A stretch of 64,000 nucleotides of DNA from Litorimonas taeanensis. Its GTDB lineage: Bacteria > Pseudomonadota > Alphaproteobacteria > Caulobacterales > Maricaulaceae. This document shows positions 1 to 64,000 of the stretch, piece by piece. The stretch covers positions 1,612,001 through 1,676,000 of the forward strand of contig NZ_RBII01000001.1 in assembly GCF_003634015.1 (NCBI RefSeq), given 5' to 3'. The notes under the pieces were generated by a model. That model was given only the letters and a program-made list of their open reading frames with translations, was not told the origin of the DNA and ran no database searches. Position numbers and translations under genes: made by a program. Within the stretch, counting starts at the first letter, position 1. The number at the start of each line of letters is the position of its first letter.

Positions 1-35
1 CCATAGCCGCGGAGCGCATTTTGTTTCTGATCCAT
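1..35 (-). CDS. Possible flaF start (partial, runs off left edge)
   Basis: An ATG at 35 on the minus strand opens a frame reading MDQKQNALRGYG that leaves the window. A purine-rich stretch (GAGAAGATAAGAG) precedes the ATG and could be a ribosome binding site. In alphaproteobacteria the gene after flagellin is often flaF, a regulator of flagellin synthesis, and its N-terminus often carries a Gly-Tyr motif like this one. Only about 11 codons are visible, so the identity rests on position and a short weak resemblance. It could equally be another short flagellar gene or chance. Confidence 0.3.
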   Translation of the reverse strand, partial: MDQKQNALRGY

Positions 36-72
36 ACTCTTATCTTCTCAAATACTTTGGGAATTTTAGAAG

Positions 73-97
73 GCCAAAGCGGAGCATCCGCTTTGGC
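73..97. terminator. Hairpin downstream of flagellin
   Basis: An 11-bp perfect stem (73-83 pairs with 87-97) has a three-base loop. A T-rich run (TATTTTTA) follows on the plus strand, but only CTTCT follows on the minus strand. It lies just past the flagellin stop and before the possible flaF start. It probably ends or attenuates the flagellin transcript and protects its 3' end. The better U-tract faces the other way. Confidence 0.6.
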
Positions 98-119
98 TAT
101 TTTTAGGTCATTATTGTTT

Positions 120-1394
120 CTATCTGAATAGAGCCAATAGTGTTTGTGGGTTTTGGTTAGCAATTGTAAGGGCCTGGACACCTAGCTGCTGTTGAACCTG
201 TAGAGACTGAAGACGCGCAGACGCTTCTTCAAGGTTTGCATCAGTCAATGCGCCAATACCTGTTTTCAAGCTGTCAGCCAAAGTCGTGATGAATTCATTT
301 TGGTTATCAATACGGCTTTGCTTTGAACCAAAGAACGCTGTTGCGTCGATAGCAGTTTGAAGAAGCGCATCAATTTCGCCCAATGCAGACGTTGCACCCT
401 CAGATGTTGAAATATCAAGGTCAGAAAGAGCGGCTAGACCACCTGCAGCTCTTTCTTCAACAGCTTCAATGATTGTCGCCGCACCATCCAAAGCGATATC
501 TTCAGTTCCGCCGCCATTTGGTACATTGTTTGTAAAGGTGATTACAACGTTATCTGATGCGGGGTCTGCCGCTGGCGTTGTAATTGAGGCCGTCGTGTTA
601 GCAATTGCATTAGGGCCGTTTGTTAGCTCCTCAACCAAGCCAGCAGCGACATCATTGATATCGTCACCTTCTTGGGCCGTGTAAGTGAAAGTTACGGCAG
701 CACCACCATTTGGCGTTGCATCAAAGCTATAAGTTGAACCTGCAGTAACGGCACCCGCACCACCTTGGATAGTAATTGTGTCAGTACCACCATCATCAGC
801 TGCTGAACCTGAACCGAAAGTAATAAAGCCTGCTTCGCCACTAGAAGCTGCGCCGCCCGCAACTGCTGTCACAGCAGTCGTTGTAGTCAAATCTTGACGC
901 GCTACAGCAACGTTACCTGTCGTTACTGTACCGTCTGTGCCGCGGTTCAATGAAGACAAGACTGAAACAGCGTCGCCATCTTTAAGAAGGTTTTGACCGT
1001 TAAATGAAGCCGCTTCAACAATTGAGCTAATTGTTGATGTGATTTCAGCAAGATCTGTTTGATATTTTGCACGGTCACTATCTGTAACTGATGCATCATT
1101 TGCAGCAACGATAGCAGCTTTGGCATCTTGTAGAAGCTCTGTAACTTGTTCAGCACCAGCCTGAGCGACGCCAATTGTAGCAGAACCAAGGTTCAAGCTG
1201 TCAGAAACTTGTGAGAAGCTGTCAACGTCGGCTTGCATAACTGTCGCGATTGACCAGATAGCCGCATTGTCAGATGAAGATGAGATTTTTTTACCTGTTG
1301 AGATTTCGCTCTGAACAGAGGCAAGATTATTATTGATACCACGTAGTGTACCGAGAGCGACCATTGCGCTGTTGTTAGTAAGAATACTAGACAT
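120..1394 (-). CDS. Flagellin
   Basis: This 424-residue protein is the filament subunit, exported by the flagellar type III apparatus. Residues 1 to about 140 form the conserved N-terminal D0/D1 helices (start MSSILTNNSAMVALGTLRGI, then the ISTGKKISSSSDNAA loop). Residues of about 320-424 are the C-terminal D1/D0 helices ending in NPQTLLALFR. The middle, about 150-300, is Gly/Ala/Thr-rich, unlike any conserved core, and is the surface-exposed variable part. An AAGGA ribosome site lies about seven bases before the ATG. I saw no convincing sigma-54 or sigma-28 box upstream. Family assignment is certain; which paralogue it is cannot be told. Confidence 0.97.
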   Translation of the reverse strand: MSSILTNNSAMVALGTLRGINNNLASVQSEISTGKKISSSSDNAAIWSIATVMQADVDSFSQVSDSLNLGSATIGVAQAGAEQVTELLQDAKAAIVAANDASVTDSDRAKYQTDLAEITSTISSIVEAASFNGQNLLKDGDAVSVLSSLNRGTDGTVTTGNVAVARQDLTTTTAVTAVAGGAASSGEAGFITFGSGSAADDGGTDTITIQGGAGAVTAGSTYSFDATPNGGAAVTFTYTAQEGDDINDVAAGLVEELTNGPNAIANTTASITTPAADPASDNVVITFTNNVPNGGGTEDIALDGAATIIEAVEERAAGGLAALSDLDISTSEGATSALGEIDALLQTAIDATAFFGSKQSRIDNQNEFITTLADSLKTGIGALTDANLEEASARLQSLQVQQQLGVQALTIANQNPQTLLALFR

Positions 1395-1611
1395 AGGTTT
1401 TTCCTTTTTTCACCGATAGGCGTTTTTATTGAGATATTTCCCGAATTGTCCCTTGCGGAACCCCTAAGTCATCCTTGACGTGATTGCCGGACATGAAGCC
1501 CAAAACCACAAACTCTCCTGAGTTGTATTCTCTACTAAGCTGGAAATAATAATTAATAGTAAACCGATATAAATATTTTTGGCAGTTTCTGTTCAGGTTC
1601 CATACAGGTCG
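1395..1611. other. Flagellin upstream region
   Basis: These 217 bases between the flagellin start and the end of the flgN-like gene must hold the flagellin promoter and leader. I searched by eye for sigma-54 (TGGCAC-N5-TTGC) and flagellar sigma-28 (TAAA-N15-GCCGATAA) patterns on the minus strand and found no good match. Only the AAGGA ribosome site near 1405 is clear. Confidence 0.5.
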
Positions 1612-1989
1612 TTAAACAAGCTTATTACGGAGGCCATGCTGGTCTTCCATATAGAGTGTCTTCCCGAACCGGTTATAGGCCCCTACTTTTTTTTCTGTAT
1701 TTCGAATAACTGACAGCTGTTTATAGGCAAGTCGGACACTATTAATGGCCGACTTCATTAAATAGTCATTCTCTTTGAGAATACTTTCTAGCCGTTTAAG
1801 GTCTTCAGCAAGGGCTGGTTTATCTTGGGCCCCTACCTCTGACTGTAAACCAGCCTCTAATTGTTTCATTAAATTAGACTTAGCCGACAAAGTGTCCTTC
1901 ATCGTCGTATAAACACCGGATCGCAGCTCTGTGTTCTCTGCTTTTACCACTTTCATGAGCGCCGAAAGCGTCGCTTTAAGATTTGACAT
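1612..1989 (-). CDS. FlgN-like flagellar chaperone
   Basis: A 125-residue, mostly helical and charged protein with no signal peptide or membrane segment. Its size, helical pattern and position directly after flgJ fit FlgN, the cytosolic export chaperone of the hook-filament junction proteins FlgK and FlgL, both encoded in this window. The start overlaps the end of flgJ by 14 bases, so translation is probably coupled. FlgN sequences are poorly conserved, so the call rests on context and architecture rather than a diagnostic motif. Confidence 0.65.
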   Translation of the reverse strand: MSNLKATLSALMKVVKAENTELRSGVYTTMKDTLSAKSNLMKQLEAGLQSEVGAQDKPALAEDLKRLESILKENDYLMKSAINSVRLAYKQLSVIRNTEKKVGAYNRFGKTLYMEDQHGLRNKLV

Positions 1990-2338
1990 TTAATACACTT
2001 TCTAATTCTGCATGGGCTGTTTCTTTGGCCAATAATTTATCGTAAAACTTATCAGCGAGACCAAAACCGCCCTTATCAACAATTTTCTCTGCGAAGTTTT
2101 CTATATAAAAATCTGTAAAGGCTTGCACATCTTCGCCGCCATTCTTGGTCATGGCTTCGCCGAGGCCGCTATATTTAAGCATTTGTGTAATGAAGGCGGC
2201 CTCAAAGTCTTTGGCGGCCTGCATGATTTCTGCATCCTCTTTGCCTTCTGACTGAACAGTAGAATGAGGCGCAGACACAGTCTCGGCTGTCATAGCCGAT
2301 AATGGGTTTGTTTGTATCGGGGACATGAATCCTGTCAT
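1976..2338 (-). CDS. flgJ: Rod-binding protein FlgJ (N-terminal domain only)
   Basis: This 120-residue protein matches the FlgJ rod-capping domain. The core is AAKDFEAAFITQMLKYSGLG, followed by the typical FTDFYIENFAEKIVDKGGFGLADKFYDKL segment in pieces. The muramidase domain of enterobacterial FlgJ is absent, as is usual in alphaproteobacteria, so peptidoglycan cutting must come from a separate enzyme not in this window. An AGGAGAT ribosome site lies just before the ATG. It is the first gene of a two-gene unit with the flgN-like gene and is divergent from fliK. Confidence 0.88.
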   Translation of the reverse strand: MTGFMSPIQTNPLSAMTAETVSAPHSTVQSEGKEDAEIMQAAKDFEAAFITQMLKYSGLGEAMTKNGGEDVQAFTDFYIENFAEKIVDKGGFGLADKFYDKLLAKETAHAELESVLNVKS

Positions 2339-2411
2339 ATAAATCTCCTACCCCGCCCTATTCCCAAACTCGTAAAGGGTTGGTTAAGATTGTTTATATA
2401 GTAAATGTTCT

Positions 2412-3776
2412 ATGAAGGATTCATCACTACTACAGCTCCGTACAGGAGTTGAGGTCCGCCGCATGGGCCCGTCGCAGAACATTGGGACAAATAACAACCC
2501 AATGCGCGATCAAGATAGCTATGATGAATTACGGTCAAAAAAAGAAGAAGCAGATTTTATTGCAGCCCTTCAATCAGAGGCCGATACTCAAAAAAGACTT
2601 AATGACACACGCAATGAGGCGTTAAAGAACAAGCCCTCAGATCAAATTGAGTCAGGATTTCATACTATAAAGGCTTCACACCCTTTAAGTGATGATACCA
2701 CCCCAGCAGACCTTTCACTAACTGTAGGCGAAAACGGCGTTGAGACCGATTTACAATCCTCAATCTCGGCTAGTCTTGAACAAGAGCCACAGTTTCATAC
2801 GATTAAAGGTCACGAGGCCCCAGAGACAGCCGCTAGTTATCTTGACGTCGAAACGCTCTCTACGGTGAAGGCGGAAACAACAATTGATGCGTCAGAACAA
2901 ATCTTACAAAGTCAAACCATAGCGGACGATATTAAATCCTCTGACTTGCTCATTTCAACGCATGCTCAGAACACAGCCGCTAGCGGGGTGGTGCCAACAT
3001 TGGCGCCACTCGCATTAAACGCCTCTACACAAGGCTCGGCCAAAGAAGACACTGACCTCGAAATTGATATTTCAGAAATAGAAGACATAGAAGACGCCGC
3101 GGCAGACTCCGTCGAGATAGACCTAGATCTTCAGGAACAGTTAGGCAGTGAACAAGACCTAGATGCACAGCTCTTCGAAGAGAAAATCCAAAATATAGGT
3201 TTCACAGCAAATTCCCATTCGGGAGATGTGTTGACCCAATCCTCAACGTCATCCCCGCTTATAGGGCTCTCTATATCTGGCACCCAAACGGGTGCAGGAC
3301 CTATTGCCTCAATCACACAGCCTTCGCTTTCACCGCAATCCCCTGTTGCGAATGCTATTGTGAATACTGTGTCTAATACTATTTCCGAGGCGATTGTTAC
3401 CGCCAAAGAAACGCCCAAAGGGATAGTTGTCCAACTCGACCCACCTGAAATGGGCCGTGTTTATATCGATTTTTTGTTTGATCAGGACAATGCGGTTACA
3501 GTCATTGTGAAAGCGGATTCAGCGGATAGTCATGCTATCTTGCGAGAACGCCAAGATTTTTTCCATCAACTGTTAAGCGATAGCGGCTTTGATTCTGTTA
3601 ATCTTAGCTTTGAGCAAAATACTGGAAGTGGTGCCAACCAAGACCTTCAAGATGACAAGGCTAAGTCATATAGTCTTCAGGCTCAGCAAGGTCAGAAGGA
3701 TAATTCGTCCACCCCATCACAGCCGCCTGCATATCAGCTCGGTGAACACAGAACACAAATCGATATTCGACTTTAG
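2412..3776 (+). CDS. fliK: Flagellar hook-length control protein FliK
   Basis: FliK is secreted during hook assembly; it measures hook length and triggers the export-specificity switch. The first ~320 of 454 residues are an acidic, Ser/Thr/Gln-rich, low-complexity ruler-like region in which the FHTIK motif occurs twice (about residues 82 and 128). The C-terminal domain (about 330-420) carries the Flg_hook signature, with VVQLDPPEMGRVYIDF and a following HAILRERQDFFHQLLSDSGF helix. It is followed 21 bases later by flgD. No strong ribosome site is visible before the ATG, so the start is less certain than the identity. Confidence 0.92.
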   Translation: MKDSSLLQLRTGVEVRRMGPSQNIGTNNNPMRDQDSYDELRSKKEEADFIAALQSEADTQKRLNDTRNEALKNKPSDQIESGFHTIKASHPLSDDTTPADLSLTVGENGVETDLQSSISASLEQEPQFHTIKGHEAPETAASYLDVETLSTVKAETTIDASEQILQSQTIADDIKSSDLLISTHAQNTAASGVVPTLAPLALNASTQGSAKEDTDLEIDISEIEDIEDAAADSVEIDLDLQEQLGSEQDLDAQLFEEKIQNIGFTANSHSGDVLTQSSTSSPLIGLSISGTQTGAGPIASITQPSLSPQSPVANAIVNTVSNTISEAIVTAKETPKGIVVQLDPPEMGRVYIDFLFDQDNAVTVIVKADSADSHAILRERQDFFHQLLSDSGFDSVNLSFEQNTGSGANQDLQDDKAKSYSLQAQQGQKDNSSTPSQPPAYQLGEHRTQIDIRL

Positions 3777-3797
3777 GATAAAGTAGAGGATAAACGC

Positions 3798-4202
3798 ATG
3801 AATGTATCAAGTTTAATTGGTTTAACGACTCAGAATAAAGCGTCAGATTTTTTAGCCAATGCTATTCCTTCTGAACCCCAAGCTGGCTTAGAAGATACTG
3901 TCTCGACCACGAGCAAAGACACGACAATCGTCACAGAATCGACATCTGAAACATCAACAGACAGCACTACTGAGACAAGCACAGCGTCGGAACAAACCGA
4001 ACAATTCACCACGTTTCTAACTTTGCTAACCGCTCAAATTAAAAACCAAGATCCGCTTGCCCCTTTGGATTCAACTCAATTCGTTGAGCAATTGGCAACC
4101 TTTTCCAATCTTGAGCTTCAAGCCGAAGGCAATCAGGTTTTAGAAGATATCGCCCAAATGCTAGCGCAAAGTCTTTATAATCAAACAGAATTAGACAGCT
4201 AG
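3798..4202 (+). CDS. flgD: Hook cap / hook assembly protein FlgD (short form)
   Basis: FlgD forms the scaffold under which FlgE polymerises. The conserved N-terminal block is clear at residues 72-115 (FLTLLTAQIKNQDPLAPLDS, then QFVEQLATFSNLE). At 134 residues it ends soon after, so the C-terminal Ig/Tudor-like domains of the ~230-residue enterobacterial protein are missing. A Thr/Ser/Glu-rich stretch (about 25-70) precedes the core. AGAGGATAAACGC upstream supplies the ribosome site. It is cotranscribed with fliK and ends at a strong bidirectional terminator. Confidence 0.92.
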   Translation: MNVSSLIGLTTQNKASDFLANAIPSEPQAGLEDTVSTTSKDTTIVTESTSETSTDSTTETSTASEQTEQFTTFLTLLTAQIKNQDPLAPLDSTQFVEQLATFSNLELQAEGNQVLEDIAQMLAQSLYNQTELDS

Positions 4203-4221
4203 AAATATACTATCGGGAATG

Positions 4222-4255
4222 AAAAAAGGCGCATCAAAATTGATGCGCCTTTTTT
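4222..4255. terminator. Bidirectional intrinsic terminator flgD / fliL1
   Basis: A 10-bp GC-rich stem (4228-4237 with 4240-4249) has a tiny loop, six A residues on the left and six T residues on the right. It sits between convergent flgD and fliL1 and can serve both. Confidence 0.93.
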
Positions 4256-4276
4256 GTTTCAGCTAATCAAGTAATT

Positions 4277-4825
4277 TTACGTGTCTCGTTTTGCGATATC
4301 TAAAATCAACACATTCTGAACGCCATCTTTCATGATACGTCTGGAGGATCCTAACAGAGTCTCACGGATATATTCAAATGTCTCAGGAGATGTGAAATCA
4401 TTATCAAAAACCCCCTCATTCGATAGATTAAGAAGGTCGCGCATAAAGGCGTCTCTGAGCTTAGGCTCATAAGCAAAACTATTGGCAGACGCCGAGCCAT
4501 CAAGCTCAATATTAAAATTCATAATAACCAAGCTGGTGATTTTTTTATTCTGCATCACCGGGATAACGAATTGTCGTTTGAACTTTAAATAATTTACCGA
4601 TGAGGCATCAGCGCCTTTGTGAGAATCTCCGCCTTTGGCCTTTTTCCCGTGGGCGTCATCTTTCTTTTCTTTCTTCTCCCCATGACCTGAACTTTTTGCG
4701 GGTTTAGCCTCAGAGTGACTAGAGACTTCTTTATCTGCCAGAGACGTTTTATAAAAACTCGCCCCCACAGCTCCGGCTATGACGGCAATGATAAGAACAG
4801 CATTTTTAACAAGCGATTTAATCAT
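4277..4825 (-). CDS. FliL family basal-body protein (paralogue 1)
   Basis: FliL proteins are inner-membrane proteins that surround the stator units. This 182-residue protein has an N-terminal anchor (residues 8-28), then a His/Lys/Asp/Gly-rich linker (about 38-72). A FliL periplasmic domain follows with KRQFVIPVM, LRDAFMRDLLNLSNEGVF and IRETLLGSSRRIM. It is the last gene of the fliM-to-flgH operon, nine bases after flgH. A second FliL lies at 22330. The long basic/His-rich linker is unusual compared with the second copy. Confidence 0.82.
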   Translation of the reverse strand: MIKSLVKNAVLIIAVIAGAVGASFYKTSLADKEVSSHSEAKPAKSSGHGEKKEKKDDAHGKKAKGGDSHKGADASSVNYLKFKRQFVIPVMQNKKITSLVIMNFNIELDGSASANSFAYEPKLRDAFMRDLLNLSNEGVFDNDFTSPETFEYIRETLLGSSRRIMKDGVQNVLILDIAKRDT

Positions 4826-4834
4826 AATGACCTA

Positions 4835-5578
4835 CTAAAAAGGTATAATGGTTTGAACGATTTTATTACCGGCACGAGGCTTAATCGCGTCAGTAATTTG
4901 ACCTTTCCCGCCATAATAAATTCGGGCATCCGCAATTTTATCATAAGTAATAATATTCTGACGTGAGATGTCTTGCGTCCGAATAAGGCCACTCACTTGC
5001 AGATGACGCACTTCGTCATTGACCATAATTTGCTGTTTACCCGCTAACTGCAAATATCCGTTTGGAAGAACATCAACAACCTGTACGGCCAATCGTAGAG
5101 TAATCTTTTCTTCGCGTTTTATTGACCCATCGCCCGCCAGATTTCGAGACCGACTTAAATCAACAGCGGGAGAGGTAGAAGCTCCAGCCGGTAAAATTCC
5201 ATTCAACTTTTCAGGTAATCCAAAAAAGGCTCCTATGCCTAGGTTCTCAGAATTTTGACGATCTTCTGTTATTGAATTTTTCAACTCAGCTTCGTCATCT
5301 ATTTCTACCAAAACCGTGAGAATATCACCCGTTCGGCTCGCTCGGCGGTCACCAAATAATGATTTAGGACTATTATTCCAAAGTGACGTTTCTTGTGCAT
5401 TCATGCCAGAATGAGTTTGATTGACTGGCGCAGAATCTAGCCTGTAATTATTGGGGGCATAGCTCATTGATGGAATAGGTTGTGTAAACTCTGCTTTTGT
5501 CTTCTGGCTTTTAGTTGTCGCGCAGGCCGACAGGCTGATAACACAGCAGAGACCTGTTAGTGTTTTCAAATAGTTCAT
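4835..5578 (-). CDS. flgH: Flagellar L-ring lipoprotein FlgH
   Basis: FlgH forms the outer-membrane L-ring bushing. The 247-residue protein starts with a lipoprotein signal ending in the lipobox LSAC (Cys 19). The FlgH core follows: LFGDRRASRTGDILTVLVEI at about residue 74, and the C-terminal VSGLIRTQDISRQNIITYDKIADARIYYGGKG stretch in pieces. Its start overlaps the end of flgA by four bases (ATGA), showing translational coupling. Confidence 0.96.
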   Translation of the reverse strand: MNYLKTLTGLCCVISLSACATTKSQKTKAEFTQPIPSMSYAPNNYRLDSAPVNQTHSGMNAQETSLWNNSPKSLFGDRRASRTGDILTVLVEIDDEAELKNSITEDRQNSENLGIGAFFGLPEKLNGILPAGASTSPAVDLSRSRNLAGDGSIKREEKITLRLAVQVVDVLPNGYLQLAGKQQIMVNDEVRHLQVSGLIRTQDISRQNIITYDKIADARIYYGGKGQITDAIKPRAGNKIVQTIIPF

Positions 5579-6009
5579 CTTATCATCTCCACAACGCCCA
5601 ATCCTGTAACACGGCCCTCGACCCGTTTTCGGGATTCAGAATTCATAACCGTAATAATGTCGCCCATACGCCCCTCACCCAACGCACGGCCAGTTGCTGT
5701 TATTTCCAGACGACCCAATCGATAAATCATTTTCACCGTAGAGTTTCGTTTGACTTGAACGGGTTCAGCAACATCTTTGGGGTTTATCTCTGCGCCGCTT
5801 GAGATAGTGCGAACAACGGACATACCTACATATTGTGATAGAAGGGCTACGCGTTCTGATTCACTATCTGTATCAATATTTAAATCAGCCGCCGTGATTT
5901 GCGTACCCCGTCTTAACGTCGAATTGGCAATGACCTCATCCGCGATAGCGAAATCTGGGAGCATCAAGCCAGTTGCGCCAAGCGCAACAATCACCTTGAA
6001 CAGTTTCAT
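5575..6009 (-). CDS. flgA: P-ring assembly chaperone FlgA (short form)
   Basis: FlgA is a periplasmic chaperone for FlgI in P-ring assembly. I chose the ATG at 6009 because it gives a good signal peptide (MKLFKVIVALGATGLMLPDFAIA, cut before DEV) and sits one base after the flgG stop. The frame continues upstream into flgG without a natural start. The mature part has a SAF-like half (RRGTQITAADLNID) and ends with GEGRMGDIITVMNSESRKRV. At about 144 residues it is a minimal FlgA, well short of the usual 220 or more. Confidence 0.9.
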   Translation of the reverse strand: MKLFKVIVALGATGLMLPDFAIADEVIANSTLRRGTQITAADLNIDTDSESERVALLSQYVGMSVVRTISSGAEINPKDVAEPVQVKRNSTVKMIYRLGRLEITATGRALGEGRMGDIITVMNSESRKRVEGRVTGLGVVEMIR

Positions 6010-6010
6010 C

Positions 6011-6796
6011 CTATCGAATCCGCGTTGTGGCTGCATACATTTCATCTACGGCGGAAATGATTTTAGAGTTCAATTCATATCCACGTTGTGCCTCGATGAG
6101 TTCAGAAATTTCCTCGACGACATCAACGCCAGAATCTTCCAAGAACCCTTGGCGCATCGTACCCACGCCTTCTGTACCTGGTTCTGACACAATAGGATTG
6201 CCAGAGGCGCTCGTTTCTCTGAATAAATTTCCACCCAACGCCTCTAACCCTTTTGGATTAGAAAACACTGTCATGGTGATTGTTCCAATCTGTTGCCCCT
6301 CGGCGGCATTGTCGAAAAAGGCAGTAACTTCGCCATCAAGGCTGATTGAAATACTTCGCGCATCACTTGGGATAGTGATGTTGTCAGACAAGGCATAACC
6401 ATCTGAATTGACAATCAGTCCCTCTGCGTCCTGATAGAATTTTCCATCACGCGTATAGGCTGTTTCGCCGCTAGGTAAGTCAATTTGGAAAAAACCTTTC
6501 CCTTCAATTGCCAAATCTAAATCGCCGCCAGTTGCGCTAAGAGGCCCCTGAACAACCTCAATCGAAACTGTGGAGGGGCGAACACCCATACCAATTTGAA
6601 CACCGGCTGGCGCAATCGTGCCTGTCTGCGAAGTCACCGTTCCTGGGGTTAGATGTTGTTGGTAAATTAGGTCTGCGAATTCAGCGACACGCGGCTGATA
6701 CGCCGTTGTACTCATATTCGCTATGTTGTTCGATATAACATCGACTCGGGTCTGTTGGGCGGCCATTCCTGTGGCAGCGATCTTAAGAGCATTCAT
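6011..6796 (-). CDS. flgG: Distal rod protein FlgG
   Basis: FlgG builds the distal rod between the proximal rod and hook. At 261 residues it is the canonical length. N-terminal MNALKIAATGMAAQQTRVDVISNNIANMST and C-terminal SELIEAQRGYELNSKIISAVDEMY are the rod/hook-family helices; the central FlgG-specific part includes LDLAIEGKGFFQI. It lies 36 bases after flgF and one base before flgA. Confidence 0.97.
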   Translation of the reverse strand: MNALKIAATGMAAQQTRVDVISNNIANMSTTAYQPRVAEFADLIYQQHLTPGTVTSQTGTIAPAGVQIGMGVRPSTVSIEVVQGPLSATGGDLDLAIEGKGFFQIDLPSGETAYTRDGKFYQDAEGLIVNSDGYALSDNITIPSDARSISISLDGEVTAFFDNAAEGQQIGTITMTVFSNPKGLEALGGNLFRETSASGNPIVSEPGTEGVGTMRQGFLEDSGVDVVEEISELIEAQRGYELNSKIISAVDEMYAATTRIR

Positions 6797-6832
6797 CCTG
6801 AATCTCCTCCATTTGACGGTTAACTTATTGGC

Positions 6833-7570
6833 TTATGAAATTTGCCTGATTGTTGAGATAACTTGTTTGATACGATCATCTTCCATGTCGAAGATTTTCT
6901 GTCCGGCATCGTAATAACGCTGAACCTCAATCATCCGTGAGATTTCAGTCATAGGATCTACGTTGCTGTCTTCTAGATAACCTTGTCTAACCAAGGTAAA
7001 TTCAGAAGGTGCAAAACCTTCGCGAGCGACATAGTTGTTATTTCCCTGACGTGACAAAGTTTGAGGGTCTGCAGTGGCAACACCAATACGGCCTAGTTCC
7101 ACACCATTCGCGCTTATACTGCCATCTTCAGCAATAAAGATTTCACCCGCATCAATAGGGATTTGAATTTCCCCTTCAGCAGAATCTAAAACAGCATTTC
7201 CATCAACATTTATCAGGCGACCTTCTGCGTCTGTCATGAAATTGCCCGCACGTGTCAGCTGAGTTTGGCCATCAACATTGACCATAAAAAAACCTTCGCC
7301 TTCGATAGCTATGTCAAGACTGCCCCCTGTTGGACGCATACTGCCTGCCCCGAAATCTGGAGAATGCGCCGCAAGGTGCCCCATTGACAAACTGTGTTCT
7401 GGGGATCCTGATTGGTTTGTTGACCCTATGGCTGCAATATGTTCAGCAAAAATCGCGCCTTGACGTTTATAGCCAACGGTATCTGAATTCGCCATGTTAT
7501 TTGCAACGAGGCTCATTTCTTTCATTAACCCCGACTGACGGGAGATTGCGATATAGCTAAAATCACCCAT
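6833..7570 (-). CDS. flgF: Proximal rod protein FlgF
   Basis: A 245-residue rod protein with the N-terminal GLMKEMSLVANNMANSDTVGYKR helix motif, a central LDIAIEGEGFFMV segment and the C-terminal SRMIEVQRYYDAGQKI helix. Order flgF-flgG and length separate it from FlgG. Its start overlaps the end of the motC-like gene by eight bases, so the two are probably coupled. Confidence 0.95.
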   Translation of the reverse strand: MGDFSYIAISRQSGLMKEMSLVANNMANSDTVGYKRQGAIFAEHIAAIGSTNQSGSPEHSLSMGHLAAHSPDFGAGSMRPTGGSLDIAIEGEGFFMVNVDGQTQLTRAGNFMTDAEGRLINVDGNAVLDSAEGEIQIPIDAGEIFIAEDGSISANGVELGRIGVATADPQTLSRQGNNNYVAREGFAPSEFTLVRQGYLEDSNVDPMTEISRMIEVQRYYDAGQKIFDMEDDRIKQVISTIRQIS

Positions 7571-9425
7571 TATTCAAAAAATCCTTTGTTTGACGAATGG
7601 AAGTATCAATATCTTTGAGCTGACTTGGCAGCGAGGACAGCCAGTTTTTACTTTTTGTTGTCACTGGGTTTTGGATATCTCGTGACAGTAGATTAGCTGT
7701 TTTTACCTGTGACGTCGTTTCAGGTGAACTTTCTGTCGCTGTGATATCGCCCCACCGTTTTTCAGCAAAGGCAATGGAACGCGAAAGAGTTTGCGCCTCA
7801 GTTTCACTGGCCAGATTAGCCTCGACAATACGCATCAAAGCAATATCGTTTTCAGCAATAGCGTATTGTGCAATCCGTAAGACCATCGGCTCGCTAAGGG
7901 TTTTAATTTCGCTTTCAATATCTTTCAAAGAGGTCTGCCCGTGCTTTATCGCTTCAAATAATTTTGAAGATCGCAATAGCTGATCTGTTTTCTCCGGCAT
8001 CGATGATGCTTCGGAAATAATACTAGAGTGCAATTCAGGTAAGCCGCTCTCAAAAGCGGCATATAATGCGTCATATTCAAGTGCCGGGAAATTGTCCGTC
8101 ACGGCATAAAAGTCGCGCTCACTGAGAAAGCCATTTAGTCCCTGCAACCGGACCAAATTATTGTCGCTTATAAGGCGGGCTTGGATAAGAGATCTTATTT
8201 TCTCAGCGCTCGCCTTGTACTGATCATCAGAGGGATGAAAATATTTCTTCGTAACGTTTACAGCTGCTGTAACATTATTTGAATAGACTCTGTTTTTGAC
8301 AAGTTCGAAGGCTGCAATTTGGCCATCTCTACTGCCAATGCCCTTTTCACTCATTTCCAACAAGTCAACTTCAATCGCTGTAGAACCTCTGACAGACGAC
8401 CCGCCGCTCTTTGAACCGCTAATAGACTTTAATTTTAAATCTGTAAGTTGTTGCAGCGATGAAAGACGGTACAAGCCTTCACGCTCAGCCAAGTGAGAGA
8501 ATATAGACCGCGCATAATCGGTATCCCCGTTGACTTCTAATAAAGCTTTTAAATAGAGCAACTCGTCTTCATCATAACGCTCTTCTGGCAAAGCTGTCTC
8601 GTTTTCACGGGCTTCACGTTCAAGTTTACTCCAAATCGCATTCCCTAAATTATTACGTCCGTTTTCAAAGGCCCTAATCGCCAAATGCACCTCTAAAAAA
8701 TCTTTTAGTTTTGGCGGATATTTATCCAGGCTATTGATGATGGCGCGGCGCCGTGCGCCGTCAATGTCATTAGCTAGAACCTCTGGCGTATCCAATGCGA
8801 CAAAAGGAAATATTGTATCTACGCAATTTTGGTAAGGCTTAAAAACACCCGTATATCGTGCTGTATTCGGCTCGGCTAATATCATCGCGACATGTCTGAG
8901 AAGGTTGGCTTCTTCTGAGCTATCATTGGATATGGCCGTTGCGGCCTCAATGCCTAAGCCTAAGCTAATATAAACCCGGGCGATGTGCTGAGAGTTTCCT
9001 GCTTTATTCTCTTGTGGCTCTGAGGTTTTTGCCGCGGAAAGGTCTTCATAATTAGACAAAGTCTTGAGATTAGAAAAATCTAATACCGACAAAGCCTGAC
9101 AACTACCTGATTTGACATTTAACGGTTGTGGCGTGTTTTGCCTTTCACCCGCAGGGACTGGGGTCGTCACCGCCTTGTTAGAATGCGACTTAAGAATGCC
9201 TGATTGCTTTGCACTTCCTATAACGGCGCTCAAAGAATCTGCCGCATTTGAAAGGTCATCTTCAATCGTCGAAGGTGGGTTTTTCTTATCAACATCATCT
9301 GCCAATGCAGAAGGTGAAAGCAGCCCCATTGTCCCTATTGTGCATGAAAGCAGAAAAGCCACGCTTGAAGCCTGGCATTTCAATCCTTTCAGGAACATAT
9401 TTCGGGGCGCGGCGCTCTGTATCAT
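7563..9425 (-). CDS. Secreted flagellar-locus protein, possible MotC
   Basis: A 620-residue protein with an N-terminal signal sequence (hydrophobic residues about 20-42, ALA cut before DDVDKK). The rest is a long, mainly helical, charged body with TPR-like character (about 140-520) and no transmembrane segment, so it is probably periplasmic. It starts in an ATGA overlap with the motA stop and overlaps flgF at its end. Rhizobial MotC is a periplasmic motor protein encoded near motA/fliM, and MotE is its chaperone; a MotE homologue is present at 23678. It is larger than rhizobial MotC (~430 residues). Identity is inferred from context. Confidence 0.55.
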   Translation of the reverse strand: MIQSAAPRNMFLKGLKCQASSVAFLLSCTIGTMGLLSPSALADDVDKKNPPSTIEDDLSNAADSLSAVIGSAKQSGILKSHSNKAVTTPVPAGERQNTPQPLNVKSGSCQALSVLDFSNLKTLSNYEDLSAAKTSEPQENKAGNSQHIARVYISLGLGIEAATAISNDSSEEANLLRHVAMILAEPNTARYTGVFKPYQNCVDTIFPFVALDTPEVLANDIDGARRRAIINSLDKYPPKLKDFLEVHLAIRAFENGRNNLGNAIWSKLEREARENETALPEERYDEDELLYLKALLEVNGDTDYARSIFSHLAEREGLYRLSSLQQLTDLKLKSISGSKSGGSSVRGSTAIEVDLLEMSEKGIGSRDGQIAAFELVKNRVYSNNVTAAVNVTKKYFHPSDDQYKASAEKIRSLIQARLISDNNLVRLQGLNGFLSERDFYAVTDNFPALEYDALYAAFESGLPELHSSIISEASSMPEKTDQLLRSSKLFEAIKHGQTSLKDIESEIKTLSEPMVLRIAQYAIAENDIALMRIVEANLASETEAQTLSRSIAFAEKRWGDITATESSPETTSQVKTANLLSRDIQNPVTTKSKNWLSSLPSQLKDIDTSIRQTKDFLNNG

Positions 9426-10291
9426 GCCGCCACATTCTTCAGGTCTTTTAAGGCCTGCTCCATTTCCAAGAAACTTGGCCGCTGATGTTTAGGTGCGCTC
9501 CGCCTTGCCACTTCGATACAAATTTGTGTTTCATTCTTATGAAGGCTTGAAACCAAGACTTCTCTAATCAATGCATAAAAGAAGTGTTCCTGCTCTCTGA
9601 TAGCTTTGACTTTGTTGGCCATCGGCCCCACCAAAGAATAAGCAAGGAAAACGCCGAGGAATGTCCCAACCAAAGCGCCGCCAATCATACCCCCTAAAAT
9701 TTCTGGTGGCTTATCAATAGAAGCCATTGTTTTAATAACACCCAAAACCGCCGCCACGATGCCTAGGGCTGGCAGGGCATCTGCCATATTCTGCAAAGCG
9801 TGAGCCCCATGTAGGGATTCTTCTTTCATGCCCTCTAATTGCTTATCAAGCATCTCCTCAACCTGATAAACATCATCAAAGTTCATCAACATCGAACGAA
9901 TTGTATCGCAAATCATTTCAACGAATGAGGTTGATTCTAAGATACGTGGATATTTCTGGAATAAAGCTGACTCTTCAGGGTTTTCAATATGTCCTTCAAC
10001 CTCAACTGGGTTTTCACGAGAAATACGAACCAGTTCATGCATAAGGCACAATAAATCGGTGTAATCTGATTGTTTCCATTTTGGCCCTTTGAAGACGGCC
10101 ATCAAATCTTTCCCTGTCGCTTTAATCGTGTGCATATCATTGCCACAGGCAAACGCACCTAGCGCAGCCCCGCCGATTATCATCATTTCATAAGGCAGAG
10201 AGTGGAGAATAATCTCCATTTTACCACCTGCCCAGAGATACCCCCCGAACACGCAAATCACTGTCAATATAATACCAAAAACGGAGCTCAT
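9422..10291 (-). CDS. motA: Flagellar stator protein MotA
   Basis: MotA forms the pentameric proton-conducting stator ring around MotB. The 289-residue protein has paired membrane segments at about 1-50 and 165-225. The conserved prolines and glycines are in DALPALGIVAAVLGVI and GGMIGGALVGTFLGVFLAYS. A long cytoplasmic loop holds the rotor-contacting basic/acidic patch (HELVRISRENPVEVEGHIE). motB is on the other strand 1.2 kb away rather than adjacent. motA follows fliM by 52 bases and overlaps the motC-like gene by four. Confidence 0.97.
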   Translation of the reverse strand: MSSVFGIILTVICVFGGYLWAGGKMEIILHSLPYEMMIIGGAALGAFACGNDMHTIKATGKDLMAVFKGPKWKQSDYTDLLCLMHELVRISRENPVEVEGHIENPEESALFQKYPRILESTSFVEMICDTIRSMLMNFDDVYQVEEMLDKQLEGMKEESLHGAHALQNMADALPALGIVAAVLGVIKTMASIDKPPEILGGMIGGALVGTFLGVFLAYSLVGPMANKVKAIREQEHFFYALIREVLVSSLHKNETQICIEVARRSAPKHQRPSFLEMEQALKDLKNVAA

Positions 10292-10343
10292 AGAGCGGCG
10301 ATAACGCGCATTTGTTACTTATTACTTAACTATGTACTAATTT

Positions 10344-11288
10344 TCAGTTTGACGAACGGCTTCCACGGCCTCGCCCAGGCATAGCAGCTTCGATAAAAGA
10401 AGCGTCAATATCTTCGACTAATTTTACCGCGCGGCGCGTTTTATGAATACCAAGCGCTCCCTTAGCAATACATATGCGGTCATTCTTTAATTCAGCCTCG
10501 ACTCTCAATTCCTGCAAAGAAATTCCAGGTAAAGGAATGACTTGTCCAATCGCTAATCGCGTACAATCCGCGACAGTCATTTCCCGGCTCTCAAGAATTG
10601 TCCTCAGCGGCGTATGGCTCTGATCGACATGCCGCGTCAAAACCTCTGTGTCCTCATCGAATACTATAGCCATATCTTCGTCTTCGATATCAGGACTATT
10701 TTTAAGAAGTTCTTTCAAATGGGCCAGGCGCAACAAGACGCTTAAACGCACCCGTACACATTCTGATTTAGGAGATAAGCTCGTCAAAAAGTTAAGCTCT
10801 AGCTTTACCCACTCTGAATTATCTTGGACGAGCGGTATTTGAGAAAAGTCCGTATAATCAGACCGAAATATAAATGAAGGTATATCAATTATAGTCCGTA
10901 CATCATTGATGAATCCATCCATAATCGCGATGTCGAATTCCGAAAATTCATAAGCATCCAAGTTTTCAAGATCAGACACTTCACTCGTAAATCCATATTT
11001 AGACACAATAGCGGCTAGTTTTGGGTCAAGTGATAAAACGCATTTCACATCTCTATCTGTAGGCCCGAGCGCGGTGTACATGCCTCGCTCGGGAAAGACC
11101 TTAGAAATGTCAGACGGGGTCAATTTAAAGACATTAATCATATCCGCCTTCCAGAACAAAGGCTCGATGAAAGTCTCAAGCGCGCCTAGAATTTGCTCGT
11201 GGGGGCCATTCCACACGCGTTTTACCTTTTCGACATCCAAAGATGATGTGAAAACGGCTTTATCAATTTTCTTGCGTAAAACGCTCAT
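10344..11288 (-). CDS. fliM: Divergent flagellar switch protein FliM
   Basis: FliM is the middle component of the rotor C-ring. The 314-residue protein has a central domain (about 30-225) and a clear C-terminal SpoA/FliN-like domain (about 225-295; LRTILESREMTVADCTRLAI and GQVIPLPGISLQELRVEAEL). The N-terminus is MSVLRKKIDKAVFTSS, with no LSQxEIDALL-type segment, the motif that binds CheY-phosphate in most FliM proteins. Being first in the eight-gene operon with motA supports the assignment. Divergence in the middle domain is also high. Confidence 0.85.
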   Translation of the reverse strand: MSVLRKKIDKAVFTSSLDVEKVKRVWNGPHEQILGALETFIEPLFWKADMINVFKLTPSDISKVFPERGMYTALGPTDRDVKCVLSLDPKLAAIVSKYGFTSEVSDLENLDAYEFSEFDIAIMDGFINDVRTIIDIPSFIFRSDYTDFSQIPLVQDNSEWVKLELNFLTSLSPKSECVRVRLSVLLRLAHLKELLKNSPDIEDEDMAIVFDEDTEVLTRHVDQSHTPLRTILESREMTVADCTRLAIGQVIPLPGISLQELRVEAELKNDRICIAKGALGIHKTRRAVKLVEDIDASFIEAAMPGRGRGSRSSN

Positions 11289-11466
11289 ACAGAAACTCGG
11301 TGCTATAGATTTGTAACCGCCATAGAGACATTGTCTTTCTAATGTCTTAAAATTTTTAAGACTCCATTAACCGTAATTCTTTGGCCCGTCTTTACCGTGT
11401 TTCTTTCCGGGATACTCATCATTTTACGCCACTATCTGGTATAAATTGAGAATCGGGAAAAAAGTT

Positions 11467-12285
11467 ATGAGCGATGCTCAAAGACCAATCATTATCCGCC
11501 GTAAAAAAGTCTATGCTGCAGATGGACATCATGGCGGCGCATGGAAAGTTGCCTATGCTGATTTCGTAACAGCGATGATGGCGTTCTTTCTTTTGATGTG
11601 GCTTTTAAATGCGACGACTGAGCAACAACGCAAAGGGATTGCTGATTATTTCAATCCGAATATTCCTTTGGCCGCCGTCTCAGGGGGCGGGGCAGATGCT
11701 TTAAAAGGCGATTCTCTCTATACGCAAGACACAATGGCCAAGAGCGGCTCTGGAGCCGCCGGAGAAAGCGATAGAGAGTCTGCCGATAAAAATTCGCCTG
11801 TGAAAAGTCCGGGCTTAAACGATTCCGATATTCAGCAAAAAATAGAAGCCATGAACAAAGCACTGGTTGCGGCGGATAGATCACTTTCTGAACACTTAAA
11901 GCTTAAGATGAGCCCTGAAGGCCTTGTCATTGAACTTGTGGATCAAACGGACAGCCCTTTATTTTCAAGTGGCAGTGCGAAACCTTCACCAATTTTAGAA
12001 GCTCTCGTAAGCATTGTCTCAGACGCTTTCAGTGATGTCAGCAATCAAATTAAGATCGTTGGTCATACTGATAATTATGCATTTTCTAATGGAGGGAACT
12101 ATACAAATTGGGAGCTTTCTTCTGACAGAGCCAATTCAGCTCGACGTCTTCTTGCGCGAACTGGGTTTCCCGCCACACAAATTTCAGGTGTCGAAGGGAA
12201 ATCATCGACAGAGCCCTTCTCTGACGATCCATATTCTCCAATGAACCGCCGCATTTCGATTACGATTTTAAACTCAGATATCTAA
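11467..12285 (+). CDS. motB: Flagellar stator protein MotB
   Basis: MotB anchors the stator to peptidoglycan and carries the proton-binding Asp. The ATG at 11467 follows a GGGA ribosome site and places that Asp (in YADFVTAMMAFFLLMWLL) at residue 32, the same number as in E. coli; an upstream in-frame TTG at 11446 is less likely. One membrane segment (about 29-50) is followed by a Ser/Gly-rich plug/linker and an OmpA-type peptidoglycan-binding domain (IKIVGHTDN, WELSSDRANSARRLL). It is divergent from fliM. About 272 residues. Confidence 0.96.
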   Translation: MSDAQRPIIIRRKKVYAADGHHGGAWKVAYADFVTAMMAFFLLMWLLNATTEQQRKGIADYFNPNIPLAAVSGGGADALKGDSLYTQDTMAKSGSGAAGESDRESADKNSPVKSPGLNDSDIQQKIEAMNKALVAADRSLSEHLKLKMSPEGLVIELVDQTDSPLFSSGSAKPSPILEALVSIVSDAFSDVSNQIKIVGHTDNYAFSNGGNYTNWELSSDRANSARRLLARTGFPATQISGVEGKSSTEPFSDDPYSPMNRRISITILNSDI

Positions 12286-12490
12286 CTCTTATCTAACTCA
12301 GACACCTAAATGAACTGAGCCTTTAAAATTTCGTCCCCCATATTAGGCCTTAGGGTCAAAATAGTGATTATGGACGCCTGAAAACGTTTATTTAACCTTC
12401 ACTATTGGGGCCATTTTAAAAATTACACACTTTATTAAGGATAAGAAGAGTAACCTGAGGAGCATACATTAAATTCAAGGATTGAATAAA
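12286..12490. other. flgE upstream region
   Basis: 205 bases between motB and flgE. AAGGA at 12477-12481 is the flgE ribosome site. No terminator with a T-tract and no convincing sigma-54 box was found, although a late flagellar promoter would be expected here. Confidence 0.4.
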
Positions 12491-13786
12491 ATGACTATCT
12501 CCTCCTCCCTCAATGCAGGGGTTATGGGCTTGAATGTAAATTCAACACGCCTCGCTACTATTTCCGATAACATCGCTAACTCTGCTACTTATGGCTACAA
12601 ACGTAGTGACGTAGACTTTTCAAGCCTCGTCATAGGCAGTCAGCAACAAGGCATTTATTCAGCTGGAGGCGTTCGGGCAACGTCTTTCAAAGATGTTGCC
12701 AGTTCAGGGTCTTTAATTTCAACAGGTCGATCAACGGATATCGCCATTAATGGCGACGGCATGATTCCTGTTACGAATTTCGCTGGAATTAATACTGACG
12801 CCGCTAATCGCGACTTTATGATGGTTCCGACAGGTAGCTTTTCCGCGGATGAGAATGGTTTTCTAAGGACGCAAAGCGGACTTTATCTCTTGGGATGGCC
12901 AACAGATGCGACAGGCGAAACAGGGGCACCTAGTCGTGGGAGCCAATCTGATTTGGTGCCTGTTAATGCTAACCTCGGTCAGTCTAGCGCAGAAGCCACA
13001 CGAAACATCAATCTTGGTCTAAACCTCCCCGCAAATGCAGTAGATGGCGATGACCCTTTCATTCTACCAGTTGATTACTATGACTCTCTTGGTATCGAAC
13101 AAGCCTTGAATTTGACCTTCACCAAGACGCCAGGTGTTGATAACGGATGGAGTGTCAGCGTTGTTGATACAGCCGGCGACCCCAATACACCCATTGCCAA
13201 TTTTGATGTCGTTTTCAACGGCAATGCTGGCACCGCAGATGGTGGGACATTGGCCACCATCACACCGGCTGCAGGCTCTACTTATGATGTGGCAACGGGT
13301 GAACTTAGCTTTACGGTCCAATCTGGCCCAATCGCAGCGTTTATCGGAAAACCCGGTGAAGCCACTGGATTGACGCAATTAGGCACTGATTTTTCACCTT
13401 ATGACGTGTCAGCGAACGGATCACCTGTGGGTGACTTGCAATCTGTTGAGATTAATCCGCAAGGTTTCATGGAAGCCATTTACAATACGGGTTTCCGACG
13501 GACACTTTATCAAATTCCTGTTGCGGATGTGCCGAATGCTAATGGCCTGAACGCTGTGGACAATCAAGCCTTTCAAATTTCATCAACCAGTGGTGAAGTT
13601 TACTTCTGGGACGCTGGCGAAGGCCCAACAGGATCATATGCGGGATATTCTCTTATGGAATCCAGTACCGATATCGCTTCTGAATTGACAGCGCTTATTG
13701 AAACACAGCGCGCATACTCATCGAATGCGAAGATTATTCAAACTGTCGATGAAATGCTTCAAGAAACGACAAATTTGAAACGATAA
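12491..13786 (+). CDS. flgE: Flagellar hook protein FlgE
   Basis: FlgE is the hook subunit. The ATG at 12491, nine bases after AAGGA, gives MTISSSLNAGVMGLNVNSTR; an in-frame TTG at 12482 is less likely. Features are the N-terminal rod/hook helix (NSTRLATISDNIANSATYGYKR), the DIAINGDGM motif near residue 87, a long D1-D2 middle and the C-terminal ELTALIETQRAYSSNAKIIQ helix. Its 431 residues are normal for alphaproteobacterial hooks. A stable hairpin separates it from flgK, consistent with hook protein being needed in excess. Confidence 0.97.
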   Translation: MTISSSLNAGVMGLNVNSTRLATISDNIANSATYGYKRSDVDFSSLVIGSQQQGIYSAGGVRATSFKDVASSGSLISTGRSTDIAINGDGMIPVTNFAGINTDAANRDFMMVPTGSFSADENGFLRTQSGLYLLGWPTDATGETGAPSRGSQSDLVPVNANLGQSSAEATRNINLGLNLPANAVDGDDPFILPVDYYDSLGIEQALNLTFTKTPGVDNGWSVSVVDTAGDPNTPIANFDVVFNGNAGTADGGTLATITPAAGSTYDVATGELSFTVQSGPIAAFIGKPGEATGLTQLGTDFSPYDVSANGSPVGDLQSVEINPQGFMEAIYNTGFRRTLYQIPVADVPNANGLNAVDNQAFQISSTSGEVYFWDAGEGPTGSYAGYSLMESSTDIASELTALIETQRAYSSNAKIIQTVDEMLQETTNLKR

Positions 13787-13800
13787 TTTCCTAAAAACAT

Positions 13801-13830
13801 CTTTCTCACTTCGATATTAAAGTGAGAAAG
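13801..13830 (+). terminator. Intercistronic hairpin flgE-flgK
   Basis: A perfect 11-bp stem (13801-13811 with 13820-13830) has an eight-base loop, without a following T-tract. It begins 15 bases after the flgE stop and ends 14 bases before the flgK start. It more likely stabilises the flgE message or partly attenuates than fully terminates. Confidence 0.6.
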
Positions 13831-13844
13831 AGGGATACAGAGAT

Positions 13845-15314
13845 ATGTCACTTACAAGCGCTTTATCAAATGCCAATTCAGGCCTGATTCAATCCGGAAT
13901 CAGAGCCGATGTTGCGGCATCCAATATCGCAAATGCATCCAACCCCAACTATGCAAAACGTGAAGTTGTCTCTGAAGCCAATGTGACGGCGAATGGCGGA
14001 ACTGGGGTTAGAGTTTCGGCCATTGAACGCGCGCAAGACCTCGCGGTTTCCCGATTAAAAAGAGATGCTAACGCAGCCGTGGGCCGCACTGACGTTATCG
14101 CAAATGCCTATTCTACGCTGACGAATGAAATCGGCGAACCCGGTAGTGGTTATGGCTTATTCGCCAGTCTGGAAGCTTTTGAGGCAGATTTAAAAACGCT
14201 CGAAGCCACACCAGAATCATCCGCGCTTCAAAACGCCGCCATCGCCTCAGCCAATGAAACTGTCCAACAATTTCAAGCACTTTCTCACGTTGCGCTTTCT
14301 ATGCGGGAAACTGCTGATAAAAATATCGAGACGAATGTCGATATCGTCAACAGCGCTCTCCACCGTATTCATGACATCAACAATGAAATTAATTCAGTCA
14401 ATGCCCTCTCTAGTGGTGCAGCCGCTCTTGAAGATGAACGTCAAAGCCTCATCGACACGATATCGAGTATCGTTCCTATTAAAGACATACAGCGCGACAA
14501 TGGCCGCATTGATATTACGACGGAAAGCGGCGTTTATCTCTTAGCTGGCTCTGTCAATGAAATCTCTTTTACCAGAAGCCCCGTTATCACCAGCGAAATG
14601 CGATATGGCGAAGCGGGTAGTGTGTTATCAGGCCTCTTTGTTGGGGAACAAAACATCACACCTGGTGGTGACAACCGCAATGCACTTCAAACTGGAATCC
14701 TCGCAGGAGAATTCGCAGTCCGCGATAGCGTTGCAACAGATTTTATCGATAGCCTAGATAGTCTGGCCGTTGATCTCGTCTCACGCTTTTCAGATGACAG
14801 TTTAGATCCGACAAAAGCCCCTGGCGCTCAAGGTTTATTCACGGACGCAGCATTGTTGGCTGACCCAACACAAACCAGCGGAGCAGCCTCTCGCATTAAA
14901 TTAAACAATGCCGTCAACCCTAATACGGGTGGAGAAGCCTATCGATTAAGGGATGGCATTGGCGCAACCGCAGTCGGTAACTCTGGCGATTCAACCTTAA
15001 TCACTAATATGATTGCGGCTATGACGGACGCCCAGCCAGCATCGGCCAGTTCTGGATTAAGTGGTCAGTTCAGCGTCATTGGCGCGGCGGCAGGGATTAC
15101 ATCCCTAGTTGGCGAACAGTCTCTGCGCTATGATTCAATTAATGCGAGTACCAAAGCGCGCCTTGATATTTTAAGTGACGCTGAAATCGAGGCCACTGGC
15201 GTCGATGTTGACCAAGAACTCCAGTCTTTGCTCGTTATCGAACAATCTTATTCAGCAAATGCGCGCGTCATTCAAACGATTGGCGATATGATTAATACGT
15301 TACTGAGCCTCTAG
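13845..15314 (+). CDS. flgK: Hook-filament junction protein FlgK (HAP1)
   Basis: FlgK joins hook to filament. The 489-residue protein begins MSLTSALSNANSGLIQSGIR, followed by the AASNIANASNPNYAKREV block common to rod/hook proteins. It ends with LQSLLVIEQSYSANARVIQT, the FlgK C-terminal helix. An AGAGGG ribosome site precedes it. flgL starts five bases after its stop. Confidence 0.95.
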   Translation: MSLTSALSNANSGLIQSGIRADVAASNIANASNPNYAKREVVSEANVTANGGTGVRVSAIERAQDLAVSRLKRDANAAVGRTDVIANAYSTLTNEIGEPGSGYGLFASLEAFEADLKTLEATPESSALQNAAIASANETVQQFQALSHVALSMRETADKNIETNVDIVNSALHRIHDINNEINSVNALSSGAAALEDERQSLIDTISSIVPIKDIQRDNGRIDITTESGVYLLAGSVNEISFTRSPVITSEMRYGEAGSVLSGLFVGEQNITPGGDNRNALQTGILAGEFAVRDSVATDFIDSLDSLAVDLVSRFSDDSLDPTKAPGAQGLFTDAALLADPTQTSGAASRIKLNNAVNPNTGGEAYRLRDGIGATAVGNSGDSTLITNMIAAMTDAQPASASSGLSGQFSVIGAAAGITSLVGEQSLRYDSINASTKARLDILSDAEIEATGVDVDQELQSLLVIEQSYSANARVIQTIGDMINTLLSL

Positions 15315-15319
15315 GTGAT

Positions 15320-16333
15320 ATGATGAAAACGGCCAGCTTCCCAGACTTACTCGGATATACCCGCCTCGGCCGAACAACGGCGCAAATTCGTGACCAAATT
15401 CAAACCGCTTCACAAGAGGCCGTGTCTGGTCTGCAATCAGACCTCACCAAAGCGACGAATGGGGATGTAGGTCGCGCACATTTATTACAAAAAGCACAAA
15501 GCGACATCATCCAAGCCCAAGAAGTAAATAGCTTGTCAACAGCAAGACTGGATTCGATGACGCGTTCAATCACGAACTCCAGAGAAGCCCTGTCAAATAT
15601 AGACACACGTGCGGTTATCGCCCTCAATTCAAATGCGTCAGAAGGGATCGCCCCTATCGCCGATGAAGCGGAAGATAAATTGCGCCTCATAATGGGTCAG
15701 TTCAATGTCTCCCTTGGCGAACGAAATTTATTCTCCGGCGATAAAACCGATACGCCAACTTTTGCGAGCGCAGATGTTCTGCTCGACGACCTTCGTGCGA
15801 TTATAGGCACGGCAACAAATGCGGATGATGCAATATCAGCTGTAAATGACTATTTTGACACCGCCGGCGGTGATTTCGAGACTCGTATTTATCAAGGTGG
15901 AGATAATTTTGCGCCTGCCCTTCCATTAGGAAACGGCCAAACAATTCAACTGGGTATAACTGGGCAGCATGAGGCCATCAAAGAAACGCTTAAAGGCTTA
16001 GCCATCATGGCCGTTAGTCAAGATTCATTGGCGACAACGGATACTGATGAAACCAACAAACTCTTTCAAATGGGTGCCCAGATTACGGGCAATGGCGGTT
16101 CGGCCCTTATATCACTTGAATCAGAAATCGGAGTGACTTCAGAAACACTGAAATCAGTAAGCGAGAAATATGAGAGCGAAAAAAATGCGCTTTCAATCGC
16201 CTTCCAAAACCTATTCGGTCGCGATCAATATGAAGCGGCGGCCGAACTTCAACAATTACAGGTACAATTAGAGGCGTCCTATACCATCACGGCCCGTCTC
16301 TCTAGCCTGTCTCTTACAAACTTCCTTCGGTGA
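15320..16333 (+). CDS. flgL: Hook-filament junction protein FlgL (HAP3)
   Basis: A 337-residue flagellin-like protein. The N-terminal helix includes RLGRTTAQIRDQIQTASQEA with the flagellin-like SG loop, and the C-terminus has LQQLQVQLEASYTITARLSS before LSLTNFLR, the flagellin-family ending. Position after flgK and the lack of a large variable domain identify it as FlgL rather than a second flagellin. Two adjacent ATGs (15320, 15323) are possible starts. Confidence 0.93.
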   Translation: MMKTASFPDLLGYTRLGRTTAQIRDQIQTASQEAVSGLQSDLTKATNGDVGRAHLLQKAQSDIIQAQEVNSLSTARLDSMTRSITNSREALSNIDTRAVIALNSNASEGIAPIADEAEDKLRLIMGQFNVSLGERNLFSGDKTDTPTFASADVLLDDLRAIIGTATNADDAISAVNDYFDTAGGDFETRIYQGGDNFAPALPLGNGQTIQLGITGQHEAIKETLKGLAIMAVSQDSLATTDTDETNKLFQMGAQITGNGGSALISLESEIGVTSETLKSVSEKYESEKNALSIAFQNLFGRDQYEAAAELQQLQVQLEASYTITARLSSLSLTNFLR

Positions 16334-16336
16334 ATT

Positions 16337-17449
16337 ATGCGCAACCTATTTAAAGCCATTACTCTATTGTTGTTTGCCGCGCTTATCACTATGCCGCAAC
16401 TGGCTGTGGCCAATGTTAAAATCAAAGACATTGTTGATATTGAAGGTGTCCGCGGAAATGACCTTGTCGGTTATGGCCTCGTCATTGGTCTGGATGGTAC
16501 AGGCGATACTATTCGGAACTCCCCTTATACAGAAGAAGCTCTGTCTAACCTTCTCGAACGTCTTGGGGTAAATATCCAAGGTAGTGATTTTCGTCCGAAT
16601 AATGTGGCAGCCGTATTAGTAACAGCCTCTCTTCGACCTTTTGCTCGGGTTGGTTCTAAAATTGACATTAATGTCTCTTCCATTGGTGACGCCAAGAGCC
16701 TTGCAGGCGGTACATTAGTCATGACACCACTTAATGCGGCTGACGGAGAAGTTTACGCCTTGGCACAAGGCAGCGTCCTTGTGAGCGGATTCAAAGCCGA
16801 AGGCGAAGGGGCCTCAATTACTGAAGGCGTTCCAACATCAGGTACTATTCCCAATGGCGCACGTATCGAAAAAGAAATTAACTTTGATTTTCAAAGCCTG
16901 CGCAAAGTTCGTCTTGCCCTACGCTCCCCTGACTTCACAACGGCAGAACGCATTGAAACTAAAATCAATCAAGGTTTAGGCGGAAAGCACGCCAGACTAA
17001 TGGATTCAGGTACAGTAGAACTTGACCTCTCCAAGCTTTCACAATCTCCTGCTCATATCATCGGGAAAATTGAGAACTACACACTTAAACCCGCACAGGT
17101 AGCCCGTGTCGTTATTGACCAAAGATCAGGCACCATCGTTTTAGATCAAAATGTAAAAGTCTCCTCTGTTGCTATTGCGCAGGGTAATCTTTCTATCAAA
17201 ATTACTGAAGACCCTGTTGTGTCCCAGCCCAACCCTTTTGGTTATGGTGAAACCATACAAGTGCCGCGTACAGGTATCTCTGTCCGTGACGGCGAGCCAG
17301 GAAATATTGCCATTCTTGATGACAGTGTGACCCTACCTGATCTTGTTGGCGGATTAAATGCGCTCGGCGTCACTCCGCGGGAAATGATTGATATTCTAAA
17401 ATCAATTAAAACAGCAGGCGCGCTACACGCTGAATTAGTTCTTCAGTAA
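16337..17449 (+). CDS. flgI: Flagellar P-ring protein FlgI
   Basis: FlgI forms the periplasmic P-ring around the rod. The 370-residue precursor has a signal peptide (residues 1-25, cut after AVA) and the family core VKIKDIVDIEGVRGNDLVGY, GLVIGLDGTGD and a C-terminal LPDLVGGLNALGVTPREMID. It starts three bases after flgL, closing the flgE-K-L-I operon. Its chaperone FlgA is in the opposite operon. Confidence 0.97.
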   Translation: MRNLFKAITLLLFAALITMPQLAVANVKIKDIVDIEGVRGNDLVGYGLVIGLDGTGDTIRNSPYTEEALSNLLERLGVNIQGSDFRPNNVAAVLVTASLRPFARVGSKIDINVSSIGDAKSLAGGTLVMTPLNAADGEVYALAQGSVLVSGFKAEGEGASITEGVPTSGTIPNGARIEKEINFDFQSLRKVRLALRSPDFTTAERIETKINQGLGGKHARLMDSGTVELDLSKLSQSPAHIIGKIENYTLKPAQVARVVIDQRSGTIVLDQNVKVSSVAIAQGNLSIKITEDPVVSQPNPFGYGETIQVPRTGISVRDGEPGNIAILDDSVTLPDLVGGLNALGVTPREMIDILKSIKTAGALHAELVLQ

Positions 17450-17470
17450 AGAACCCAGCTTTTATTTAAG

Positions 17471-17510
17471 AAAAAATAGAAACGCCCATTTTCAATTATA
17501 GGCGTTTCTA
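17471..17510 (-). terminator. Intrinsic terminator of the fliF-fliG operon
   Basis: A 10-bp stem (17477-17486 with 17501-17510) has a 14-base loop. On the minus strand it is followed by six T residues (complement of 17471-17476). It lies immediately after the fliG stop. It could also hinder readthrough from flgI on the plus strand, where no T-tract follows. Confidence 0.82.
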
Positions 17511-17517
17511 AGAGGGT

Positions 17518-18654
17518 CTAACTTGCGGCGCTTAAGGCCTCTTCCGTATTCACGGGTTTTGGTAAAAATGTTAGGCGGTCATTTTTCTCGAGCCCGCTGA
17601 GGAAACTCATAAAGGAAGAGATAGCTTTTCCTGCCTCTTTCTCATTCAGATCTTCCGCTATATCGACTTCTTCTCTTATCTGATCGGCCATACGTTGCGA
17701 GATATTGGAATAGAAAAACTCACAAACGGGTTGGGACTCAACTGAGGCCGCCTTGAGCATATTTATCAAATCTTTTTTATTGTAGTCTTTGAAAATGAGA
17801 CTGATGGCAGATGTCGGCAAGCGCTCTGGTAAATCATCAAACGTCAGCATGACATCTCTAATTTTCTTAGCGCGCGCTTTATCCACGGCTTCAATGCTTT
17901 CTAGGATACGTTCACGTCGATCTCTATCAAGGCTGGACATCAGGTCAGCGACATAGATGACAGACTCACTTCCTCCTTTAAAGTCATCTTCTTCCAAGAA
18001 CTCTGTTCTTACGAATTTCTCAATCGCCTCTTCTACAAAGGGTGCGACTTTCGTTTCATTGGAAAGGTGCTGAATATATTCAATTGTTTTATCTTCGGGG
18101 ATTTCAGCTAAAATTTCTGTTACGACATCATTCGATAGCTTTGATAAAATATAAGTCGCAACTTGGGTTTTTTGTTTCAAGAGAAATTCACTAACGCCTT
18201 TTGTTGGCCTTCTTTCCAACTCGGCCCAAACCCCCACAATAACAACGGGTTTACTCCGTCTCAGATAAGGGTCTTGTGAGGCAAGGCGGTCCATCCGCTC
18301 TTCATCCAAAACATTTCGAGCAATCTCCATAGCCTTTTCAGGACCTGCACGGAACATCCCTTTCCGGCCATTCAACTTCACTACAAAGTCTGCAATAACG
18401 GCAAGCATTTTGGGGCGCGGCACCTCTCGAAGTTCTTCGAGCGCCCGTACAAAACGGCTCATATGCTCGTCGCTTAACTTGTCGACTATGGGTGCGGCAT
18501 AGTCTTGCCCCATTGAGATAATAACGATAGCGGCTTTTTGAGCATCCGTCAGATCGGTGATATCAGATATTTCAGACCCTGCTTGGTCCACACCCTGATC
18601 TTGTAAGGCGATATTTGTACGGGGCCTCGATATAATGCCTTGGTCCGCCATCAA
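17518..18654 (-). CDS. fliG: Divergent flagellar motor switch protein FliG
   Basis: FliG links the MS-ring to the C-ring and contacts the stator. The 378-residue protein has an extra N-terminal ~30 residues, then the FliG N domain (LTDAQKAAIVIISMGQDYAA), a middle domain (about 130-240) and a C domain starting MLTFDDLPERLP. The C-terminal torque helix (LPTSAISLIFKDYNKKDL) does not show the canonical Arg and paired Asp pattern, and the EHPQ motif is replaced by EIPE. The start overlaps the fliP stop (ATGA). It lies last in the operon rather than directly after fliF. Confidence 0.9.
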   Translation of the reverse strand: MMADQGIISRPRTNIALQDQGVDQAGSEISDITDLTDAQKAAIVIISMGQDYAAPIVDKLSDEHMSRFVRALEELREVPRPKMLAVIADFVVKLNGRKGMFRAGPEKAMEIARNVLDEERMDRLASQDPYLRRSKPVVIVGVWAELERRPTKGVSEFLLKQKTQVATYILSKLSNDVVTEILAEIPEDKTIEYIQHLSNETKVAPFVEEAIEKFVRTEFLEEDDFKGGSESVIYVADLMSSLDRDRRERILESIEAVDKARAKKIRDVMLTFDDLPERLPTSAISLIFKDYNKKDLINMLKAASVESQPVCEFFYSNISQRMADQIREEVDIAEDLNEKEAGKAISSFMSFLSGLEKNDRLTFLPKPVNTEEALSAAS

Positions 18655-19511
18655 GTTACTCCATATCCACGTAATAAAGCCTCAGTAATTTTCAGCCATC
18701 CATCTGCCATAACAAAGAAGGCTAATTTAAATGGCAGAGACACCACGGCTGGCGGTACCATCATCATACCCATAGCCATCAAGATAGACGCGACAATTAA
18801 ATCAATTATCAAAAAAGGCATGAAAATGACAAACCCAATTTGGAAGGCGCGTTTTATCTCAGACAGCATGAAAGAGGTAATTAAAAGCGGCATAGGGGTT
18901 TGCTCTGACAAATCATAATTTCTGTCGGGCATAGTGGCCGCCAGACGTTCTATAGTTTCTGGCTCTACACGGGCCTCCATAAACCCTCTAAAGGGGGTTA
19001 GAGTGCGGTCTAGGGCTTGTTGTTCAGTTATCATACCGTCCATATAGGGTGACAAACCATCGTCCCAGGACTGCGTAAAAACGGGCTCCATGACAAAGAA
19101 GGTCAGAAACATGGCGAGCCCCATTATCATCATATTCGGCGGCGTTTGTTGCAGCCCCATAGCTTGACGGAGAAATGAGAACACAATCAACATGAACGGT
19201 AGGCACGTAATCATCATAGCAAGCCCAGGCGCAAGGCTTAGAACTGTGACAATAAGAAATAATTGAATGACGCGAGCATCTAACCCTACGGCTTCACCTT
19301 CGCCTTCTGGCAAAGTTCGGTCTAAGAGACCGTCTAGGCTCTCTTCCAGATTTGGCGTTTGACCGGGAACTTGGTCAGTGACTTGTGCCCATGCATTCTC
19401 TCCTATGCCCATATAAAGCATGAGGATGATGCCCCCTAAAACGACGAAAAGACCCTTTAGGGGTCTGATACGCCGTAAGAACGAATGATTATTTCGTTCT
19501 ACCGTGATCAT
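18651..19511 (-). CDS. fliP: Flagellar export gate protein FliP
   Basis: FliP is the main subunit of the export-gate channel with FliQ and FliR, which are not in this window. The 286-residue precursor has an N-terminal hydrophobic signal region (about 18-42) and typical segments VIQLFLIVTVLSLAPGLAMM, RQAMGLQQTPPNMMIMGLAM, the MPLLITSFMLSEIKRAFQIGF block and MGMMMVPPAVVSLPFKLAFF. It overlaps fliN upstream and fliG downstream by four bases each. Confidence 0.96.
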   Translation of the reverse strand: MITVERNNHSFLRRIRPLKGLFVVLGGIILMLYMGIGENAWAQVTDQVPGQTPNLEESLDGLLDRTLPEGEGEAVGLDARVIQLFLIVTVLSLAPGLAMMITCLPFMLIVFSFLRQAMGLQQTPPNMMIMGLAMFLTFFVMEPVFTQSWDDGLSPYMDGMITEQQALDRTLTPFRGFMEARVEPETIERLAATMPDRNYDLSEQTPMPLLITSFMLSEIKRAFQIGFVIFMPFLIIDLIVASILMAMGMMMVPPAVVSLPFKLAFFVMADGWLKITEALLRGYGVT

Positions 19512-19891
19512 GCAGAGAGCATGTCCTCTGAGATATCAACGATTTCCGTAATTTTGAGTCCAATCTCACCTGTCGCAACATCCGTTTCAATGAGCTCCCC
19601 TCGCGCAATAACGCGATTATCGATGCAAACATCAACAGGATCACTAATCGATTTATCCATTTCTAAAACTGAGCCTGCCTTTAGTTTTAAAAGTTCAGCA
19701 ATTGTCGGGCGAGCCGTACCGACGACCATTTGGACGGTCACAGGTAATGCATAAATTGAACGTTTATAATTCGACCCCATTTGGCCATCCCGGCGCTCTG
19801 ATACAGGGATATCAGAGCTGCCAGATTCGTTATTTAATGGATCAGGGGCTGTTGTTGGCATGTCTACAAAATCCGTATCAGATTGGCTCAT
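19508..19891 (-). CDS. fliN: Flagellar switch protein FliN
   Basis: FliN forms the bottom of the C-ring. The 127-residue protein has a variable first ~45 residues, then one SpoA domain (IYALPVTVQMVVGTARPTIA, LLKLKAGSVLEMDKSISDPV, VIARGELIETDVATGEIGLK). It starts two bases after fliH and overlaps fliP. A SpoA domain alone plus this operon position separates it from FliM. Confidence 0.94.
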   Translation of the reverse strand: MSQSDTDFVDMPTTAPDPLNNESGSSDIPVSERRDGQMGSNYKRSIYALPVTVQMVVGTARPTIAELLKLKAGSVLEMDKSISDPVDVCIDNRVIARGELIETDVATGEIGLKITEIVDISEDMLSA

Positions 19892-19893
19892 GA

Positions 19894-20565
19894 TTACGCC
19901 TCTTTGTTAATTGATTGTGGGGATTGCGTGATGGAAAGGACCTCACCAAACTGTCTTGATATTAAGTCCAAGCATGTTTTCGCTGCTGTCATAGGGTCGA
20001 TATCTACGCGGCTTTTTTCCCACATAAAGGAGGCCGCGTCTTCGGGCATATTTTCAGTTTCAATAACCTTAAAGTCTACTCCGCCTTTTCCTTTCAAGAA
20101 ATCTTTTGCAATAATATTATGAGGGTGAAGCTTTACAATTATTTGCCCTTGAATTTCGGCATTGGCTGCTTGCTCTAAAACTTTATTCATTTCGGAGAGT
20201 AAAATTTTATTCGCAGTGTCAGGTAATACGGCTTCCAAACACTTTGCAATGACGCGGCCATGACTCGCTTCGATCTCACTCACCTGTTTGGCAAATGAAG
20301 ACTTTAAAGTTTCTAGAGTTTTCTCCATCACCTGAATGGTTGATTCATATACTGCGCGGGCCTCCGCTTTCCCCGCTTCTACGCCGTTTAGGTAATCTTG
20401 ATTCTCTTGAGACGCTGTTTCAGGGTCAACGAAGTGTTCACGGTTGTCAGAAACGGCATGAAAAACCGAAAAATCCGCCATGATGAGGCGGCCATCAGAA
20501 TTGTGAGAGGCCTTAGGTGTCTTTGCAACAAGGCTGCTTTGCGTTATGAAATTCTGCTGGCTCAT
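19894..20565 (-). CDS. fliH: FliH-like flagellar export ATPase regulator
   Basis: FliH binds and regulates the export ATPase FliI and links it to the C-ring through FliN. This 223-residue soluble protein has an N-terminal disordered part. A helical middle (DYLNGVEAGKAEARAVYEST, a degenerate FliH Gly/Ala helix) and a C-terminal domain (IIVKLHPHN onward) follow. The start overlaps fliF by four bases; fliN follows. FliH proteins diverge strongly, so position between fliF and fliN is major evidence. Confidence 0.8.
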   Translation of the reverse strand: MSQQNFITQSSLVAKTPKASHNSDGRLIMADFSVFHAVSDNREHFVDPETASQENQDYLNGVEAGKAEARAVYESTIQVMEKTLETLKSSFAKQVSEIEASHGRVIAKCLEAVLPDTANKILLSEMNKVLEQAANAEIQGQIIVKLHPHNIIAKDFLKGKGGVDFKVIETENMPEDAASFMWEKSRVDIDPMTAAKTCLDLISRQFGEVLSITQSPQSINKEA

Positions 20566-22154
20566 GTTGGTTTAGGCTCCGCGCTTAACCAACTCGCGAG
20601 AAGTTCTGTCGCTTCATCAACTTGCTCGCTCGCTTTGTTATTCAACAAATCTACAGGGTCATTTGAAACAGGGCCGCTAAGCTTTAGGGGTTCAGACGCT
20701 TGGGATATGCCCATTTGTGCTTGGCCACCGTCGGGCGTTTCATTTAAGCTCATGGGAAGTAATTCTGGCGCCATAGAGAGGTCGTCCAAATTCTTTTGTG
20801 TCGCGGCGCCGCTTTGTGAAAGCAGCGGCCTCACGACAAACAATCCTAATAATAAGGCCACAAGACCCAAAATTACTGATTGAATTGTGCTCCACAGATA
20901 TTGCTCTGTGAACTGTTCCATCAAGCTTGGCTTAACCACAAAATCGACTTCTTCTGGTTTTTTAAAGGCCAGTGAACGGACCGTAAGAACATCGCCCCGT
21001 TCCTCATCCAGCCCCGAAGCCGATGCGACCAAATCACGTAAAACCGTGATTTCCTCTTGCGTCCGCGGCTGTGTCGTAACGGTCCCATCTTCGGCAATAA
21101 TTTGCTGATCATCCACAAGAACGGCAATTGTCATACGTTTAATTGCACCGGGCATGATTTCGCGATTAAGCACCATTTCAGAGATTTCATAAGTGACCGT
21201 TTCACTGGTTTCACTTCGTTCCGAATTACTATTACCAGCCGCCCCGCCGCCATCAGGCAGGTTGCTGGCAATTGTAACTGCCGAGTTCTGACCTGAACTC
21301 GTATCCGACACATCAGATGTCGTTTGAGACTTAACAACTTGGCTTTCTGGATCAAATTTACGCTCCGTGAAACTCTCGCGCGTGCGGTCAACGTCCAAAG
21401 ACACACTCACACGGGCATTCCCGGCGCCAACACGTGCTTCTAATATAGACATCAAATTTTCTTTGAGTTTTGCGGTACGTTCAATCTCGCCGTCACCACC
21501 CATTTCCGCTGGCATATTTAAGCCCGGCCCGACAATTAGTCCTCTGACTGTATCAATCACAGCAACATCTTCGGGCTTTAGTCCAACGATAGAGAGAGCC
21601 GTAAGGTACTGGATGGCTTTAGCTTGCTCTGACGTCATCCCAGAGGAGGTAGATACCGTGACTGAGGCTGAATTTGCCTCTGGGCCCTTAGAAAAACCAG
21701 AGGCTTTTTGTGTCCCTAAATGCACGCGGGCCGCTTTAATATTTGGCATTGCCAGAATAGTGCGGGCTAGCTCGCCTTCCTTTGCACGCCAATAAGTCGC
21801 GTCAAACATTTCAGAAGACATGGCAAAACTGTTTAAATCATCAAACAGTTCATATCCTAATACGCTTTGCTTGGGCAGGCCTTCTCGCGCCAACTCAAGG
21901 CGTAATGAATCGCGACGTTTTATATCAGTATAAATGGCATTGCCGCGGACATCGTATTTGGCCCCGAGACCATCCAGACGAGCAATAACGTCCCCCGCCG
22001 TAGCTTGGTCAAGCCCAGCATAGAGCAAACCCATTTTTGGTTTCATGGTGACACTGGCTAAAAGGAAGACAAAGGCCATCGTAGCGAGAACACTCGCGAT
22101 GGAAAAAATTCGTTTTTGTAGTGGCAGAGCCAACCACACGTTAATAATATTCAT
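20562..22154 (-). CDS. fliF: MS-ring protein FliF
   Basis: FliF forms the inner-membrane MS-ring. I start it at the ATG at 22154 (MNIINVWLALPLQKRI, preceded by GGCAATAGG), giving about 530 residues; the frame runs open further to 22232. Features are TM1 (about 17-38), the ring-building motif region with MKPKMGLLYAGLDQATAGDV, the large periplasmic body, TM2 (about 430-455, QSVILGLVALLLGLFVVRPL) and a cytoplasmic FliG-binding tail. It heads the fliF-H-N-P-G operon. Confidence 0.96.
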   Translation of the reverse strand: MNIINVWLALPLQKRIFSIASVLATMAFVFLLASVTMKPKMGLLYAGLDQATAGDVIARLDGLGAKYDVRGNAIYTDIKRRDSLRLELAREGLPKQSVLGYELFDDLNSFAMSSEMFDATYWRAKEGELARTILAMPNIKAARVHLGTQKASGFSKGPEANSASVTVSTSSGMTSEQAKAIQYLTALSIVGLKPEDVAVIDTVRGLIVGPGLNMPAEMGGDGEIERTAKLKENLMSILEARVGAGNARVSVSLDVDRTRESFTERKFDPESQVVKSQTTSDVSDTSSGQNSAVTIASNLPDGGGAAGNSNSERSETSETVTYEISEMVLNREIMPGAIKRMTIAVLVDDQQIIAEDGTVTTQPRTQEEITVLRDLVASASGLDEERGDVLTVRSLAFKKPEEVDFVVKPSLMEQFTEQYLWSTIQSVILGLVALLLGLFVVRPLLSQSGAATQKNLDDLSMAPELLPMSLNETPDGGQAQMGISQASEPLKLSGPVSNDPVDLLNNKASEQVDEATELLASWLSAEPKPT

Positions 22155-22329
22155 CCTATTGCCTTGGAATAAATCCTGGAAAAAGTCCTTTTCACCAGTG
22201 AGGCACACTAAACTGCGTCTAATGACAAACAAATCAGTGTATTTTTCAATACTATGTTAATAATTAACAGATGGTTTACTACTCTGTGTTTTTTATTAAG
22301 TTCCAGTTAACCGTATTGAGATTCGAATC

Positions 22330-22854
22330 TTGGCTAAGCTTAAAAAATCCAAAAAAGCGCCCGCACCTGCCAATGGTGATTCAGAGGCTAAATCGGGTAA
22401 ATCCAAAGGTGGATTAATCGGAACGATTGTCACCCCTCTCATTCTTGCCGCAGCTTCTTTTGCTACAGTATACTCTTTGCCAACGCCGCATAGCGCACCT
22501 GTTGTACATGATGAAGCAGAGGATGAGTATGATGCTGAGCCTCTTCACTTCACATCAGCGGATACAGGCATTGTTGAATTGAATGAATTCACCTTATCTC
22601 TACGCGAAGACAAGCAAGTGTTACGCATTCTTTTGGCCTTAGAAACACCTGAATCTATGGTTGGGTCAATTGACCCGAACGACTTACGGTTACGCGATGC
22701 TTTCATGAGTTATTTGCGGGCCATCGAAGTCGAACAATTGCAAGATGTAGCTTTCTTGCCGCAGCTACGCGCCCAATTACTACGTCGCGCAAAACTCGTC
22801 CTCGGAGACAGTAATGTTTCCGGTATCCTTATAACTGAATTTTTGATCAGGTAG
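22330..22854 (+). CDS. fliL: FliL family basal-body protein (paralogue 2)
   Basis: A 174-residue FliL. It has a basic cytoplasmic N-terminus (MAKLKKSKKAPAPA), one membrane segment (about 29-50), and a periplasmic FliL domain (VELNEFTLSLREDKQVLRIL, PNDLRLRDAFMSYLRAIEVE). The start must be the TTG at 22330: no ATG or GTG occurs between the upstream in-frame stop at 22297 and the conserved region. It is divergent from fliF and 11 bases ahead of the DUF6468 gene. Confidence 0.9.
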   Translation: MAKLKKSKKAPAPANGDSEAKSGKSKGGLIGTIVTPLILAAASFATVYSLPTPHSAPVVHDEAEDEYDAEPLHFTSADTGIVELNEFTLSLREDKQVLRILLALETPESMVGSIDPNDLRLRDAFMSYLRAIEVEQLQDVAFLPQLRAQLLRRAKLVLGDSNVSGILITEFLIR

Positions 22855-22865
22855 CAGGCCCTTTT

Positions 22866-23681
22866 ATGTCACTTCCCTTCAACTTCGCTTTTGTTCAAGA
22901 CATTGTCCTGTTACTGGTCTCTGGTGTGGCCTGCCTTTATTGTCTTTTACTGAATAGACGGCTCAAAGGCCTCAGCAGTCTCAAATCTGGTGTTGGCGCG
23001 TCAATTGTTTCCCTTACCAACGCGATTAAAGAAACACACCAAGCCGCTAAACAAGCCCAGAGCTCTACTGTCGAATCCATTGAAACCTTAAACGCCCTTT
23101 TATCAAAGGCGGATCAGGCCTCTGCAAAAGTAGAGGCGGAAACCCTCGCCTTGCAGCGGGTTCTCGTTCGGGCTGAGAAATTAAAATCTGAGTTAACACC
23201 ACATGTGGAAACCAAGCTCCCACACGCAATTGGCAAAGCACAGAACACAGCCTCTAGTCTTTTGAAAATTGTTGCTGACATTGAAAAGTATCGCCGCCTC
23301 ACGGCTTTTAAGGCCGCTGCAGATCTCTCTTCGTTTTTTGACGAAGACGACAACGCAGAAAATGCGAATGAAAGCCCTGTCAAACCAGATAGTCACCTGA
23401 GCGTTGTAGCCTCTACATCGCCGGCTCAAGACGACGTTTCGCAGCTTGATGAAACACTATCAGAAATACTCAGCCCAGAGGGACAAGCGGCTGTTATCAA
23501 TGCCAATGACACAGATGACATTTTAACGACGATTGAACCTATCGAAACATCCAAAGTTGAATCATTAAACAAAGACCCAATTGATGAGCTGTTCGATAAT
23601 ATTGATGCACTCGTTCAGAAAAAAGGTGTGAGTGATAAGAAAGTCGGCTTTCTACAAGCGCGGAAATATTTCAAATCATGA
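22866..23681 (+). CDS. DUF6468-type flagellar accessory membrane protein
   Basis: A 271-residue protein with one N-terminal membrane segment (about 10-28). A long helical stretch (35-150, rich in Ala/Lys/Glu, coiled-coil-like) follows, then an acidic, probably disordered C-terminal half. Proteins of this design (N-terminal DUF6468) sit between fliL/fliM and motE in alphaproteobacterial flagellar loci; the molecular role is not established. It overlaps motE by four bases, so it is likely part of the same assembly step. Confidence 0.65.
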   Translation: MSLPFNFAFVQDIVLLLVSGVACLYCLLLNRRLKGLSSLKSGVGASIVSLTNAIKETHQAAKQAQSSTVESIETLNALLSKADQASAKVEAETLALQRVLVRAEKLKSELTPHVETKLPHAIGKAQNTASSLLKIVADIEKYRRLTAFKAAADLSSFFDEDDNAENANESPVKPDSHLSVVASTSPAQDDVSQLDETLSEILSPEGQAAVINANDTDDILTTIEPIETSKVESLNKDPIDELFDNIDALVQKKGVSDKKVGFLQARKYFKS

Positions 23682-24283
23682 AGAGCCGTATCCTTCCAAT
23701 AATTGCAGTAAGTTTTGGCCTTGTCACGGCATTGCAACTTACGAATTTGTCTTTTGCCTCAGCGAAGAACAAAGCCGACGGCATTGTTGAAACCAAGACG
23801 GATAAACCTGCAAAGCCTGTACTCTCAGACGTCAGCGGTGATGAAAATCTGAGTGAAGACGCTATATGTCTCACCAGCACAATGGCCGATGCAATTTTAG
23901 CAGAGAAAGACCGCATCGAAAAACAAAAGATTAGTTTGAATGAGCGAGAAACAGCGCTTGAAGCCTTAGAAGTTAAACTCTCAGCACAGTTAGAAAACAT
24001 TCAAACAACAAAATCCTCTGTTGAAGCACAGCTCGCGCGGATGGAAGCCGTCGCCTCTGAAGATTTAGATCATCTGATCTCTATGTATTCGACAATGAAG
24101 CCTAAAAAGGCGGCAGAAATATTTGATAGCATGGCGCCGGCCTTTGCGGCGGGCTTCCTCCGGGATATGAACAGCGCAAAGGCTGGCCTTATTATGTCAG
24201 AGATGAGCGCCAAGCAATCCTATGAGATAAGTCTTGTGATAGCCAATCGAAATGCTGCCATTCGGAATGCTTCTAATAATTAA
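23678..24283 (+). CDS. MotE family periplasmic protein
   Basis: A 201-residue precursor with a signal peptide (1-29, cut after ASA), a coiled coil (about 70-125) and the conserved MotE/MgtE-N-like helix block HLISMYSTMKPKKAAEIFDS, then MAPAFAAGFLRDMNSAKAGL. In rhizobia MotE stabilises the periplasmic motor protein MotC, which makes this gene supporting evidence for the MotC-like call at 7563. The start overlaps the DUF6468 gene by four bases. Confidence 0.85.
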   Translation: MKSRILPIIAVSFGLVTALQLTNLSFASAKNKADGIVETKTDKPAKPVLSDVSGDENLSEDAICLTSTMADAILAEKDRIEKQKISLNERETALEALEVKLSAQLENIQTTKSSVEAQLARMEAVASEDLDHLISMYSTMKPKKAAEIFDSMAPAFAAGFLRDMNSAKAGLIMSEMSAKQSYEISLVIANRNAAIRNASNN

Positions 24284-24378
24284 GCCTATATTTACCATAA
24301 GTGTAATTTACAACTTAGATAGCGGCCTACTCCTCAGCACTTAATCATTGGTACACCATTATGCGGCATGGCTGTGTT

Positions 24379-24801
24379 ATGATTAAAGTTTTGATAATAG
24401 ATGACGAACTTGCAGAAAAAGAACTCATAGCGTGTAAATTAACGCGATTGTTCGGCTCTGACGGGTATTCTATCCACCATGCATTCAAATGCAGTGAGGC
24501 GATAAAGCTACTTTTGCAATATCAGTACGATTTTGTCTTACTTGATAACAATCTAGCCGCATCAATTTCAGGGCAATTTTCTGTTCCAATTATCAAGCAA
24601 TATGTTCAAAATGCAAAGCTAGTCATAATTTCTAATAATATCGATGAGGATTACCTTCAGAGTAAAACCATCCTAGGAGTCGATGACATCGTTGACAAAG
24701 CCTATTTGGAGGATTTTTTCCGAGCGTTTTATGGTCAAGACATGACGACCACAGCGCCGATTAAAGTAGCACGCTCTAATGTTGAAACCGCGGCTCTCTG
24801 A
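24379..24801 (+). CDS. Single-domain response regulator (CheY-like receiver)
   Basis: About 140 residues forming one receiver domain and no output domain. From the ATG at 24379 the phosphorylation site residues are in place: acidic pair D8/D9, phospho-acceptor D56 (VLLDNN), switch Ser at about 85 (VIISNN) and Lys 107 (IVDKAY). An alternative ATG at 24361 adds six residues. It is downstream of motE on the same strand. A flagellar role is inferred from position only; no cognate kinase is in the window. Confidence 0.8.
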   Translation: MIKVLIIDDELAEKELIACKLTRLFGSDGYSIHHAFKCSEAIKLLLQYQYDFVLLDNNLAASISGQFSVPIIKQYVQNAKLVIISNNIDEDYLQSKTILGVDDIVDKAYLEDFFRAFYGQDMTTTAPIKVARSNVETAAL

Positions 24802-24806
24802 TTGCG

Positions 24807-24822
24807 GCTCTTAAATAAGAGC
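24807..24822. terminator. Weak hairpin between convergent genes
   Basis: GCTCTT (24807-24812) pairs with AAGAGC (24817-24822) around a four-base loop, between the response regulator and hutU, which converge. There is no run of T residues, so termination efficiency is doubtful. Confidence 0.35.
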
Positions 24823-24823
24823 G

Positions 24824-26494
24824 CTATTTCAATATACCCGGTAAGTTTAACTGTTTCTCTTTTGCACAGCGTATAGCCTCATCATATCCAGCATCAGCAT
24901 GACGCATGACACCCGTGGCGGGATCATTCCATAACACGCGCTCTAACCTTTGCGCTGCGGCCTGACTTCCATCAGCCACAATGACAACCCCTGAATGTTG
25001 TGAGAACCCCATACCGACACCGCCGCCGTGATGAAGGCTAACCCATGTGGCGCCAGAAGCCGTATTTAAAAGCGCATTTAAAAGCGGCCAATCTGAAACA
25101 GCATCTGAGCCATCTTTCATGGCTTCCGTCTCGCGATTTGGGCTCGCAACCGAACCACTATCTAAATGGTCGCGTCCGATAACCACTGGGGCTTTTAATT
25201 CGCCATTCGCCACCATTTCATTAAAGGCTAGGCCTAAACGGTGTCTATCCCCTAGCCCCACCCAACAAATCCGAGCCGGAAGACCTTGAAAATCAATCCG
25301 CTCCCGAGCCATGTCTAGCCAATGATGCAGGTGTTTATCGTCAGGCAGCAGCTCTTTGACCTTTGCATCTGTTTTGTAAATATCCTCTGGGTCACCGGAA
25401 AGCGCGACCCAACGAAACGGCCCGATACCTTTGCAAAATAAAGGGCGAATATAGGCTGGCACAAACCCTGGGAAGTCAAAGGCTTTATCCAACCCTTCAT
25501 CCTTTGCGACTTGGCGAATATTATTACCATAATCAAAAGTAGGTATTCCAGCCTCATGGAAATCCACCATTGCCTGAACCTGAATTTTCATTGAGGCGCA
25601 AGCCGCGCGTTCGACAGCTTTAGGGTCGCTCTGACGCCTTTCTTTCCACTCAGAAAGGCTCCACCCTATCGGCAAATACCCATTGACGGGATCATGCGCA
25701 GATGTCTGATCAGTCACCATATCAGGCCGCACGCCGCGTTTGACCAGTTCAGGGAAGATGTCTGCCGCATTGGCGCAAAGACCAATAGATTTCGCTTCTC
25801 CTGCCGCTGTCCACCGCTCAATCTTTTCTAAGGCTTCTTCTAATGTCTCAGCCTTCTCATCTAAATAGCGAGTCCTTAGGCGAAAATCGATACTCTCAGG
25901 GTTACATTCAACGGCAAGACAAGACGCCCCAGCCATAACGGCTGCCAAGGGTTGAGCACCGCCCATACCGCCCAAGCCGCCCGTTAATATCCATTTTCCG
26001 GATAGGTTTCCGCCGTAATGCTTTCGCCCCGCCTCGACGAAGGTTTCATAGGTCCCCTGCACGATGCCCTGAGTACCAATATAAATCCAAGAGCCAGCCG
26101 TCATTTGACCATACATCATAAGGCCTAATTTATCGAGCTCATTAAAATGATCCCAATTTGCCCAATGCGGCACAAGATTAGAGTTCGCAATCAACACACG
26201 CGGGGCGTTTGAATGCGTTCGAAATACACCCACTGGCTTACCAGATTGCACCAATAATGTTTCGTCTTCTTTTAGTGTTTTCAACGTTAAGAGTATCGCG
26301 TCAAAATCTGACCAACTTCGGGCGGCGCGCCCAATACCGCCATAAACAACAAGCTCATCTGGGTTCTCGGCCACTTGCCTATCCAAATTATTTTGCAACA
26401 TGCGAAAAGGAGCTTCTGTTGCCCAATTTAAGCAATTGAGTTTTGGCCCTATGGGGCTTTTTATATCACGGCGGTTCTTGAATTGATTATTCAC
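24824..26494 (-). CDS. hutU: Urocanate hydratase
   Basis: The second step of histidine degradation: it hydrates urocanate to imidazolonepropionate with tightly bound NAD+ as electrophile. Its 556 residues are the canonical length. Signatures are the NAD-binding Gly-rich [20 protein letters not shown] near residue 165, [17 protein letters not shown] near 270 and the C-terminal [19 protein letters not shown]. It is the last gene of the hutI-H-U operon, 37 bases after hutH. Confidence 0.98.
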
Positions 26495-26531
26495 ACCAGT
26501 ATTCCTCTTCTTTAAAGGGGTTCGATAAACC

Positions 26532-28052
26532 TCAGAGATGAATGGGAGTGTCTGTTAAACCTAGTTCCGTATTTGATATCAGCGCCGCTAAGTTTTCTAT
26601 ATCGGGGCTGACAATTCTATCTTCGATTAAGGGCGGGCACACTTTACGAATTTCATAAATAACGGCTTGCAACTTTTGGCTTGTTTTTAATGGTGATCTT
26701 AATTCAACCCCTTGAGACGCAGCCATCGCTTCGACGGCTAAAATAGCAGACAGATTATCATTCATTTCCAAAAGGCGGCGCGCCCCATGACACGCCATAG
26801 ACACGTGATCTTCTTGATTTGCTGAGGTCGGCGTTGAATCAACTGAACGCGGATTAGCAAGCGCTTTGTTCTCACTCATCAATGCGGCCGAGGTGACTTC
26901 TGCAATCATCAAACCTGATTTTAAACCGGGTTCGGGGGCTAAAAAAGCCGGGAGACCGAAACTAAGGGCCGGGTCCACAAGTAAGGCGACGCGGCGCTGG
27001 GCGATACAGCCTATTTCTGAAATCGCGATAGCCGCCAAGTCCGCCGTCAAGGCCACGGGCTCAGCATGAAAATTTCCGCCAGAAACAATCGCTCCATCAG
27101 ATAAGACCAATGGATTGTCTGTCGCAGCATTGGCTTCTATTTCTAAGGTCCGTCCGACATGGCGTAATTGATCAAGACAAGCGCCAATGACTTGCGGGGC
27201 ACAGCGAAGACAATAAGGGTCTTGAACGCGCTCATCACCTTCCACGTGACTATTTCGTATTTCAGAACCCTCTAATAAGGTTCGTAATTGCTCGGCACTT
27301 TCTATCTGACCTCTATGCCCCCTCAGGCTATGAATTTCCGGATGGAATGGAGCGCTAGAGCCCATGGCTGCATCAATTGAGAGCGCCGCAGTGGTTAATG
27401 AGGTGACAGCTAATCTCCAAGCTCCAAATAAACCGACGAGAGCCAATGCTGTGGAAGCTTGCGTGCCATTTAAAAGCGCTAATCCCTCTTTGGCTTGTAA
27501 AATAACGGGCTCTAGCCCAGCTTGGCGCAAAGCTTCACCCGCTGCCATTCGCTTTCCCTTATAGAAAGCCTCCCCTTCACCAATTAATGTAGCCGCCATA
27601 TGCGCTAGAGGGGCTAAATCACCTGACGCCCCAACAGATCCCTTTTCAGGAATGACAGGAATCACATCAAATTTTATTAAGTTTTGCAAAGCCACAATAA
27701 CCGATGCGCGCACGCCAGAGGCACCTCTACCAAGGGACAAACATTTTAGTGCAATTATCAACCGAACAATATCACTCGGTAGGGGCTTCCCAAATCCTGC
27801 GCTATGGGACCGCACCAAATTGCGCTGCAATGTGGCGAGATGATCAGATTCGATGCGCACGGAGGCCAGTTTCCCAAACCCAGTATTAACGCCATATATC
27901 GCGTCACCCAGTTTGATTTTCTCTGTCAATCTTTGAGCGCTACGCTCAACATCCACCAATGCCGCAGGGTTAAGTTCAAACCCTGCTGTTGAGCGATAGA
28001 ACGCCTCTAAGTCCGAAAGCGTTGTCGCATGTGGAGTCAATATATGCGTCAT
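26532..28052 (-). CDS. hutH: Histidine ammonia-lyase
   Basis: Converts histidine to urocanate and ammonia using an autocatalytic MIO group. The start at 28052 overlaps the hutI stop (ATGA) and places the MIO triad Ala-Ser-Gly at 142-144 ([16 protein letters not shown]), the same numbering as in the Pseudomonas enzyme. The open frame extends 17 codons upstream but has no reason to be used. Other family marks are [11 protein letters not shown] (53-63) and the [14 protein letters not shown] block. About 506 residues. Confidence 0.98.
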
Positions 28053-29263
28053 GTTAAAGCTCGCGAAGACATGAGTTGATGTAGGGGTGAGGCGCCTAAC
28101 CAATAGCTAAGTTCTGAAGGGTGTTTCACATCCCAAATCGCTATATTGGCTGGGCGATTGACGGCAATGACGCCGTGAGTGTCTGATAGACCCAAAGCCT
28201 TTGCCGCATGACGTGTTACGCCAGTAAGGGCCTCTTCTGGTGTGAAAGAGAAAAGCGTACAAGCCATATTCATTGCCGTTAAAATTGAAGTTAAAGGCGA
28301 GCTTCCAGGGTTACAATCTGTCGCGATGGCCATATCAACTTGATTATCTCGCAATGCTTTTACGGGCGGTAATTGAGTTTCTTTCAGTGTATAAAAAGCA
28401 CCTGGCAATAAAACAGCAACAGACCCACTTTTCGCAAATTCAGGCACATCATTTGGATCTAAATACTCAAGGTGGTCCGCTGATAAGCCTTGATATTCTG
28501 CCGCTAAGATAGCGCCTTTTTGATCCGTTAATTGCTCCGCATGTAATTTCATGGGTAAACCCAATGATTTTGCGGCCTTAAATATCCGCGTCATTTGGGC
28601 CGTTGAGAATCCGATGGTTTCACAAAATCCATCCACGGCGTCGACTAAACCTTGTGAATGTGCCAATTTTAAACCCGCAATCACGACCTCATCTATATAC
28701 GCTTCTTCCCGCCCTTTATATTCAGGCGGCACGGCATGGGCGGCTAGCCAAGTTGTCACAATTGAAACAGGGCGGTGTTGTTCAAGAGCCCTTGCGATGC
28801 GAAGCATTCGGATTTCTTGATCTATCGTCAGGCCATAACCTGATTTCACTTCGACAACACTGACGCCGCTATCCATCAAGGCATCGAGACGCGTTAAAGC
28901 CGATTTCAATAGCTCCTCATCCGTGGCCTCTCGCGTCGCCTTGACCGTTGAAATTATGCCGCCTCCGCGGCGCGCAATCTCTTCATAGCTAGCGCCCTGC
29001 AATCGCATTTCAAATTCTAACGCCCGATTCCCCCCAAAAATCAGATGGGTGTGACAGTCAACGAATGCTGGTGTGATGAGGCGTCCATTTAAAGAGGTTA
29101 CTGGTAAGGCATGAAAACGCTCAGGAAGATTACAGGCCTTGCCTAACCATAAAATTTGTCCGCCCTCTATAACAAGACTTGCCTTTTCTATCAGGCCATA
29201 GGGCGCCGTCCCAGCCTGCATCGTCGCAATATCGCAGTCTTGATATCGAACACTCTTAGCCAT
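28049..29263 (-). CDS. hutI: Imidazolonepropionase
   Basis: Hydrolyses imidazolonepropionate to N-formimidoyl-glutamate; a metal-dependent amidohydrolase. Metal ligands are visible in [13 protein letters not shown] (about 69-80), in KLHAEQ and in [11 protein letters not shown] near 318. I start at the ATG at 29263 because AAAAAGGA lies a few bases upstream; a TTG one codon earlier is less likely. It is the first gene of the hutI-H-U operon, divergent from hutC. Confidence 0.97.
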
Positions 29264-29317
29264 CAAATCCTTTTTCCTGCTTATCGCTCTCTGGCTTGCT
29301 TTCGTTATGAATTGCTT

Positions 29318-29333
29318 TTATGTATGCACATAA
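29318..29333. promoter_or_regulatory. Candidate HutC operator palindrome
   Basis: TTATGTATGCACATAA is a perfect inverted repeat (TTATGT / ACATAA around ATGC) in the 106-base region between divergent hutI and hutC. HutC of other proteobacteria binds palindromes with a TGTAT/ATACA core, to which this is close. The assignment as the HutC site is inference from symmetry and position. Confidence 0.6.
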
Positions 29334-29369
29334 TAAAATGAGGACGCAAGTAAATTGGTATAAACGTAA

Positions 29370-30062
29370 ATGACAACGACTTCACACCACGCCATCAGAG
29401 AGTCCCTCTTAAGCCGCATTCAATCTGGTGAGTGGGAATTAGGCGGGTTAATTCCGGCAGAGACTGCTCTTGCAGAGGAATATGGTTGCGCCCGTACAAC
29501 TGTTAACCGCGCCCTGCGGACTTTGGCTGAACAAGGCCTTGTGGTTCGCAAACGCAAAGGCGGGACTCGGATTCGTCAAAACCCTGTTAGACAAGCCCGA
29601 TTTAATATTCCTATCGTTAGAGAACAGGTCGAAGCCATAGGTGCAGCCTATCGCTTTGAGCTCTTGGCTAACACGCCTAAGATTCCACCTAAAACAATAT
29701 CCACACGATTTCAGAATGCTGACAGAGACCTTGTCCATTATATGGAAACACTCCATTTTGCAGGCGATACCCCCTTTGCCTTTGAGACCCGGTGGTTAAA
29801 TCTAGCCGGCGTTGATGACTTTATGAACGCCCCCATCAAGACGATGAGCATTAATGAGTGGTTGGTTAAATCTGTTCCATTCTCAAGAGGGGATGTTAGC
29901 TTCTCTGCCGTGAATGCTGATAGAAAAACATCCGCCGCTTTAGGCGTGGAAAATGCTCAGGCCCTCTTTTTAATTGACCGCACAACATGGCAAAATGACA
30001 CCGTCATCACGACAACGAAAACTTTCTATAACCCAACATTTAAACTTAACGCGCAATTATAA
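29370..30062 (+). CDS. hutC: Histidine utilisation repressor HutC (GntR family)
   Basis: A 230-residue transcription factor that typically represses hut genes and is released by urocanate. Residues 5-70 form the GntR winged helix-turn-helix (IPAETALAEEYGCARTTVNR, LRTLAEQGLVVRKRKGGTRI). Residues of about 80-225 are a UTRA ligand-binding domain (VHYMETLHFAGDTPFAFETR). It is divergent from hutI with the candidate operator between, so it probably also regulates itself. Confidence 0.95.
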   Translation: MTTTSHHAIRESLLSRIQSGEWELGGLIPAETALAEEYGCARTTVNRALRTLAEQGLVVRKRKGGTRIRQNPVRQARFNIPIVREQVEAIGAAYRFELLANTPKIPPKTISTRFQNADRDLVHYMETLHFAGDTPFAFETRWLNLAGVDDFMNAPIKTMSINEWLVKSVPFSRGDVSFSAVNADRKTSAALGVENAQALFLIDRTTWQNDTVITTTKTFYNPTFKLNAQL

Positions 30063-30075
30063 GGGAGAGCGGCTC

Positions 30076-31011
30076 ATGACTGTCTACCACACGGCTCCTC
30101 AACCTTTATCTGGCCGAAGCGACGTTGAAGACGGCCCCTCCGCCAAACGTGTCTATCACTATGTTCAAAATAATGCCCCAAATGCCATTTTGGGTTTTGC
30201 CTGTGACGTGGGGGTTAATAGGAATAAAGGTAGGCTTGGCGCGAAGCAGGGGCCAACAGCGATACGCCGTGCCCTCGCTAACCTTGCGGCGCCGCGCACC
30301 CTTATCCCGTTCACAGATTTAGGTGACATAGAAGTTGAGGGGGATGACTTAGAATTAGGGCAAGACACGCTCGCCCAACATGTTTCACAAGCGCTTTTGC
30401 AACATAATCGCCTGATTGTATTGGGCGGGGGCCACGAAACGGCCTATGGGAGCTTCTTGGGGCTTCGTCTGGCCTATCCTGAAAAACGCATTGGCATAAT
30501 TAATTTAGATGCGCATTTAGATCTTCGGAATATTGGTGAGAATGGACCTTCATCCGGAACGCCGTTCAATCAAATTCGAAAGCTAGATCCAAAGGGCTTT
30601 GATTATCTATGCCTTGGCGCAGCAAAGGAATCAAATAGCGAAGCCTTATTCGCCAGAGCAAAGGATTGGGGCGTAAATATAGTTTTTGACACAGATCTAC
30701 TAGCCGACCCCTATTGTGCCAAAGCCATAATCGACGCGCTGATTTCACGTTCGGATATCGTTTACCTAACCGTCGATATTGACCTCTTACCGCATTATCA
30801 GGCCCCGGGCGTAAGCGCCCCTGCCATTCGCGGCGTCGCCTTCACGACAGTCGAATTCATCATCTCGCAAATTTTGTCCGCCTGTAAGGCCTTCGGAAAA
30901 CCTTTGCCTTTAGCAGATTTTGTTGAAGTCTCGCCGCCCCATGACAAGGATGATTTAACAGCTAAATGCGCCGCAATTTTAGCTTTGCCCTTGATGTCAT
31001 CAAACGAATAA
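30076..31011 (+). CDS. hutG: Formimidoylglutamase
   Basis: A ureohydrolase-family enzyme that hydrolyses N-formimidoyl-glutamate to glutamate and formamide, the one-step end of the hut pathway. I start at the ATG at 30076 after AGGGAG; the frame runs upstream inside hutC without support. Binuclear Mn ligands are in LGGGHETAYGS (about 118), INLDAHLDLR and LTVDIDLLP. About 311 residues. It is 13 bases after hutC. No hutF is present, so the formylglutamate branch is not encoded here. Confidence 0.93.
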   Translation: MTVYHTAPQPLSGRSDVEDGPSAKRVYHYVQNNAPNAILGFACDVGVNRNKGRLGAKQGPTAIRRALANLAAPRTLIPFTDLGDIEVEGDDLELGQDTLAQHVSQALLQHNRLIVLGGGHETAYGSFLGLRLAYPEKRIGIINLDAHLDLRNIGENGPSSGTPFNQIRKLDPKGFDYLCLGAAKESNSEALFARAKDWGVNIVFDTDLLADPYCAKAIIDALISRSDIVYLTVDIDLLPHYQAPGVSAPAIRGVAFTTVEFIISQILSACKAFGKPLPLADFVEVSPPHDKDDLTAKCAAILALPLMSSNE

Positions 31012-31247
31012 TTAGCCTTTAGCTCAATAAGCCCCACATTCAGAGCTTGTGAAATTTTATCGTCGTCACAGGACGTAATAGAGACACGCGCAAAGCACGG
31101 TCGTCTTATAAAGGCATATGCGTGAGGGAGATGTTCCTTTAAACGCAAACCCTTCGAATCCTGCTTTCAACCCCATAACAGAAATATTTCAAACTACCGC
31201 TTTTCATTTAAAGTAACTTGTGTAACAATACCTACAAGATAGGAGAA
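31012..31247. other. Intergenic region between hut locus and catabolic island
   Basis: 236 bases with no convincing gene or terminator. AGGAGA at 31241 is the ribosome site of the following thiolase gene. A TTCGAATCC string at 31153-31161 resembles a tRNA T-loop, but the flanking arms do not pair. Confidence 0.4.
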
Positions 31248-32480
31248 ATGAAATTGGTTTATATTTTAGGCGGCACGCAAACTGACTTCTCAAGAAATTG
31301 GGCCCGTGAAGGTGTAGACCTCGAAACGGCATTTTCAAATACGCTGCTTGCCGGTCTGGAGTCCGCAAAGCTAGACGCGAAAAATGTTCAGACAGGTCAT
31401 GTTGGCAATTTCGTCTCAGAACTTTTCGCCGGTCAGGGATTGCTCGGCGGCTTTTTTGGTATGGCCCACCCAGATTTTGATGGCTTACCGACATCGAGGC
31501 ATGAAGCGGCCTGCGCCTCGGGCAGTATAGCGATTTTAGCCGCTATGAGCGAGATTGAAGCGGGACGATACGACCTTGCTTGCGTGTTGGGCCTAGAGCA
31601 AATGCGCAATGTGCCTGGACATATTGCGGCAGACCATCTTGGTGCGGCCGCATGGCGGGGTCATGAATATCAAGACGCGAAATATATCTGGCCGCGTTCC
31701 TTTTCAGATGTGTCCGAAGAATATGACCGCCGATATGGCCTGAAATATGAACATTTGATGCGCATATCAGAAATTAATTTTTCTAATGGCCGACGCAATC
31801 CAAATGCTCAGACACGTCAATGGGAGTTCACGGACGCGAGCTTCACGTCAGATGATATTGCAAATCCCGTTATAGAGGGCCGCACGCGAAAAATGGATTG
31901 CGGACAAGTCACTGATGGCGCCGCCGTCATATTTCTTGCTTCTGCTGAACGTGCAAAACTTTATGCCAAGGAACGGGGGCTAGATTTCGAATCCTTGCCA
32001 CAAATCACGGGATGGGGACATCGCTCTGCGCCTATTGCATATAAGAAAAAAGTAAGCGCGAGCGAAGGACAGCCTTATGTTTTCCCGCAAACAAGACGAG
32101 CCATCGAAGACGCACGCACCAGAGCAAATATCAGCGGTATTGATGCAATAGACGCCGTTGAAACACATGACTGTTTTGCCGCTACTGAGTATATGGCCAT
32201 AGATCACCTTGGCATTACCGCTCCAGGCGAGTCATGGAAAGCCATTGAAGATGGCAGTATTGAAATGGGCGGACGGATACCCGTCAACCCTTCCGGCGGA
32301 TTAATAGGTCTTGGTCATCCTGTCGGCGCCACGGGCGTACGTATGGTTCTCGATGCTGGGAAACAAGTAACAGAGACAGCAGGTGAATACCAAGTCGAAG
32401 GCGCAAAGCGCACGCAAACTTTGAATATTGGAGGCTCTACGACAACTACCGTAAGCTTCATCGTAGAAAACGCCGCCTAA
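31248..32480 (+). CDS. Thiolase / SCP-x-type acetyl-CoA acetyltransferase
   Basis: A 410-residue thiolase-fold enzyme. The ATG at 31248 follows AGGAGA. The nucleophile Cys is in HEAACASGSIAILAAM (about residue 86). A His-containing HDCFAATEYMA motif near 307 and the C-terminal NPSGGLIGLGHPVGATGVR complete the active site. The sequence is closer to SCP-x/lipid-transfer thiolases than to FadA, so it probably cleaves or forms a branched or cyclic acyl-CoA. Its stop overlaps the next start (TAATG), beginning a tightly coupled four-gene set. Confidence 0.92.
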   Translation: MKLVYILGGTQTDFSRNWAREGVDLETAFSNTLLAGLESAKLDAKNVQTGHVGNFVSELFAGQGLLGGFFGMAHPDFDGLPTSRHEAACASGSIAILAAMSEIEAGRYDLACVLGLEQMRNVPGHIAADHLGAAAWRGHEYQDAKYIWPRSFSDVSEEYDRRYGLKYEHLMRISEINFSNGRRNPNAQTRQWEFTDASFTSDDIANPVIEGRTRKMDCGQVTDGAAVIFLASAERAKLYAKERGLDFESLPQITGWGHRSAPIAYKKKVSASEGQPYVFPQTRRAIEDARTRANISGIDAIDAVETHDCFAATEYMAIDHLGITAPGESWKAIEDGSIEMGGRIPVNPSGGLIGLGHPVGATGVRMVLDAGKQVTETAGEYQVEGAKRTQTLNIGGSTTTTVSFIVENAA

Positions 32481-33001
32481 TGTGGGGCCGTCGTGACATA
32501 ATAATAATTTCAGCGGCGGCCACACTTTCAGCCTGCACGGCAAAAACAAATCATACAAAGGGGAAAATGCAAATGACCAGTCGGTTTGACCAATTTAAAT
32601 CTGTAATAGAAGCTTGGAAGCGCAAAGATGTTGACGCCGTTATTGATGCGATGTCTGATGACATTGTCTGGCACTATGCGGCGGCCATAGCACCAGCGGC
32701 ACGAGGCAAAAAAGAAGCCCGAGCTTTCTTGGATAAGTTTGGTGCTGGAATTGGCGAAGTTTCATGGCGTATATTTCACTACGCAGAAACTGAAAATAGA
32801 TTATTTGTTGAAGGCGTAGATGAGTATGTCACCACAAAGGGCGTCAAAGTAGCCGCACCTTATGCAGGCGTTATAGAATTTTCAGGCGATAAAATCAGCG
32901 CTTGGCGGGATTATGTTGATCGCGGGGTTATTGATTCAATGAAAGCCGGAAACCCTTACCCCGATCAGGTAAAGGAACTTATCAACCGGCCTGCACAATA
33001 A
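32480..33001 (+). CDS. NTF2-like lipoprotein, limonene-epoxide-hydrolase type
   Basis: A 173-residue protein. The first ~19 residues are a lipoprotein signal ending in LSAC, and the rest is an NTF2/SnoaL cone fold (about 35-160). The segment aligning with the epoxide hydrolase active site reads EGVDEY and WRDYVD: the usual Arg before VD is Gly here. A second ATG at 32573 would give a cytosolic form. Start and stop overlap the neighbours by one base each (TAATG). A similar lipoprotein is at 42094. It could be an enzyme or a ligand-binding protein. Confidence 0.75.
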   Translation: MWGRRDIIIISAAATLSACTAKTNHTKGKMQMTSRFDQFKSVIEAWKRKDVDAVIDAMSDDIVWHYAAAIAPAARGKKEARAFLDKFGAGIGEVSWRIFHYAETENRLFVEGVDEYVTTKGVKVAAPYAGVIEFSGDKISAWRDYVDRGVIDSMKAGNPYPDQVKELINRPAQ

Positions 33002-34776
33002 TGTCTTTCAAAGAAGCCCCGTTTCGGGATGCGGAGTTTATGGCCGTCGACCTTAGCATCGACGAAAGACCTGATGGATCCATTATATTTGAATCCGTCA
33101 TTCCAATGCCTGATTATGATAAGAATTTCGTCAGGACTATTTTGTCCACAGTCGAAACGAATAAAGAAGCTATCGCTTTGGCTGAACGCAATGCGGCCGG
33201 CGATTGGGTCAAAGTCAGCTATGGCGATTTAAAAAAACGTATATTCTCGATGACACAGTGGATGCTTGAAAACATTCCACGGGGCCGCGCTTTGATGGTT
33301 TTGTCAGAAAACTCAATAGATACAGCCATTGTCAATTTTGCCTGTTATTGTGCCGGCGTCATTCATACGCCGATTAGTCCCTCCTTTGCACTTCCGGGGG
33401 ATTATGCTCGGTTTAAGCATGTTGCCAATTTAACAACCCCAGCCGGTATTTTTTCTGCAAGCCACAAAAACTTTGCAACGTCCATAGAGAATGTCCTCTC
33501 TGAGGATGTTAAAATTATCACAGCCAATGATGAATTCTTTCATCGACCAACGGCGATGCTGAAAGACATCTATGCCTTAGAGGCCGATGAAAAAGTAAAC
33601 ATAGCTTTGGATGCCATCGATCCCGAAGCGGTAAGTACATATATGATGACCTCTGGCTCGACAGGCCTCCCCAAAGTCGTGACCCTCAGCCTTGCTGCAT
33701 TGGCCGCAAACTCTGCGCAAACTTACGCCGCTGTCGGCCGCGCAGCGGGATGGGATGATGAAATGGTCGACTGGCTACCTTGGCATCATGCGGCTGGACT
33801 TTCAGTCTTACGCTCATCGATGGTTTGCGGGGGCAGTTTATATATCGACGCCGGGAAACCTATTCCCACATTGATTGATGAAACCATTAAGAATTTAACG
33901 GAAATTCCTGTCTGCTATTTCAATAATGTTCCCTCTGGCTACGCCATGTTGGTCAATGCGATGGAACAAAATGCAGAGTTTAAGAAAAGCTTTTTCAAGA
34001 AAATGCGTTTGATGCTCTTTGGCGGGGCGGGCCTTGCGCAATCCGTTTACGATAGGCTTCAGGAAATGGCTTATGAAGAAACGGGCCACCGCATTCATAT
34101 GACAACGGGATATGGAATGACTGAAACAGTCTCAGGCTGTATGACCATCCATTATCCCACTCAAAAAGTTGGTATTGGGCTTCCCTGTCCCGGAGTGACC
34201 GTGAAGCTTTTACCCGTTGAAGACCGATATGAAATTCGTCTCAAGGGTCCAAACCTCATGAACGGCTATCTCAACAACCCTGAAAAAAATGCCGAAGCCT
34301 TCGACGGTGAAGGTTTTTATAAGACAGGGGATTTAGTCCGCCTCATTAATCCAGATGACCTAAGCGAAGGACTGGCGTTCTCAGGTCGATTGGCTGAAGA
34401 GTTCAAGCTACTGAATGGCAGCTGGGTTTATGGCGGAGAGTTAAGAAGTAATCTTTTAAAAGCCCTCGCAGAAGATGTTGCAGAGTTAGTTATATGCGAT
34501 GCAAATCGGCCCTATTTAACCTTAATGGTTTGGCCCAAAGCAGGAGCTTCGGAAGAACGAATTTCTGCTTCACTTGTGACGTTTAACACCCAAATCGGTG
34601 GGGCCTCGACCACAATAAAAAGATTCACGATGCTTACGACGCCGCCTGATATGTCGGCTCATGAAGTGTCTGACAAAGGCACGATTAACCGGCGTGCTGT
34701 GTTGTCAAACAGACAAGATATACTGGAGGCGCTTTACGAAGACAGTCCTCCTCCAACCGTCCATATCGTGACGTAA
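33001..34776 (+). CDS. AMP-forming acyl-CoA ligase, feruloyl-CoA-synthase-like
   Basis: A 591-residue ANL-superfamily enzyme that would activate a carboxylic acid to its CoA ester. The P-loop is MMTSGSTGLPKVV (about 218-230), the A5-type motif is TTGYGMTET, and the A7 motif is YKTGDL. The hinge region reads SGRLAEEFKLLNGSWVYGGELR. That form (GRxAEEFKL-TW-V) is characteristic of feruloyl/hydroxybenzoyl-CoA synthetases rather than long-chain acyl ligases, so an aromatic or related acid is likely. It is coupled to the upstream lipoprotein gene. Confidence 0.85.
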   Translation: MSFKEAPFRDAEFMAVDLSIDERPDGSIIFESVIPMPDYDKNFVRTILSTVETNKEAIALAERNAAGDWVKVSYGDLKKRIFSMTQWMLENIPRGRALMVLSENSIDTAIVNFACYCAGVIHTPISPSFALPGDYARFKHVANLTTPAGIFSASHKNFATSIENVLSEDVKIITANDEFFHRPTAMLKDIYALEADEKVNIALDAIDPEAVSTYMMTSGSTGLPKVVTLSLAALAANSAQTYAAVGRAAGWDDEMVDWLPWHHAAGLSVLRSSMVCGGSLYIDAGKPIPTLIDETIKNLTEIPVCYFNNVPSGYAMLVNAMEQNAEFKKSFFKKMRLMLFGGAGLAQSVYDRLQEMAYEETGHRIHMTTGYGMTETVSGCMTIHYPTQKVGIGLPCPGVTVKLLPVEDRYEIRLKGPNLMNGYLNNPEKNAEAFDGEGFYKTGDLVRLINPDDLSEGLAFSGRLAEEFKLLNGSWVYGGELRSNLLKALAEDVAELVICDANRPYLTLMVWPKAGASEERISASLVTFNTQIGGASTTIKRFTMLTTPPDMSAHEVSDKGTINRRAVLSNRQDILEALYEDSPPPTVHIVT

Positions 34777-34793
34777 ACCTTTTGGAGAATTTA

Positions 34794-35588
34794 ATGTCCC
34801 CTTTTATGCTTCTCTTCTGGAACGCGGTAATCCTCGTTGTTAGCTTTTTCATTCTTTGGCTAATATGCCTAAAAACACGCGATGTAACGCCGATTGATAG
34901 CGTCTGGGCCTTAGGCATGGTTGCACTCGCAACAACAAGTTTTTTCCTCACAGACGGGCAATACACACGTAAATGGGTATTACTGGCATTATGCGCAGCT
35001 TGGGGTCTTCGCCTCGGAGGGTATATGCTCTGGCGTTGGCGTGATCACGGACCTGACCGTCGTTACCAAGCCATGCTTGGTAAGGCAGAAGCGAGAAAAG
35101 GATGGGGGTTTGGTAAAGCGACGGCGCTATTGGTTTTTGCGACACAAGCCCCTTTGCTGTTTATTGTCTGCTTACCAGTGCAATTGGGGCAAGCCGATGG
35201 CAACACACCCTTAGGCATTATCGCAATGATAGGGGTGGGGCTGGCTATTCTGGGCATCATATTTGAAACCGTTGGAGACGCGCAGTTAGTGCGGTTTAAG
35301 CGCGACCCGAACAATGTTGGAAAAGTTATGGATAAGGGGCTCTGGAAATATACACGTCACCCTAATTATTTTGGCGATGCCTGTGTCTGGTGGGGTCTAT
35401 TCTTGATTGCCTCAGAAACGCCTTATGGACTTTGGACAATTATCGGCCCAATTTTATTAACGTGGACGCTTATGAGATGGTCTGGTGCGCCAACAGTCGA
35501 AGGCCGACTACATAAAACACGTCCAGGCTATGCGGATTATGTACGCCGCACCTCTGGTTTTATTCCTATGCCGCCTAAAAAAGTCTAA
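34794..35588 (+). CDS. DUF1295 membrane protein (steroid 5-alpha-reductase-like fold)
   Basis: About 264 residues with five to seven hydrophobic segments. The family signature is in the C-terminal half: GLWKYTRHPNYFGDACVWWG, then TRPGYADYVRRTSGFIPMPP. This resembles the steroid 5-alpha-reductase/isoprenylcysteine methyltransferase C-terminal region. The ATG at 34794 follows GGAG and is preferred over the TTG at 34782. It is last of the plus-strand set and converges on the nitronate-monooxygenase-like gene 12 bases away. A reductase role on a lipophilic substrate is inferred. Confidence 0.85.
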   Translation: MSPFMLLFWNAVILVVSFFILWLICLKTRDVTPIDSVWALGMVALATTSFFLTDGQYTRKWVLLALCAAWGLRLGGYMLWRWRDHGPDRRYQAMLGKAEARKGWGFGKATALLVFATQAPLLFIVCLPVQLGQADGNTPLGIIAMIGVGLAILGIIFETVGDAQLVRFKRDPNNVGKVMDKGLWKYTRHPNYFGDACVWWGLFLIASETPYGLWTIIGPILLTWTLMRWSGAPTVEGRLHKTRPGYADYVRRTSGFIPMPPKKV

Positions 35589-35600
35589 GGCGGCAAACAT

Positions 35601-36524
35601 TTAATATTGAGATATTCGCGCCTGCGCTTTTTGAAATTCTTGAAATAAATTTTCGATTATTTCTTTCGCAGGCGCTTTAGTTTTCACAGCACCAACACCC
35701 TGCCCTGCAGCCCATAGATCTTTCCACCGTTTTCCGACATCCGCGCCGCCGTAATTTCGTTCTTTTGGCATCGTTAAATCGGAGAGATTATAACCGTTGT
35801 TTTCAAGTGAAGCTTTCAACCAAGACGCCGATGTTCCAGTGATGGCAGCACTGACCAAAATGTCGTCAATCGATGACTGAACCACCATCTCTTTATAGTC
35901 TGGTACGGCAAGGCTTTCTTTGGCCGCCAAAAAGCGGGTGCCCATATAGACAATATCTGCCCCTGCCGCGACAGCGCCAGCTACTCCCGCGCCATCAGAA
36001 ATCCCGCCGCCTACACAAATAATGCCATCAAAAAACTCTCTTAATGCTGATAAGAAAGCAAAAGGCGACAAATGCCCTGTATGGCCGCCTGCTCCTGCAG
36101 AGACAGCGACCAGTCCATCAGCGCCAGCTTTGGCGGCTTTTTTAGCAAGAGGCAAATTTACAACATCAGCTAATACAATACCCCCATATTCATGCACGAC
36201 AGGTATGGCGGGTGCAGGACTACCCAGCGCCGTAATCACGATGGGCGGCTTATGTTTGGCGACCAAGGCTAGGTCATCTATCAGCCTGTCATTGGTTCTG
36301 TGTGTCACTAAGTTTGCAGCCCATAATCCATCTGCTTCTTTTGTTTCAGCAGAAACCTTATTCATCCAGCTATCTAATTCAGCAATTGTTCGGCAATTCG
36401 GCGTCGGAAACGCCCCTACGACCCCAGCCTTCGCACTCTCAATGACAAGGTCAGGACCTGAGACAAGGAACATTGGCGCCACCATTATGGGAAGTCGCAA
36501 TTTTTCTAAAGACTTAGGTTTCAA
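35601..36524 (-). CDS. Nitronate monooxygenase / NPD-family flavoprotein
   Basis: A TIM-barrel FMN enzyme of the 2-nitropropane dioxygenase family, about 307 residues. I start at TTG 36524: it overlaps the thiolase stop as TTGA, AGAGAGG lies just upstream, and the conserved LPIMVAPMFLVSGPDLVIES begins soon after. Extending to 36602 adds only an Arg/Cys-rich shadow inside thiolase. FMN-binding parts are SAGAGGHTGHLSPFAFL and GGGISDGAGVAGAVAAGADI followed by YMGTRFLA. In such islands the enzyme may oxidise or reduce an unsaturated intermediate rather than a nitronate. Confidence 0.88.
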   Translation of the reverse strand: MKPKSLEKLRLPIMVAPMFLVSGPDLVIESAKAGVVGAFPTPNCRTIAELDSWMNKVSAETKEADGLWAANLVTHRTNDRLIDDLALVAKHKPPIVITALGSPAPAIPVVHEYGGIVLADVVNLPLAKKAAKAGADGLVAVSAGAGGHTGHLSPFAFLSALREFFDGIICVGGGISDGAGVAGAVAAGADIVYMGTRFLAAKESLAVPDYKEMVVQSSIDDILVSAAITGTSASWLKASLENNGYNLSDLTMPKERNYGGADVGKRWKDLWAAGQGVGAVKTKAPAKEIIENLFQEFQKAQARISQY

Positions 36525-37675
36525 TGGAGCCTCTCTATAATCATCGCTGCGCCTACACCTTGCGCCCCGGTTACAACCACAAGCCCGTATCGGCCTCGAC
36601 ATTCATCCAATGCATCCATCAAGGTCGACAAAAGCACAGCGCCTGTAGCTCCCATAGGATGGCCTTTGGCGATATGACCGCCTCCGACATTGACTTTAGA
36701 AATATCGGGTTGAAATTCACGTTCAAATATTGCGACGGTGGGGGCGAATGCCTCCATAAATTCAATTCGATCAATATCTTTGAAATCCAAATTTGCCCGC
36801 ATAAGCGCTTCTTTCATTGCAGCTATTCCTGCCAATAAAGATTCTCGATCATTCCCACCTTGTTCTACAAAACTAATAATCCGAGCCCTCGGAGTATTAA
36901 AAACTCCCGCCCCGCCCAATAAAGCAAGTCCCGCACCATCGGCCATTGGCGGCGCGTGAGATTTCGTCATTTGCGGTTCGTAATCTTGCCCATCTAAGGC
37001 TGAGGCATATGGCTGTGCAAAAGCACCAAAGGCAGGTTCTAACATCTGCAAAGTTTCCATATTTGTCGGTCTAATCGCTTCATCTCTATCAAGCGTGGAC
37101 GTCGCGATTCTAGAGGATAACAAGGCGGTGTTTTCTTCCGCAGCTTCAGCTCTGTTTTGCGATCTTAGAGCGATTTCATCCAAGGTCTCTCGGGCAATTC
37201 CATTTTGACGCGCTAATAAATCAGCAGCCAAAGCAACAGGTATATATTGCTTAAGTGGGGGAAGGCTTTTGTCAGAATAATAGCTTGCTTCATCGGCCAT
37301 AAAGGGGACGCGGGATAACATTTCTACGCCGCCCGCCAGAGCTGTCTTTGTAAATCCAGCCGCGATAGTGGCAGTTGCGAGACCAATAGCGGAAAGACCA
37401 GACGCGCAAAAATTATTTACAGTATGTGCCGTACTGTTTTCAGGCAGATGATTTAATATCTTTGATGTCAAAGCGATATGTCCGCCCTGCGCATTTATTT
37501 GGCCTACGCAGCCAAGGGTAAGGCTTTCAACATTCTGCTTTGAAACCGCATTTCTTTGCTCTAAAGCCCCGATTAAGTGACCAACTAATTCATGGGGTTG
37601 GTATGAAGCCAGTCCCCCACTGTCTCTCGCTTTTCCGCGCGGCGTACGCACACAATCTTGAATATAAACATCCAT
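36521..37675 (-). CDS. Acetyl-CoA C-acyltransferase (thiolase)
   Basis: A 384-residue degradative-type thiolase. The nucleophile Cys is at about 89 (VNNFCASGLSAIGLA). FMEAFAPTVAI near 309 and GGHIAKGHPMGATGAVLLST near 332 carry the catalytic His and Cys region, although the last block has the form usually seen around the His. It overlaps the dehydrogenase-like gene upstream by one base (TAATG) and the NPD gene downstream, forming a three-gene unit. It is distinct in sequence from the thiolase at 31248. Confidence 0.92.
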   Translation of the reverse strand: MDVYIQDCVRTPRGKARDSGGLASYQPHELVGHLIGALEQRNAVSKQNVESLTLGCVGQINAQGGHIALTSKILNHLPENSTAHTVNNFCASGLSAIGLATATIAAGFTKTALAGGVEMLSRVPFMADEASYYSDKSLPPLKQYIPVALAADLLARQNGIARETLDEIALRSQNRAEAAEENTALLSSRIATSTLDRDEAIRPTNMETLQMLEPAFGAFAQPYASALDGQDYEPQMTKSHAPPMADGAGLALLGGAGVFNTPRARIISFVEQGGNDRESLLAGIAAMKEALMRANLDFKDIDRIEFMEAFAPTVAIFEREFQPDISKVNVGGGHIAKGHPMGATGAVLLSTLMDALDECRGRYGLVVVTGAQGVGAAMIIERLH

Positions 37676-38733
37676 TATGATTTCACTTTCCCTAGCCCAA
37701 TTGGAGCAAACGCGAACAAGCCTGGCGGGGCCGCAATAACGTCCGGAACGGCGTTAATCGCTACGGCGCAAACTGCATCAGTCAAAGCGCGAGAGGGCGG
37801 CTTGTCGGGGTCAGGCTCTGATATGTCCAAAGTCATTGTTATATTTGGACGCCCTTTTATTTTTAGCATCCAGTGCCCTTGCTTATCGCTCTCATGCAAA
37901 GCGGTATCAGCCGTCCATATGATTGACAGCACGATATCTGTTCCGTTTTCGAGCCTTGCTGTCCAAAACCATTCGGTAGCAGCGACCGAGCCTTTTTTGA
38001 TGACACCCGGAATTAAATGAATGTCTTTCGGCGCTAAAGTTAATTTGTGATCAGGTGTAATCTTGGCAATCTTGCTTCCGAAATGATGCGCGCAATAATA
38101 AAATATCTCTGAAAATAAAGCGCTATAAAGCTCTGCCAAAGGCCCTTTACGAATATCTACCTTTGCAGGGTCAGACCCCAGTCCCATTAAGTCAAAAACA
38201 AATGCGCCGCTGGTCATTGCCGAAGCATCTACAGTTTCAAAAAGACTAATCTCGTTAATATCAACCGACATGGCGGCAGCGCTCATTATAAGCCTTTCCG
38301 CAACCAAACCGGGGTTCACACCCACACCCGCAAGTGTCGCGCCGCCTTTTATGGCGGCTTCTTTCAGGGCATTCGCATAGGCTTCGCCTTGCGCTTCAGG
38401 CCAATGAAAACCGGCCGTAGAAATAACATTTTTACCTGACTCTAATAAGGCTATCACATCTGGAACCATCGCCTCATAGGGCAAGGTAATGCGCGGCATA
38501 TGAATAACAACGTCCGCCTCAACAGCCATGATATCGGCTTTGCTACGTGTCGTTTTAATCCCTGTTTCTGGACGTTTGGCTATTTCGCCTAAATCAAGCC
38601 CCGCCTTTCGGTCTGAGTAAACGAGCGCCCCCACTAGGTCCATCTCATCATGATCCAGAACCATCCGCATAGAGGTTCGGCCCATAGAGCCTGTGGCCCA
38701 TTGAATAACTTTTGTTCGATTAAAACCTACCAT
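37675..38733 (-). CDS. Dihydrodipicolinate-reductase-like NAD(P) oxidoreductase
   Basis: 352 residues with an N-terminal Rossmann fold (VIQWATGSMGRTSMRMVL at about 9-26) and a DapB-like C-terminal half. Such proteins are often annotated as dihydrodipicolinate reductase or 2,4-diaminopentanoate-type dehydrogenase, but this genomic setting is not lysine biosynthesis. It is first in a unit with thiolase and the NPD flavoprotein. The substrate is unknown; a CoA-ester or keto intermediate of the local pathway is likely. Confidence 0.7.
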   Translation of the reverse strand: MVGFNRTKVIQWATGSMGRTSMRMVLDHDEMDLVGALVYSDRKAGLDLGEIAKRPETGIKTTRSKADIMAVEADVVIHMPRITLPYEAMVPDVIALLESGKNVISTAGFHWPEAQGEAYANALKEAAIKGGATLAGVGVNPGLVAERLIMSAAAMSVDINEISLFETVDASAMTSGAFVFDLMGLGSDPAKVDIRKGPLAELYSALFSEIFYYCAHHFGSKIAKITPDHKLTLAPKDIHLIPGVIKKGSVAATEWFWTARLENGTDIVLSIIWTADTALHESDKQGHWMLKIKGRPNITMTLDISEPDPDKPPSRALTDAVCAVAINAVPDVIAAPPGLFAFAPIGLGKVKS

Positions 38734-38772
38734 ATTGTTACTTTAGAGTAGTTGCGCTTTCATGTCAGTATC

Positions 38773-38790
38773 TTTATGAAAGTTATTATA
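38773..38790. promoter_or_regulatory. Candidate regulatory motif copy 1
   Basis: TTTATGAAAGTTATTATA, read on the minus strand, contains TAACTTTCATAA, also found upstream of the lipoprotein gene at 42094. With CTTTCAT at 38757-38763 it forms a loose inverted repeat. It lies between divergent units. Function is inferred from recurrence only. Confidence 0.3.
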
Positions 38791-38814
38791 GAAAATAAAT
38801 TTGGGGAAGCCTTT

Positions 38815-40506
38815 ATGATCCTAACACCAAAGGAAACAGTTTCAGAATATGTGAAAAAAGGATGGTGGTCAGACGTCACAGTCAACGACCTTTTTCAAGC
38901 GGCTTGCGATAAACACCCTAATGAGATGGCCTTAATTGACCCGCTGAACAGGCTTTCAATGGATGGTGTGGCTCCAAGATCGTTAACATGGAATGCTTTG
39001 CGAAATCTAACTGACTCAGTCGCCACAGCTCTTTTGGAATTAGGCTTGAACAAAGACGACCGCATTCTTGTTCAACTTCCCAATACAGTTGATGCCGTTA
39101 TTATCTTTCTAGCGGCCTCCAAATTGGGGCTTATCATCAGTCCGATTGTTATGCAGTATCGAGAACACGAGCTTCGACACGCTATACATAAGATTAAGCC
39201 GCGCGCATTTATCACGATTAAATCATTCAATGGATTCAATCATGCGGATTTAGGCAAGACTCTAGCCACAGAAAACGAAGACCTTGACCTCATCGTTTTA
39301 TCGGATGACCCTGAGAAAACGTCATTATTGGAAACTACGGCAGACACAGCGCGCCTCTCTAATTATGCCGCTAACAACCCTATTAACGCCGCTGAAATCC
39401 TGACGATTTGTTGGACTTCTGGGACGGAGTCACAATCAAAGGGCGTTCCAAGGTGTCATTCTCACTGGGTATTAAACGCAGAAGTTATTATTGATTCTCT
39501 TGAAATGCGAGAGAGCGATGTTTTGCTTAACCCCTTCCCGCTGGTTAATATTGGTTCGATAGGCGGGTTGGTTTTGCCGTGGCTCATGCTGCAATCGAAA
39601 CTTGTTTTACATCACCCTTTTGATATCGGCATATTCCTGCAACAAATACAAGACGAAGGCGTGACCTATACAATTGCGCCGCCAGCCGTATTGGGTGCCT
39701 TGTTGAAACAGCCTGATCTCTTGAAAAAATTCAATATCTCATCACTTCGTGCCATTGGTTCAGGCTCTGCTCCGCTTTCCCCTTGGCTGATTGATAGCTG
39801 GAAACAATCCTATAATATCGAGATAACAAATGTATTTGGTTCGAATGAAGGGTCTTCACTGTTTTCAAGCCCAAAATCCGTCCCCGACACCACTGAACGG
39901 GCTCGCTACTTTCCTCGCCTAGGCGCCAAAGACATATATTGGGAAGGCCGAACAGCTCAGGTTTTGAAGACAAAATTAGTAGATTTAGCAACAGGTGACG
40001 ACATCACTGAACCTGGCAAAACAGGCGAATTGCGCCTTGCAGGAGCAACTATGTTTTCTGGATATTGGGAGTCGCCAGAACTTAATCGCAAAGCCTTTGA
40101 TGAGGCTGGGTATTACAAAACAGGTGACTTATTTCAAATCGCAGGGGATGGAAACTTATCGCGGTATTATAGCTTTGTTGGCCGCTCTAAAGAGATAATC
40201 GTAAGGGGCGGCGTAAATATTTCTCCTGCGGAACTTGATGACCTTATCGTGGGTCACCCCAAGATTAGCGAAGCCGCGACTGTAGGTATTGATGATTCAC
40301 GACTTGGAGAAAAAGTCGCGGTCGCAATTGTGCCAAATGCTGGAGAGACAGTAGAACTATCAGATATTTCTGATTGGTTGGCAGAAAAAGGAACAGCGAT
40401 ATTCAAACGCCCCGAATTTATTGTCACTGTTCCTAGCCTCCCTCGTAATGCGATGAATAAAGTCATGCGTGACACTTTGAGAGAAACAGTCCTGTCCTTG
40501 TTATAA
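38815..40506 (+). CDS. AMP-forming acyl-CoA ligase
   Basis: A second ANL-superfamily ligase of about 563 residues. The ATG at 38815 follows GGGGAAG; upstream in-frame codons (TTG 38752, ATG 38776) lack a ribosome site. The P-loop is CWTSGTESQSKGVP (about 200), then ITNVFGSNEGS, YYKTGDLFQI, and the hinge/catalytic-Lys region GRSKEIIVRGGVNISPAELD. It resembles 2,3-dihydroxybenzoate/long-chain type ligases and differs in its hinge from the ligase at 33001. It is divergent from the thiolase unit and converges on the carotenoid oxygenase. Confidence 0.88.
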   Translation: MILTPKETVSEYVKKGWWSDVTVNDLFQAACDKHPNEMALIDPLNRLSMDGVAPRSLTWNALRNLTDSVATALLELGLNKDDRILVQLPNTVDAVIIFLAASKLGLIISPIVMQYREHELRHAIHKIKPRAFITIKSFNGFNHADLGKTLATENEDLDLIVLSDDPEKTSLLETTADTARLSNYAANNPINAAEILTICWTSGTESQSKGVPRCHSHWVLNAEVIIDSLEMRESDVLLNPFPLVNIGSIGGLVLPWLMLQSKLVLHHPFDIGIFLQQIQDEGVTYTIAPPAVLGALLKQPDLLKKFNISSLRAIGSGSAPLSPWLIDSWKQSYNIEITNVFGSNEGSSLFSSPKSVPDTTERARYFPRLGAKDIYWEGRTAQVLKTKLVDLATGDDITEPGKTGELRLAGATMFSGYWESPELNRKAFDEAGYYKTGDLFQIAGDGNLSRYYSFVGRSKEIIVRGGVNISPAELDDLIVGHPKISEAATVGIDDSRLGEKVAVAIVPNAGETVELSDISDWLAEKGTAIFKRPEFIVTVPSLPRNAMNKVMRDTLRETVLSLL

Positions 40507-40510
40507 AGAT

Positions 40511-41965
40511 CTATAGCTTAGACCTATCGACCCATGTTGAATGCGTGCCGCTACACATTTTGTGAGGTATTTTAATTCTGCACACGGGGCCTTCTGAAAA
40601 CTTCTTAGCATCAATAAGAATACATTCAGATGTTCCCTTATTTTCATCAATTATAAAACTGACCAAATAGCCATCATCTTCTGATTGCGCATTAAGTCTG
40701 GGTGCGAAAGGCGCTTCGGAGGCATATCGACCCTCTTCGAGATGTACTTCTTCGCTCTCTCCGGTGACGAGGTCATGCTTCACAAATCCATTGAATAGGA
40801 ACCATCCCGGCTTCGATTGGACACTATAAACATAACGATATTTTTGACCTGCATATTGCTGATTTATCATACCGAACTCTACTACCCTGTCGTCTAATCG
40901 TTCTTCGGTTGTCGTTCCGTCTTTTAAATTAAAGCGCCAACGGTGTAGCTTAGATTGCAAACTATGAAGGTCAACATAAGCCATGAGATGGCCGTGTTTT
41001 CCTGCTTCTTTGATCGGCTCTGGCGACGGATTCTCCTGAAAATACCCATCCAAAATAACTTCATCTCCCTCTTCATAAGCATTCAACCAATGAAGAACAT
41101 ATGTTGGGCTCGCCTCGAACCAGCGCACATCTTCTGACCCGCCATGACGAGGAATAAGACCAAAACGAGAGGGCAAACCCTCATGCGATCTCACGGCATG
41201 AATATTACGCTTCAGAAGCTCTTGATCCCAAAAAACAGGAAGGTCATTAAGTATAGACCAGTTTTCACTAAAGGCCATATCATGAGGTAGCCGAGGGCCT
41301 GGTAGATCGATCGGAACGTAATTTGTTAGCTTTCCCTCTTTATTCACAACGCCGTAATGCATGTAAGGCACTGATTTACTGTAGTTAAAAAACAACAGCT
41401 CATCCGTCGCTTCATCGACTTTGGGATGCGCCGAGATACCATCTAATGGCACCCATGGGGCTACGCCCTCAAATTCTAAAGTCTCTGGATCTAATATATA
41501 CCCCTCGCCGCATTGGTAAAATGTAGCGATGGCTTTCCCGCGATGCACAACCACATCAGTACTTGCTGTATCTTTCAACCCGCCATGCGCACCAAATCCG
41601 GGGCGTTTTGATGTGCCAGGGCCATCCATTAAACCGCCCCACTGCGCGCTCCCTAAGGTCTGCTCAAGCTCAAAACCCCGCGTGCGAACAAATCGATTTC
41701 GATAACTTGCAGTGCCTTTAGAGAAACTTATCTGATGGATCATACCATCGCCATCAAAAGGGTGATGACGGCCCAAGGGCTGATGAACTTGGTTTTCGGT
41801 ATTGCGCAGATAAATCCCATCAATGTCTTTAGGAATCTCGCCAGCGATCACTTCAAGGTCTGTTGCATTGACCTCTTCATGTTGCGGTGTCCATGCCCCG
41901 CTTAGATAAGGGTGGTTACTCGGCTGTAAATTCGATTTTATTTTTTTAAGTCGCTCAATTTCCAT
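40511..41965 (-). CDS. Carotenoid/stilbene cleavage oxygenase (RPE65 family)
   Basis: A non-haem iron dioxygenase cleaving a C=C bond of a carotenoid, apocarotenoid or stilbene into two carbonyl products. All four iron-binding His are visible, at about 180 (GISAHPKVD), 228 (RLPHDMAF), 292 (TYVLHWLNAYEEGDEV) and 475 (SGTHSTWV). 484 residues from the ATG at 41965, preceded by GGTGAG; GTG 41974 is possible. No signal peptide. Family membership is firm; whether the substrate is isoprenoid or lignostilbene-like cannot be told. Its products would be aldehydes, fitting the nearby SDRs and ligases. Confidence 0.95.
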   Translation of the reverse strand: MEIERLKKIKSNLQPSNHPYLSGAWTPQHEEVNATDLEVIAGEIPKDIDGIYLRNTENQVHQPLGRHHPFDGDGMIHQISFSKGTASYRNRFVRTRGFELEQTLGSAQWGGLMDGPGTSKRPGFGAHGGLKDTASTDVVVHRGKAIATFYQCGEGYILDPETLEFEGVAPWVPLDGISAHPKVDEATDELLFFNYSKSVPYMHYGVVNKEGKLTNYVPIDLPGPRLPHDMAFSENWSILNDLPVFWDQELLKRNIHAVRSHEGLPSRFGLIPRHGGSEDVRWFEASPTYVLHWLNAYEEGDEVILDGYFQENPSPEPIKEAGKHGHLMAYVDLHSLQSKLHRWRFNLKDGTTTEERLDDRVVEFGMINQQYAGQKYRYVYSVQSKPGWFLFNGFVKHDLVTGESEEVHLEEGRYASEAPFAPRLNAQSEDDGYLVSFIIDENKGTSECILIDAKKFSEGPVCRIKIPHKMCSGTHSTWVDRSKL

Positions 41966-42058
41966 CTTACTCACCAATTAGGTTTCTACAATTCCTCTCG
42001 GAAGGCATTTTCGGTCATTCACATATTTGTATTGACGTACTTACAAACTTCCCGCAGG

Positions 42059-42077
42059 TATAACTTTCATAATAATA
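42059..42077. promoter_or_regulatory. Candidate regulatory motif copy 2
   Basis: TATAACTTTCATAATAATA lies in the 128-base region between the divergent carotenoid oxygenase and lipoprotein genes. It shares TAACTTTCATAA with the reverse strand at 38773-38790, and ACTTTCATWA with 45013-45030. It could be a binding site for the local HxlR-like regulator; this is inference. Confidence 0.3.
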
Positions 42078-42093
42078 CTAACTGGAGGATTTC

Positions 42094-42615
42094 ATGGACT
42101 TTCGCAAGATATTTATTGCCGCAGCACTCAGCTGCACCGCCCTAACGGCCTGTAGTCAGGCCGATCAGGCCACGCATCAACCAAGTGTAACTGCAGAAAC
42201 ACATCAAAATATGGAGACCGACATGCAAGCCGATCCAAAGATAGCTGTTGTGGAAGAAATGATAACCGCATGGAACGAAAAAGAGTGGAACAAGATTGCA
42301 GACCTTTTCACAGAAGACGGTGTTCTGCACTCTATGATGATTGACCCTGTTGTCGGCCGCGAAACCATTCGAAAGCGTATTGTTGGCTTAGGGGAAGGCC
42401 TTTCTGAAATTACACTTAACATCATCAACATTGGACGTATCAATGATGTTGTTGTCATCGAACGTGTGGATGAATTCACCTATAAAGGCCATAAGGGCAA
42501 GGTTCCTGTCGTCGGCATTTTAGAAGTTGAAGGCGATAAAGTTAAAGTCTGGCGTGAGTATTATGACCGCGCAGAGTTGCTCGCTGAAATGGGACTAGAA
42601 CACGACTTTGATTAG
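42094..42615 (+). CDS. NTF2-like lipoprotein, limonene-epoxide-hydrolase type
   Basis: A 173-residue lipoprotein precursor (signal MDFRKIFIAAALSCTALTAC, Cys 20) with an NTF2 cone domain from about residue 45. It carries the epoxide-hydrolase-like ERVDEF and WREYYDR motifs. In limonene-1,2-epoxide hydrolase the corresponding segments supply an Arg-Asp pair and a second Asp; here the Arg and first Asp are kept, and the last position appears to be Glu. GGAGG lies just before the ATG. It is followed 14 bases later by the MFS gene. Periplasmic anchoring is unusual for this family. Confidence 0.8.
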   Translation: MDFRKIFIAAALSCTALTACSQADQATHQPSVTAETHQNMETDMQADPKIAVVEEMITAWNEKEWNKIADLFTEDGVLHSMMIDPVVGRETIRKRIVGLGEGLSEITLNIINIGRINDVVVIERVDEFTYKGHKGKVPVVGILEVEGDKVKVWREYYDRAELLAEMGLEHDFD

Positions 42616-42629
42616 GACAGGAACACCTG

Positions 42630-43979
42630 ATGACTAACCCTGCTACAACACATGAAACATTAATAGCTGAAACCGATACAAGCCAGCCCTTCCCCAAGGC
42701 CATCGTGTCATGGGGCATCGTGGCGGCCTTCTTTATCGCTTATATCTTCTCTTTTATCGACCGCATGATTATCGGTCTTTTAGTAGAGTCTATCAAAGAA
42801 GACCTCGTCTTGACGGATACACAGATAGGCCTTTTACAAGGCCTCGCTTTTGCTATTTTCTACACTGTAGCGGGGATTCCTATTGGACGATTAATTGATC
42901 GCGCACCCCGTATGAAAATTGTGGCTTTAGGAATAGCTGTCTGGAGTATCATGACGGCAATTTGTGCCGGTGTGAGTAATTTTTGGCAATTCTTTGTGGC
43001 CCGAATGGGCGTTGGGGTTGGAGAAGCTGTTTTGTCTCCTGCCGCGTATTCAGTGATTTCCGATAGTTTTCCAAAAAACAAAATTGGTTTGCCTATGGGA
43101 GTTTATGGTCTTGGTTCGGCTATCGGTGCGGGACTGGCCTTTATGCTAGGCGCTGTGGTCGTTGCGGCCGTTTCGAATGCAGGTCAAACCTCTCTACCCA
43201 TATTAGGCGAAGTAAAAGCCTGGCAGATTGCTTTTCTTGTGGCAGGCATACCTGGATTGCTAGTCGCCTTAATGTTTCTCTTTCTCCCTGAGCCTAAGCG
43301 TCGTTTCACGGCGGCCGAAGCCGAGACAAAGGAGCCTGTACCCTTATCTAAGGTCGTTGATCACATGCAGGAAAATCGTGTATTTTTCTGGTCACTCTTT
43401 GTGGGTGTTGGTGCTGTGAATCTTTCTGTTCTTGGGTCTATCTCATGGTTACCAGCCATGCTGATGCGGACATTTGAAATGGAAATGGTGCATGCTGGCT
43501 GGTTTGCGGGTGCCATGTTAATTATTGGCGGCCTCATCGGATTAATTGGCGGCGGCGCTTTAATGGACCGCATTGGCGGCGGCACGCCCGCTGTTAGACT
43601 CAAATTTTGTGGCTGGTCAGCCTTAATTGGATCCATCGGCGCTCTCATCTTTCCAATTACAGGCAGTATTCCCCTTTTAGCGGTCTCGTTTGTTCTGTTT
43701 TTCTCAGCCGCGGCTGTGGCCGTTGGCGCAGCGCCTTCGACTATTCAGCAATTAGCGCCTAACCGTATGCGAGCCACAATCTCAGCCGCATATGTCTTTG
43801 CCGTCAATGCAATTGGCCTCGGCTTAGGCCCGACATTAACCGCATGGATTGGCGATACATTCTTTCCTTTTGAGTCTGGCATTCGCTATGCCATCGTCAT
43901 TGTGGCCGTAAGCGGGTATCTTATTGGCGCCCTATTATTTTATGTCGCGGCCAAGAGCTTAAAAACTAAAAAACTATAG
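42630..43979 (+). CDS. MFS transporter
   Basis: 449 residues with about 12 hydrophobic helices in two halves. Motif A-like GRLIDRAPRMKIVALG follows helix 2 (about 88-103), and a second GGALMDRIGGG copy sits at about 308. Overall it resembles the spinster-like/organic-anion subgroup often found in sphingomonad-type catabolic islands. It shares a transcript with the upstream lipoprotein. It may import the substrate across the inner membrane after the TonB receptor, or export an intermediate; the direction cannot be told. Confidence 0.9.
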   Translation: MTNPATTHETLIAETDTSQPFPKAIVSWGIVAAFFIAYIFSFIDRMIIGLLVESIKEDLVLTDTQIGLLQGLAFAIFYTVAGIPIGRLIDRAPRMKIVALGIAVWSIMTAICAGVSNFWQFFVARMGVGVGEAVLSPAAYSVISDSFPKNKIGLPMGVYGLGSAIGAGLAFMLGAVVVAAVSNAGQTSLPILGEVKAWQIAFLVAGIPGLLVALMFLFLPEPKRRFTAAEAETKEPVPLSKVVDHMQENRVFFWSLFVGVGAVNLSVLGSISWLPAMLMRTFEMEMVHAGWFAGAMLIIGGLIGLIGGGALMDRIGGGTPAVRLKFCGWSALIGSIGALIFPITGSIPLLAVSFVLFFSAAAVAVGAAPSTIQQLAPNRMRATISAAYVFAVNAIGLGLGPTLTAWIGDTFFPFESGIRYAIVIVAVSGYLIGALLFYVAAKSLKTKKL

Positions 43980-44045
43980 ATAAAGTTGCAATTATACACC
44001 CCCTAGAATGGACAGATATACGGTAATTGTTCATAGTATAAATCT

Positions 44046-45002
44046 ATGGAAAAAGATCTTATTCGTTCGTGCTCAATTTGGCGTGCGCTAGAAGTTATTG
44101 GCGATTACCCTATCCTGCTTATTCTCGAAGTGAGTTGGCTTGGCGGAAAGCGCTTTGACGGCTTTCGCCGGCGCACAGGGCTTTTAAAGGCCTCTCTATC
44201 CAGTCGCCTAAAACGACTGGTCGAGGCGGACATTATGGTGAAGCGCAAATATTGCGATAGCCCGCCGCGTTATGAGTACATTATGACGGATAAGGGTCAG
44301 GACCTTTATTGGGTCGCTTTGATGTTATTGCGGTGGGAACGACGCTGGCAAGAACCCGGGAAAATCACGGTAGAGCTTACTCATAAACCTTGTGGCAAAA
44401 TTTTTGAGCCCGTTCCTGCCTGTGGAAGCTGTAATGACGAAATAAACCCAACTCAGGTCGAATGGAAAGAAGGGCCAGGTCTTGGATGGATGGTTCCGCT
44501 TTATAGTCGTCGCCGTAGGAGCCGAGACGCAGAACAACGCTCCATTTCACTAATGGACCAAGCCGCTCAAATCATGGGAGATAGATGGTCTAGTCTTATT
44601 TTACGCTCTATTTATACAGGCATTAATCGATTTGATGACATTCGTGTCGATACGGCCATCGCAACCAACATTTTATCAGAAAGATTAAATTGGTTGGAAG
44701 AAATTGGCATGATCCGACAAGAGCAATATAATACGAACCCACCCCGTTACGAATATAGATTACGATCAAAAGGCGTAGATTATTACCATGCTTTGCTGAT
44801 GCTTATGAAATGGGGGGATAAATATTATGTCTCACCCGAGGGACCGCCGCTTCTGCTCACGCATCTTCCTTGTGAGTCAGATCTTAACCCACAAGTGATT
44901 TGCTCTGAATGCCGAAAGCCTATCCATATCAGCGATGTGACCTATGATATATCAGGAAATTTCGATGTTCCATCTACCGTGACCGCCGCTGCTTCAGAGT
45001 AA
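44046..45002 (+). CDS. Tandem HxlR-type regulator with repeated Zn-ribbon-like motifs
   Basis: 318 residues made of two homologous halves. Each has an HxlR winged helix (half 1: 1-105, with LSSRLKRLVEADIMVKRKY and SPPRYEYIMTDKG; half 2: 160-262, with LSERLNWLEEIGMIRQEQY and NPPRYEYRLRSKG). Each is followed by the same spaced motif H-x2-C-x9-C-x2-C (H113, C116, C126, C129; H273, C276, C286, C289). The halves are 160 residues apart. HxlR proteins normally are ~110-residue dimers; this is a built-in dimer with likely metal sites. It probably controls the surrounding island. Confidence 0.85.
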   Translation: MEKDLIRSCSIWRALEVIGDYPILLILEVSWLGGKRFDGFRRRTGLLKASLSSRLKRLVEADIMVKRKYCDSPPRYEYIMTDKGQDLYWVALMLLRWERRWQEPGKITVELTHKPCGKIFEPVPACGSCNDEINPTQVEWKEGPGLGWMVPLYSRRRRSRDAEQRSISLMDQAAQIMGDRWSSLILRSIYTGINRFDDIRVDTAIATNILSERLNWLEEIGMIRQEQYNTNPPRYEYRLRSKGVDYYHALLMLMKWGDKYYVSPEGPPLLLTHLPCESDLNPQVICSECRKPIHISDVTYDISGNFDVPSTVTAAASE

Positions 45003-45012
45003 CTCTTTTTAA

Positions 45013-45030
45013 TATAAACTTTCATTAACA
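45013..45030. promoter_or_regulatory. Candidate regulatory motif copy 3
   Basis: TATAAACTTTCATTAACA lies 37 bases before the SDR start. It shares ACTTTCATWA with the copies at 38773 and 42059. Just downstream is TTATACT, a possible -10 element. Weak on its own. Confidence 0.25.
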
Positions 45031-45066
45031 TACCCTCTCTGTTATACTACAGAAAACGAGGGAATA

Positions 45067-45954
45067 ATGTTACAAAGCGAAAGAGTTGCACTTATTACTG
45101 GCGCGGGAAAAGGCCTAGGTGCGGCCTTCGCAAAGTCTCTTGCATTAGACGGGTGCAAGGTCATGGTGAATAATAGAAGTCACCCCAACACACCTAGCTC
45201 CGCCCAAAAAATAGCAACCGAATTACAAGAACAAAATTACGTCGCTGATTTTGAAGACAGTCCAGTCCATGAAGAAGGCGCGGCAACGACAATAATTTCC
45301 AATACATTAAAGCGCTTTGGCCGACTGGATATTTTGATTCTGAATGCCGGCATTTCTGGCCCCGCCATGAAAGTTAATGATCAGGGCGACCCTAAGCTGC
45401 GCCAAATCATGGAAATTAATTTCTTTGCCAATACCGCATTAATAGACGCCGCTTTGCCTTATCTACGCGAATCGTCAGCAGGACGTATTGTGTTTATTGC
45501 TTCATCTGCAGGACTCTATGGTGTCCGCGGCCGAGCACCTTACGCCGCTTCTAAGGCCGCCCTTATAGCTTACGCGAAAACACTCGCAGATGAATTAAGC
45601 CGAACTAATATACGTGTAAATATTATAGCGCCATATGCTGCGACGAATATGACATCTGCTGAAAATGCGGCCGTAGACGAAGATTTACACCCTAGCCATG
45701 CCACAGCCGCAGCAACATGGTTTGCTCGGCCAGACTGTCACGCCAATGGGCAAGTCTGGATGGCTGGGGCTAAATATTTCGCTCGAAGCGCCACGATAGA
45801 GGGTATTGGCGGAGGCTGCGTTAACCCAACACCAGACTGGTTTGGCGAGCATATCAACGCATTATCTTCTGTAGAGAATGGCACTGAATTCAGCGGAGCA
45901 GAAGCTGCCTTTGCGCATTTCTATAAAAAAGCAAAACAAAACAACCATAACTAA
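45067..45954 (+). CDS. Short-chain dehydrogenase/reductase (HSD17B4-like)
   Basis: A 295-residue classical SDR. The cofactor motif TGAGKGLG is at about residues 11-18, NAG at 92-94, the catalytic Ser in FIASSAG and YAASK at about 160-164. The extra ~45 C-terminal residues with WFGEHI and the overall pattern resemble the dehydrogenase domain of multifunctional beta-oxidation protein (17-beta-HSD type 4). This suggests a 3-hydroxyacyl-CoA or cyclic alcohol substrate. It begins the SDR-NTF2-SDR-NTF2 unit and is followed 14 bases later by an NTF2-like gene. Confidence 0.9.
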   Translation: MLQSERVALITGAGKGLGAAFAKSLALDGCKVMVNNRSHPNTPSSAQKIATELQEQNYVADFEDSPVHEEGAATTIISNTLKRFGRLDILILNAGISGPAMKVNDQGDPKLRQIMEINFFANTALIDAALPYLRESSAGRIVFIASSAGLYGVRGRAPYAASKAALIAYAKTLADELSRTNIRVNIIAPYAATNMTSAENAAVDEDLHPSHATAAATWFARPDCHANGQVWMAGAKYFARSATIEGIGGGCVNPTPDWFGEHINALSSVENGTEFSGAEAAFAHFYKKAKQNNHN

Positions 45955-45968
45955 AAAGAGAGGGAAAG

Positions 45969-46502
45969 ATGGCACGTCCTAAATCAATAGAGGAATTATT
46001 TGACCGACAGGAGATATATGACCTTTTAGTCAATTATGCGCGAGGCGCTGATCGCGGCGATGCAGATTTAATTGCAGCGGCTTATCATGATGACGCGATA
46101 GAAGATCATGGCGGCACATTTTTAGGGCCCGCTACAGAATATGTAGAGATGCTACGAAAGATTCTCCCCAAAGCGCCGCGCATGTCGCACATCGTTACAA
46201 ATATTAATATCGAATTAGACGGAGAGAGCGCCTATACAGAATGCTATTTCCTTACATTCTCTAGACGCGACACGGTTGAGAACCCCTATGACAGCCTAAC
46301 AATGGCGCGGGTTATCGACAAAATGGAACGCCGTAATGGCGAATGGAAAATCGCACATCGCCGCCTTGTCTGGGATTGGAACCATGAGATGCCATTACGC
46401 GAAACATGGGGCCGCGGAGAAATAGCGCCTGATCCAGATAAACTCGTGCGGGGCGCCAAAAAGCCGGATGATATTCTTTATGGCGACTGGCTTAGAAACT
46501 AA
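45969..46502 (+). CDS. SnoaL/NTF2-like protein (cytosolic)
   Basis: A 177-residue SnoaL_4-type protein without a signal peptide. The N-terminal helix carries DRQEIYDLLVNYARGADRGD, followed by YHDDAIEDHGG, then MSHIVTNINIELDGESAYTE and WKIAHRRLVWDWNHE. These Tyr/His/Asp positions line the pocket in dehydratases and isomerases of this fold. AGAGAGGGAAAG gives a ribosome site. It is paralogous to the protein at 47274. A dehydratase or isomerase acting beside the SDRs is plausible; no catalytic assignment can be made. Confidence 0.82.
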   Translation: MARPKSIEELFDRQEIYDLLVNYARGADRGDADLIAAAYHDDAIEDHGGTFLGPATEYVEMLRKILPKAPRMSHIVTNINIELDGESAYTECYFLTFSRRDTVENPYDSLTMARVIDKMERRNGEWKIAHRRLVWDWNHEMPLRETWGRGEIAPDPDKLVRGAKKPDDILYGDWLRN

Positions 46503-46524
46503 AACTTAACCTGAGGATACACAC

Positions 46525-47274
46525 ATGAAAGTAGAAGGATGTACCGCCATCGTAACTGGCGGAAATAGAGGCATAGGCCTTGGATTCGTAATGGAGTTAA
46601 TCGAGGCAGGCGCAGAACGCGTATATATTGCCTCTCGTAAACTCTCTGATGCCCAAGCCATCGCAGAGTCAAATCCAGATATACTAAAGCCTATTCAATT
46701 AGACGTCACAAAACTTGATGAGGTTGAGGCCGCAGCCCAAGCCTGTCCAGATGTCGATGTCGTCATTAATAATGCTGGCGCCTTTAATAGGGAAACTTTG
46801 TTAGGCGCACCGGATATGTCTGCAATGCGGCAGGAAATTGAAACGAATTACATTGGCGTCGTCGCCATGTGCAGAGCCTTCGCCCCCATTCTTAAAAACA
46901 ATGGCGGCGGAGCCATTGTGAATGTTCTATCAGCAGGCGGTATTGTTTCCGTTCCCGGGATGGGCGGCTATAGCCCCTCAAAATTCGCGGCACGTTCAGC
47001 CAGTGACTGTATGCGGGCAGAACTCGAGCCCCAGAACACACAAGTTTCTGCTTTGATTGTCGGCTCCGTCGATACGCGCATGGCCAAACATGTTACTTGG
47101 CAAGAGAAGTCTACACCTAGAGACATAGGCAAGGCCGGAATCGTCGCCATTGAAAACAATATCCATGAACATGACACGGATGCACATTCCGTCTCTGTTC
47201 GCGCGTTCCTAGCCCGTGATCCACATACTCTGAAACGGTCTATGGCGAAGGCCCTGCATAAAGGAAGAACATAA
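46525..47274 (+). CDS. Short-chain dehydrogenase/reductase
   Basis: 249 residues. The N-terminal TGGNRGIGLGF (about 12-22) is the SDR cofactor motif, and NNAG is at about 87. Catalytic residues are Ser in NVLSAGG and Tyr/Lys in YSPSKFA near 152. The acidic or basic residue deciding NAD versus NADP follows beta-2 as ASRK, which favours NADP. Its stop overlaps the start of the next NTF2-like gene (TAATG). It is only distantly similar to the SDR at 45067. Confidence 0.9.
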   Translation: MKVEGCTAIVTGGNRGIGLGFVMELIEAGAERVYIASRKLSDAQAIAESNPDILKPIQLDVTKLDEVEAAAQACPDVDVVINNAGAFNRETLLGAPDMSAMRQEIETNYIGVVAMCRAFAPILKNNGGGAIVNVLSAGGIVSVPGMGGYSPSKFAARSASDCMRAELEPQNTQVSALIVGSVDTRMAKHVTWQEKSTPRDIGKAGIVAIENNIHEHDTDAHSVSVRAFLARDPHTLKRSMAKALHKGRT

Positions 47275-47795
47275 TGTATAAAAACACAATTGAAACCGTC
47301 ATCGCTAAACAAGACATTAGCGATGTTATCATGCGTTATGCGCGCGCCATTGACCGCGCAGACGGGCCATTACTCCATAGTTGCTATTGGGAAGACGCCA
47401 TAGAAGAACATGCTAATACCTATAATGGCCCTGCGCATGACTATATCGATGGGGCTATGGCCCGCCTGATTAAAGGCGATGTCATGATGCATCATGTCGG
47501 CAACATGCATACAGAGATCGAAGGCGATACGGCGTGGGTTGAAACCTATCTTGTGACTTTCGCGAGATTTCAAAAAGACGGCGAACCCTGGGATACATTA
47601 ACGGGCGGCCGTATTTTTGATAAATTTGAGTGCAGAGAGGGTGAATGGAAAATCGCTCACCGTAAAATGGCGTTTGATTGGAACAGAGACGAACCCGCTT
47701 CCGAAGGTTGGTGCCTAGGACTATTCAAACCAGATCACCCTGAAACCATTATGGGGTGCAAAGGAAAAGACGATTTAACCTATTCACGGTTTTAA
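47274..47795 (+). CDS. SnoaL/NTF2-like protein (cytosolic)
   Basis: A 173-residue SnoaL_4-type protein, clearly a paralogue of the one at 45969. Shared positions include AKQDISDVIMRYARAIDRAD, YWEDAIEEH, MMHHVGNMHTEIEGDTAWVE and WKIAHRKMAFDWN. It has no signal peptide. It is the last gene before a strong terminator. The alternating SDR/NTF2 order suggests two sequential or parallel oxidation-dehydration steps. Confidence 0.82.
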   Translation: MYKNTIETVIAKQDISDVIMRYARAIDRADGPLLHSCYWEDAIEEHANTYNGPAHDYIDGAMARLIKGDVMMHHVGNMHTEIEGDTAWVETYLVTFARFQKDGEPWDTLTGGRIFDKFECREGEWKIAHRKMAFDWNRDEPASEGWCLGLFKPDHPETIMGCKGKDDLTYSRF

Positions 47796-47814
47796 TCCCC
47801 TAATAAATTTTAGA

Positions 47815-47852
47815 TAAAAAAAAGACCCAGGTTTTACGACCTGGGTCTTTTA
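47815..47852. terminator. Bidirectional intrinsic terminator
   Basis: A 12-bp stem (47821-47832 with 47839-47850) has a six-base loop, an A-rich left flank and a T-rich right end. It lies between the convergent NTF2-like gene and the TonB receptor gene and can end both transcripts. Confidence 0.92.
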
Positions 47853-47872
47853 GTTTATTTAGCAGCTTTGTT

Positions 47873-50215
47873 TTAGAATTTAACGGCGACCGAAGCCCCA
47901 TAAGTTCTAGGGGCTGCCAAACGGGAGATTTCGTCACCAAAGAAGGCGATGACATTTGTACGGTAAAGCTTATCTGTAAGGTTACGCCCCCAAAGCGATA
48001 CAGTAAGGTCACCTTCATTAGGGGTGATAGAGACGCGGCCATTTAACGTGCCATAGGCATCTTCATAATTTACATTTTCTGGTGCCCAGAATAATTTTCC
48101 TTGGTGGGAGTAGCTAACATTTGCCTTAAACCCATTTCTCCATTCGCCTAAATCAGTTTCATAATTCGCAGAGACGTTGAACTGATATTCAGGTGTGCGC
48201 TGCAAAAAATTACCAGATGAATCACGGCCTAGTGAATCTACAAAGTCGATATATTCTGTGTCTAAATATGTTAAACCGCCCGATAATGTCAGGCCCTCGG
48301 CCACGACAAATTCACCCTCAAGCTCTATCCCTTTAATATCGGCATCAGCCGCATTATCAGTGATATTACACAGGCAATCTGCGTTTGTTTGCGTGACCTG
48401 CAGATCTTTATACTTCATGAAAAATGCAGCGACGTTCAAACGGGCTCTATTATTGAAGAAATCAAACTTACCACCGATTTCAATATTATCGACAGTCTCT
48501 GGGTCGTAACTTGTCTGCGCAGCCGTGGCATTGGCTGGGTCATCTTCAAAACCACCACCTTTATACCCGATGGAATAAGTTGCATAAAGCAACATGTCAT
48601 CGTTCGGTTCAAACTCGGCCGTAAACTGAGGTGTAAACTGAGTCCATTTATTGCTGTAATCTGTTGTGTATGAGTCTCCCTCTAAGAAAACACCCGATAA
48701 AGGCGTTAAAGCAACTTGGTCATCTGGGAAAAACTGATCACCACCTTCAACAGCTGTGCCCGTAACGGAGCCACCTTTTTTATCTTCTGTGTAACGCAAG
48801 CCACCGACAATACGGAACTTGTCATTAAAACGGTAACCTAACTGAGCAAAAGCCGCATAACTTTCATTTTTCGATTCATTATCCCACGTTGATTCACCAC
48901 TTAGCGTTGGAATTGGAATAGGAGTTTGCGCCCAAAATCTATCAAACTTTTTAACTTTGTCATTCTGTAAATAGGCACCAACAATCCAATCAAAACCTTG
49001 ATCAACAGGTGCCGATACTAGGCGTAACTCTTGAGAGAACTGCTTTATATCTTCAGTTTCATTTACACCCGAAGTAAAGGCTGGAGGAGACAAAACGACA
49101 ACATCATAAATGTTATCGGGGCCAATTCCAGTTTGGTCATATAAATTGTGTGCATCGCCTTTTCGATAACCTGTAATTGAAGTGAGCGTTGCAAAATCAA
49201 ACTCATTCTCCATTTTCAAGGTAATCCCATAGGCCTCACGGTTAAGTTGCTGCGGGGTTTCTTGCGCATCCCCTTTATATCTAGGCCATTCAGGAAGACT
49301 TTCTCGAATATCTAAAGCCTCCCCACGAACGACACCGACTTGTTCACGCGCCAAACTCCAGCCGCCTTGCCCTGCAAACGGATCATCAACCGCAACCGAG
49401 TGGAATCCATTGGATGTATCTTTGGTGTAATCCATGGATAATTTAGCAGAGAATTGTGAATTTTCAGGCATATATAAAAGCTGCCCTCTAAACTGCGAAG
49501 AATCCACGTTATCTAAATCGACATTATGCATGATATCTTGGTTAAACCCGTCCCGATTGCGAACTTGAAACGAGAACCGGCCCGCAAGATCGTCTGTAAT
49601 CGCACCGGTAATATGACCATTCGCGAGGATTTCATTGTAGTTTCCGTAGGATACAGACAGGCGTCCATTAGGGTCAAATTCAGGTTCAGCGGAGTAAATG
49701 CTAATAGCACCACCCACGACATTTCGGCCTAAAAGCACGCCTTGCGGGCCGCGAACGACCTCTACACGGCCAATATCGTATAAATCAAAATTAAATAAGC
49801 CAGAACGGCCAACATATACATCGTCTGAGAAGATGCCGATTGATTGGTCAGCTGACGGTGAGTCCAAACGAGTGTTCGTAATGCCTCGGATATTAAATTC
49901 CTGATCCAGCGGCGATAAAGCGGTAAAAGAAAGCGATGTGGCGCTACCCGCTAAATCCTCAAAACTCAAAATACGTTCTTCTTCTAGATTCGCTCCAGAG
50001 AAAGCTGAAATCGCGGCCGATGTATCTTGGACTGTCGTAGAGCGACGCTGGGCCGTCACAATAATATTGTCCAACTCATATTTGCCGCTTTCGCTTTGCA
50101 TCTCTTCGCCCGGCACGGATTGCCCCGCCTGAGAGTGAGCTGTTTGCGCGCTCAGCATCGCCCCAGACATCGCTGCGATTAATACGAAATGGCTCGTGCA
50201 GTTTTTGAATTTCAT
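47873..50215 (-). CDS. TonB-dependent outer-membrane receptor
   Basis: About 780 residues. The start at 50215 follows GGGGA and gives a signal peptide (MKFKNC to about residue 28, TAHSQA). A TonB-box-like segment (LDNIIVTAQRR) precedes the plug domain (about 60-170, with GPQGVLLGRNVVGGAISIYS). The rest is a 22-strand beta-barrel ending in Phe (GASVAVKF). Receptors of this kind move large or hydrophobic substrates across the outer membrane. Position at the end of the catabolic island suggests it imports that pathway's substrate rather than a siderophore. Confidence 0.95.
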   Translation of the reverse strand: MKFKNCTSHFVLIAAMSGAMLSAQTAHSQAGQSVPGEEMQSESGKYELDNIIVTAQRRSTTVQDTSAAISAFSGANLEEERILSFEDLAGSATSLSFTALSPLDQEFNIRGITNTRLDSPSADQSIGIFSDDVYVGRSGLFNFDLYDIGRVEVVRGPQGVLLGRNVVGGAISIYSAEPEFDPNGRLSVSYGNYNEILANGHITGAITDDLAGRFSFQVRNRDGFNQDIMHNVDLDNVDSSQFRGQLLYMPENSQFSAKLSMDYTKDTSNGFHSVAVDDPFAGQGGWSLAREQVGVVRGEALDIRESLPEWPRYKGDAQETPQQLNREAYGITLKMENEFDFATLTSITGYRKGDAHNLYDQTGIGPDNIYDVVVLSPPAFTSGVNETEDIKQFSQELRLVSAPVDQGFDWIVGAYLQNDKVKKFDRFWAQTPIPIPTLSGESTWDNESKNESYAAFAQLGYRFNDKFRIVGGLRYTEDKKGGSVTGTAVEGGDQFFPDDQVALTPLSGVFLEGDSYTTDYSNKWTQFTPQFTAEFEPNDDMLLYATYSIGYKGGGFEDDPANATAAQTSYDPETVDNIEIGGKFDFFNNRARLNVAAFFMKYKDLQVTQTNADCLCNITDNAADADIKGIELEGEFVVAEGLTLSGGLTYLDTEYIDFVDSLGRDSSGNFLQRTPEYQFNVSANYETDLGEWRNGFKANVSYSHQGKLFWAPENVNYEDAYGTLNGRVSITPNEGDLTVSLWGRNLTDKLYRTNVIAFFGDEISRLAAPRTYGASVAVKF

Positions 50216-50678
50216 CGAGTAGTCCCCTTTATGTCCCCGCTTTGCGGTGTTTATAATAAAAGGCTTAAAACATAATAGTGAGTTCGTCAATGCAAGTTAC
50301 TATATCATTTTCTCTTAACTGAGTTTCTTCTCACTCATCGTTTAATTCATACACTCTTTATATCCTAAGGTGTGGCTATTCTGAGGATAAATCCTATCCG
50401 CCTCACCCAAACGCAACATCTGATATTAATAGTGTGAACCCGAATGGCTTTAACTTCCTCGTCAAAATACGGCTGAATAGAAATTAAGAATGATAACTAG
50501 CGAATGACAATATGGATGCAAAGAGGCTCACATGGCCCTGTGTTTCAAGCTCTCACTACGGAACCAAACACCAGCGCATCAGTCGTAAACCCTCATGCAG
50601 AATAGACCCTTGCACCGTACAAAAGCCCGTCAAAGCTGTCGCCGCTGAAGGCATACGCTCTGCCCATATCAAGAAATT
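50216..50678. other. Intergenic region before the TonB receptor and after tRNA-Leu
   Basis: 463 bases. It holds the receptor leader with its GGGGA ribosome site near 50224. Only short frames (under 30 codons) without ribosome sites are open. I see no clear promoter, repeat or RNA gene. Confidence 0.4.
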
Positions 50679-50765
50679 TGGTGCGGCCGAGAAGACTCGA
50701 ACTTCCACGGGTTTTACCCCACAGCGACCTCAACGCTGCGCGTCTACCAATTCCGCCACGGCCGC
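50679..50765 (-). tRNA. tRNA-Leu (anticodon GAG)
   Basis: An 87-base tRNA on the minus strand with CCA encoded (50679-50681). The acceptor stem GCGGCCG pairs with CGGCCGC. The D-arm region is TGGCGGAATTGGTAGACGCG, typical of Leu tRNAs. The anticodon arm is CAGCG-TTGAGGT-CGCTG with GAG in the middle. A long class II variable arm and a T-loop GTTCGAGTC follow. It reads CUC/CUU codons. Confidence 0.97.
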
Positions 50766-50926
50766 ACATTGAGGAAGCCGCCGTATAGCGAGGCTTGCAT
50801 CAAAAGAAAAGCCGAATCGACAGGTTATGTGAAAGTTTTCTCTCTGAATTATTTTAACCAGATCTGTAATTTTCATTCAGCCCTTACTTTATCTATGGCA
50901 TAGACATTTACTATGCGAGGTGACCT

Positions 50927-51586
50927 ATGACATCTGTAATATTTAATGACGCCCCTGTTACGTGGCGCCAGAGCGATGGCCTCACCCCCTATCCGCAGGC
51001 GCATGACTATATGAAAGATAAGGCCTTAAAAATTGCCACTGAGGCAGCCAAGGAAGAAGTTTGGCTTTTAGAACACCCACCGCTTTATACCGCAGGGACA
51101 AGCGCGAATAAGTCTGACCTTGTCGAGCCGGATAAGTTTGAAGTGTTTCAAACGGGGCGTGGGGGTCAATATACTTATCACGGCCCAGGACAGCGCGTCG
51201 CCTATGTGATGCTAGATTTACGAAAGCGCGGGCGCGACGTAGCCGCCTTTGTTAGAACCTTAGAACAATGGGTGATAAATAGTCTCGCCGAGTTCAATAT
51301 TACTGCAGAACGACGATGTGGGCGCGTTGGGGTTTGGGTTGTAAGAGAGGGAGGACGCGAAGAAAAAATTGCCGCCATCGGCGTGCGTCTTAAAAAATGG
51401 GTCAGCTTTCACGGCATTTCCATTAATGTAAATCCTGATCTCTCTCATTTTGGCGGCATAGTCCCCTGCGGCATCACCGAACACGGTGTGACGAGCCTTT
51501 CTGATTTGGGCGTTGCGGCCTCTATGGCGGATTTAGACGCAGTTTTGAAAACACAATTTGCGCGTCTTTTTAGCCCGACATTCTAA
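50927..51586 (+). CDS. lipB: Lipoyl(octanoyl) transferase LipB
   Basis: Transfers octanoate from octanoyl-ACP to lipoyl domains of 2-oxoacid dehydrogenases and the glycine cleavage system. 219 residues. Signatures are [20 protein letters not shown] (about 78-96), the catalytic Lys 147 in EKIAAIGVR and the catalytic Cys 181 in [17 protein letters not shown] supplies the ribosome site. It is a single-gene unit between tRNA-Leu and a convergent DUF805 gene. Confidence 0.98.
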
Positions 51587-51604
51587 GCCCCAAAATCAAG
51601 GCAT

Positions 51605-51634
51605 AAAAAAACCGCCTTCTATGAGGCGGTTTTT
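51605..51634. terminator. Bidirectional intrinsic terminator lipB / DUF805
   Basis: An 11-bp stem (51607-51617 with 51624-51634) has a six-base loop; the ends are A-rich on the left and T-rich on the right. It sits between convergent lipB and the DUF805 gene. Confidence 0.92.
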
Positions 51635-51650
51635 AAAGTTTTAAATCTAA

Positions 51651-52127
51651 TTATGTCGCAGGACCGAATTGGTTATCATGCGCGTCAGATTTATTAAGCT
51701 TGTTGATCAAGAAAGCCCCAACGGCATAGCTAATTATTCCGCCTATCGCGCTAGGAATTGTTGACTTCTTTGTTAAGGCTTCAACAGTTTCAACGTCTTG
51801 CGCCATAGATGCATTAATAATGTCCATCATGCTTACGCCGGTCACTTGGCCGATAATGGCACCAACGACCATTGAAACCACAATGAATAAAATAAACCAA
51901 ACAATAGACATCCAACCACTACGGCCTGCATCATGCGTACGCTTGATGGTCAATGCAAAGAAGCAATAAAGTAAGACAATAGATAATAAGCCACCAATGG
52001 TTCCCAAGGATGTACTTACGAGTGCCAAAAGCGACAATAACGCCCCTATGACGGCAATGATCATCATGCCCTTAAAATATGCCTGCGGCCCAATCCGGCC
52101 TGATGGTGAAAACAAAAGACTTCCCAT
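51651..52127 (-). CDS. DUF805 membrane protein 1
   Basis: A 158-residue inner-membrane protein with about four hydrophobic helices. The ATG at 52127 follows GGGAGAG and starts MGSLLFSPSGRIGPQAYF, the DUF805 N-terminal pattern (SGRxxRxxF). The second family mark is TIKRTHDAGRSGWMSIVW at about 70-87. Function unknown. It lies close behind a second DUF805 gene in the same direction; the two differ markedly in sequence. Confidence 0.85.
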   Translation of the reverse strand: MGSLLFSPSGRIGPQAYFKGMMIIAVIGALLSLLALVSTSLGTIGGLLSIVLLYCFFALTIKRTHDAGRSGWMSIVWFILFIVVSMVVGAIIGQVTGVSMMDIINASMAQDVETVEALTKKSTIPSAIGGIISYAVGAFLINKLNKSDAHDNQFGPAT

Positions 52128-52205
52128 TTTAAACTCTCCCAGTTTGTTGTTTAACAATAAGAGAGTGCCAGAATCAGAGCAAAAGGCAAGAGAATTCGTT
52201 CAAGG

Positions 52206-52712
52206 TTACGTTGAATAAGGCCCGTATTGATTATCTTTCGCCTGAGGTTTTGAGAGACCAAGCCAAAGCGTAAACGCAGCCCAAAGACCATATAAAAGGT
52301 ATTTCAATGGCAATGTCCCTTGTTGCAGTCGATTTTGATAAGCGGTTTGAATACGTTCAATTTCGGCTGGGTCTATATCTTCTTTACGGTCATATTGCGC
52401 GAATTCTGAAAAATATTCAGCCCCGCCAAACATCATCATCACGACAATTACAAGGATGAGCGTTAAGGCAATCATACCTGTCAAAAACCACAGACTTCGC
52501 CCCATATCATGAAGCCGCTTGCCATAAACGCTATATAATATTTGAAACACAAGAACCAAATAAATGAGTGACAGGAAAAAACCAACGAGGCTATCGGACA
52601 GTCTGTCGAGTATTATTTGCATTACAAAAACAAAGACAACAAAACCGGAAAACCCGATCCAAAAATCACGCCGACCCATTCGGCCCACAGGGTTCAAAAA
52701 CAATTTAATCAT
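52206..52712 (-). CDS. DUF805 membrane protein 2
   Basis: About 168 residues with four hydrophobic helices and the DUF805 marks NPVGRMGRRDFWIGF at the N-terminus and YGKRLHDMGRSLWFL in the middle. I prefer the ATG at 52712 because it begins where family members begin. The ATG at 52766 would add 18 residues and has AGGG nearby, so it remains possible. It follows the Kef-type antiporter closely and may be cotranscribed. Function unknown. Confidence 0.82.
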   Translation of the reverse strand: MIKLFLNPVGRMGRRDFWIGFSGFVVFVFVMQIILDRLSDSLVGFFLSLIYLVLVFQILYSVYGKRLHDMGRSLWFLTGMIALTLILVIVVMMMFGGAEYFSEFAQYDRKEDIDPAEIERIQTAYQNRLQQGTLPLKYLLYGLWAAFTLWLGLSKPQAKDNQYGPYST

Positions 52713-52772
52713 AGGCGCTAACTGACGCTTTATCGTAGGAAAAACAAGCGTAAATCTGTGGCTCATTATACC

Positions 52773-54614
52773 CTAGTTGTTGTCATCTTCTTCTTCGTCA
52801 TGAGACATATAATTAGCTTCACCACTGAGCGTTTCTTTAAGTAGAGCATGACCGCGACGCGCTTTTGAGACAAGAGCCTCCATATCTCCGCGCATTTCAT
52901 AAGCCTCCATGGCGAGCTTGAAATCCATTTCCAGAAACTTATCGGAAAGGTCTCTGGCTTTGTCCTCACTGAACCCCAAATAAGTCAACGCCTTGCGGCC
53001 CATCGCCAATCCCCCGCGGACCGTCTCACGTTCCGCAAAGTCGACATCCTCTGCCAATAAGTCGAATAGATGTCCCCGGTTACGCGCACGCGCAACAATT
53101 TTAGCCTTAGGGAAATGCTCACGTATCTCATGAACGGTTTGAGTAACTTTATCGCGGTCATCCATCGCCACTATAATTACATCGGCTTTGGCTGCCCCAG
53201 CTTTATGCAATAAATCAACGTCTGAAGCGTCGCCGTAATACACACGATGACCAAATTGCTTTAAAAAATCTATGTGGTCGCCATCATTATCAATAATGGT
53301 CGTGGCTATATTTTGTGTATGTAAAAGACGCCCAGCCAATTGCCCAACACGGCCAAACCCCAAGACAAGAACGCGGCTCCCCTCATCTATCGGCGGCTCG
53401 CCCGTTAATGATTGAGTGGCAAATAAGGGCGAGATAAATTTATCAAAGATCAATATCAGAATAGGCGTTAACCCCATCGAAAGTGCAATGACCGCCGTTA
53501 AAAGTGTTGAGGTTTCCGCAGATATTGCGCCCTCTGTCAAAGCGAACTGAAACAGTACAAATCCAAATTCACCTGCTTGGCACAAAAGCGTGGCGAATAA
53601 GATACGGCTAGACAATACGAGCTTAAACACCGCACCAATTACGTAGAGCACAAGGAACTTCACGCCTATCAGTCCCGCTACCAGACCAAAGATAAGAGCA
53701 GGTTTTTCGGCCAAAGTCGCAAAATCAAGTGACATACCGACCGAGATAAAAAACAAGCCCAGAAGCAATGCTTTAAATGGCTCTATGTCCCGCTCTAATT
53801 GGTGCCGATACTCAGAATCCGCCAAAACCACTCCGGCTATGAACGCCCCTAATGCGGCTGAAAGGCCCAGCCAATTCATCAATAATGCCGCTCCAATAAC
53901 AAGCAGAAGCGCCATGGCCGTAAAGGTTTCCCTCACTTTACTTCGCGCAATAATTTTAAAAATAGGCCGTAAGAGTATGCGGCCTGCTATGATCATTCCG
54001 GCAAATACACCAAAAATACTAAGAGCCCACCACAGCCCTTCGGGGCCGTGAACGTCTTCAGCGTGAGCGCTATCTATAACGGCGCCATAACCTGTCATTG
54101 TCGCTAGGAACGGCAGCGCCGCAATCATGGCAATCACTATAACGTCTTGGAATAAAAGAACTGAAAAACCAGACTGCCCAGCAACCTCGTTCATCATACC
54201 CCTGTCTTGCATGATTTGCAGGGCGATGGCTGTGGACGACAGCGCCAAAGCCATGCCGATTGTAATGGCTTCGCCCAAAGGGTGATTAAATCCATAATGT
54301 GCGACTAAAGCAATTATCAGAGAGCTTGCCCCGACTTGTAAGCCCCCTAGACCCAAAAGGCGGGATCGCATGTTCCAAAGTTCTTTCGGCTTTAATTCCA
54401 ATCCAATAAGAAACAGCATCATAACAACGCCGAACTCTGAAAAGTGCAAAATCGTTATGGGGTCTGAAATCGCGCCAAGCACATAAGGCCCAATGATAAC
54501 GCCTGCAATTAAATAGCCGATAACAGAACCAAGCCCTGACAGCTTTGAGAGTGGCACCAGCACGCAAGCCGCAGCTAGGAATATAAATACAGAAAATAAA
54601 AGACTACCTTCCAT
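52773..54614 (-). CDS. Kef-type CPA2 cation:proton antiporter with TrkA-N domain
   Basis: 613 residues: an N-terminal CPA2 exchanger domain of about 12 membrane helices (1-385), then a cytoplasmic Rossmann TrkA-N/RCK domain (about 400-515; VLVLGFGRVGQLAGRLLHTQ). A short charged tail ends with an acidic run. This is the KefB/KefC layout of glutathione-gated K+ efflux; the exact ion and ligand are not shown. A start one base after the ATP12-family gene suggests cotranscription. Confidence 0.92.
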   Translation of the reverse strand: MEGSLLFSVFIFLAAACVLVPLSKLSGLGSVIGYLIAGVIIGPYVLGAISDPITILHFSEFGVVMMLFLIGLELKPKELWNMRSRLLGLGGLQVGASSLIIALVAHYGFNHPLGEAITIGMALALSSTAIALQIMQDRGMMNEVAGQSGFSVLLFQDVIVIAMIAALPFLATMTGYGAVIDSAHAEDVHGPEGLWWALSIFGVFAGMIIAGRILLRPIFKIIARSKVRETFTAMALLLVIGAALLMNWLGLSAALGAFIAGVVLADSEYRHQLERDIEPFKALLLGLFFISVGMSLDFATLAEKPALIFGLVAGLIGVKFLVLYVIGAVFKLVLSSRILFATLLCQAGEFGFVLFQFALTEGAISAETSTLLTAVIALSMGLTPILILIFDKFISPLFATQSLTGEPPIDEGSRVLVLGFGRVGQLAGRLLHTQNIATTIIDNDGDHIDFLKQFGHRVYYGDASDVDLLHKAGAAKADVIIVAMDDRDKVTQTVHEIREHFPKAKIVARARNRGHLFDLLAEDVDFAERETVRGGLAMGRKALTYLGFSEDKARDLSDKFLEMDFKLAMEAYEMRGDMEALVSKARRGHALLKETLSGEANYMSHDEEEDDNN

Positions 54615-54615
54615 A

Positions 54616-55317
54616 TTATATCATCCCCAAAACTTGACCAAGGCGAGTTGTTTCCAATTTTAAAGCCTCAGAAATTTCCGCGGCTTCTTCATCTTCGCCC
54701 CAAAGCTCGATTTGATAAAGTGCGTCTAGTCGCGACACATCGAAAGCCGCGCCAGCCTCTATAGCCTCCTCCATCACAGCCATAGCCAATATGACAGAAC
54801 CGAAGACCGCAATGAAATGCACAAAAAGCGTCAGGCGAATATCATCGAGATTAGCGGCATAGTCTTCCACCGCCCTTAGGCTTGGCTCAGCTTGTTCTAT
54901 GGCAGAAAGCGATTGCGTCGTCTTAAGCGAAACACCCCTCTCTTTTGCCCAGCTAACCCATTCATCCCATTGCGCGTTCTGACGTTCGATTAAGATGCGG
55001 GGCTGTGGGGCACGATAGCAAAGCAGATCCGTCTTGGCATAACGACGGGCTTCTTCAATCAAAGCGGGGCGATTATCTGGTGTTTGTTCAATCGCCACAT
55101 TTGTCAGGCGCGTTATAGGCATAGTTGGCGGCAAAATGTGTTCGCCTTGCGCTTCCCATTCTTGCGCGACAGCTTCCGCCAGTGCCTTACTCGGCAGTAA
55201 TAGCGTTTTCTTACCAGGGGTTTTGAGCGTGTAGACGTCAAGCTTCACGACAAAATCATGACCCAATGGCGCCGTCGATACCGCCTTATAAAATCGTTTA
55301 TTGTTCTTCTTGGCCAT
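54616..55317 (-). CDS. ATP12-family F1-ATPase assembly chaperone
   Basis: About 233 residues. In mitochondria ATP12 binds free F1 alpha subunit; alphaproteobacteria carry the homologue. Visible family parts are the N-terminal RFYKAVSTAPLGHDFVVKLD region, VAQEWEAQGEHILPPTMPITRL (Ala-Glu-Trp type motif) and ALYQIELWGEDEEA at the C-terminus. Start at 55317 overlaps the pseudouridine synthase stop by one base (TAATG). Presence of this gene supports an alphaproteobacterial origin. Confidence 0.9.
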   Translation of the reverse strand: MAKKNNKRFYKAVSTAPLGHDFVVKLDVYTLKTPGKKTLLLPSKALAEAVAQEWEAQGEHILPPTMPITRLTNVAIEQTPDNRPALIEEARRYAKTDLLCYRAPQPRILIERQNAQWDEWVSWAKERGVSLKTTQSLSAIEQAEPSLRAVEDYAANLDDIRLTLFVHFIAVFGSVILAMAVMEEAIEAGAAFDVSRLDALYQIELWGEDEEAAEISEALKLETTRLGQVLGMI

Positions 55318-56306
55318 TATTGAAGCGAGTCCCAATCGACATCATCTTGTGACATATTGAAAGCCAACATGTTAAAGGCGTTGTCCATATGTTTAGGCAA
55401 GGGCGCTACAAGCGTTAGGTCTGGCTTTCCCTCTCTCGGAATAGTTAAACTGCGCGCGTGCAAATGTAGAATATTTTCAAGTCCGCCTGGCATAGGGCGG
55501 TCTGTCATATATTTTGGGTCGCCTGCAATCGGCGCGCCAAGCAATTGCATATGCAATCTAAGCTGATGCGTACGGCCCGTTAAAGGCATCATAATAACCC
55601 AAGCCGCTTTTTGACCTGCATTCGCCTGTACGTGATAAAGTGTTTTCGCATGTTTTGCATTTGGCGCGCCGTGTCGGACAGGTTCCATGACCTCTTTCCC
55701 CTCGTGAATATTGCCAAAACGATTATCTAAGCGCCCCTTGGCCATATAGCCTTTGATTTCGCCCGCGCGCGGATGCGGAACACCATTTGTCACGCCCCAA
55801 TATATTTTTTGCGCGCGGCGACTTTGAAAGGCGCGGCCCGCCCATTTCGCGCTCGCCGCTGATTTTGCAATTAAGAGAACCCCAGATGTATCACGGTCAA
55901 GGCGATGCACGAGACGACAGCCTTCGCCTAATGCAGGCAACATACCGTCTATGTGGCGTGTCGTTTTAGACCCGCCCTGCACAGCAAGACCCGCAGGTTT
56001 ATTCAGCGCAATTAAATCTGAGTCTTCATAAATGACGAGCCCCCGCATAAAGGATTTGTCTCTATCGTTAACGGGGCTAACCTCTTTAATCTCGCTCGGG
56101 TCAGGAAGCGGGGGTATGCGTACAGACTGTCCAGCTTCAAGACGGAAATTCCCTTTGGCCCGTTTACCATCCACACGAAGTTGACCTGTGCGTAGCAGCT
56201 TTTCCACACGCCCATGCGCAATATGAGGAAAAAGCCGTTTGAACCACCGGTCAAGCCGAGAACCATCATCGGTTTCAGGTACGACTAAAATTTGAACACC
56301 GCTCAT
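55317..56306 (-). CDS. RluA-family 23S rRNA pseudouridine synthase
   Basis: 329 residues: an S4 RNA-binding domain (about 17-75) followed by the catalytic domain. The catalytic Asp is in CRLVHRLDRDTSGVLLIAKS, near residue 138; GRTHQLRLHMQLLGAPIAGD near 235 is the second RluA signature. Domain order and length fit RluC (positions 955/2504/2580 type), but the exact target uridines cannot be read from sequence. It starts 13 bases after the crcB stop. Confidence 0.92.
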   Translation of the reverse strand: MSGVQILVVPETDDGSRLDRWFKRLFPHIAHGRVEKLLRTGQLRVDGKRAKGNFRLEAGQSVRIPPLPDPSEIKEVSPVNDRDKSFMRGLVIYEDSDLIALNKPAGLAVQGGSKTTRHIDGMLPALGEGCRLVHRLDRDTSGVLLIAKSAASAKWAGRAFQSRRAQKIYWGVTNGVPHPRAGEIKGYMAKGRLDNRFGNIHEGKEVMEPVRHGAPNAKHAKTLYHVQANAGQKAAWVIMMPLTGRTHQLRLHMQLLGAPIAGDPKYMTDRPMPGGLENILHLHARSLTIPREGKPDLTLVAPLPKHMDNAFNMLAFNMSQDDVDWDSLQ

Positions 56307-56319
56307 TATATATTACCAA

Positions 56320-56706
56320 TCAGGAAGAAAATATCAGTCGTGAAAGCCACAGGCCTAAAGCCAATGCCGCCAGCGAGACAAAGAGAGAGGCACTAACATA
56401 CGCAAACAAAGGGCCATAGGCTTTTTTCTCAAGCATTGAAAAACTTTCCAATGAAAACGCGCTGAACGTCGTGAAACCGCCTAAAACACCTACACCAAAG
56501 AATAACCGTAGGGATTGACCATTACCCGCCCCTTTAAACGCCAACCAGCCAACGAGTAACCCCATTAAAGCGCTGCCAATAATGTTCGCGCTTAAGGTAC
56601 CCACTGGAAACCCAGGGCCAAAGAGCCGCAAAGAAAGACCAGATAAAATGTGCCGCCCGCTTGCGCCTATAGCGCCGCCTAATGCCACTAATAATAGGTT
56701 ATACAT
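56320..56706 (-). CDS. crcB: Fluoride channel CrcB/Fluc
   Basis: 128 residues with four hydrophobic helices, typical of the dual-topology dimeric fluoride channel. The family motifs are GGAIGASGRHILSGL near residue 10, GTLSANIIGSALMGLLVG near 38 and GGFTTFSAFSLE near 76, which includes the pore Phe and Ser/Thr track. I checked the 65 bases upstream for a fluoride riboswitch and saw none. Confidence 0.95.
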   Translation of the reverse strand: MYNLLLVALGGAIGASGRHILSGLSLRLFGPGFPVGTLSANIIGSALMGLLVGWLAFKGAGNGQSLRLFFGVGVLGGFTTFSAFSLESFSMLEKKAYGPLFAYVSASLFVSLAALALGLWLSRLIFSS

Positions 56707-56771
56707 GCGTATCTCTTAAGCGAGGTCAGCTCTGAGTGCCATTAAAAACAGGCTTGAGATTCTATATCGGT

Positions 56772-58085
56772 TTAACGAGGGTCTGATTTTTTCAACATTC
56801 GTAAATTTTCCCAGTGCGTCAGGCGCTCTGAAATATCCTTCTCTGCACCGTCCCCTTTAGGTTGATAGAATGTCTGGCGAGACATGCCTTCAGGGAAATA
56901 ATCTTGTCCAGAAAAACCTTCAACAGTGTCTGGGTCATATTGATAGCCTGCCCCATACCCTAGATCTTTCATAAGTTTTGTCGGGGCATTCATGATATGG
57001 GCGGGCGGCGCTAATGACCCCGTTTCATTCGCAGATCGTTGCGCCGCCTTAAAGGCAACATAAACAGCATTTGATTTTGGCGCAGAGGCTAAATGCACAA
57101 CGGTTTGCGCCAAAGCTAGCTCCCCTTCGGGCGTGCCCAATAATTGATAAGCTGAAAGCGAAGCCATTGCAGCGGGTAACGCCGTTGGGTCTGCTAAACC
57201 TATATCCTCGCTCGCCATTCGCACCAAACGGCGCGCCAGATATATTGGGTCTTCGCCGCCACCAAGCATACGGGCCAACCAGTATAGAGCCGCATCAGGA
57301 TCAGAACCACGAATGGATTTATGCAAGGCCGAAATGAGATTATAATGATGTTCTCCGCCTTTATCATAATGGGCGCGGCGCTTTTGCAATATTTGGGCAA
57401 CGCCATCGGCGTCGTAGTGAGAACCCTCTGCATAATTAAATAAAATTTCGGCAAGACTCAAAGAATACCGCCCATCGCCATCCGCCATATCAATTATGGC
57501 TTGGCGCCCCTCTTCGGTGACAGGCAATCGTTTCTTTAAATGTAATTCTGCGCGCTTTAGCAAGCCTGACAAGGCGGCATCATCCAACCGCTTCAAAACA
57601 TAAACCTGCGCTCTTGAGAGCAAAGCGCTATTAAGTTCAAAGCTTGGATTTTCTGTCGTAGCACCAATAAGCGTTATTGTCCCATTTTCCACATAAGGCA
57701 GAAAGCCATCTTGTTGGGATTTATTAAAACGATGAATTTCATCGACAAATAAGAGGGTGCCTCGCCCCGTACTGCGCCTGGCTGTTGCTGTTTCAAAAAC
57801 TTTGCGTAAATCGGCGACACCTGAAAAAACGGCGGAAAGCTGGACAAACTCCATATCCGCATGATCCGCGATTATGCGGGCCAATGTCGTCTTACCAACG
57901 CCGGGTGGCCCCCACAAAATCAACGAGCTAAGCCTTCCGCTATCAAGCATACGCCGCAGAGGTGCTCCTTCTGCCAAAAGGTGATCTTGCCCAATCACCT
58001 CCCCCAATGTCGTGGGGCGAAGCGCATCAGCCAAAGGGCGTGGTGCATTATTTTCAAGGCCAGCGGCGGCAAATAGGTCTGAGAT
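56772..58085 (-). CDS. rarA: Replication-associated recombination protein RarA (MgsA), probable AUC start
   Basis: An AAA+ clamp-loader-like ATPase acting at stalled forks. Walker A is GPPGVGKTT, Walker B is FVDEIHRFNKSQQD, and sensor-1 is GATTENPSFELNSALLSRA. Homologues begin M(S/T)DLFxAAGLE; here the same frame reads ISDLFAAAGLENNAPRPLAD with ATC at 58085, where ATG is expected. GGAGG lies eight bases upstream. The next in-frame candidate, TTG at 58034, would cut off conserved residues. There is no ATG or GTG upstream before the stop. About 437 residues. Confidence 0.9.
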   Translation of the reverse strand: MSDLFAAAGLENNAPRPLADALRPTTLGEVIGQDHLLAEGAPLRRMLDSGRLSSLILWGPPGVGKTTLARIIADHADMEFVQLSAVFSGVADLRKVFETATARRSTGRGTLLFVDEIHRFNKSQQDGFLPYVENGTITLIGATTENPSFELNSALLSRAQVYVLKRLDDAALSGLLKRAELHLKKRLPVTEEGRQAIIDMADGDGRYSLSLAEILFNYAEGSHYDADGVAQILQKRRAHYDKGGEHHYNLISALHKSIRGSDPDAALYWLARMLGGGEDPIYLARRLVRMASEDIGLADPTALPAAMASLSAYQLLGTPEGELALAQTVVHLASAPKSNAVYVAFKAAQRSANETGSLAPPAHIMNAPTKLMKDLGYGAGYQYDPDTVEGFSGQDYFPEGMSRQTFYQPKGDGAEKDISERLTHWENLRMLKKSDPR

Positions 58086-58100
58086 TGTGTAATCCTCCGA

Positions 58101-59552
58101 TCAATCAGTACGCGGTAAATATCGCGTCGGAAGCTTACCAATTCTACCATTACGGTCGACGGATAATTCCCATCCTTCATCAACATCTATAGTCGCAAGC
58201 AAGCTCTCAACTTGGCGAGTTGAGTCAATGTCAGTGCCATTAAGGGAAATAAGAAAATCCCCCGGCCTCAGGCGGTTATAGTTCGCGGCGCTTCTGCCTT
58301 CGACTTTTAAAACCATAACGCCCTTCAAATAGGGGTCGAACCCTAATTCTTCGCCCAAGGCTGGGCTCATATTAACGACGGTTGCTCCGTCAAAAGGATG
58401 ATAACCTTCTAGCTTTCGTTCATCACGCGCTGGCGATTCCTGTGGGATATCTGTTTTAACACCAATCGTGCGCTCTTTGCCTTCGCGGAAATACACAATA
58501 TCAGCTCTATCGCCCTTACGAAGAGTGGCGAGTTTAAAGCGAAGCCCACTATCATCATTAACCGCAGTCCCATCGACAGATAAAATCACATCTCCTTTTT
58601 CAAGGCCCGCCCTATCCGCTGGTCCGCCCGGTAAGACTTCGTTGATGACCGTCCCCTTAGAACGATCCAATCCGAGCGCGGCCGCCATCGTCGCATCAAC
58701 CGCATTAGTCCGCGCGCCAATCCAAGGCCGCACAATACGTCCCTCTGTCAGAGCGCTATCGACGGCGCGGCTTACGAGTTCAGAGGGGATAGCAAAGCCA
58801 ATCCCGTTTGACCCGCCAGAACGCGAGAAAATGGCCGTGTTCACCCCCACCAACTCGCCGGATAAATCAACAAGCGCACCGCCTGAGTTTCCTGGGTTCA
58901 CAGCCGCATCAGTCTGAATAAAGGATGATACATCCGTCACATTCGTACGCCCCATTGCTGAAACGATACCGCTTGTAACGGTCTGACCAACACCAAACGG
59001 ATTCCCGATGGCTAACACAATATCACCGATTTCAAGGTCTTCACCTGCGCTTTGAATCGCGAGGGCAGGTAAACGCTCACCTTTCGTATCAATACGCAAA
59101 ACGGCCACATCGATTTCTTCGTCCTGCGCTATAATTTCCGCGGGGAATTCACGGCGATCATTTAAAACAACGCGCAACTCATCCGCGCCTTTCACCACAT
59201 GCGCATTCGTAACGATAATTCCATTAGAGCGTACAATCACGCCAGAACCTAAAGAGTTTTCTACTCGCTCTTGCGGCGCGCGGCGCATGCCAAACATTTG
59301 TTCAAAGAAATCAGACCGTCCGCGAGACCTTACGGTGCGCGACGTAAAGACATTAACTACAGCAGGCGCCGTTTGCTTAACAACAGGGGCATAAGAGAGC
59401 TGCACCTGCGCCTGAGAGGTTGGGACAACGCGGTCTGGTAAATCAACAGGAAACTGCGCTTGTGCCGTCGTCGTGGAAAGCAAAGTCGCAGAGAGCGCTG
59501 TCCCGCTGCTTATTAATGCCGTAGCTAGAAAAGAGAGAATAGATTTTTTCAT
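58101..59552 (-). CDS. DegP/DegQ-type periplasmic serine protease
   Basis: A 483-residue HtrA protease/chaperone. Signal peptide 1-32 (TTAQA). Catalytic triad His 118 (VTNAHVV), Asp 148 (EIDVAVLRI) and Ser 223 (NPGNSGGAL). Two PDZ domains follow (about 275-365 and 385-470). It degrades or refolds misfolded envelope proteins. It is upstream of rarA on the same strand with 15 bases between. Assignment to DegP versus DegQ cannot be made. Confidence 0.95.
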   Translation of the reverse strand: MKKSILSFLATALISSGTALSATLLSTTTAQAQFPVDLPDRVVPTSQAQVQLSYAPVVKQTAPAVVNVFTSRTVRSRGRSDFFEQMFGMRRAPQERVENSLGSGVIVRSNGIIVTNAHVVKGADELRVVLNDRREFPAEIIAQDEEIDVAVLRIDTKGERLPALAIQSAGEDLEIGDIVLAIGNPFGVGQTVTSGIVSAMGRTNVTDVSSFIQTDAAVNPGNSGGALVDLSGELVGVNTAIFSRSGGSNGIGFAIPSELVSRAVDSALTEGRIVRPWIGARTNAVDATMAAALGLDRSKGTVINEVLPGGPADRAGLEKGDVILSVDGTAVNDDSGLRFKLATLRKGDRADIVYFREGKERTIGVKTDIPQESPARDERKLEGYHPFDGATVVNMSPALGEELGFDPYLKGVMVLKVEGRSAANYNRLRPGDFLISLNGTDIDSTRQVESLLATIDVDEGWELSVDRNGRIGKLPTRYLPRTD

Positions 59553-59877
59553 AATGGTAAAATAGGGCCCGTCATACGAATTACCAAGCCCTAGTCTGAA
59601 TTATGAGGTAATTTTTAGGTTTACAGCTGTTGATGTATCATCGGTAAAGACCTGAAACTTTCAGCCCTTTTGCATATATATGAAAGAAACCACCACGCCT
59701 TTGTCTGAATCAGCCTCATCCCATCGTCTGGGTAAAACCGCTTGAAGATGCCTATCAATTAATTATAAGCTCAGACTCATTATTGAAGACAAAGAAAGAA
59801 GACTGTTCTCACATTAGCATTGATTGTTTTGCACAGCCTCACTTTTAAACGACACCTCTTGGAAATTAAGAAACCGT
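59553..59877. other. Divergent promoter region degP-like / KAS III
   Basis: 325 bases. AT-rich and without open frames of note. GCATATATATG at about 59671 is a small AT palindrome, perhaps part of a promoter. No clear -35/-10 pair, terminator or RNA gene was recognised. Confidence 0.4.
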
Positions 59878-60840
59878 ATGGCCAGAATCTCTCACATCGA
59901 AACTTTCTTTCCTGAGACCTGTATCCAGAATAAAGACCTAGAAGGCATAGTTGAGGGATTTGATGCTGAAAAAATAAGCAAAAAAATTGGCATTGAAAAA
60001 AGATATATTGTATCAAAAGGACAAACAGCTTTAGACTTAGCAGAAGGCGCCTGTAAAAAGCTTTTAGAAAAAGTCGATTCACAATCAATTGATTGTTTGC
60101 TCCTATGCACACAAAGCCCCGAATATTTCCTCCCAACGACGGCGACTATTTTACAACATAGACTAGGGTTATCAACGAAATGCCCAGCCCTTGACTTTAA
60201 CCTCGGTTGCTCTGGCTACATTTATGGGCTTTCTTTGGCCAAAGGCATGATTGCATCTGGCCAAGCAAAAAAAGTACTTCTGGTTACGTCAGAAACTTAT
60301 TCTGTACATTTGGCACAAGACGATGTTTCCAACAGAAGCATCTTTGGCGATGGCGCAACAGCCACTCTTGTCGAAGACACCCCCACGGACAATTTGGGTC
60401 AGTTCTCTATGGGCACAGATGGCTCGGGCGCTGAAAACTTAATTGTAAGAAACGGCGCAACAAAAAACCCCATTCGGGATGGGTCTGCAGATGATTATTT
60501 ATATATGAACGGCCCCGAAATATTTAACTTCACAATTCAAGCCGTGCCTGACTTGGTTGACGAAGTTTTGGAAAAAAACTCTCTGACGACTGAAACCGTG
60601 GATTATACAATATTCCATCAAGCTAACGAATATATGCTGAAATATCTGCGCAAAAAGTGCCGTATTCCTACAGATAAATTTCACATCGGCATGAAAGACT
60701 ATGGCAATACCGTCTCGTCGACAATCCCCATTGCATTAAAGCAAGCGCTTGACAGTAAAAAGCTGCAAGACGGCAATCAAGTCTTGCTTATTGGCTTTGG
60801 GGTAGGGTATTCGTACGGCGGAACAGTAATCACTGTATAA
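59878..60840 (+). CDS. Beta-ketoacyl-ACP synthase III (KAS III), copy 1
   Basis: 320 residues from the ATG at 59878; the frame runs open upstream without a start. The KAS III triad is complete at near-FabH numbering: Cys 111 (DFNLGCSGYIYGL), His 247 (FHQANEYML) and Asn 277 (YGNTVSSTIP). It would condense an acyl-CoA starter with malonyl-ACP. The dedicated ACP gene next door, and a second KAS III after it, suggest a special acyl product rather than housekeeping fatty acid initiation. Confidence 0.93.
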   Translation: MARISHIETFFPETCIQNKDLEGIVEGFDAEKISKKIGIEKRYIVSKGQTALDLAEGACKKLLEKVDSQSIDCLLLCTQSPEYFLPTTATILQHRLGLSTKCPALDFNLGCSGYIYGLSLAKGMIASGQAKKVLLVTSETYSVHLAQDDVSNRSIFGDGATATLVEDTPTDNLGQFSMGTDGSGAENLIVRNGATKNPIRDGSADDYLYMNGPEIFNFTIQAVPDLVDEVLEKNSLTTETVDYTIFHQANEYMLKYLRKKCRIPTDKFHIGMKDYGNTVSSTIPIALKQALDSKKLQDGNQVLLIGFGVGYSYGGTVITV

Positions 60841-60867
60841 ACTACATAATGACTTATAGGGCGCATA

Positions 60868-61098
60868 ATGGAACTAGATAAATTTTTAGAAGAGCTAACA
60901 GAAGTATTAGAGCTCGACGACACTTTGACGGTAGAATCTCCATTGGACGAAGAAAATGGTTATGATTCTCTTGGCGTATTAAGTGTGATTGCCCTTGTTG
61001 ATGAAAACTTCGGAATCTCTCTTTCTGGCGAAGTCTTAAGCGAGTTGAAATCAGTTAAGGAACTTATTTCCTTAATTGGGGAAGACAAAATAACTTAA
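60868..61098 (+). CDS. Acyl carrier protein (specialised)
   Basis: A 76-residue acidic four-helix ACP. The phosphopantetheine Ser is residue 34 in GYDSLGVLSVI (canonical DSL motif). AGGGCG lies before the ATG. It lies between two KAS III genes, so it probably carries their product. It is not the housekeeping AcpP: the flanking fabD/fabG/fabF genes are missing, and the helix-2 sequence (LGVLSVIALVDENFGI) differs from AcpP. Confidence 0.93.
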   Translation: MELDKFLEELTEVLELDDTLTVESPLDEENGYDSLGVLSVIALVDENFGISLSGEVLSELKSVKELISLIGEDKIT

Positions 61099-61116
61099 GC
61101 ATTGCGATAATCATAC

Positions 61117-62175
61117 ATGGCCTTTTTGAAATACAGTAAAGCCTCCATTACTGGAATGGTGAGCTGTTACCCACCTAACATTATTGATAATTTGACAGTC
61201 TCACCCCTCCTTACGGAAAAAGAGGCTGCGAAGGTCGTGAAAGCTACTGGCATCAAGGAACGCCGATTTGTCTCAGAGGGCGTTTGTGCGTCCGATCTTT
61301 GCGCGCAAGCGGCTGAACACCTTCTGGATGACATGGGAATTGATAGAGACAGTATTGATGTCTTAATTTTCCTCTCCCAAACTCCAGATTATTTGGGCGT
61401 TCCTGCAACATCTTGCGCGCTACAAGCACGGCTTGGACTTTCCACTGAAACCGCCGCATTTGACATGGTGCTTGGCTGTTCAGGTTTCATATATGCCTTA
61501 TCGACTGCCTACGCCTATGTAGAAGCAGGCGCTAAAAGAGTTTTATTGCTCGTAGGGGAAACTATGAGTGACTTTACCTCACTTGAGGACAGGACCACGG
61601 CCTTGTTGTTTGGCGATGGTGGGGCTGCTATCATGGTTGAAGGCAAAGACACAGCATCGACAAGTTACTTCTCTTTACGGACCGACGGCAAAGGGACCGA
61701 CGCTATTAAAATCCCTAGTGGTGGATATAGATCCCCCTCAAATGCAGAGAACGTACAATTACAAACCTTTGAAGACGGAAGCCGAAGAACTGGCCTTCAT
61801 GTTACGATGGATGGGATGAAAGTGTTTGACTTCACAATGAAAGAAGTCGTTCAAAACATACAATCGGTATTATCCTTTGCCGAAGTAGATATCGACGATG
61901 TAGATACGTTTTTCATGCATCAAGCGAATAAGTTCATGCTGAATATGTTTGCCAAAAAATTGAAAATTGCCAAAGAGAAAATGCCTATCTCCATTCATAA
62001 ATTTGGTAATACAAGCACAGTCTCTATTCCTCTAACAATTACAGATCATATACAAGAAGGCGGACACAAACCGCTAAATAGCATTCTCTGCGGATACGGC
62101 TCCGGTCTATCTTGGGGAACCGCCTATCTTGATATGAGCTCTTGTACTTTATACAAACAAATCGAGTATAAGTAA
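61117..62175 (+). CDS. Beta-ketoacyl-ACP synthase III (KAS III), copy 2
   Basis: 352 residues with the complete triad Cys 121 (DMVLGCSGFIYAL), His 268 (MHQANKFML) and Asn 298 (FGNTSTVSIP). It differs clearly from copy 1, and has a 15-20 residue insertion near 200-225 and a C-terminal tail. Both copies look catalytically able, so they may use different starters or act in successive rounds, or form a heterodimer. The next gene starts six bases later. Confidence 0.92.
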   Translation: MAFLKYSKASITGMVSCYPPNIIDNLTVSPLLTEKEAAKVVKATGIKERRFVSEGVCASDLCAQAAEHLLDDMGIDRDSIDVLIFLSQTPDYLGVPATSCALQARLGLSTETAAFDMVLGCSGFIYALSTAYAYVEAGAKRVLLLVGETMSDFTSLEDRTTALLFGDGGAAIMVEGKDTASTSYFSLRTDGKGTDAIKIPSGGYRSPSNAENVQLQTFEDGSRRTGLHVTMDGMKVFDFTMKEVVQNIQSVLSFAEVDIDDVDTFFMHQANKFMLNMFAKKLKIAKEKMPISIHKFGNTSTVSIPLTITDHIQEGGHKPLNSILCGYGSGLSWGTAYLDMSSCTLYKQIEYK

Positions 62176-62180
62176 TATCA

Positions 62181-62948
62181 ATGACCATTATGCAAGATTT
62201 TAACTTAACCGACACGAATGTTCTGATTACTGGAGCTTCTTCTGGACTTGGTCGAGCAATGTCTATCGCTTGTAGTGAAGCCGGCGCGAATGTTGCTTTG
62301 GTAGGTAGAAATAAGGAAGCTCTTGAGCATACTCGCTCATTATTAACCCCTAACAACCATCATTGCTTCAGCTATGATGTAACAGAGAGCGCTTTATATA
62401 CGGAATTATTTAATTCCATAGAGAGCCAAATGGGAAAACTTTCTGGCTTCGTTCACTCCGCTGGCATTGAGAAGTCTCTGCCTTTAAAGGCAGGTTCTGC
62501 TAAACATTACGAGCAAATATTTGATGTGAACACGACAGCAGCCCTTGAACTCAGTCGCTTCGTCTTAAAGAAAAAATATCGCGCTGAATCAGTCAGTATT
62601 ATTTTTATGTCATCAATAATGGCCGTAGTCGGCGCGCCAACTCAAATGGCCTATGCCGCTTCGAAAGGCGCGCTGGTGTCCGCCGCAAGATGTGCCGCTC
62701 TCGAATATGCGAATAAAGGGGCACGCTTTAACTGCATTTCGCCTGGCTTTGTTGCGGGCACACCTATGTCTGAGGAGTTATTAGAAAAACTCCCTCCTGC
62801 AGCTAAAGAAGATCTAATTTCAAGCTACCCTCTCGGCCTAGGCGAAACGACCGATATTAGTAATGCTGCTATTTTCCTATTATCACGTGCATCCCGATGG
62901 ATAACAGGAACGAACATTATGGTTGATGGTGGCTATAGTGCTCGCTGA
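62181..62948 (+). CDS. SDR oxidoreductase, FabG-like
   Basis: 255 residues. NADP motif TGASSGLGRAM (about 17-27), HSAG near 92, Ser in FMSSIMA and YAASK near 160. The C-terminus has WITGTNIMVDGGYSAR, the usual FabG-like end. In this cluster it would reduce the 3-ketoacyl-ACP made by KAS III to 3-hydroxyacyl-ACP. ATGs at 62181 and 62190 are both possible starts. Confidence 0.9.
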   Translation: MTIMQDFNLTDTNVLITGASSGLGRAMSIACSEAGANVALVGRNKEALEHTRSLLTPNNHHCFSYDVTESALYTELFNSIESQMGKLSGFVHSAGIEKSLPLKAGSAKHYEQIFDVNTTAALELSRFVLKKKYRAESVSIIFMSSIMAVVGAPTQMAYAASKGALVSAARCAALEYANKGARFNCISPGFVAGTPMSEELLEKLPPAAKEDLISSYPLGLGETTDISNAAIFLLSRASRWITGTNIMVDGGYSAR

Positions 62949-62997
62949 TAACAGAAAATAGCTTGCTTGCGACAGGATATCAAAAAGGTATTCCCAA

Positions 62998-63627
62998 ATG
63001 AAAATTGCTATTTTTGGATCGTCAGGATTTGCAAGAGAAGTTGCAGATCTTTGCCATGACATTGGCTATACAGACATGGTTCTGGTCGACGGTTCTAATG
63101 ATGCCGACACAGTTGCAGGCCTTAAGGTCTTGGATGATAGCCACATAAGCACACTAGCAAGCTCAGGGTATGATTTCGTCATTGCCATTGGCAGTCCTCA
63201 AATCAGACGAAAAATTGCAAGCCAATACCCAGACTTGAATTTTCCAAACCTTATCCATCCAACAGTTTCGTTCGGTCGCGGACAAAGAGAACGTCTTGAG
63301 GCGTCTCGCGGTAATATATTCTGTGCCGGATGCCGCCTATCTAATACAATTGATATTGGCGACTTCTGTACCTTCAATATGAATGTACTCATTGGGCATG
63401 ATGTCGAAATTCAAAACTATGTATCAGTCATGTCAACCACTGTGATTTCTGGGAATGTCACAATTGGCGATAATGTTTATATTGGAAGCGGTGCCCTCAT
63501 CACTAATGGCAAGCTACATAAAAAACTTACCATTGAGAAAGATGCCTTTATTGGTATTGGTAGCGTTGTTCTTAGACGCATTAGAGAAGGCCATAAGGTC
63601 TTTGGGAACCCCGCAAAAAAAATATAA
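62998..63627 (+). CDS. PglD/NeuD-family left-handed beta-helix acyltransferase
   Basis: 209 residues: an N-terminal Rossmann-like sugar-nucleotide-binding part (MKIAIFGSSGFAREVADL, 1-80), then hexapeptide repeats (about 110-205; NVTIGDNVYIGSGALI, KDAFIGIGSVVLRRI) ending GNPAKKI. His 134 (IGHDVEI) fits the catalytic His of the family, which transfers acetyl or acyl groups to amino or hydroxy sugars. Last of the cluster. The acyl donor may be the local ACP; that is inference. Confidence 0.88.
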   Translation: MKIAIFGSSGFAREVADLCHDIGYTDMVLVDGSNDADTVAGLKVLDDSHISTLASSGYDFVIAIGSPQIRRKIASQYPDLNFPNLIHPTVSFGRGQRERLEASRGNIFCAGCRLSNTIDIGDFCTFNMNVLIGHDVEIQNYVSVMSTTVISGNVTIGDNVYIGSGALITNGKLHKKLTIEKDAFIGIGSVVLRRIREGHKVFGNPAKKI

Positions 63628-63654
63628 TCGTGTTGCTAGGTTCCCCCGTCGGGT

Positions 63655-64000
63655 CTATTTATCAGCCAGCTTCTTTTCCGCTTCTTTAAGTGACTTTCTA
63701 GCCTTTTTCAGCTCGCGTTTGGCTTGGTCCAAATCACGTTTTGCGAGATCGCTGTCTTTCAATTCTTCAAGGAGTTCTTCTACAGATTCCAACATAGATT
63801 CTGCCGCGCTTAAATGCGCCTCACGCTCTATTCTATCAAGATTTAAGCGCTCTAAGGCTTCGTGGTCAAAGTCATCCTCGAACTCAAAATCGTGTTCAAA
63901 TGTGTGAAAAGCACTCACATCATGTGAATTTTCACCGGTTTTATACCGTAGGATGATTGGAGGTTCGCTCTCCCCTGCTTCATCTGCACCAAGCTCTAAG
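63655..64000 (-). CDS. Coiled-coil protein, C-terminal part (runs off right edge)
   Basis: The frame is open from 64000 to the stop at 63655. A GTG at 63918 could start it, but upstream codons (LELGADEAGESEPPIILRYK) read like continuing protein. The visible end is acidic, then His/Glu/Asp-rich (HTFEHDFEFEDDFDHEALER), then a Lys/Glu/Leu heptad coiled coil (about the last 60 residues). The rest of the gene is outside the window. I do not recognise the family; similar tails occur on alphaproteobacterial M56-type membrane peptidases. Confidence 0.6.
   Translation of the reverse strand, partial: LELGADEAGESEPPIILRYKTGENSHDVSAFHTFEHDFEFEDDFDHEALERLNLDRIEREAHLSAAESMLESVEELLEELKDSDLAKRDLDQAKRELKKARKSLKEAEKKLADK

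Follow-up and report, generated by a model that had tools for sequence, protein, structure and literature searches.

A five-gene cassette in a short islet

The 64,000-nucleotide stretch of Litorimonas taeanensis DNA analysed here (the window) contains, at positions 59878–63627, five open reading frames on the forward strand. They encode, in order, a ketosynthase (KS1), an acyl carrier protein (ACP), a second ketosynthase (KS2), an SDR and a PglD/NeuD-type acyltransferase (P0005), and are separated by gaps of 27, 18, 5 and 49 bp (Table 1). An earlier reading of the DNA from its letters alone (the sequence-only reading) had described a compact KAS III–ACP–KAS III–SDR–acyltransferase cluster with complete Cys-His-Asn residues in both KAS III, its own ACP with a DSL motif, a FabG-like SDR and a PglD/NeuD-type acyltransferase, and all of these features are confirmed. 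The gene assignments agree between Pfam and NCBIfam profiles. Both ketosynthases are KAS III (FabH family) proteins, with the catalytic triad and with NF006829 scores (275.9 and 257.4 bits) above the cut-off of 249; the best PDB match is 3gwa for KS1 and 4efi for KS2. The SDR (PF13561, PF00106) is a predicted 3-ketoacyl-ACP reductase. P0005 belongs to the PglD/NeuD family: it reaches 161.0 bits against the curated TIGR03570 cut-off of 160.8 (160.4 in the genome scan), consists of PglD_N (PF17836) and Hexapep domains, and carries the catalytic-type His of the left-handed β-helix (LbH) fold, which is invariant among homologues. Its best PDB match is VioB (7txp).

Table 1 Features of the islet and its borders (window coordinates)
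Feature	Position	Strand	Description
htrA/degP protease gene	58101–59552	-	Left border, outside the pathway
Islet, apparently acquired	59553–63654		Flanked by htrA (-) and the M56/BlaI-module coiled-coil gene (-)
KS1	59878–60840	+	KAS III (FabH-like), C111-H247-N277
ACP	60868–61098	+	Dedicated acyl carrier protein; phosphopantetheine Ser34 (YDSLG); PF00550, 33.6 bits
KS2	61117–62175	+	Second, divergent KAS III, C121-H268-N298
SDR	62181–62948	+	FabG-like; TGASSGLG and YxxxK motifs
P0005	62998–63627	+	PglD/NeuD/VioB-type LbH sugar N-acyltransferase, His134
Coiled-coil gene, 3' end	63655–63999	-	Right border, outside the pathway; encodes 468 aa (L002:4656-6062); M56 and BlaI genes come next

The islet is about 4.1 kb long, and the same site in congeners measures 15–197 bp and lacks it. 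The GC content of the cassette is 0.37–0.45, against 0.48 ± 0.02. The five-gene block has apparently been acquired from another bacterium. Scans of the islet for promoters, terminators and Rfam families gave nothing exceeding chance. No other biosynthetic gene accompanies the cassette. Sugar-nucleotide genes, which the sequence-only reading had proposed to seek to the right, are absent there: the M56/BlaI module is followed by a ribosomal operon up to the contig end, and on the left lies htrA. The same reading had named the lack of a glycan pathway in neighbouring genes as evidence against itself; this lack holds for the immediate neighbours, but a candidate sugar pathway is found on another contig (below).

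The two ketosynthases

KS1 and KS2 belong to separate clades, of which that of KS1 adjoins housekeeping FabH; thus, they are not the products of a recent duplication. The presence of two KAS III around one ACP had been called unusual. The arrangement is indeed rare (of the 398 genomes sampled from the phylum, 3 encode KS1-clade proteins), but it has precedents. Matches to KS2 in 199 genomes of relatives (E ≤ 1e-40) are only 31–39% identical and look like housekeeping FabH, and were rejected as orthologues. At the position of Trp32 of Escherichia coli FabH, both KS1 and KS2 have Lys; at that of Arg36, KS1 has Lys and KS2 has Ala; and at that of Phe87, KS2 has Val. These substitutions are weakly consistent with KS2 using a larger primer that is not a CoA ester. 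The presence of two KAS III suggests two rounds of condensation.

Occurrence of the gene set in other bacteria

Fish and plant pathogens are already known to carry blocks of the same gene content, so the present block adds an example to a known kind of system. The flagellin glycosylation island on pBGF3 of Burkholderia glumae BGR1 has the identical order KS1-ACP-KS2-SDR-PglD (KS1 44.5% identical by tblastn, PglD about 32%). There, the set comes after vioA, a TPR glycosyltransferase gene, fliC and fliD and is followed by a gene for a Rieske protein, whereas the present cassette has neither sugar nor flagellar genes next to it; the KS2 reading frame is broken in the deposited pBGF3 sequence and intact here. 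A second flagellin island (genome G839, L126) contains KS1-ACP-KS2, and the cassette or parts of it probably also occur in flagellin islands of G891 and G750. A Chlorobiaceae polysaccharide locus with fnl-type genes has the order PGT-ACP-KS2-SDR-PglD-KS1 (PGT, phosphoglycosyl transferase). Relatives of KS1 are also found in a polyketide locus.

The closest parallel with a solved structure is the O-antigen locus of Flavobacterium psychrophilum, in which wfpC and wfpE encode ketosynthases, wfpD an ACP, wfpF a reductase and wfpG a PglD homologue, as predicted by the authors of that study, and the O-antigen carries a 3,5-dihydroxyhexanoyl group on the 4-amine of Qui2NAc4N (PMC6519341). Compared by published annotation rather than by sequence, the wfpC–wfpG genes and the present cassette combine the same five activities (two KAS III, ACP, ketoreductase and PglD homologue), and the wfp lettering implies the same gene order. 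Both genomes have a PglC-type PGT and pglE/pglF functions, and an fnlA/wecB-type pair is present in the polysaccharide loci of both. However, the wfp set lies inside the O-antigen locus, whereas here it forms a lone islet, with the pglE/pglF and PglC-type homologues on another contig. The acyl product is known in F. psychrophilum and predicted here; we know of no product for any other two-ketosynthase island. The Vibrio cholerae O3 locus is likewise associated with 3,5-dihydroxyhexanoyl.

A simpler system is the viosamine island of Pseudomonas syringae (vioA-vioM-vioT-vioS-vioB-vioR-acp), in which acylated viosamine is missing from vioB and vioR mutants (PMC3927599). It resembles the cassette in its KAS III, PglD-like acyltransferase, ketoreductase and ACP, and in transferring 3-hydroxybutanoyl to a 4-amino sugar; it differs in having a single KAS III, a dTDP-linked sugar, flagellin as the target, and an adjacent methyltransferase and sugar transferase. 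Campylobacter PglD, the bacillosamine N-acetyltransferase, shares with P0005 the PglD_N and hexapeptide fold, the catalytic-type His and the likely acceptor, UDP-Qui2NAc4N, but takes its acyl group from acetyl-CoA and lacks ACP and ketosynthase partners.

A candidate sugar pathway elsewhere in the genome

On a different contig, genes for a LegC (PglE-like) aminotransferase, a UDP-GlcNAc 4,6-dehydratase and a PGT (PF02397) lie side by side, with no recognisable acyltransferase gene beside them. The aminotransferase scores 507.8 bits with the LegC profile (cut-off 420) and matches PglE; the dehydratase matches PDB entry 3pvz (586 bits) and then PglF. In the TIGR03570 genome scan, P0005 is the only full-length PglD/NeuD protein of the host. 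Two other hexapeptide matches read as CysE and γ-carbonic anhydrase; the remainder are partial and presumably represent lpxA, lpxD, glmU and dapD. The expectation that such a trio is always accompanied by PglD failed: two relatives that have it, G018 and G067, have no TIGR03570 protein, and in G067 a GNAT gene adjoins the PGT gene instead. Thus, the trio does not need PglD.

The genome has only two PF01041 sugar aminotransferases, LegC and a WbpE-type enzyme (L039:12303-13424); a third match, at C1:811246, reads by eye as glyA-like (serine hydroxymethyltransferase) and was set aside. There is therefore no VioA-type enzyme, which rules out dTDP-viosamine as the acceptor. A nonulosonic acid (Leg/Pse) is likewise ruled out by the absence of NeuB from the genome. 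Its WbpE type points to a 3-amino sugar as the product of the second aminotransferase, which we keep as a weaker alternative source of the acceptor.

Proposed pathway and alternatives

We consider it likely that the cassette hydroxyacylates, in an ACP-dependent manner, an amino sugar destined for a surface glycan. As a transferable unit, it would assemble a short hydroxyacyl group on the dedicated ACP, for transfer to the amino group of an amino sugar in nucleotide-activated form. KS1 would join malonyl on the ACP to a starter, probably acetyl-CoA, and the SDR would reduce the 3-keto group. The resulting 3-hydroxybutanoyl chain would most likely undergo a second condensation by KS2, and a further reduction by the SDR would give 3,5-dihydroxyhexanoyl-ACP. 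P0005 would then transfer the acyl group to the 4-amine of UDP-Qui2NAc4N, supplied by the LegC aminotransferase and the dehydratase, and the adjacent PGT would use the acylated product to initiate a surface polysaccharide. We put the two rounds at roughly even chances, and UDP-Qui2NAc4N is the somewhat favoured acceptor, on which the islet most likely acts in trans. All of these reactions are predicted from the genes. The observations behind them are the gene content, the catalytic residues, the insertion at a site empty in congeners, the recurrence of the set in amino-sugar glycan loci and the sugar trio without an adjacent acyltransferase; against them we weighed the lack of adjoining sugar genes and the trios of G018 and G067. 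The ACP-dependent N-acylation put forward by the sequence-only reading is strongly supported by the B. glumae, Chlorobiaceae and F. psychrophilum loci. These comparisons also support its hydroxyacyl chemistry, but the group may be longer than the simple 3-hydroxyacyl it had named.

Two alternatives concern KS2. KAS III relatives with acyltransferase or non-condensing partner roles exist, and PqsC is among the distant PDB matches of KS1; KS2 might thus be a CerJ-type acyltransferase or one half of a PqsB–PqsC-like pair with KS1 instead of a chain extender. However, in CerJ types the catalytic Asn is replaced by Asp, and in PqsBC the active-site Cys is missing from one partner, whereas both ketosynthases here keep the full triad, including Asn277 and Asn298, and the cassette already has a PglD acyltransferase, making such a role for KS2 very unlikely. 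A weightier possibility, although with less than an even chance, is that the same pathway runs for one round only, 3-hydroxybutanoyl being transferred and KS2 being redundant or setting the choice of starter. Several marine bacterial glycans carry 3-hydroxybutanoyl on Qui2NAc4N, and in P. syringae one KAS III, an ACP, an SDR and VioB suffice for Qui4N(3-hydroxybutanoyl) on flagellin (PMC3927599), which we also weighed against two rounds. On the other side stand the complete catalytic residues of both ketosynthases, the co-occurrence of their separate clades in distant taxa, and the C6 group that goes with the sole two-ketosynthase locus with a solved structure, that of F. psychrophilum (PMC6519341).

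As to the target, the sequence-only reading had allowed for a surface glycan or flagellin. The flagellin islands described above, and a host flagellin gene within the window (120–1394), would fit acylation of flagellin sugars rather than of a polysaccharide sugar. However, that gene lies 58 kb from the cassette and is not linked to it, and a search of the genome confined to the Burkholderia-type flagellin glycosyltransferase gave only weak TPR matches. With this enzyme, NeuB and a VioA-type dTDP-sugar aminotransferase all missing, a polysaccharide fits better and flagellin is an unlikely target. Least probable, in our judgement, is that the ketosynthases, ACP and SDR make a lipid or small metabolite, with P0005 simply acetylating from acetyl-CoA. 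The non-glycan neighbours, the acetyltransferase activity of Campylobacter PglD and the polyketide locus with KS1 relatives would agree with this, but the complete set is found again in loci for amino-sugar glycans in several phyla, and the cassette has no further biosynthetic gene beside it.

Returning to hydroxyacylation of a polysaccharide sugar, we tentatively suggest that a two-ketosynthase mini-pathway for 3,5-dihydroxyhexanoyl (two rounds without dehydration, each ketosynthase clade performing one) may move between phyla as a self-contained unit, independent of the sugar locus, and alter an existing surface polysaccharide in trans. The two clades lead to the prediction that one ketosynthase gives a C4 group and two give a C6 group. 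Serotype and immune recognition can be determined by the N-acyl groups that O-antigens and flagellins carry. If the suggestion is correct, the spread of such acyl groups would be explained by a self-contained cassette that jumps among flagellin islands, O-antigen loci and neutral sites of the chromosome.

A compact, probable acylation cassette

The five cassette genes are separated by intergenic gaps of 27, 18, 5 and 49 bp. Two KAS III genes (KS1 and KS2) flank a small ACP gene; after them come genes for an SDR of the FabG type and for P0005, a hexapeptide acyltransferase of the PglD/NeuD type. Both ketosynthases retain Cys-His-Asn, the ACP carries a phosphopantetheine serine that is invariant across eight homologues, and P0005, whose top match among solved structures is VioB, has a histidine invariant in seven homologues. 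The five-gene cluster described in the sequence-only reading was correct in genes, gaps, families and catalytic residues.

Locations of features in the window and in other loci
Feature	Location	Description
Cassette	window 59878-63627	five same-strand genes
P0005	window 62998-63627 (+)	acyltransferase
Putative histidine-utilization (hut) cluster	window 24824-31011	with GntR-type regulator; read from sequence
Catabolic-looking cluster	window 31218-50290	by sequence: thiolases, acyl-CoA ligases, carotenoid-oxygenase-like protein, SnoaL-like proteins, TonB receptor
318-aa protein	window 44046-45002	two tandem HxlR-type regulator domains by eye; upstream of SDR and SnoaL-like genes
M56/BlaR1-like and coiled-coil genes	L002:4656-7501	right of cassette
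Polysaccharide locus	C2:285-305 kb	another host contig
Host dehydratase	L038:15936-17123	
G018 dehydratase	L129:9607-10794	
G067 trio	L130:7534-11259	
pBGF3 KS2	L089:20449-21550	unannotated

Probable insertion site and related gene sets

The cassette lies between htrA (left) and a coiled-coil gene, M56 and BlaI genes and then ribosomal genes up to the contig end (right). In eight congeners, htrA and the coiled-coil or M56 gene are 15–197 bp apart and nothing intervenes. A search of 199 relatives gave no close homologue of KS2; the best matches (31–39% identical) resemble housekeeping FabH. The GC content of the cassette is 0.37–0.45, lowest in the ACP gene, versus 0.48 ± 0.02 for the remaining window genes. 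Given this empty site, the lack of close KS2 homologues in the relatives searched and the low GC, a single insertion probably brought in all five genes together. Comparison with the congener loci L110, L113, L116 and L117 shows the M56/BlaR1-like and coiled-coil genes as separate ORFs in this genome and some congeners and as a single ORF of 559–616 aa in others: a BlaR1-type sensor has been either fused or split.

This cassette type is already known from other bacteria, and ours is a further example. Burkholderia glumae plasmid pBGF3 has the identical cassette order within fliC, fliD, fliT, TPR glycosyltransferase, vioA, KS1, ACP, KS2, SDR, PglD, Rieske; its KS2 frame is interrupted in the database record, by real change or sequencing error. 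In the G839 genome, a KS1-ACP-KS2 run adjoins vioA, fliC, a TPR glycosyltransferase gene and a PglD-like gene. A Chlorobiaceae contig reads fnlA, wecB, PGT (phosphoglycosyl transferase), ACP, KS2, SDR, PglD, KS1, and a Synergistaceae contig SDR-SDR-KS2-ACP-KS1; partial sets occur in loci for pseudaminic acid or other glycans of Azospirillum, Halodesulfovibrio, Parabacteroides and several further genomes. The KS1 clade is rare, with members in 3 of 398 genomes sampled from the phylum. A Rieske/SRPBCC oxygenase-type gene recurs with KS/ACP/PglD sets of flagellin and nonulosonate islands (L089, L121, L122, L123, L126 and L081), where its product perhaps hydroxylates the acyl group or the sugar; the window cassette has none.

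Two ketosynthases and acyl length

In the tree, KS1 falls in a supported clade (99/92) adjoining housekeeping FabH and KS2 outside it, so that they are old paralogues travelling together. In Escherichia coli FabH, CoA binding and the size of the primer pocket depend on Trp32, Arg36 and Phe87. The Trp32 position is Lys in both proteins, Arg36 is Lys in KS1 and Ala in KS2, and Phe87 is Leu and Val, respectively; these substitutions are compatible with, but no proof of, a bulkier acyl primer for KS2.

Because the cassette contains no dehydratase for the acyl chain, two condensation rounds would proceed without dehydration and yield 3,5-dihydroxyhexanoyl, a product to which we give about an even chance. 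In the Flavobacterium psychrophilum O-antigen locus, wfpC and wfpE (3-ketoacyl-ACP synthases), wfpD (ACP), wfpF (reductase) and wfpG (PglD homologue) are predicted to synthesize this group and transfer it to UDP-Qui2NAc4N, and NMR finds it on the completed O-antigen (PMC6519341); it is likewise reported for Vibrio cholerae O3 (PMC3210612). 3-Hydroxybutanoyl is a somewhat less likely product here. In Pseudomonas syringae, a single KS III acting with ACP, SDR and VioB yields 3-hydroxybutanoyl viosamine on flagellin, which is lost in vioB and vioR mutants (PMC3927599).

A candidate acceptor sugar

The proposed chemistry, ACP-dependent N-acylation of an amino sugar, was right in kind, the same five genes following vioA in B. 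glumae and the same five activities being predicted for the F. psychrophilum O-antigen locus. Of the suggested targets, surface glycan or flagellin, the latter is unlikely in this host. No glycan pathway adjoins the cassette; a candidate pathway lies elsewhere in the genome, in the C2 polysaccharide locus. There, one operon encodes a trio of LegC-family aminotransferase (507.8 bits, cut-off 420; PglE among its matches), PF02719 dehydratase (PDB 3pvz at 586 bits, PglF next) and PglC-type PGT, and fnlA- and wecB-like genes are also present.

This locus has no recognizable acyltransferase, P0005 is the sole full-length TIGR03570 protein of the genome, NeuB was not found in it, and its second sugar aminotransferase is WbpE-type. 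By elimination, these observations make UDP-Qui2NAc4N the leading candidate for the acceptor. A counterpoint is that two trio-bearing relatives (G018 and G067) have no PglD, and in G067 a gene for a GNAT acetyltransferase comes next after the trio; the trio can therefore function without a PglD-type enzyme, and the GNAT suggests an alternative enzyme for the same amino group. The dehydratase, present in 3 of 149 relatives, has a distribution just as patchy as that of the cassette. The host copy is 88% identical to that of G018, from another genus, whereas the congeners searched lack the gene, a pattern that would suit exchange of the polysaccharide locus between genera.

The interest of the cassette lies in its detachment from the sugar genes and in a testable relation between ketosynthase number and acyl length.
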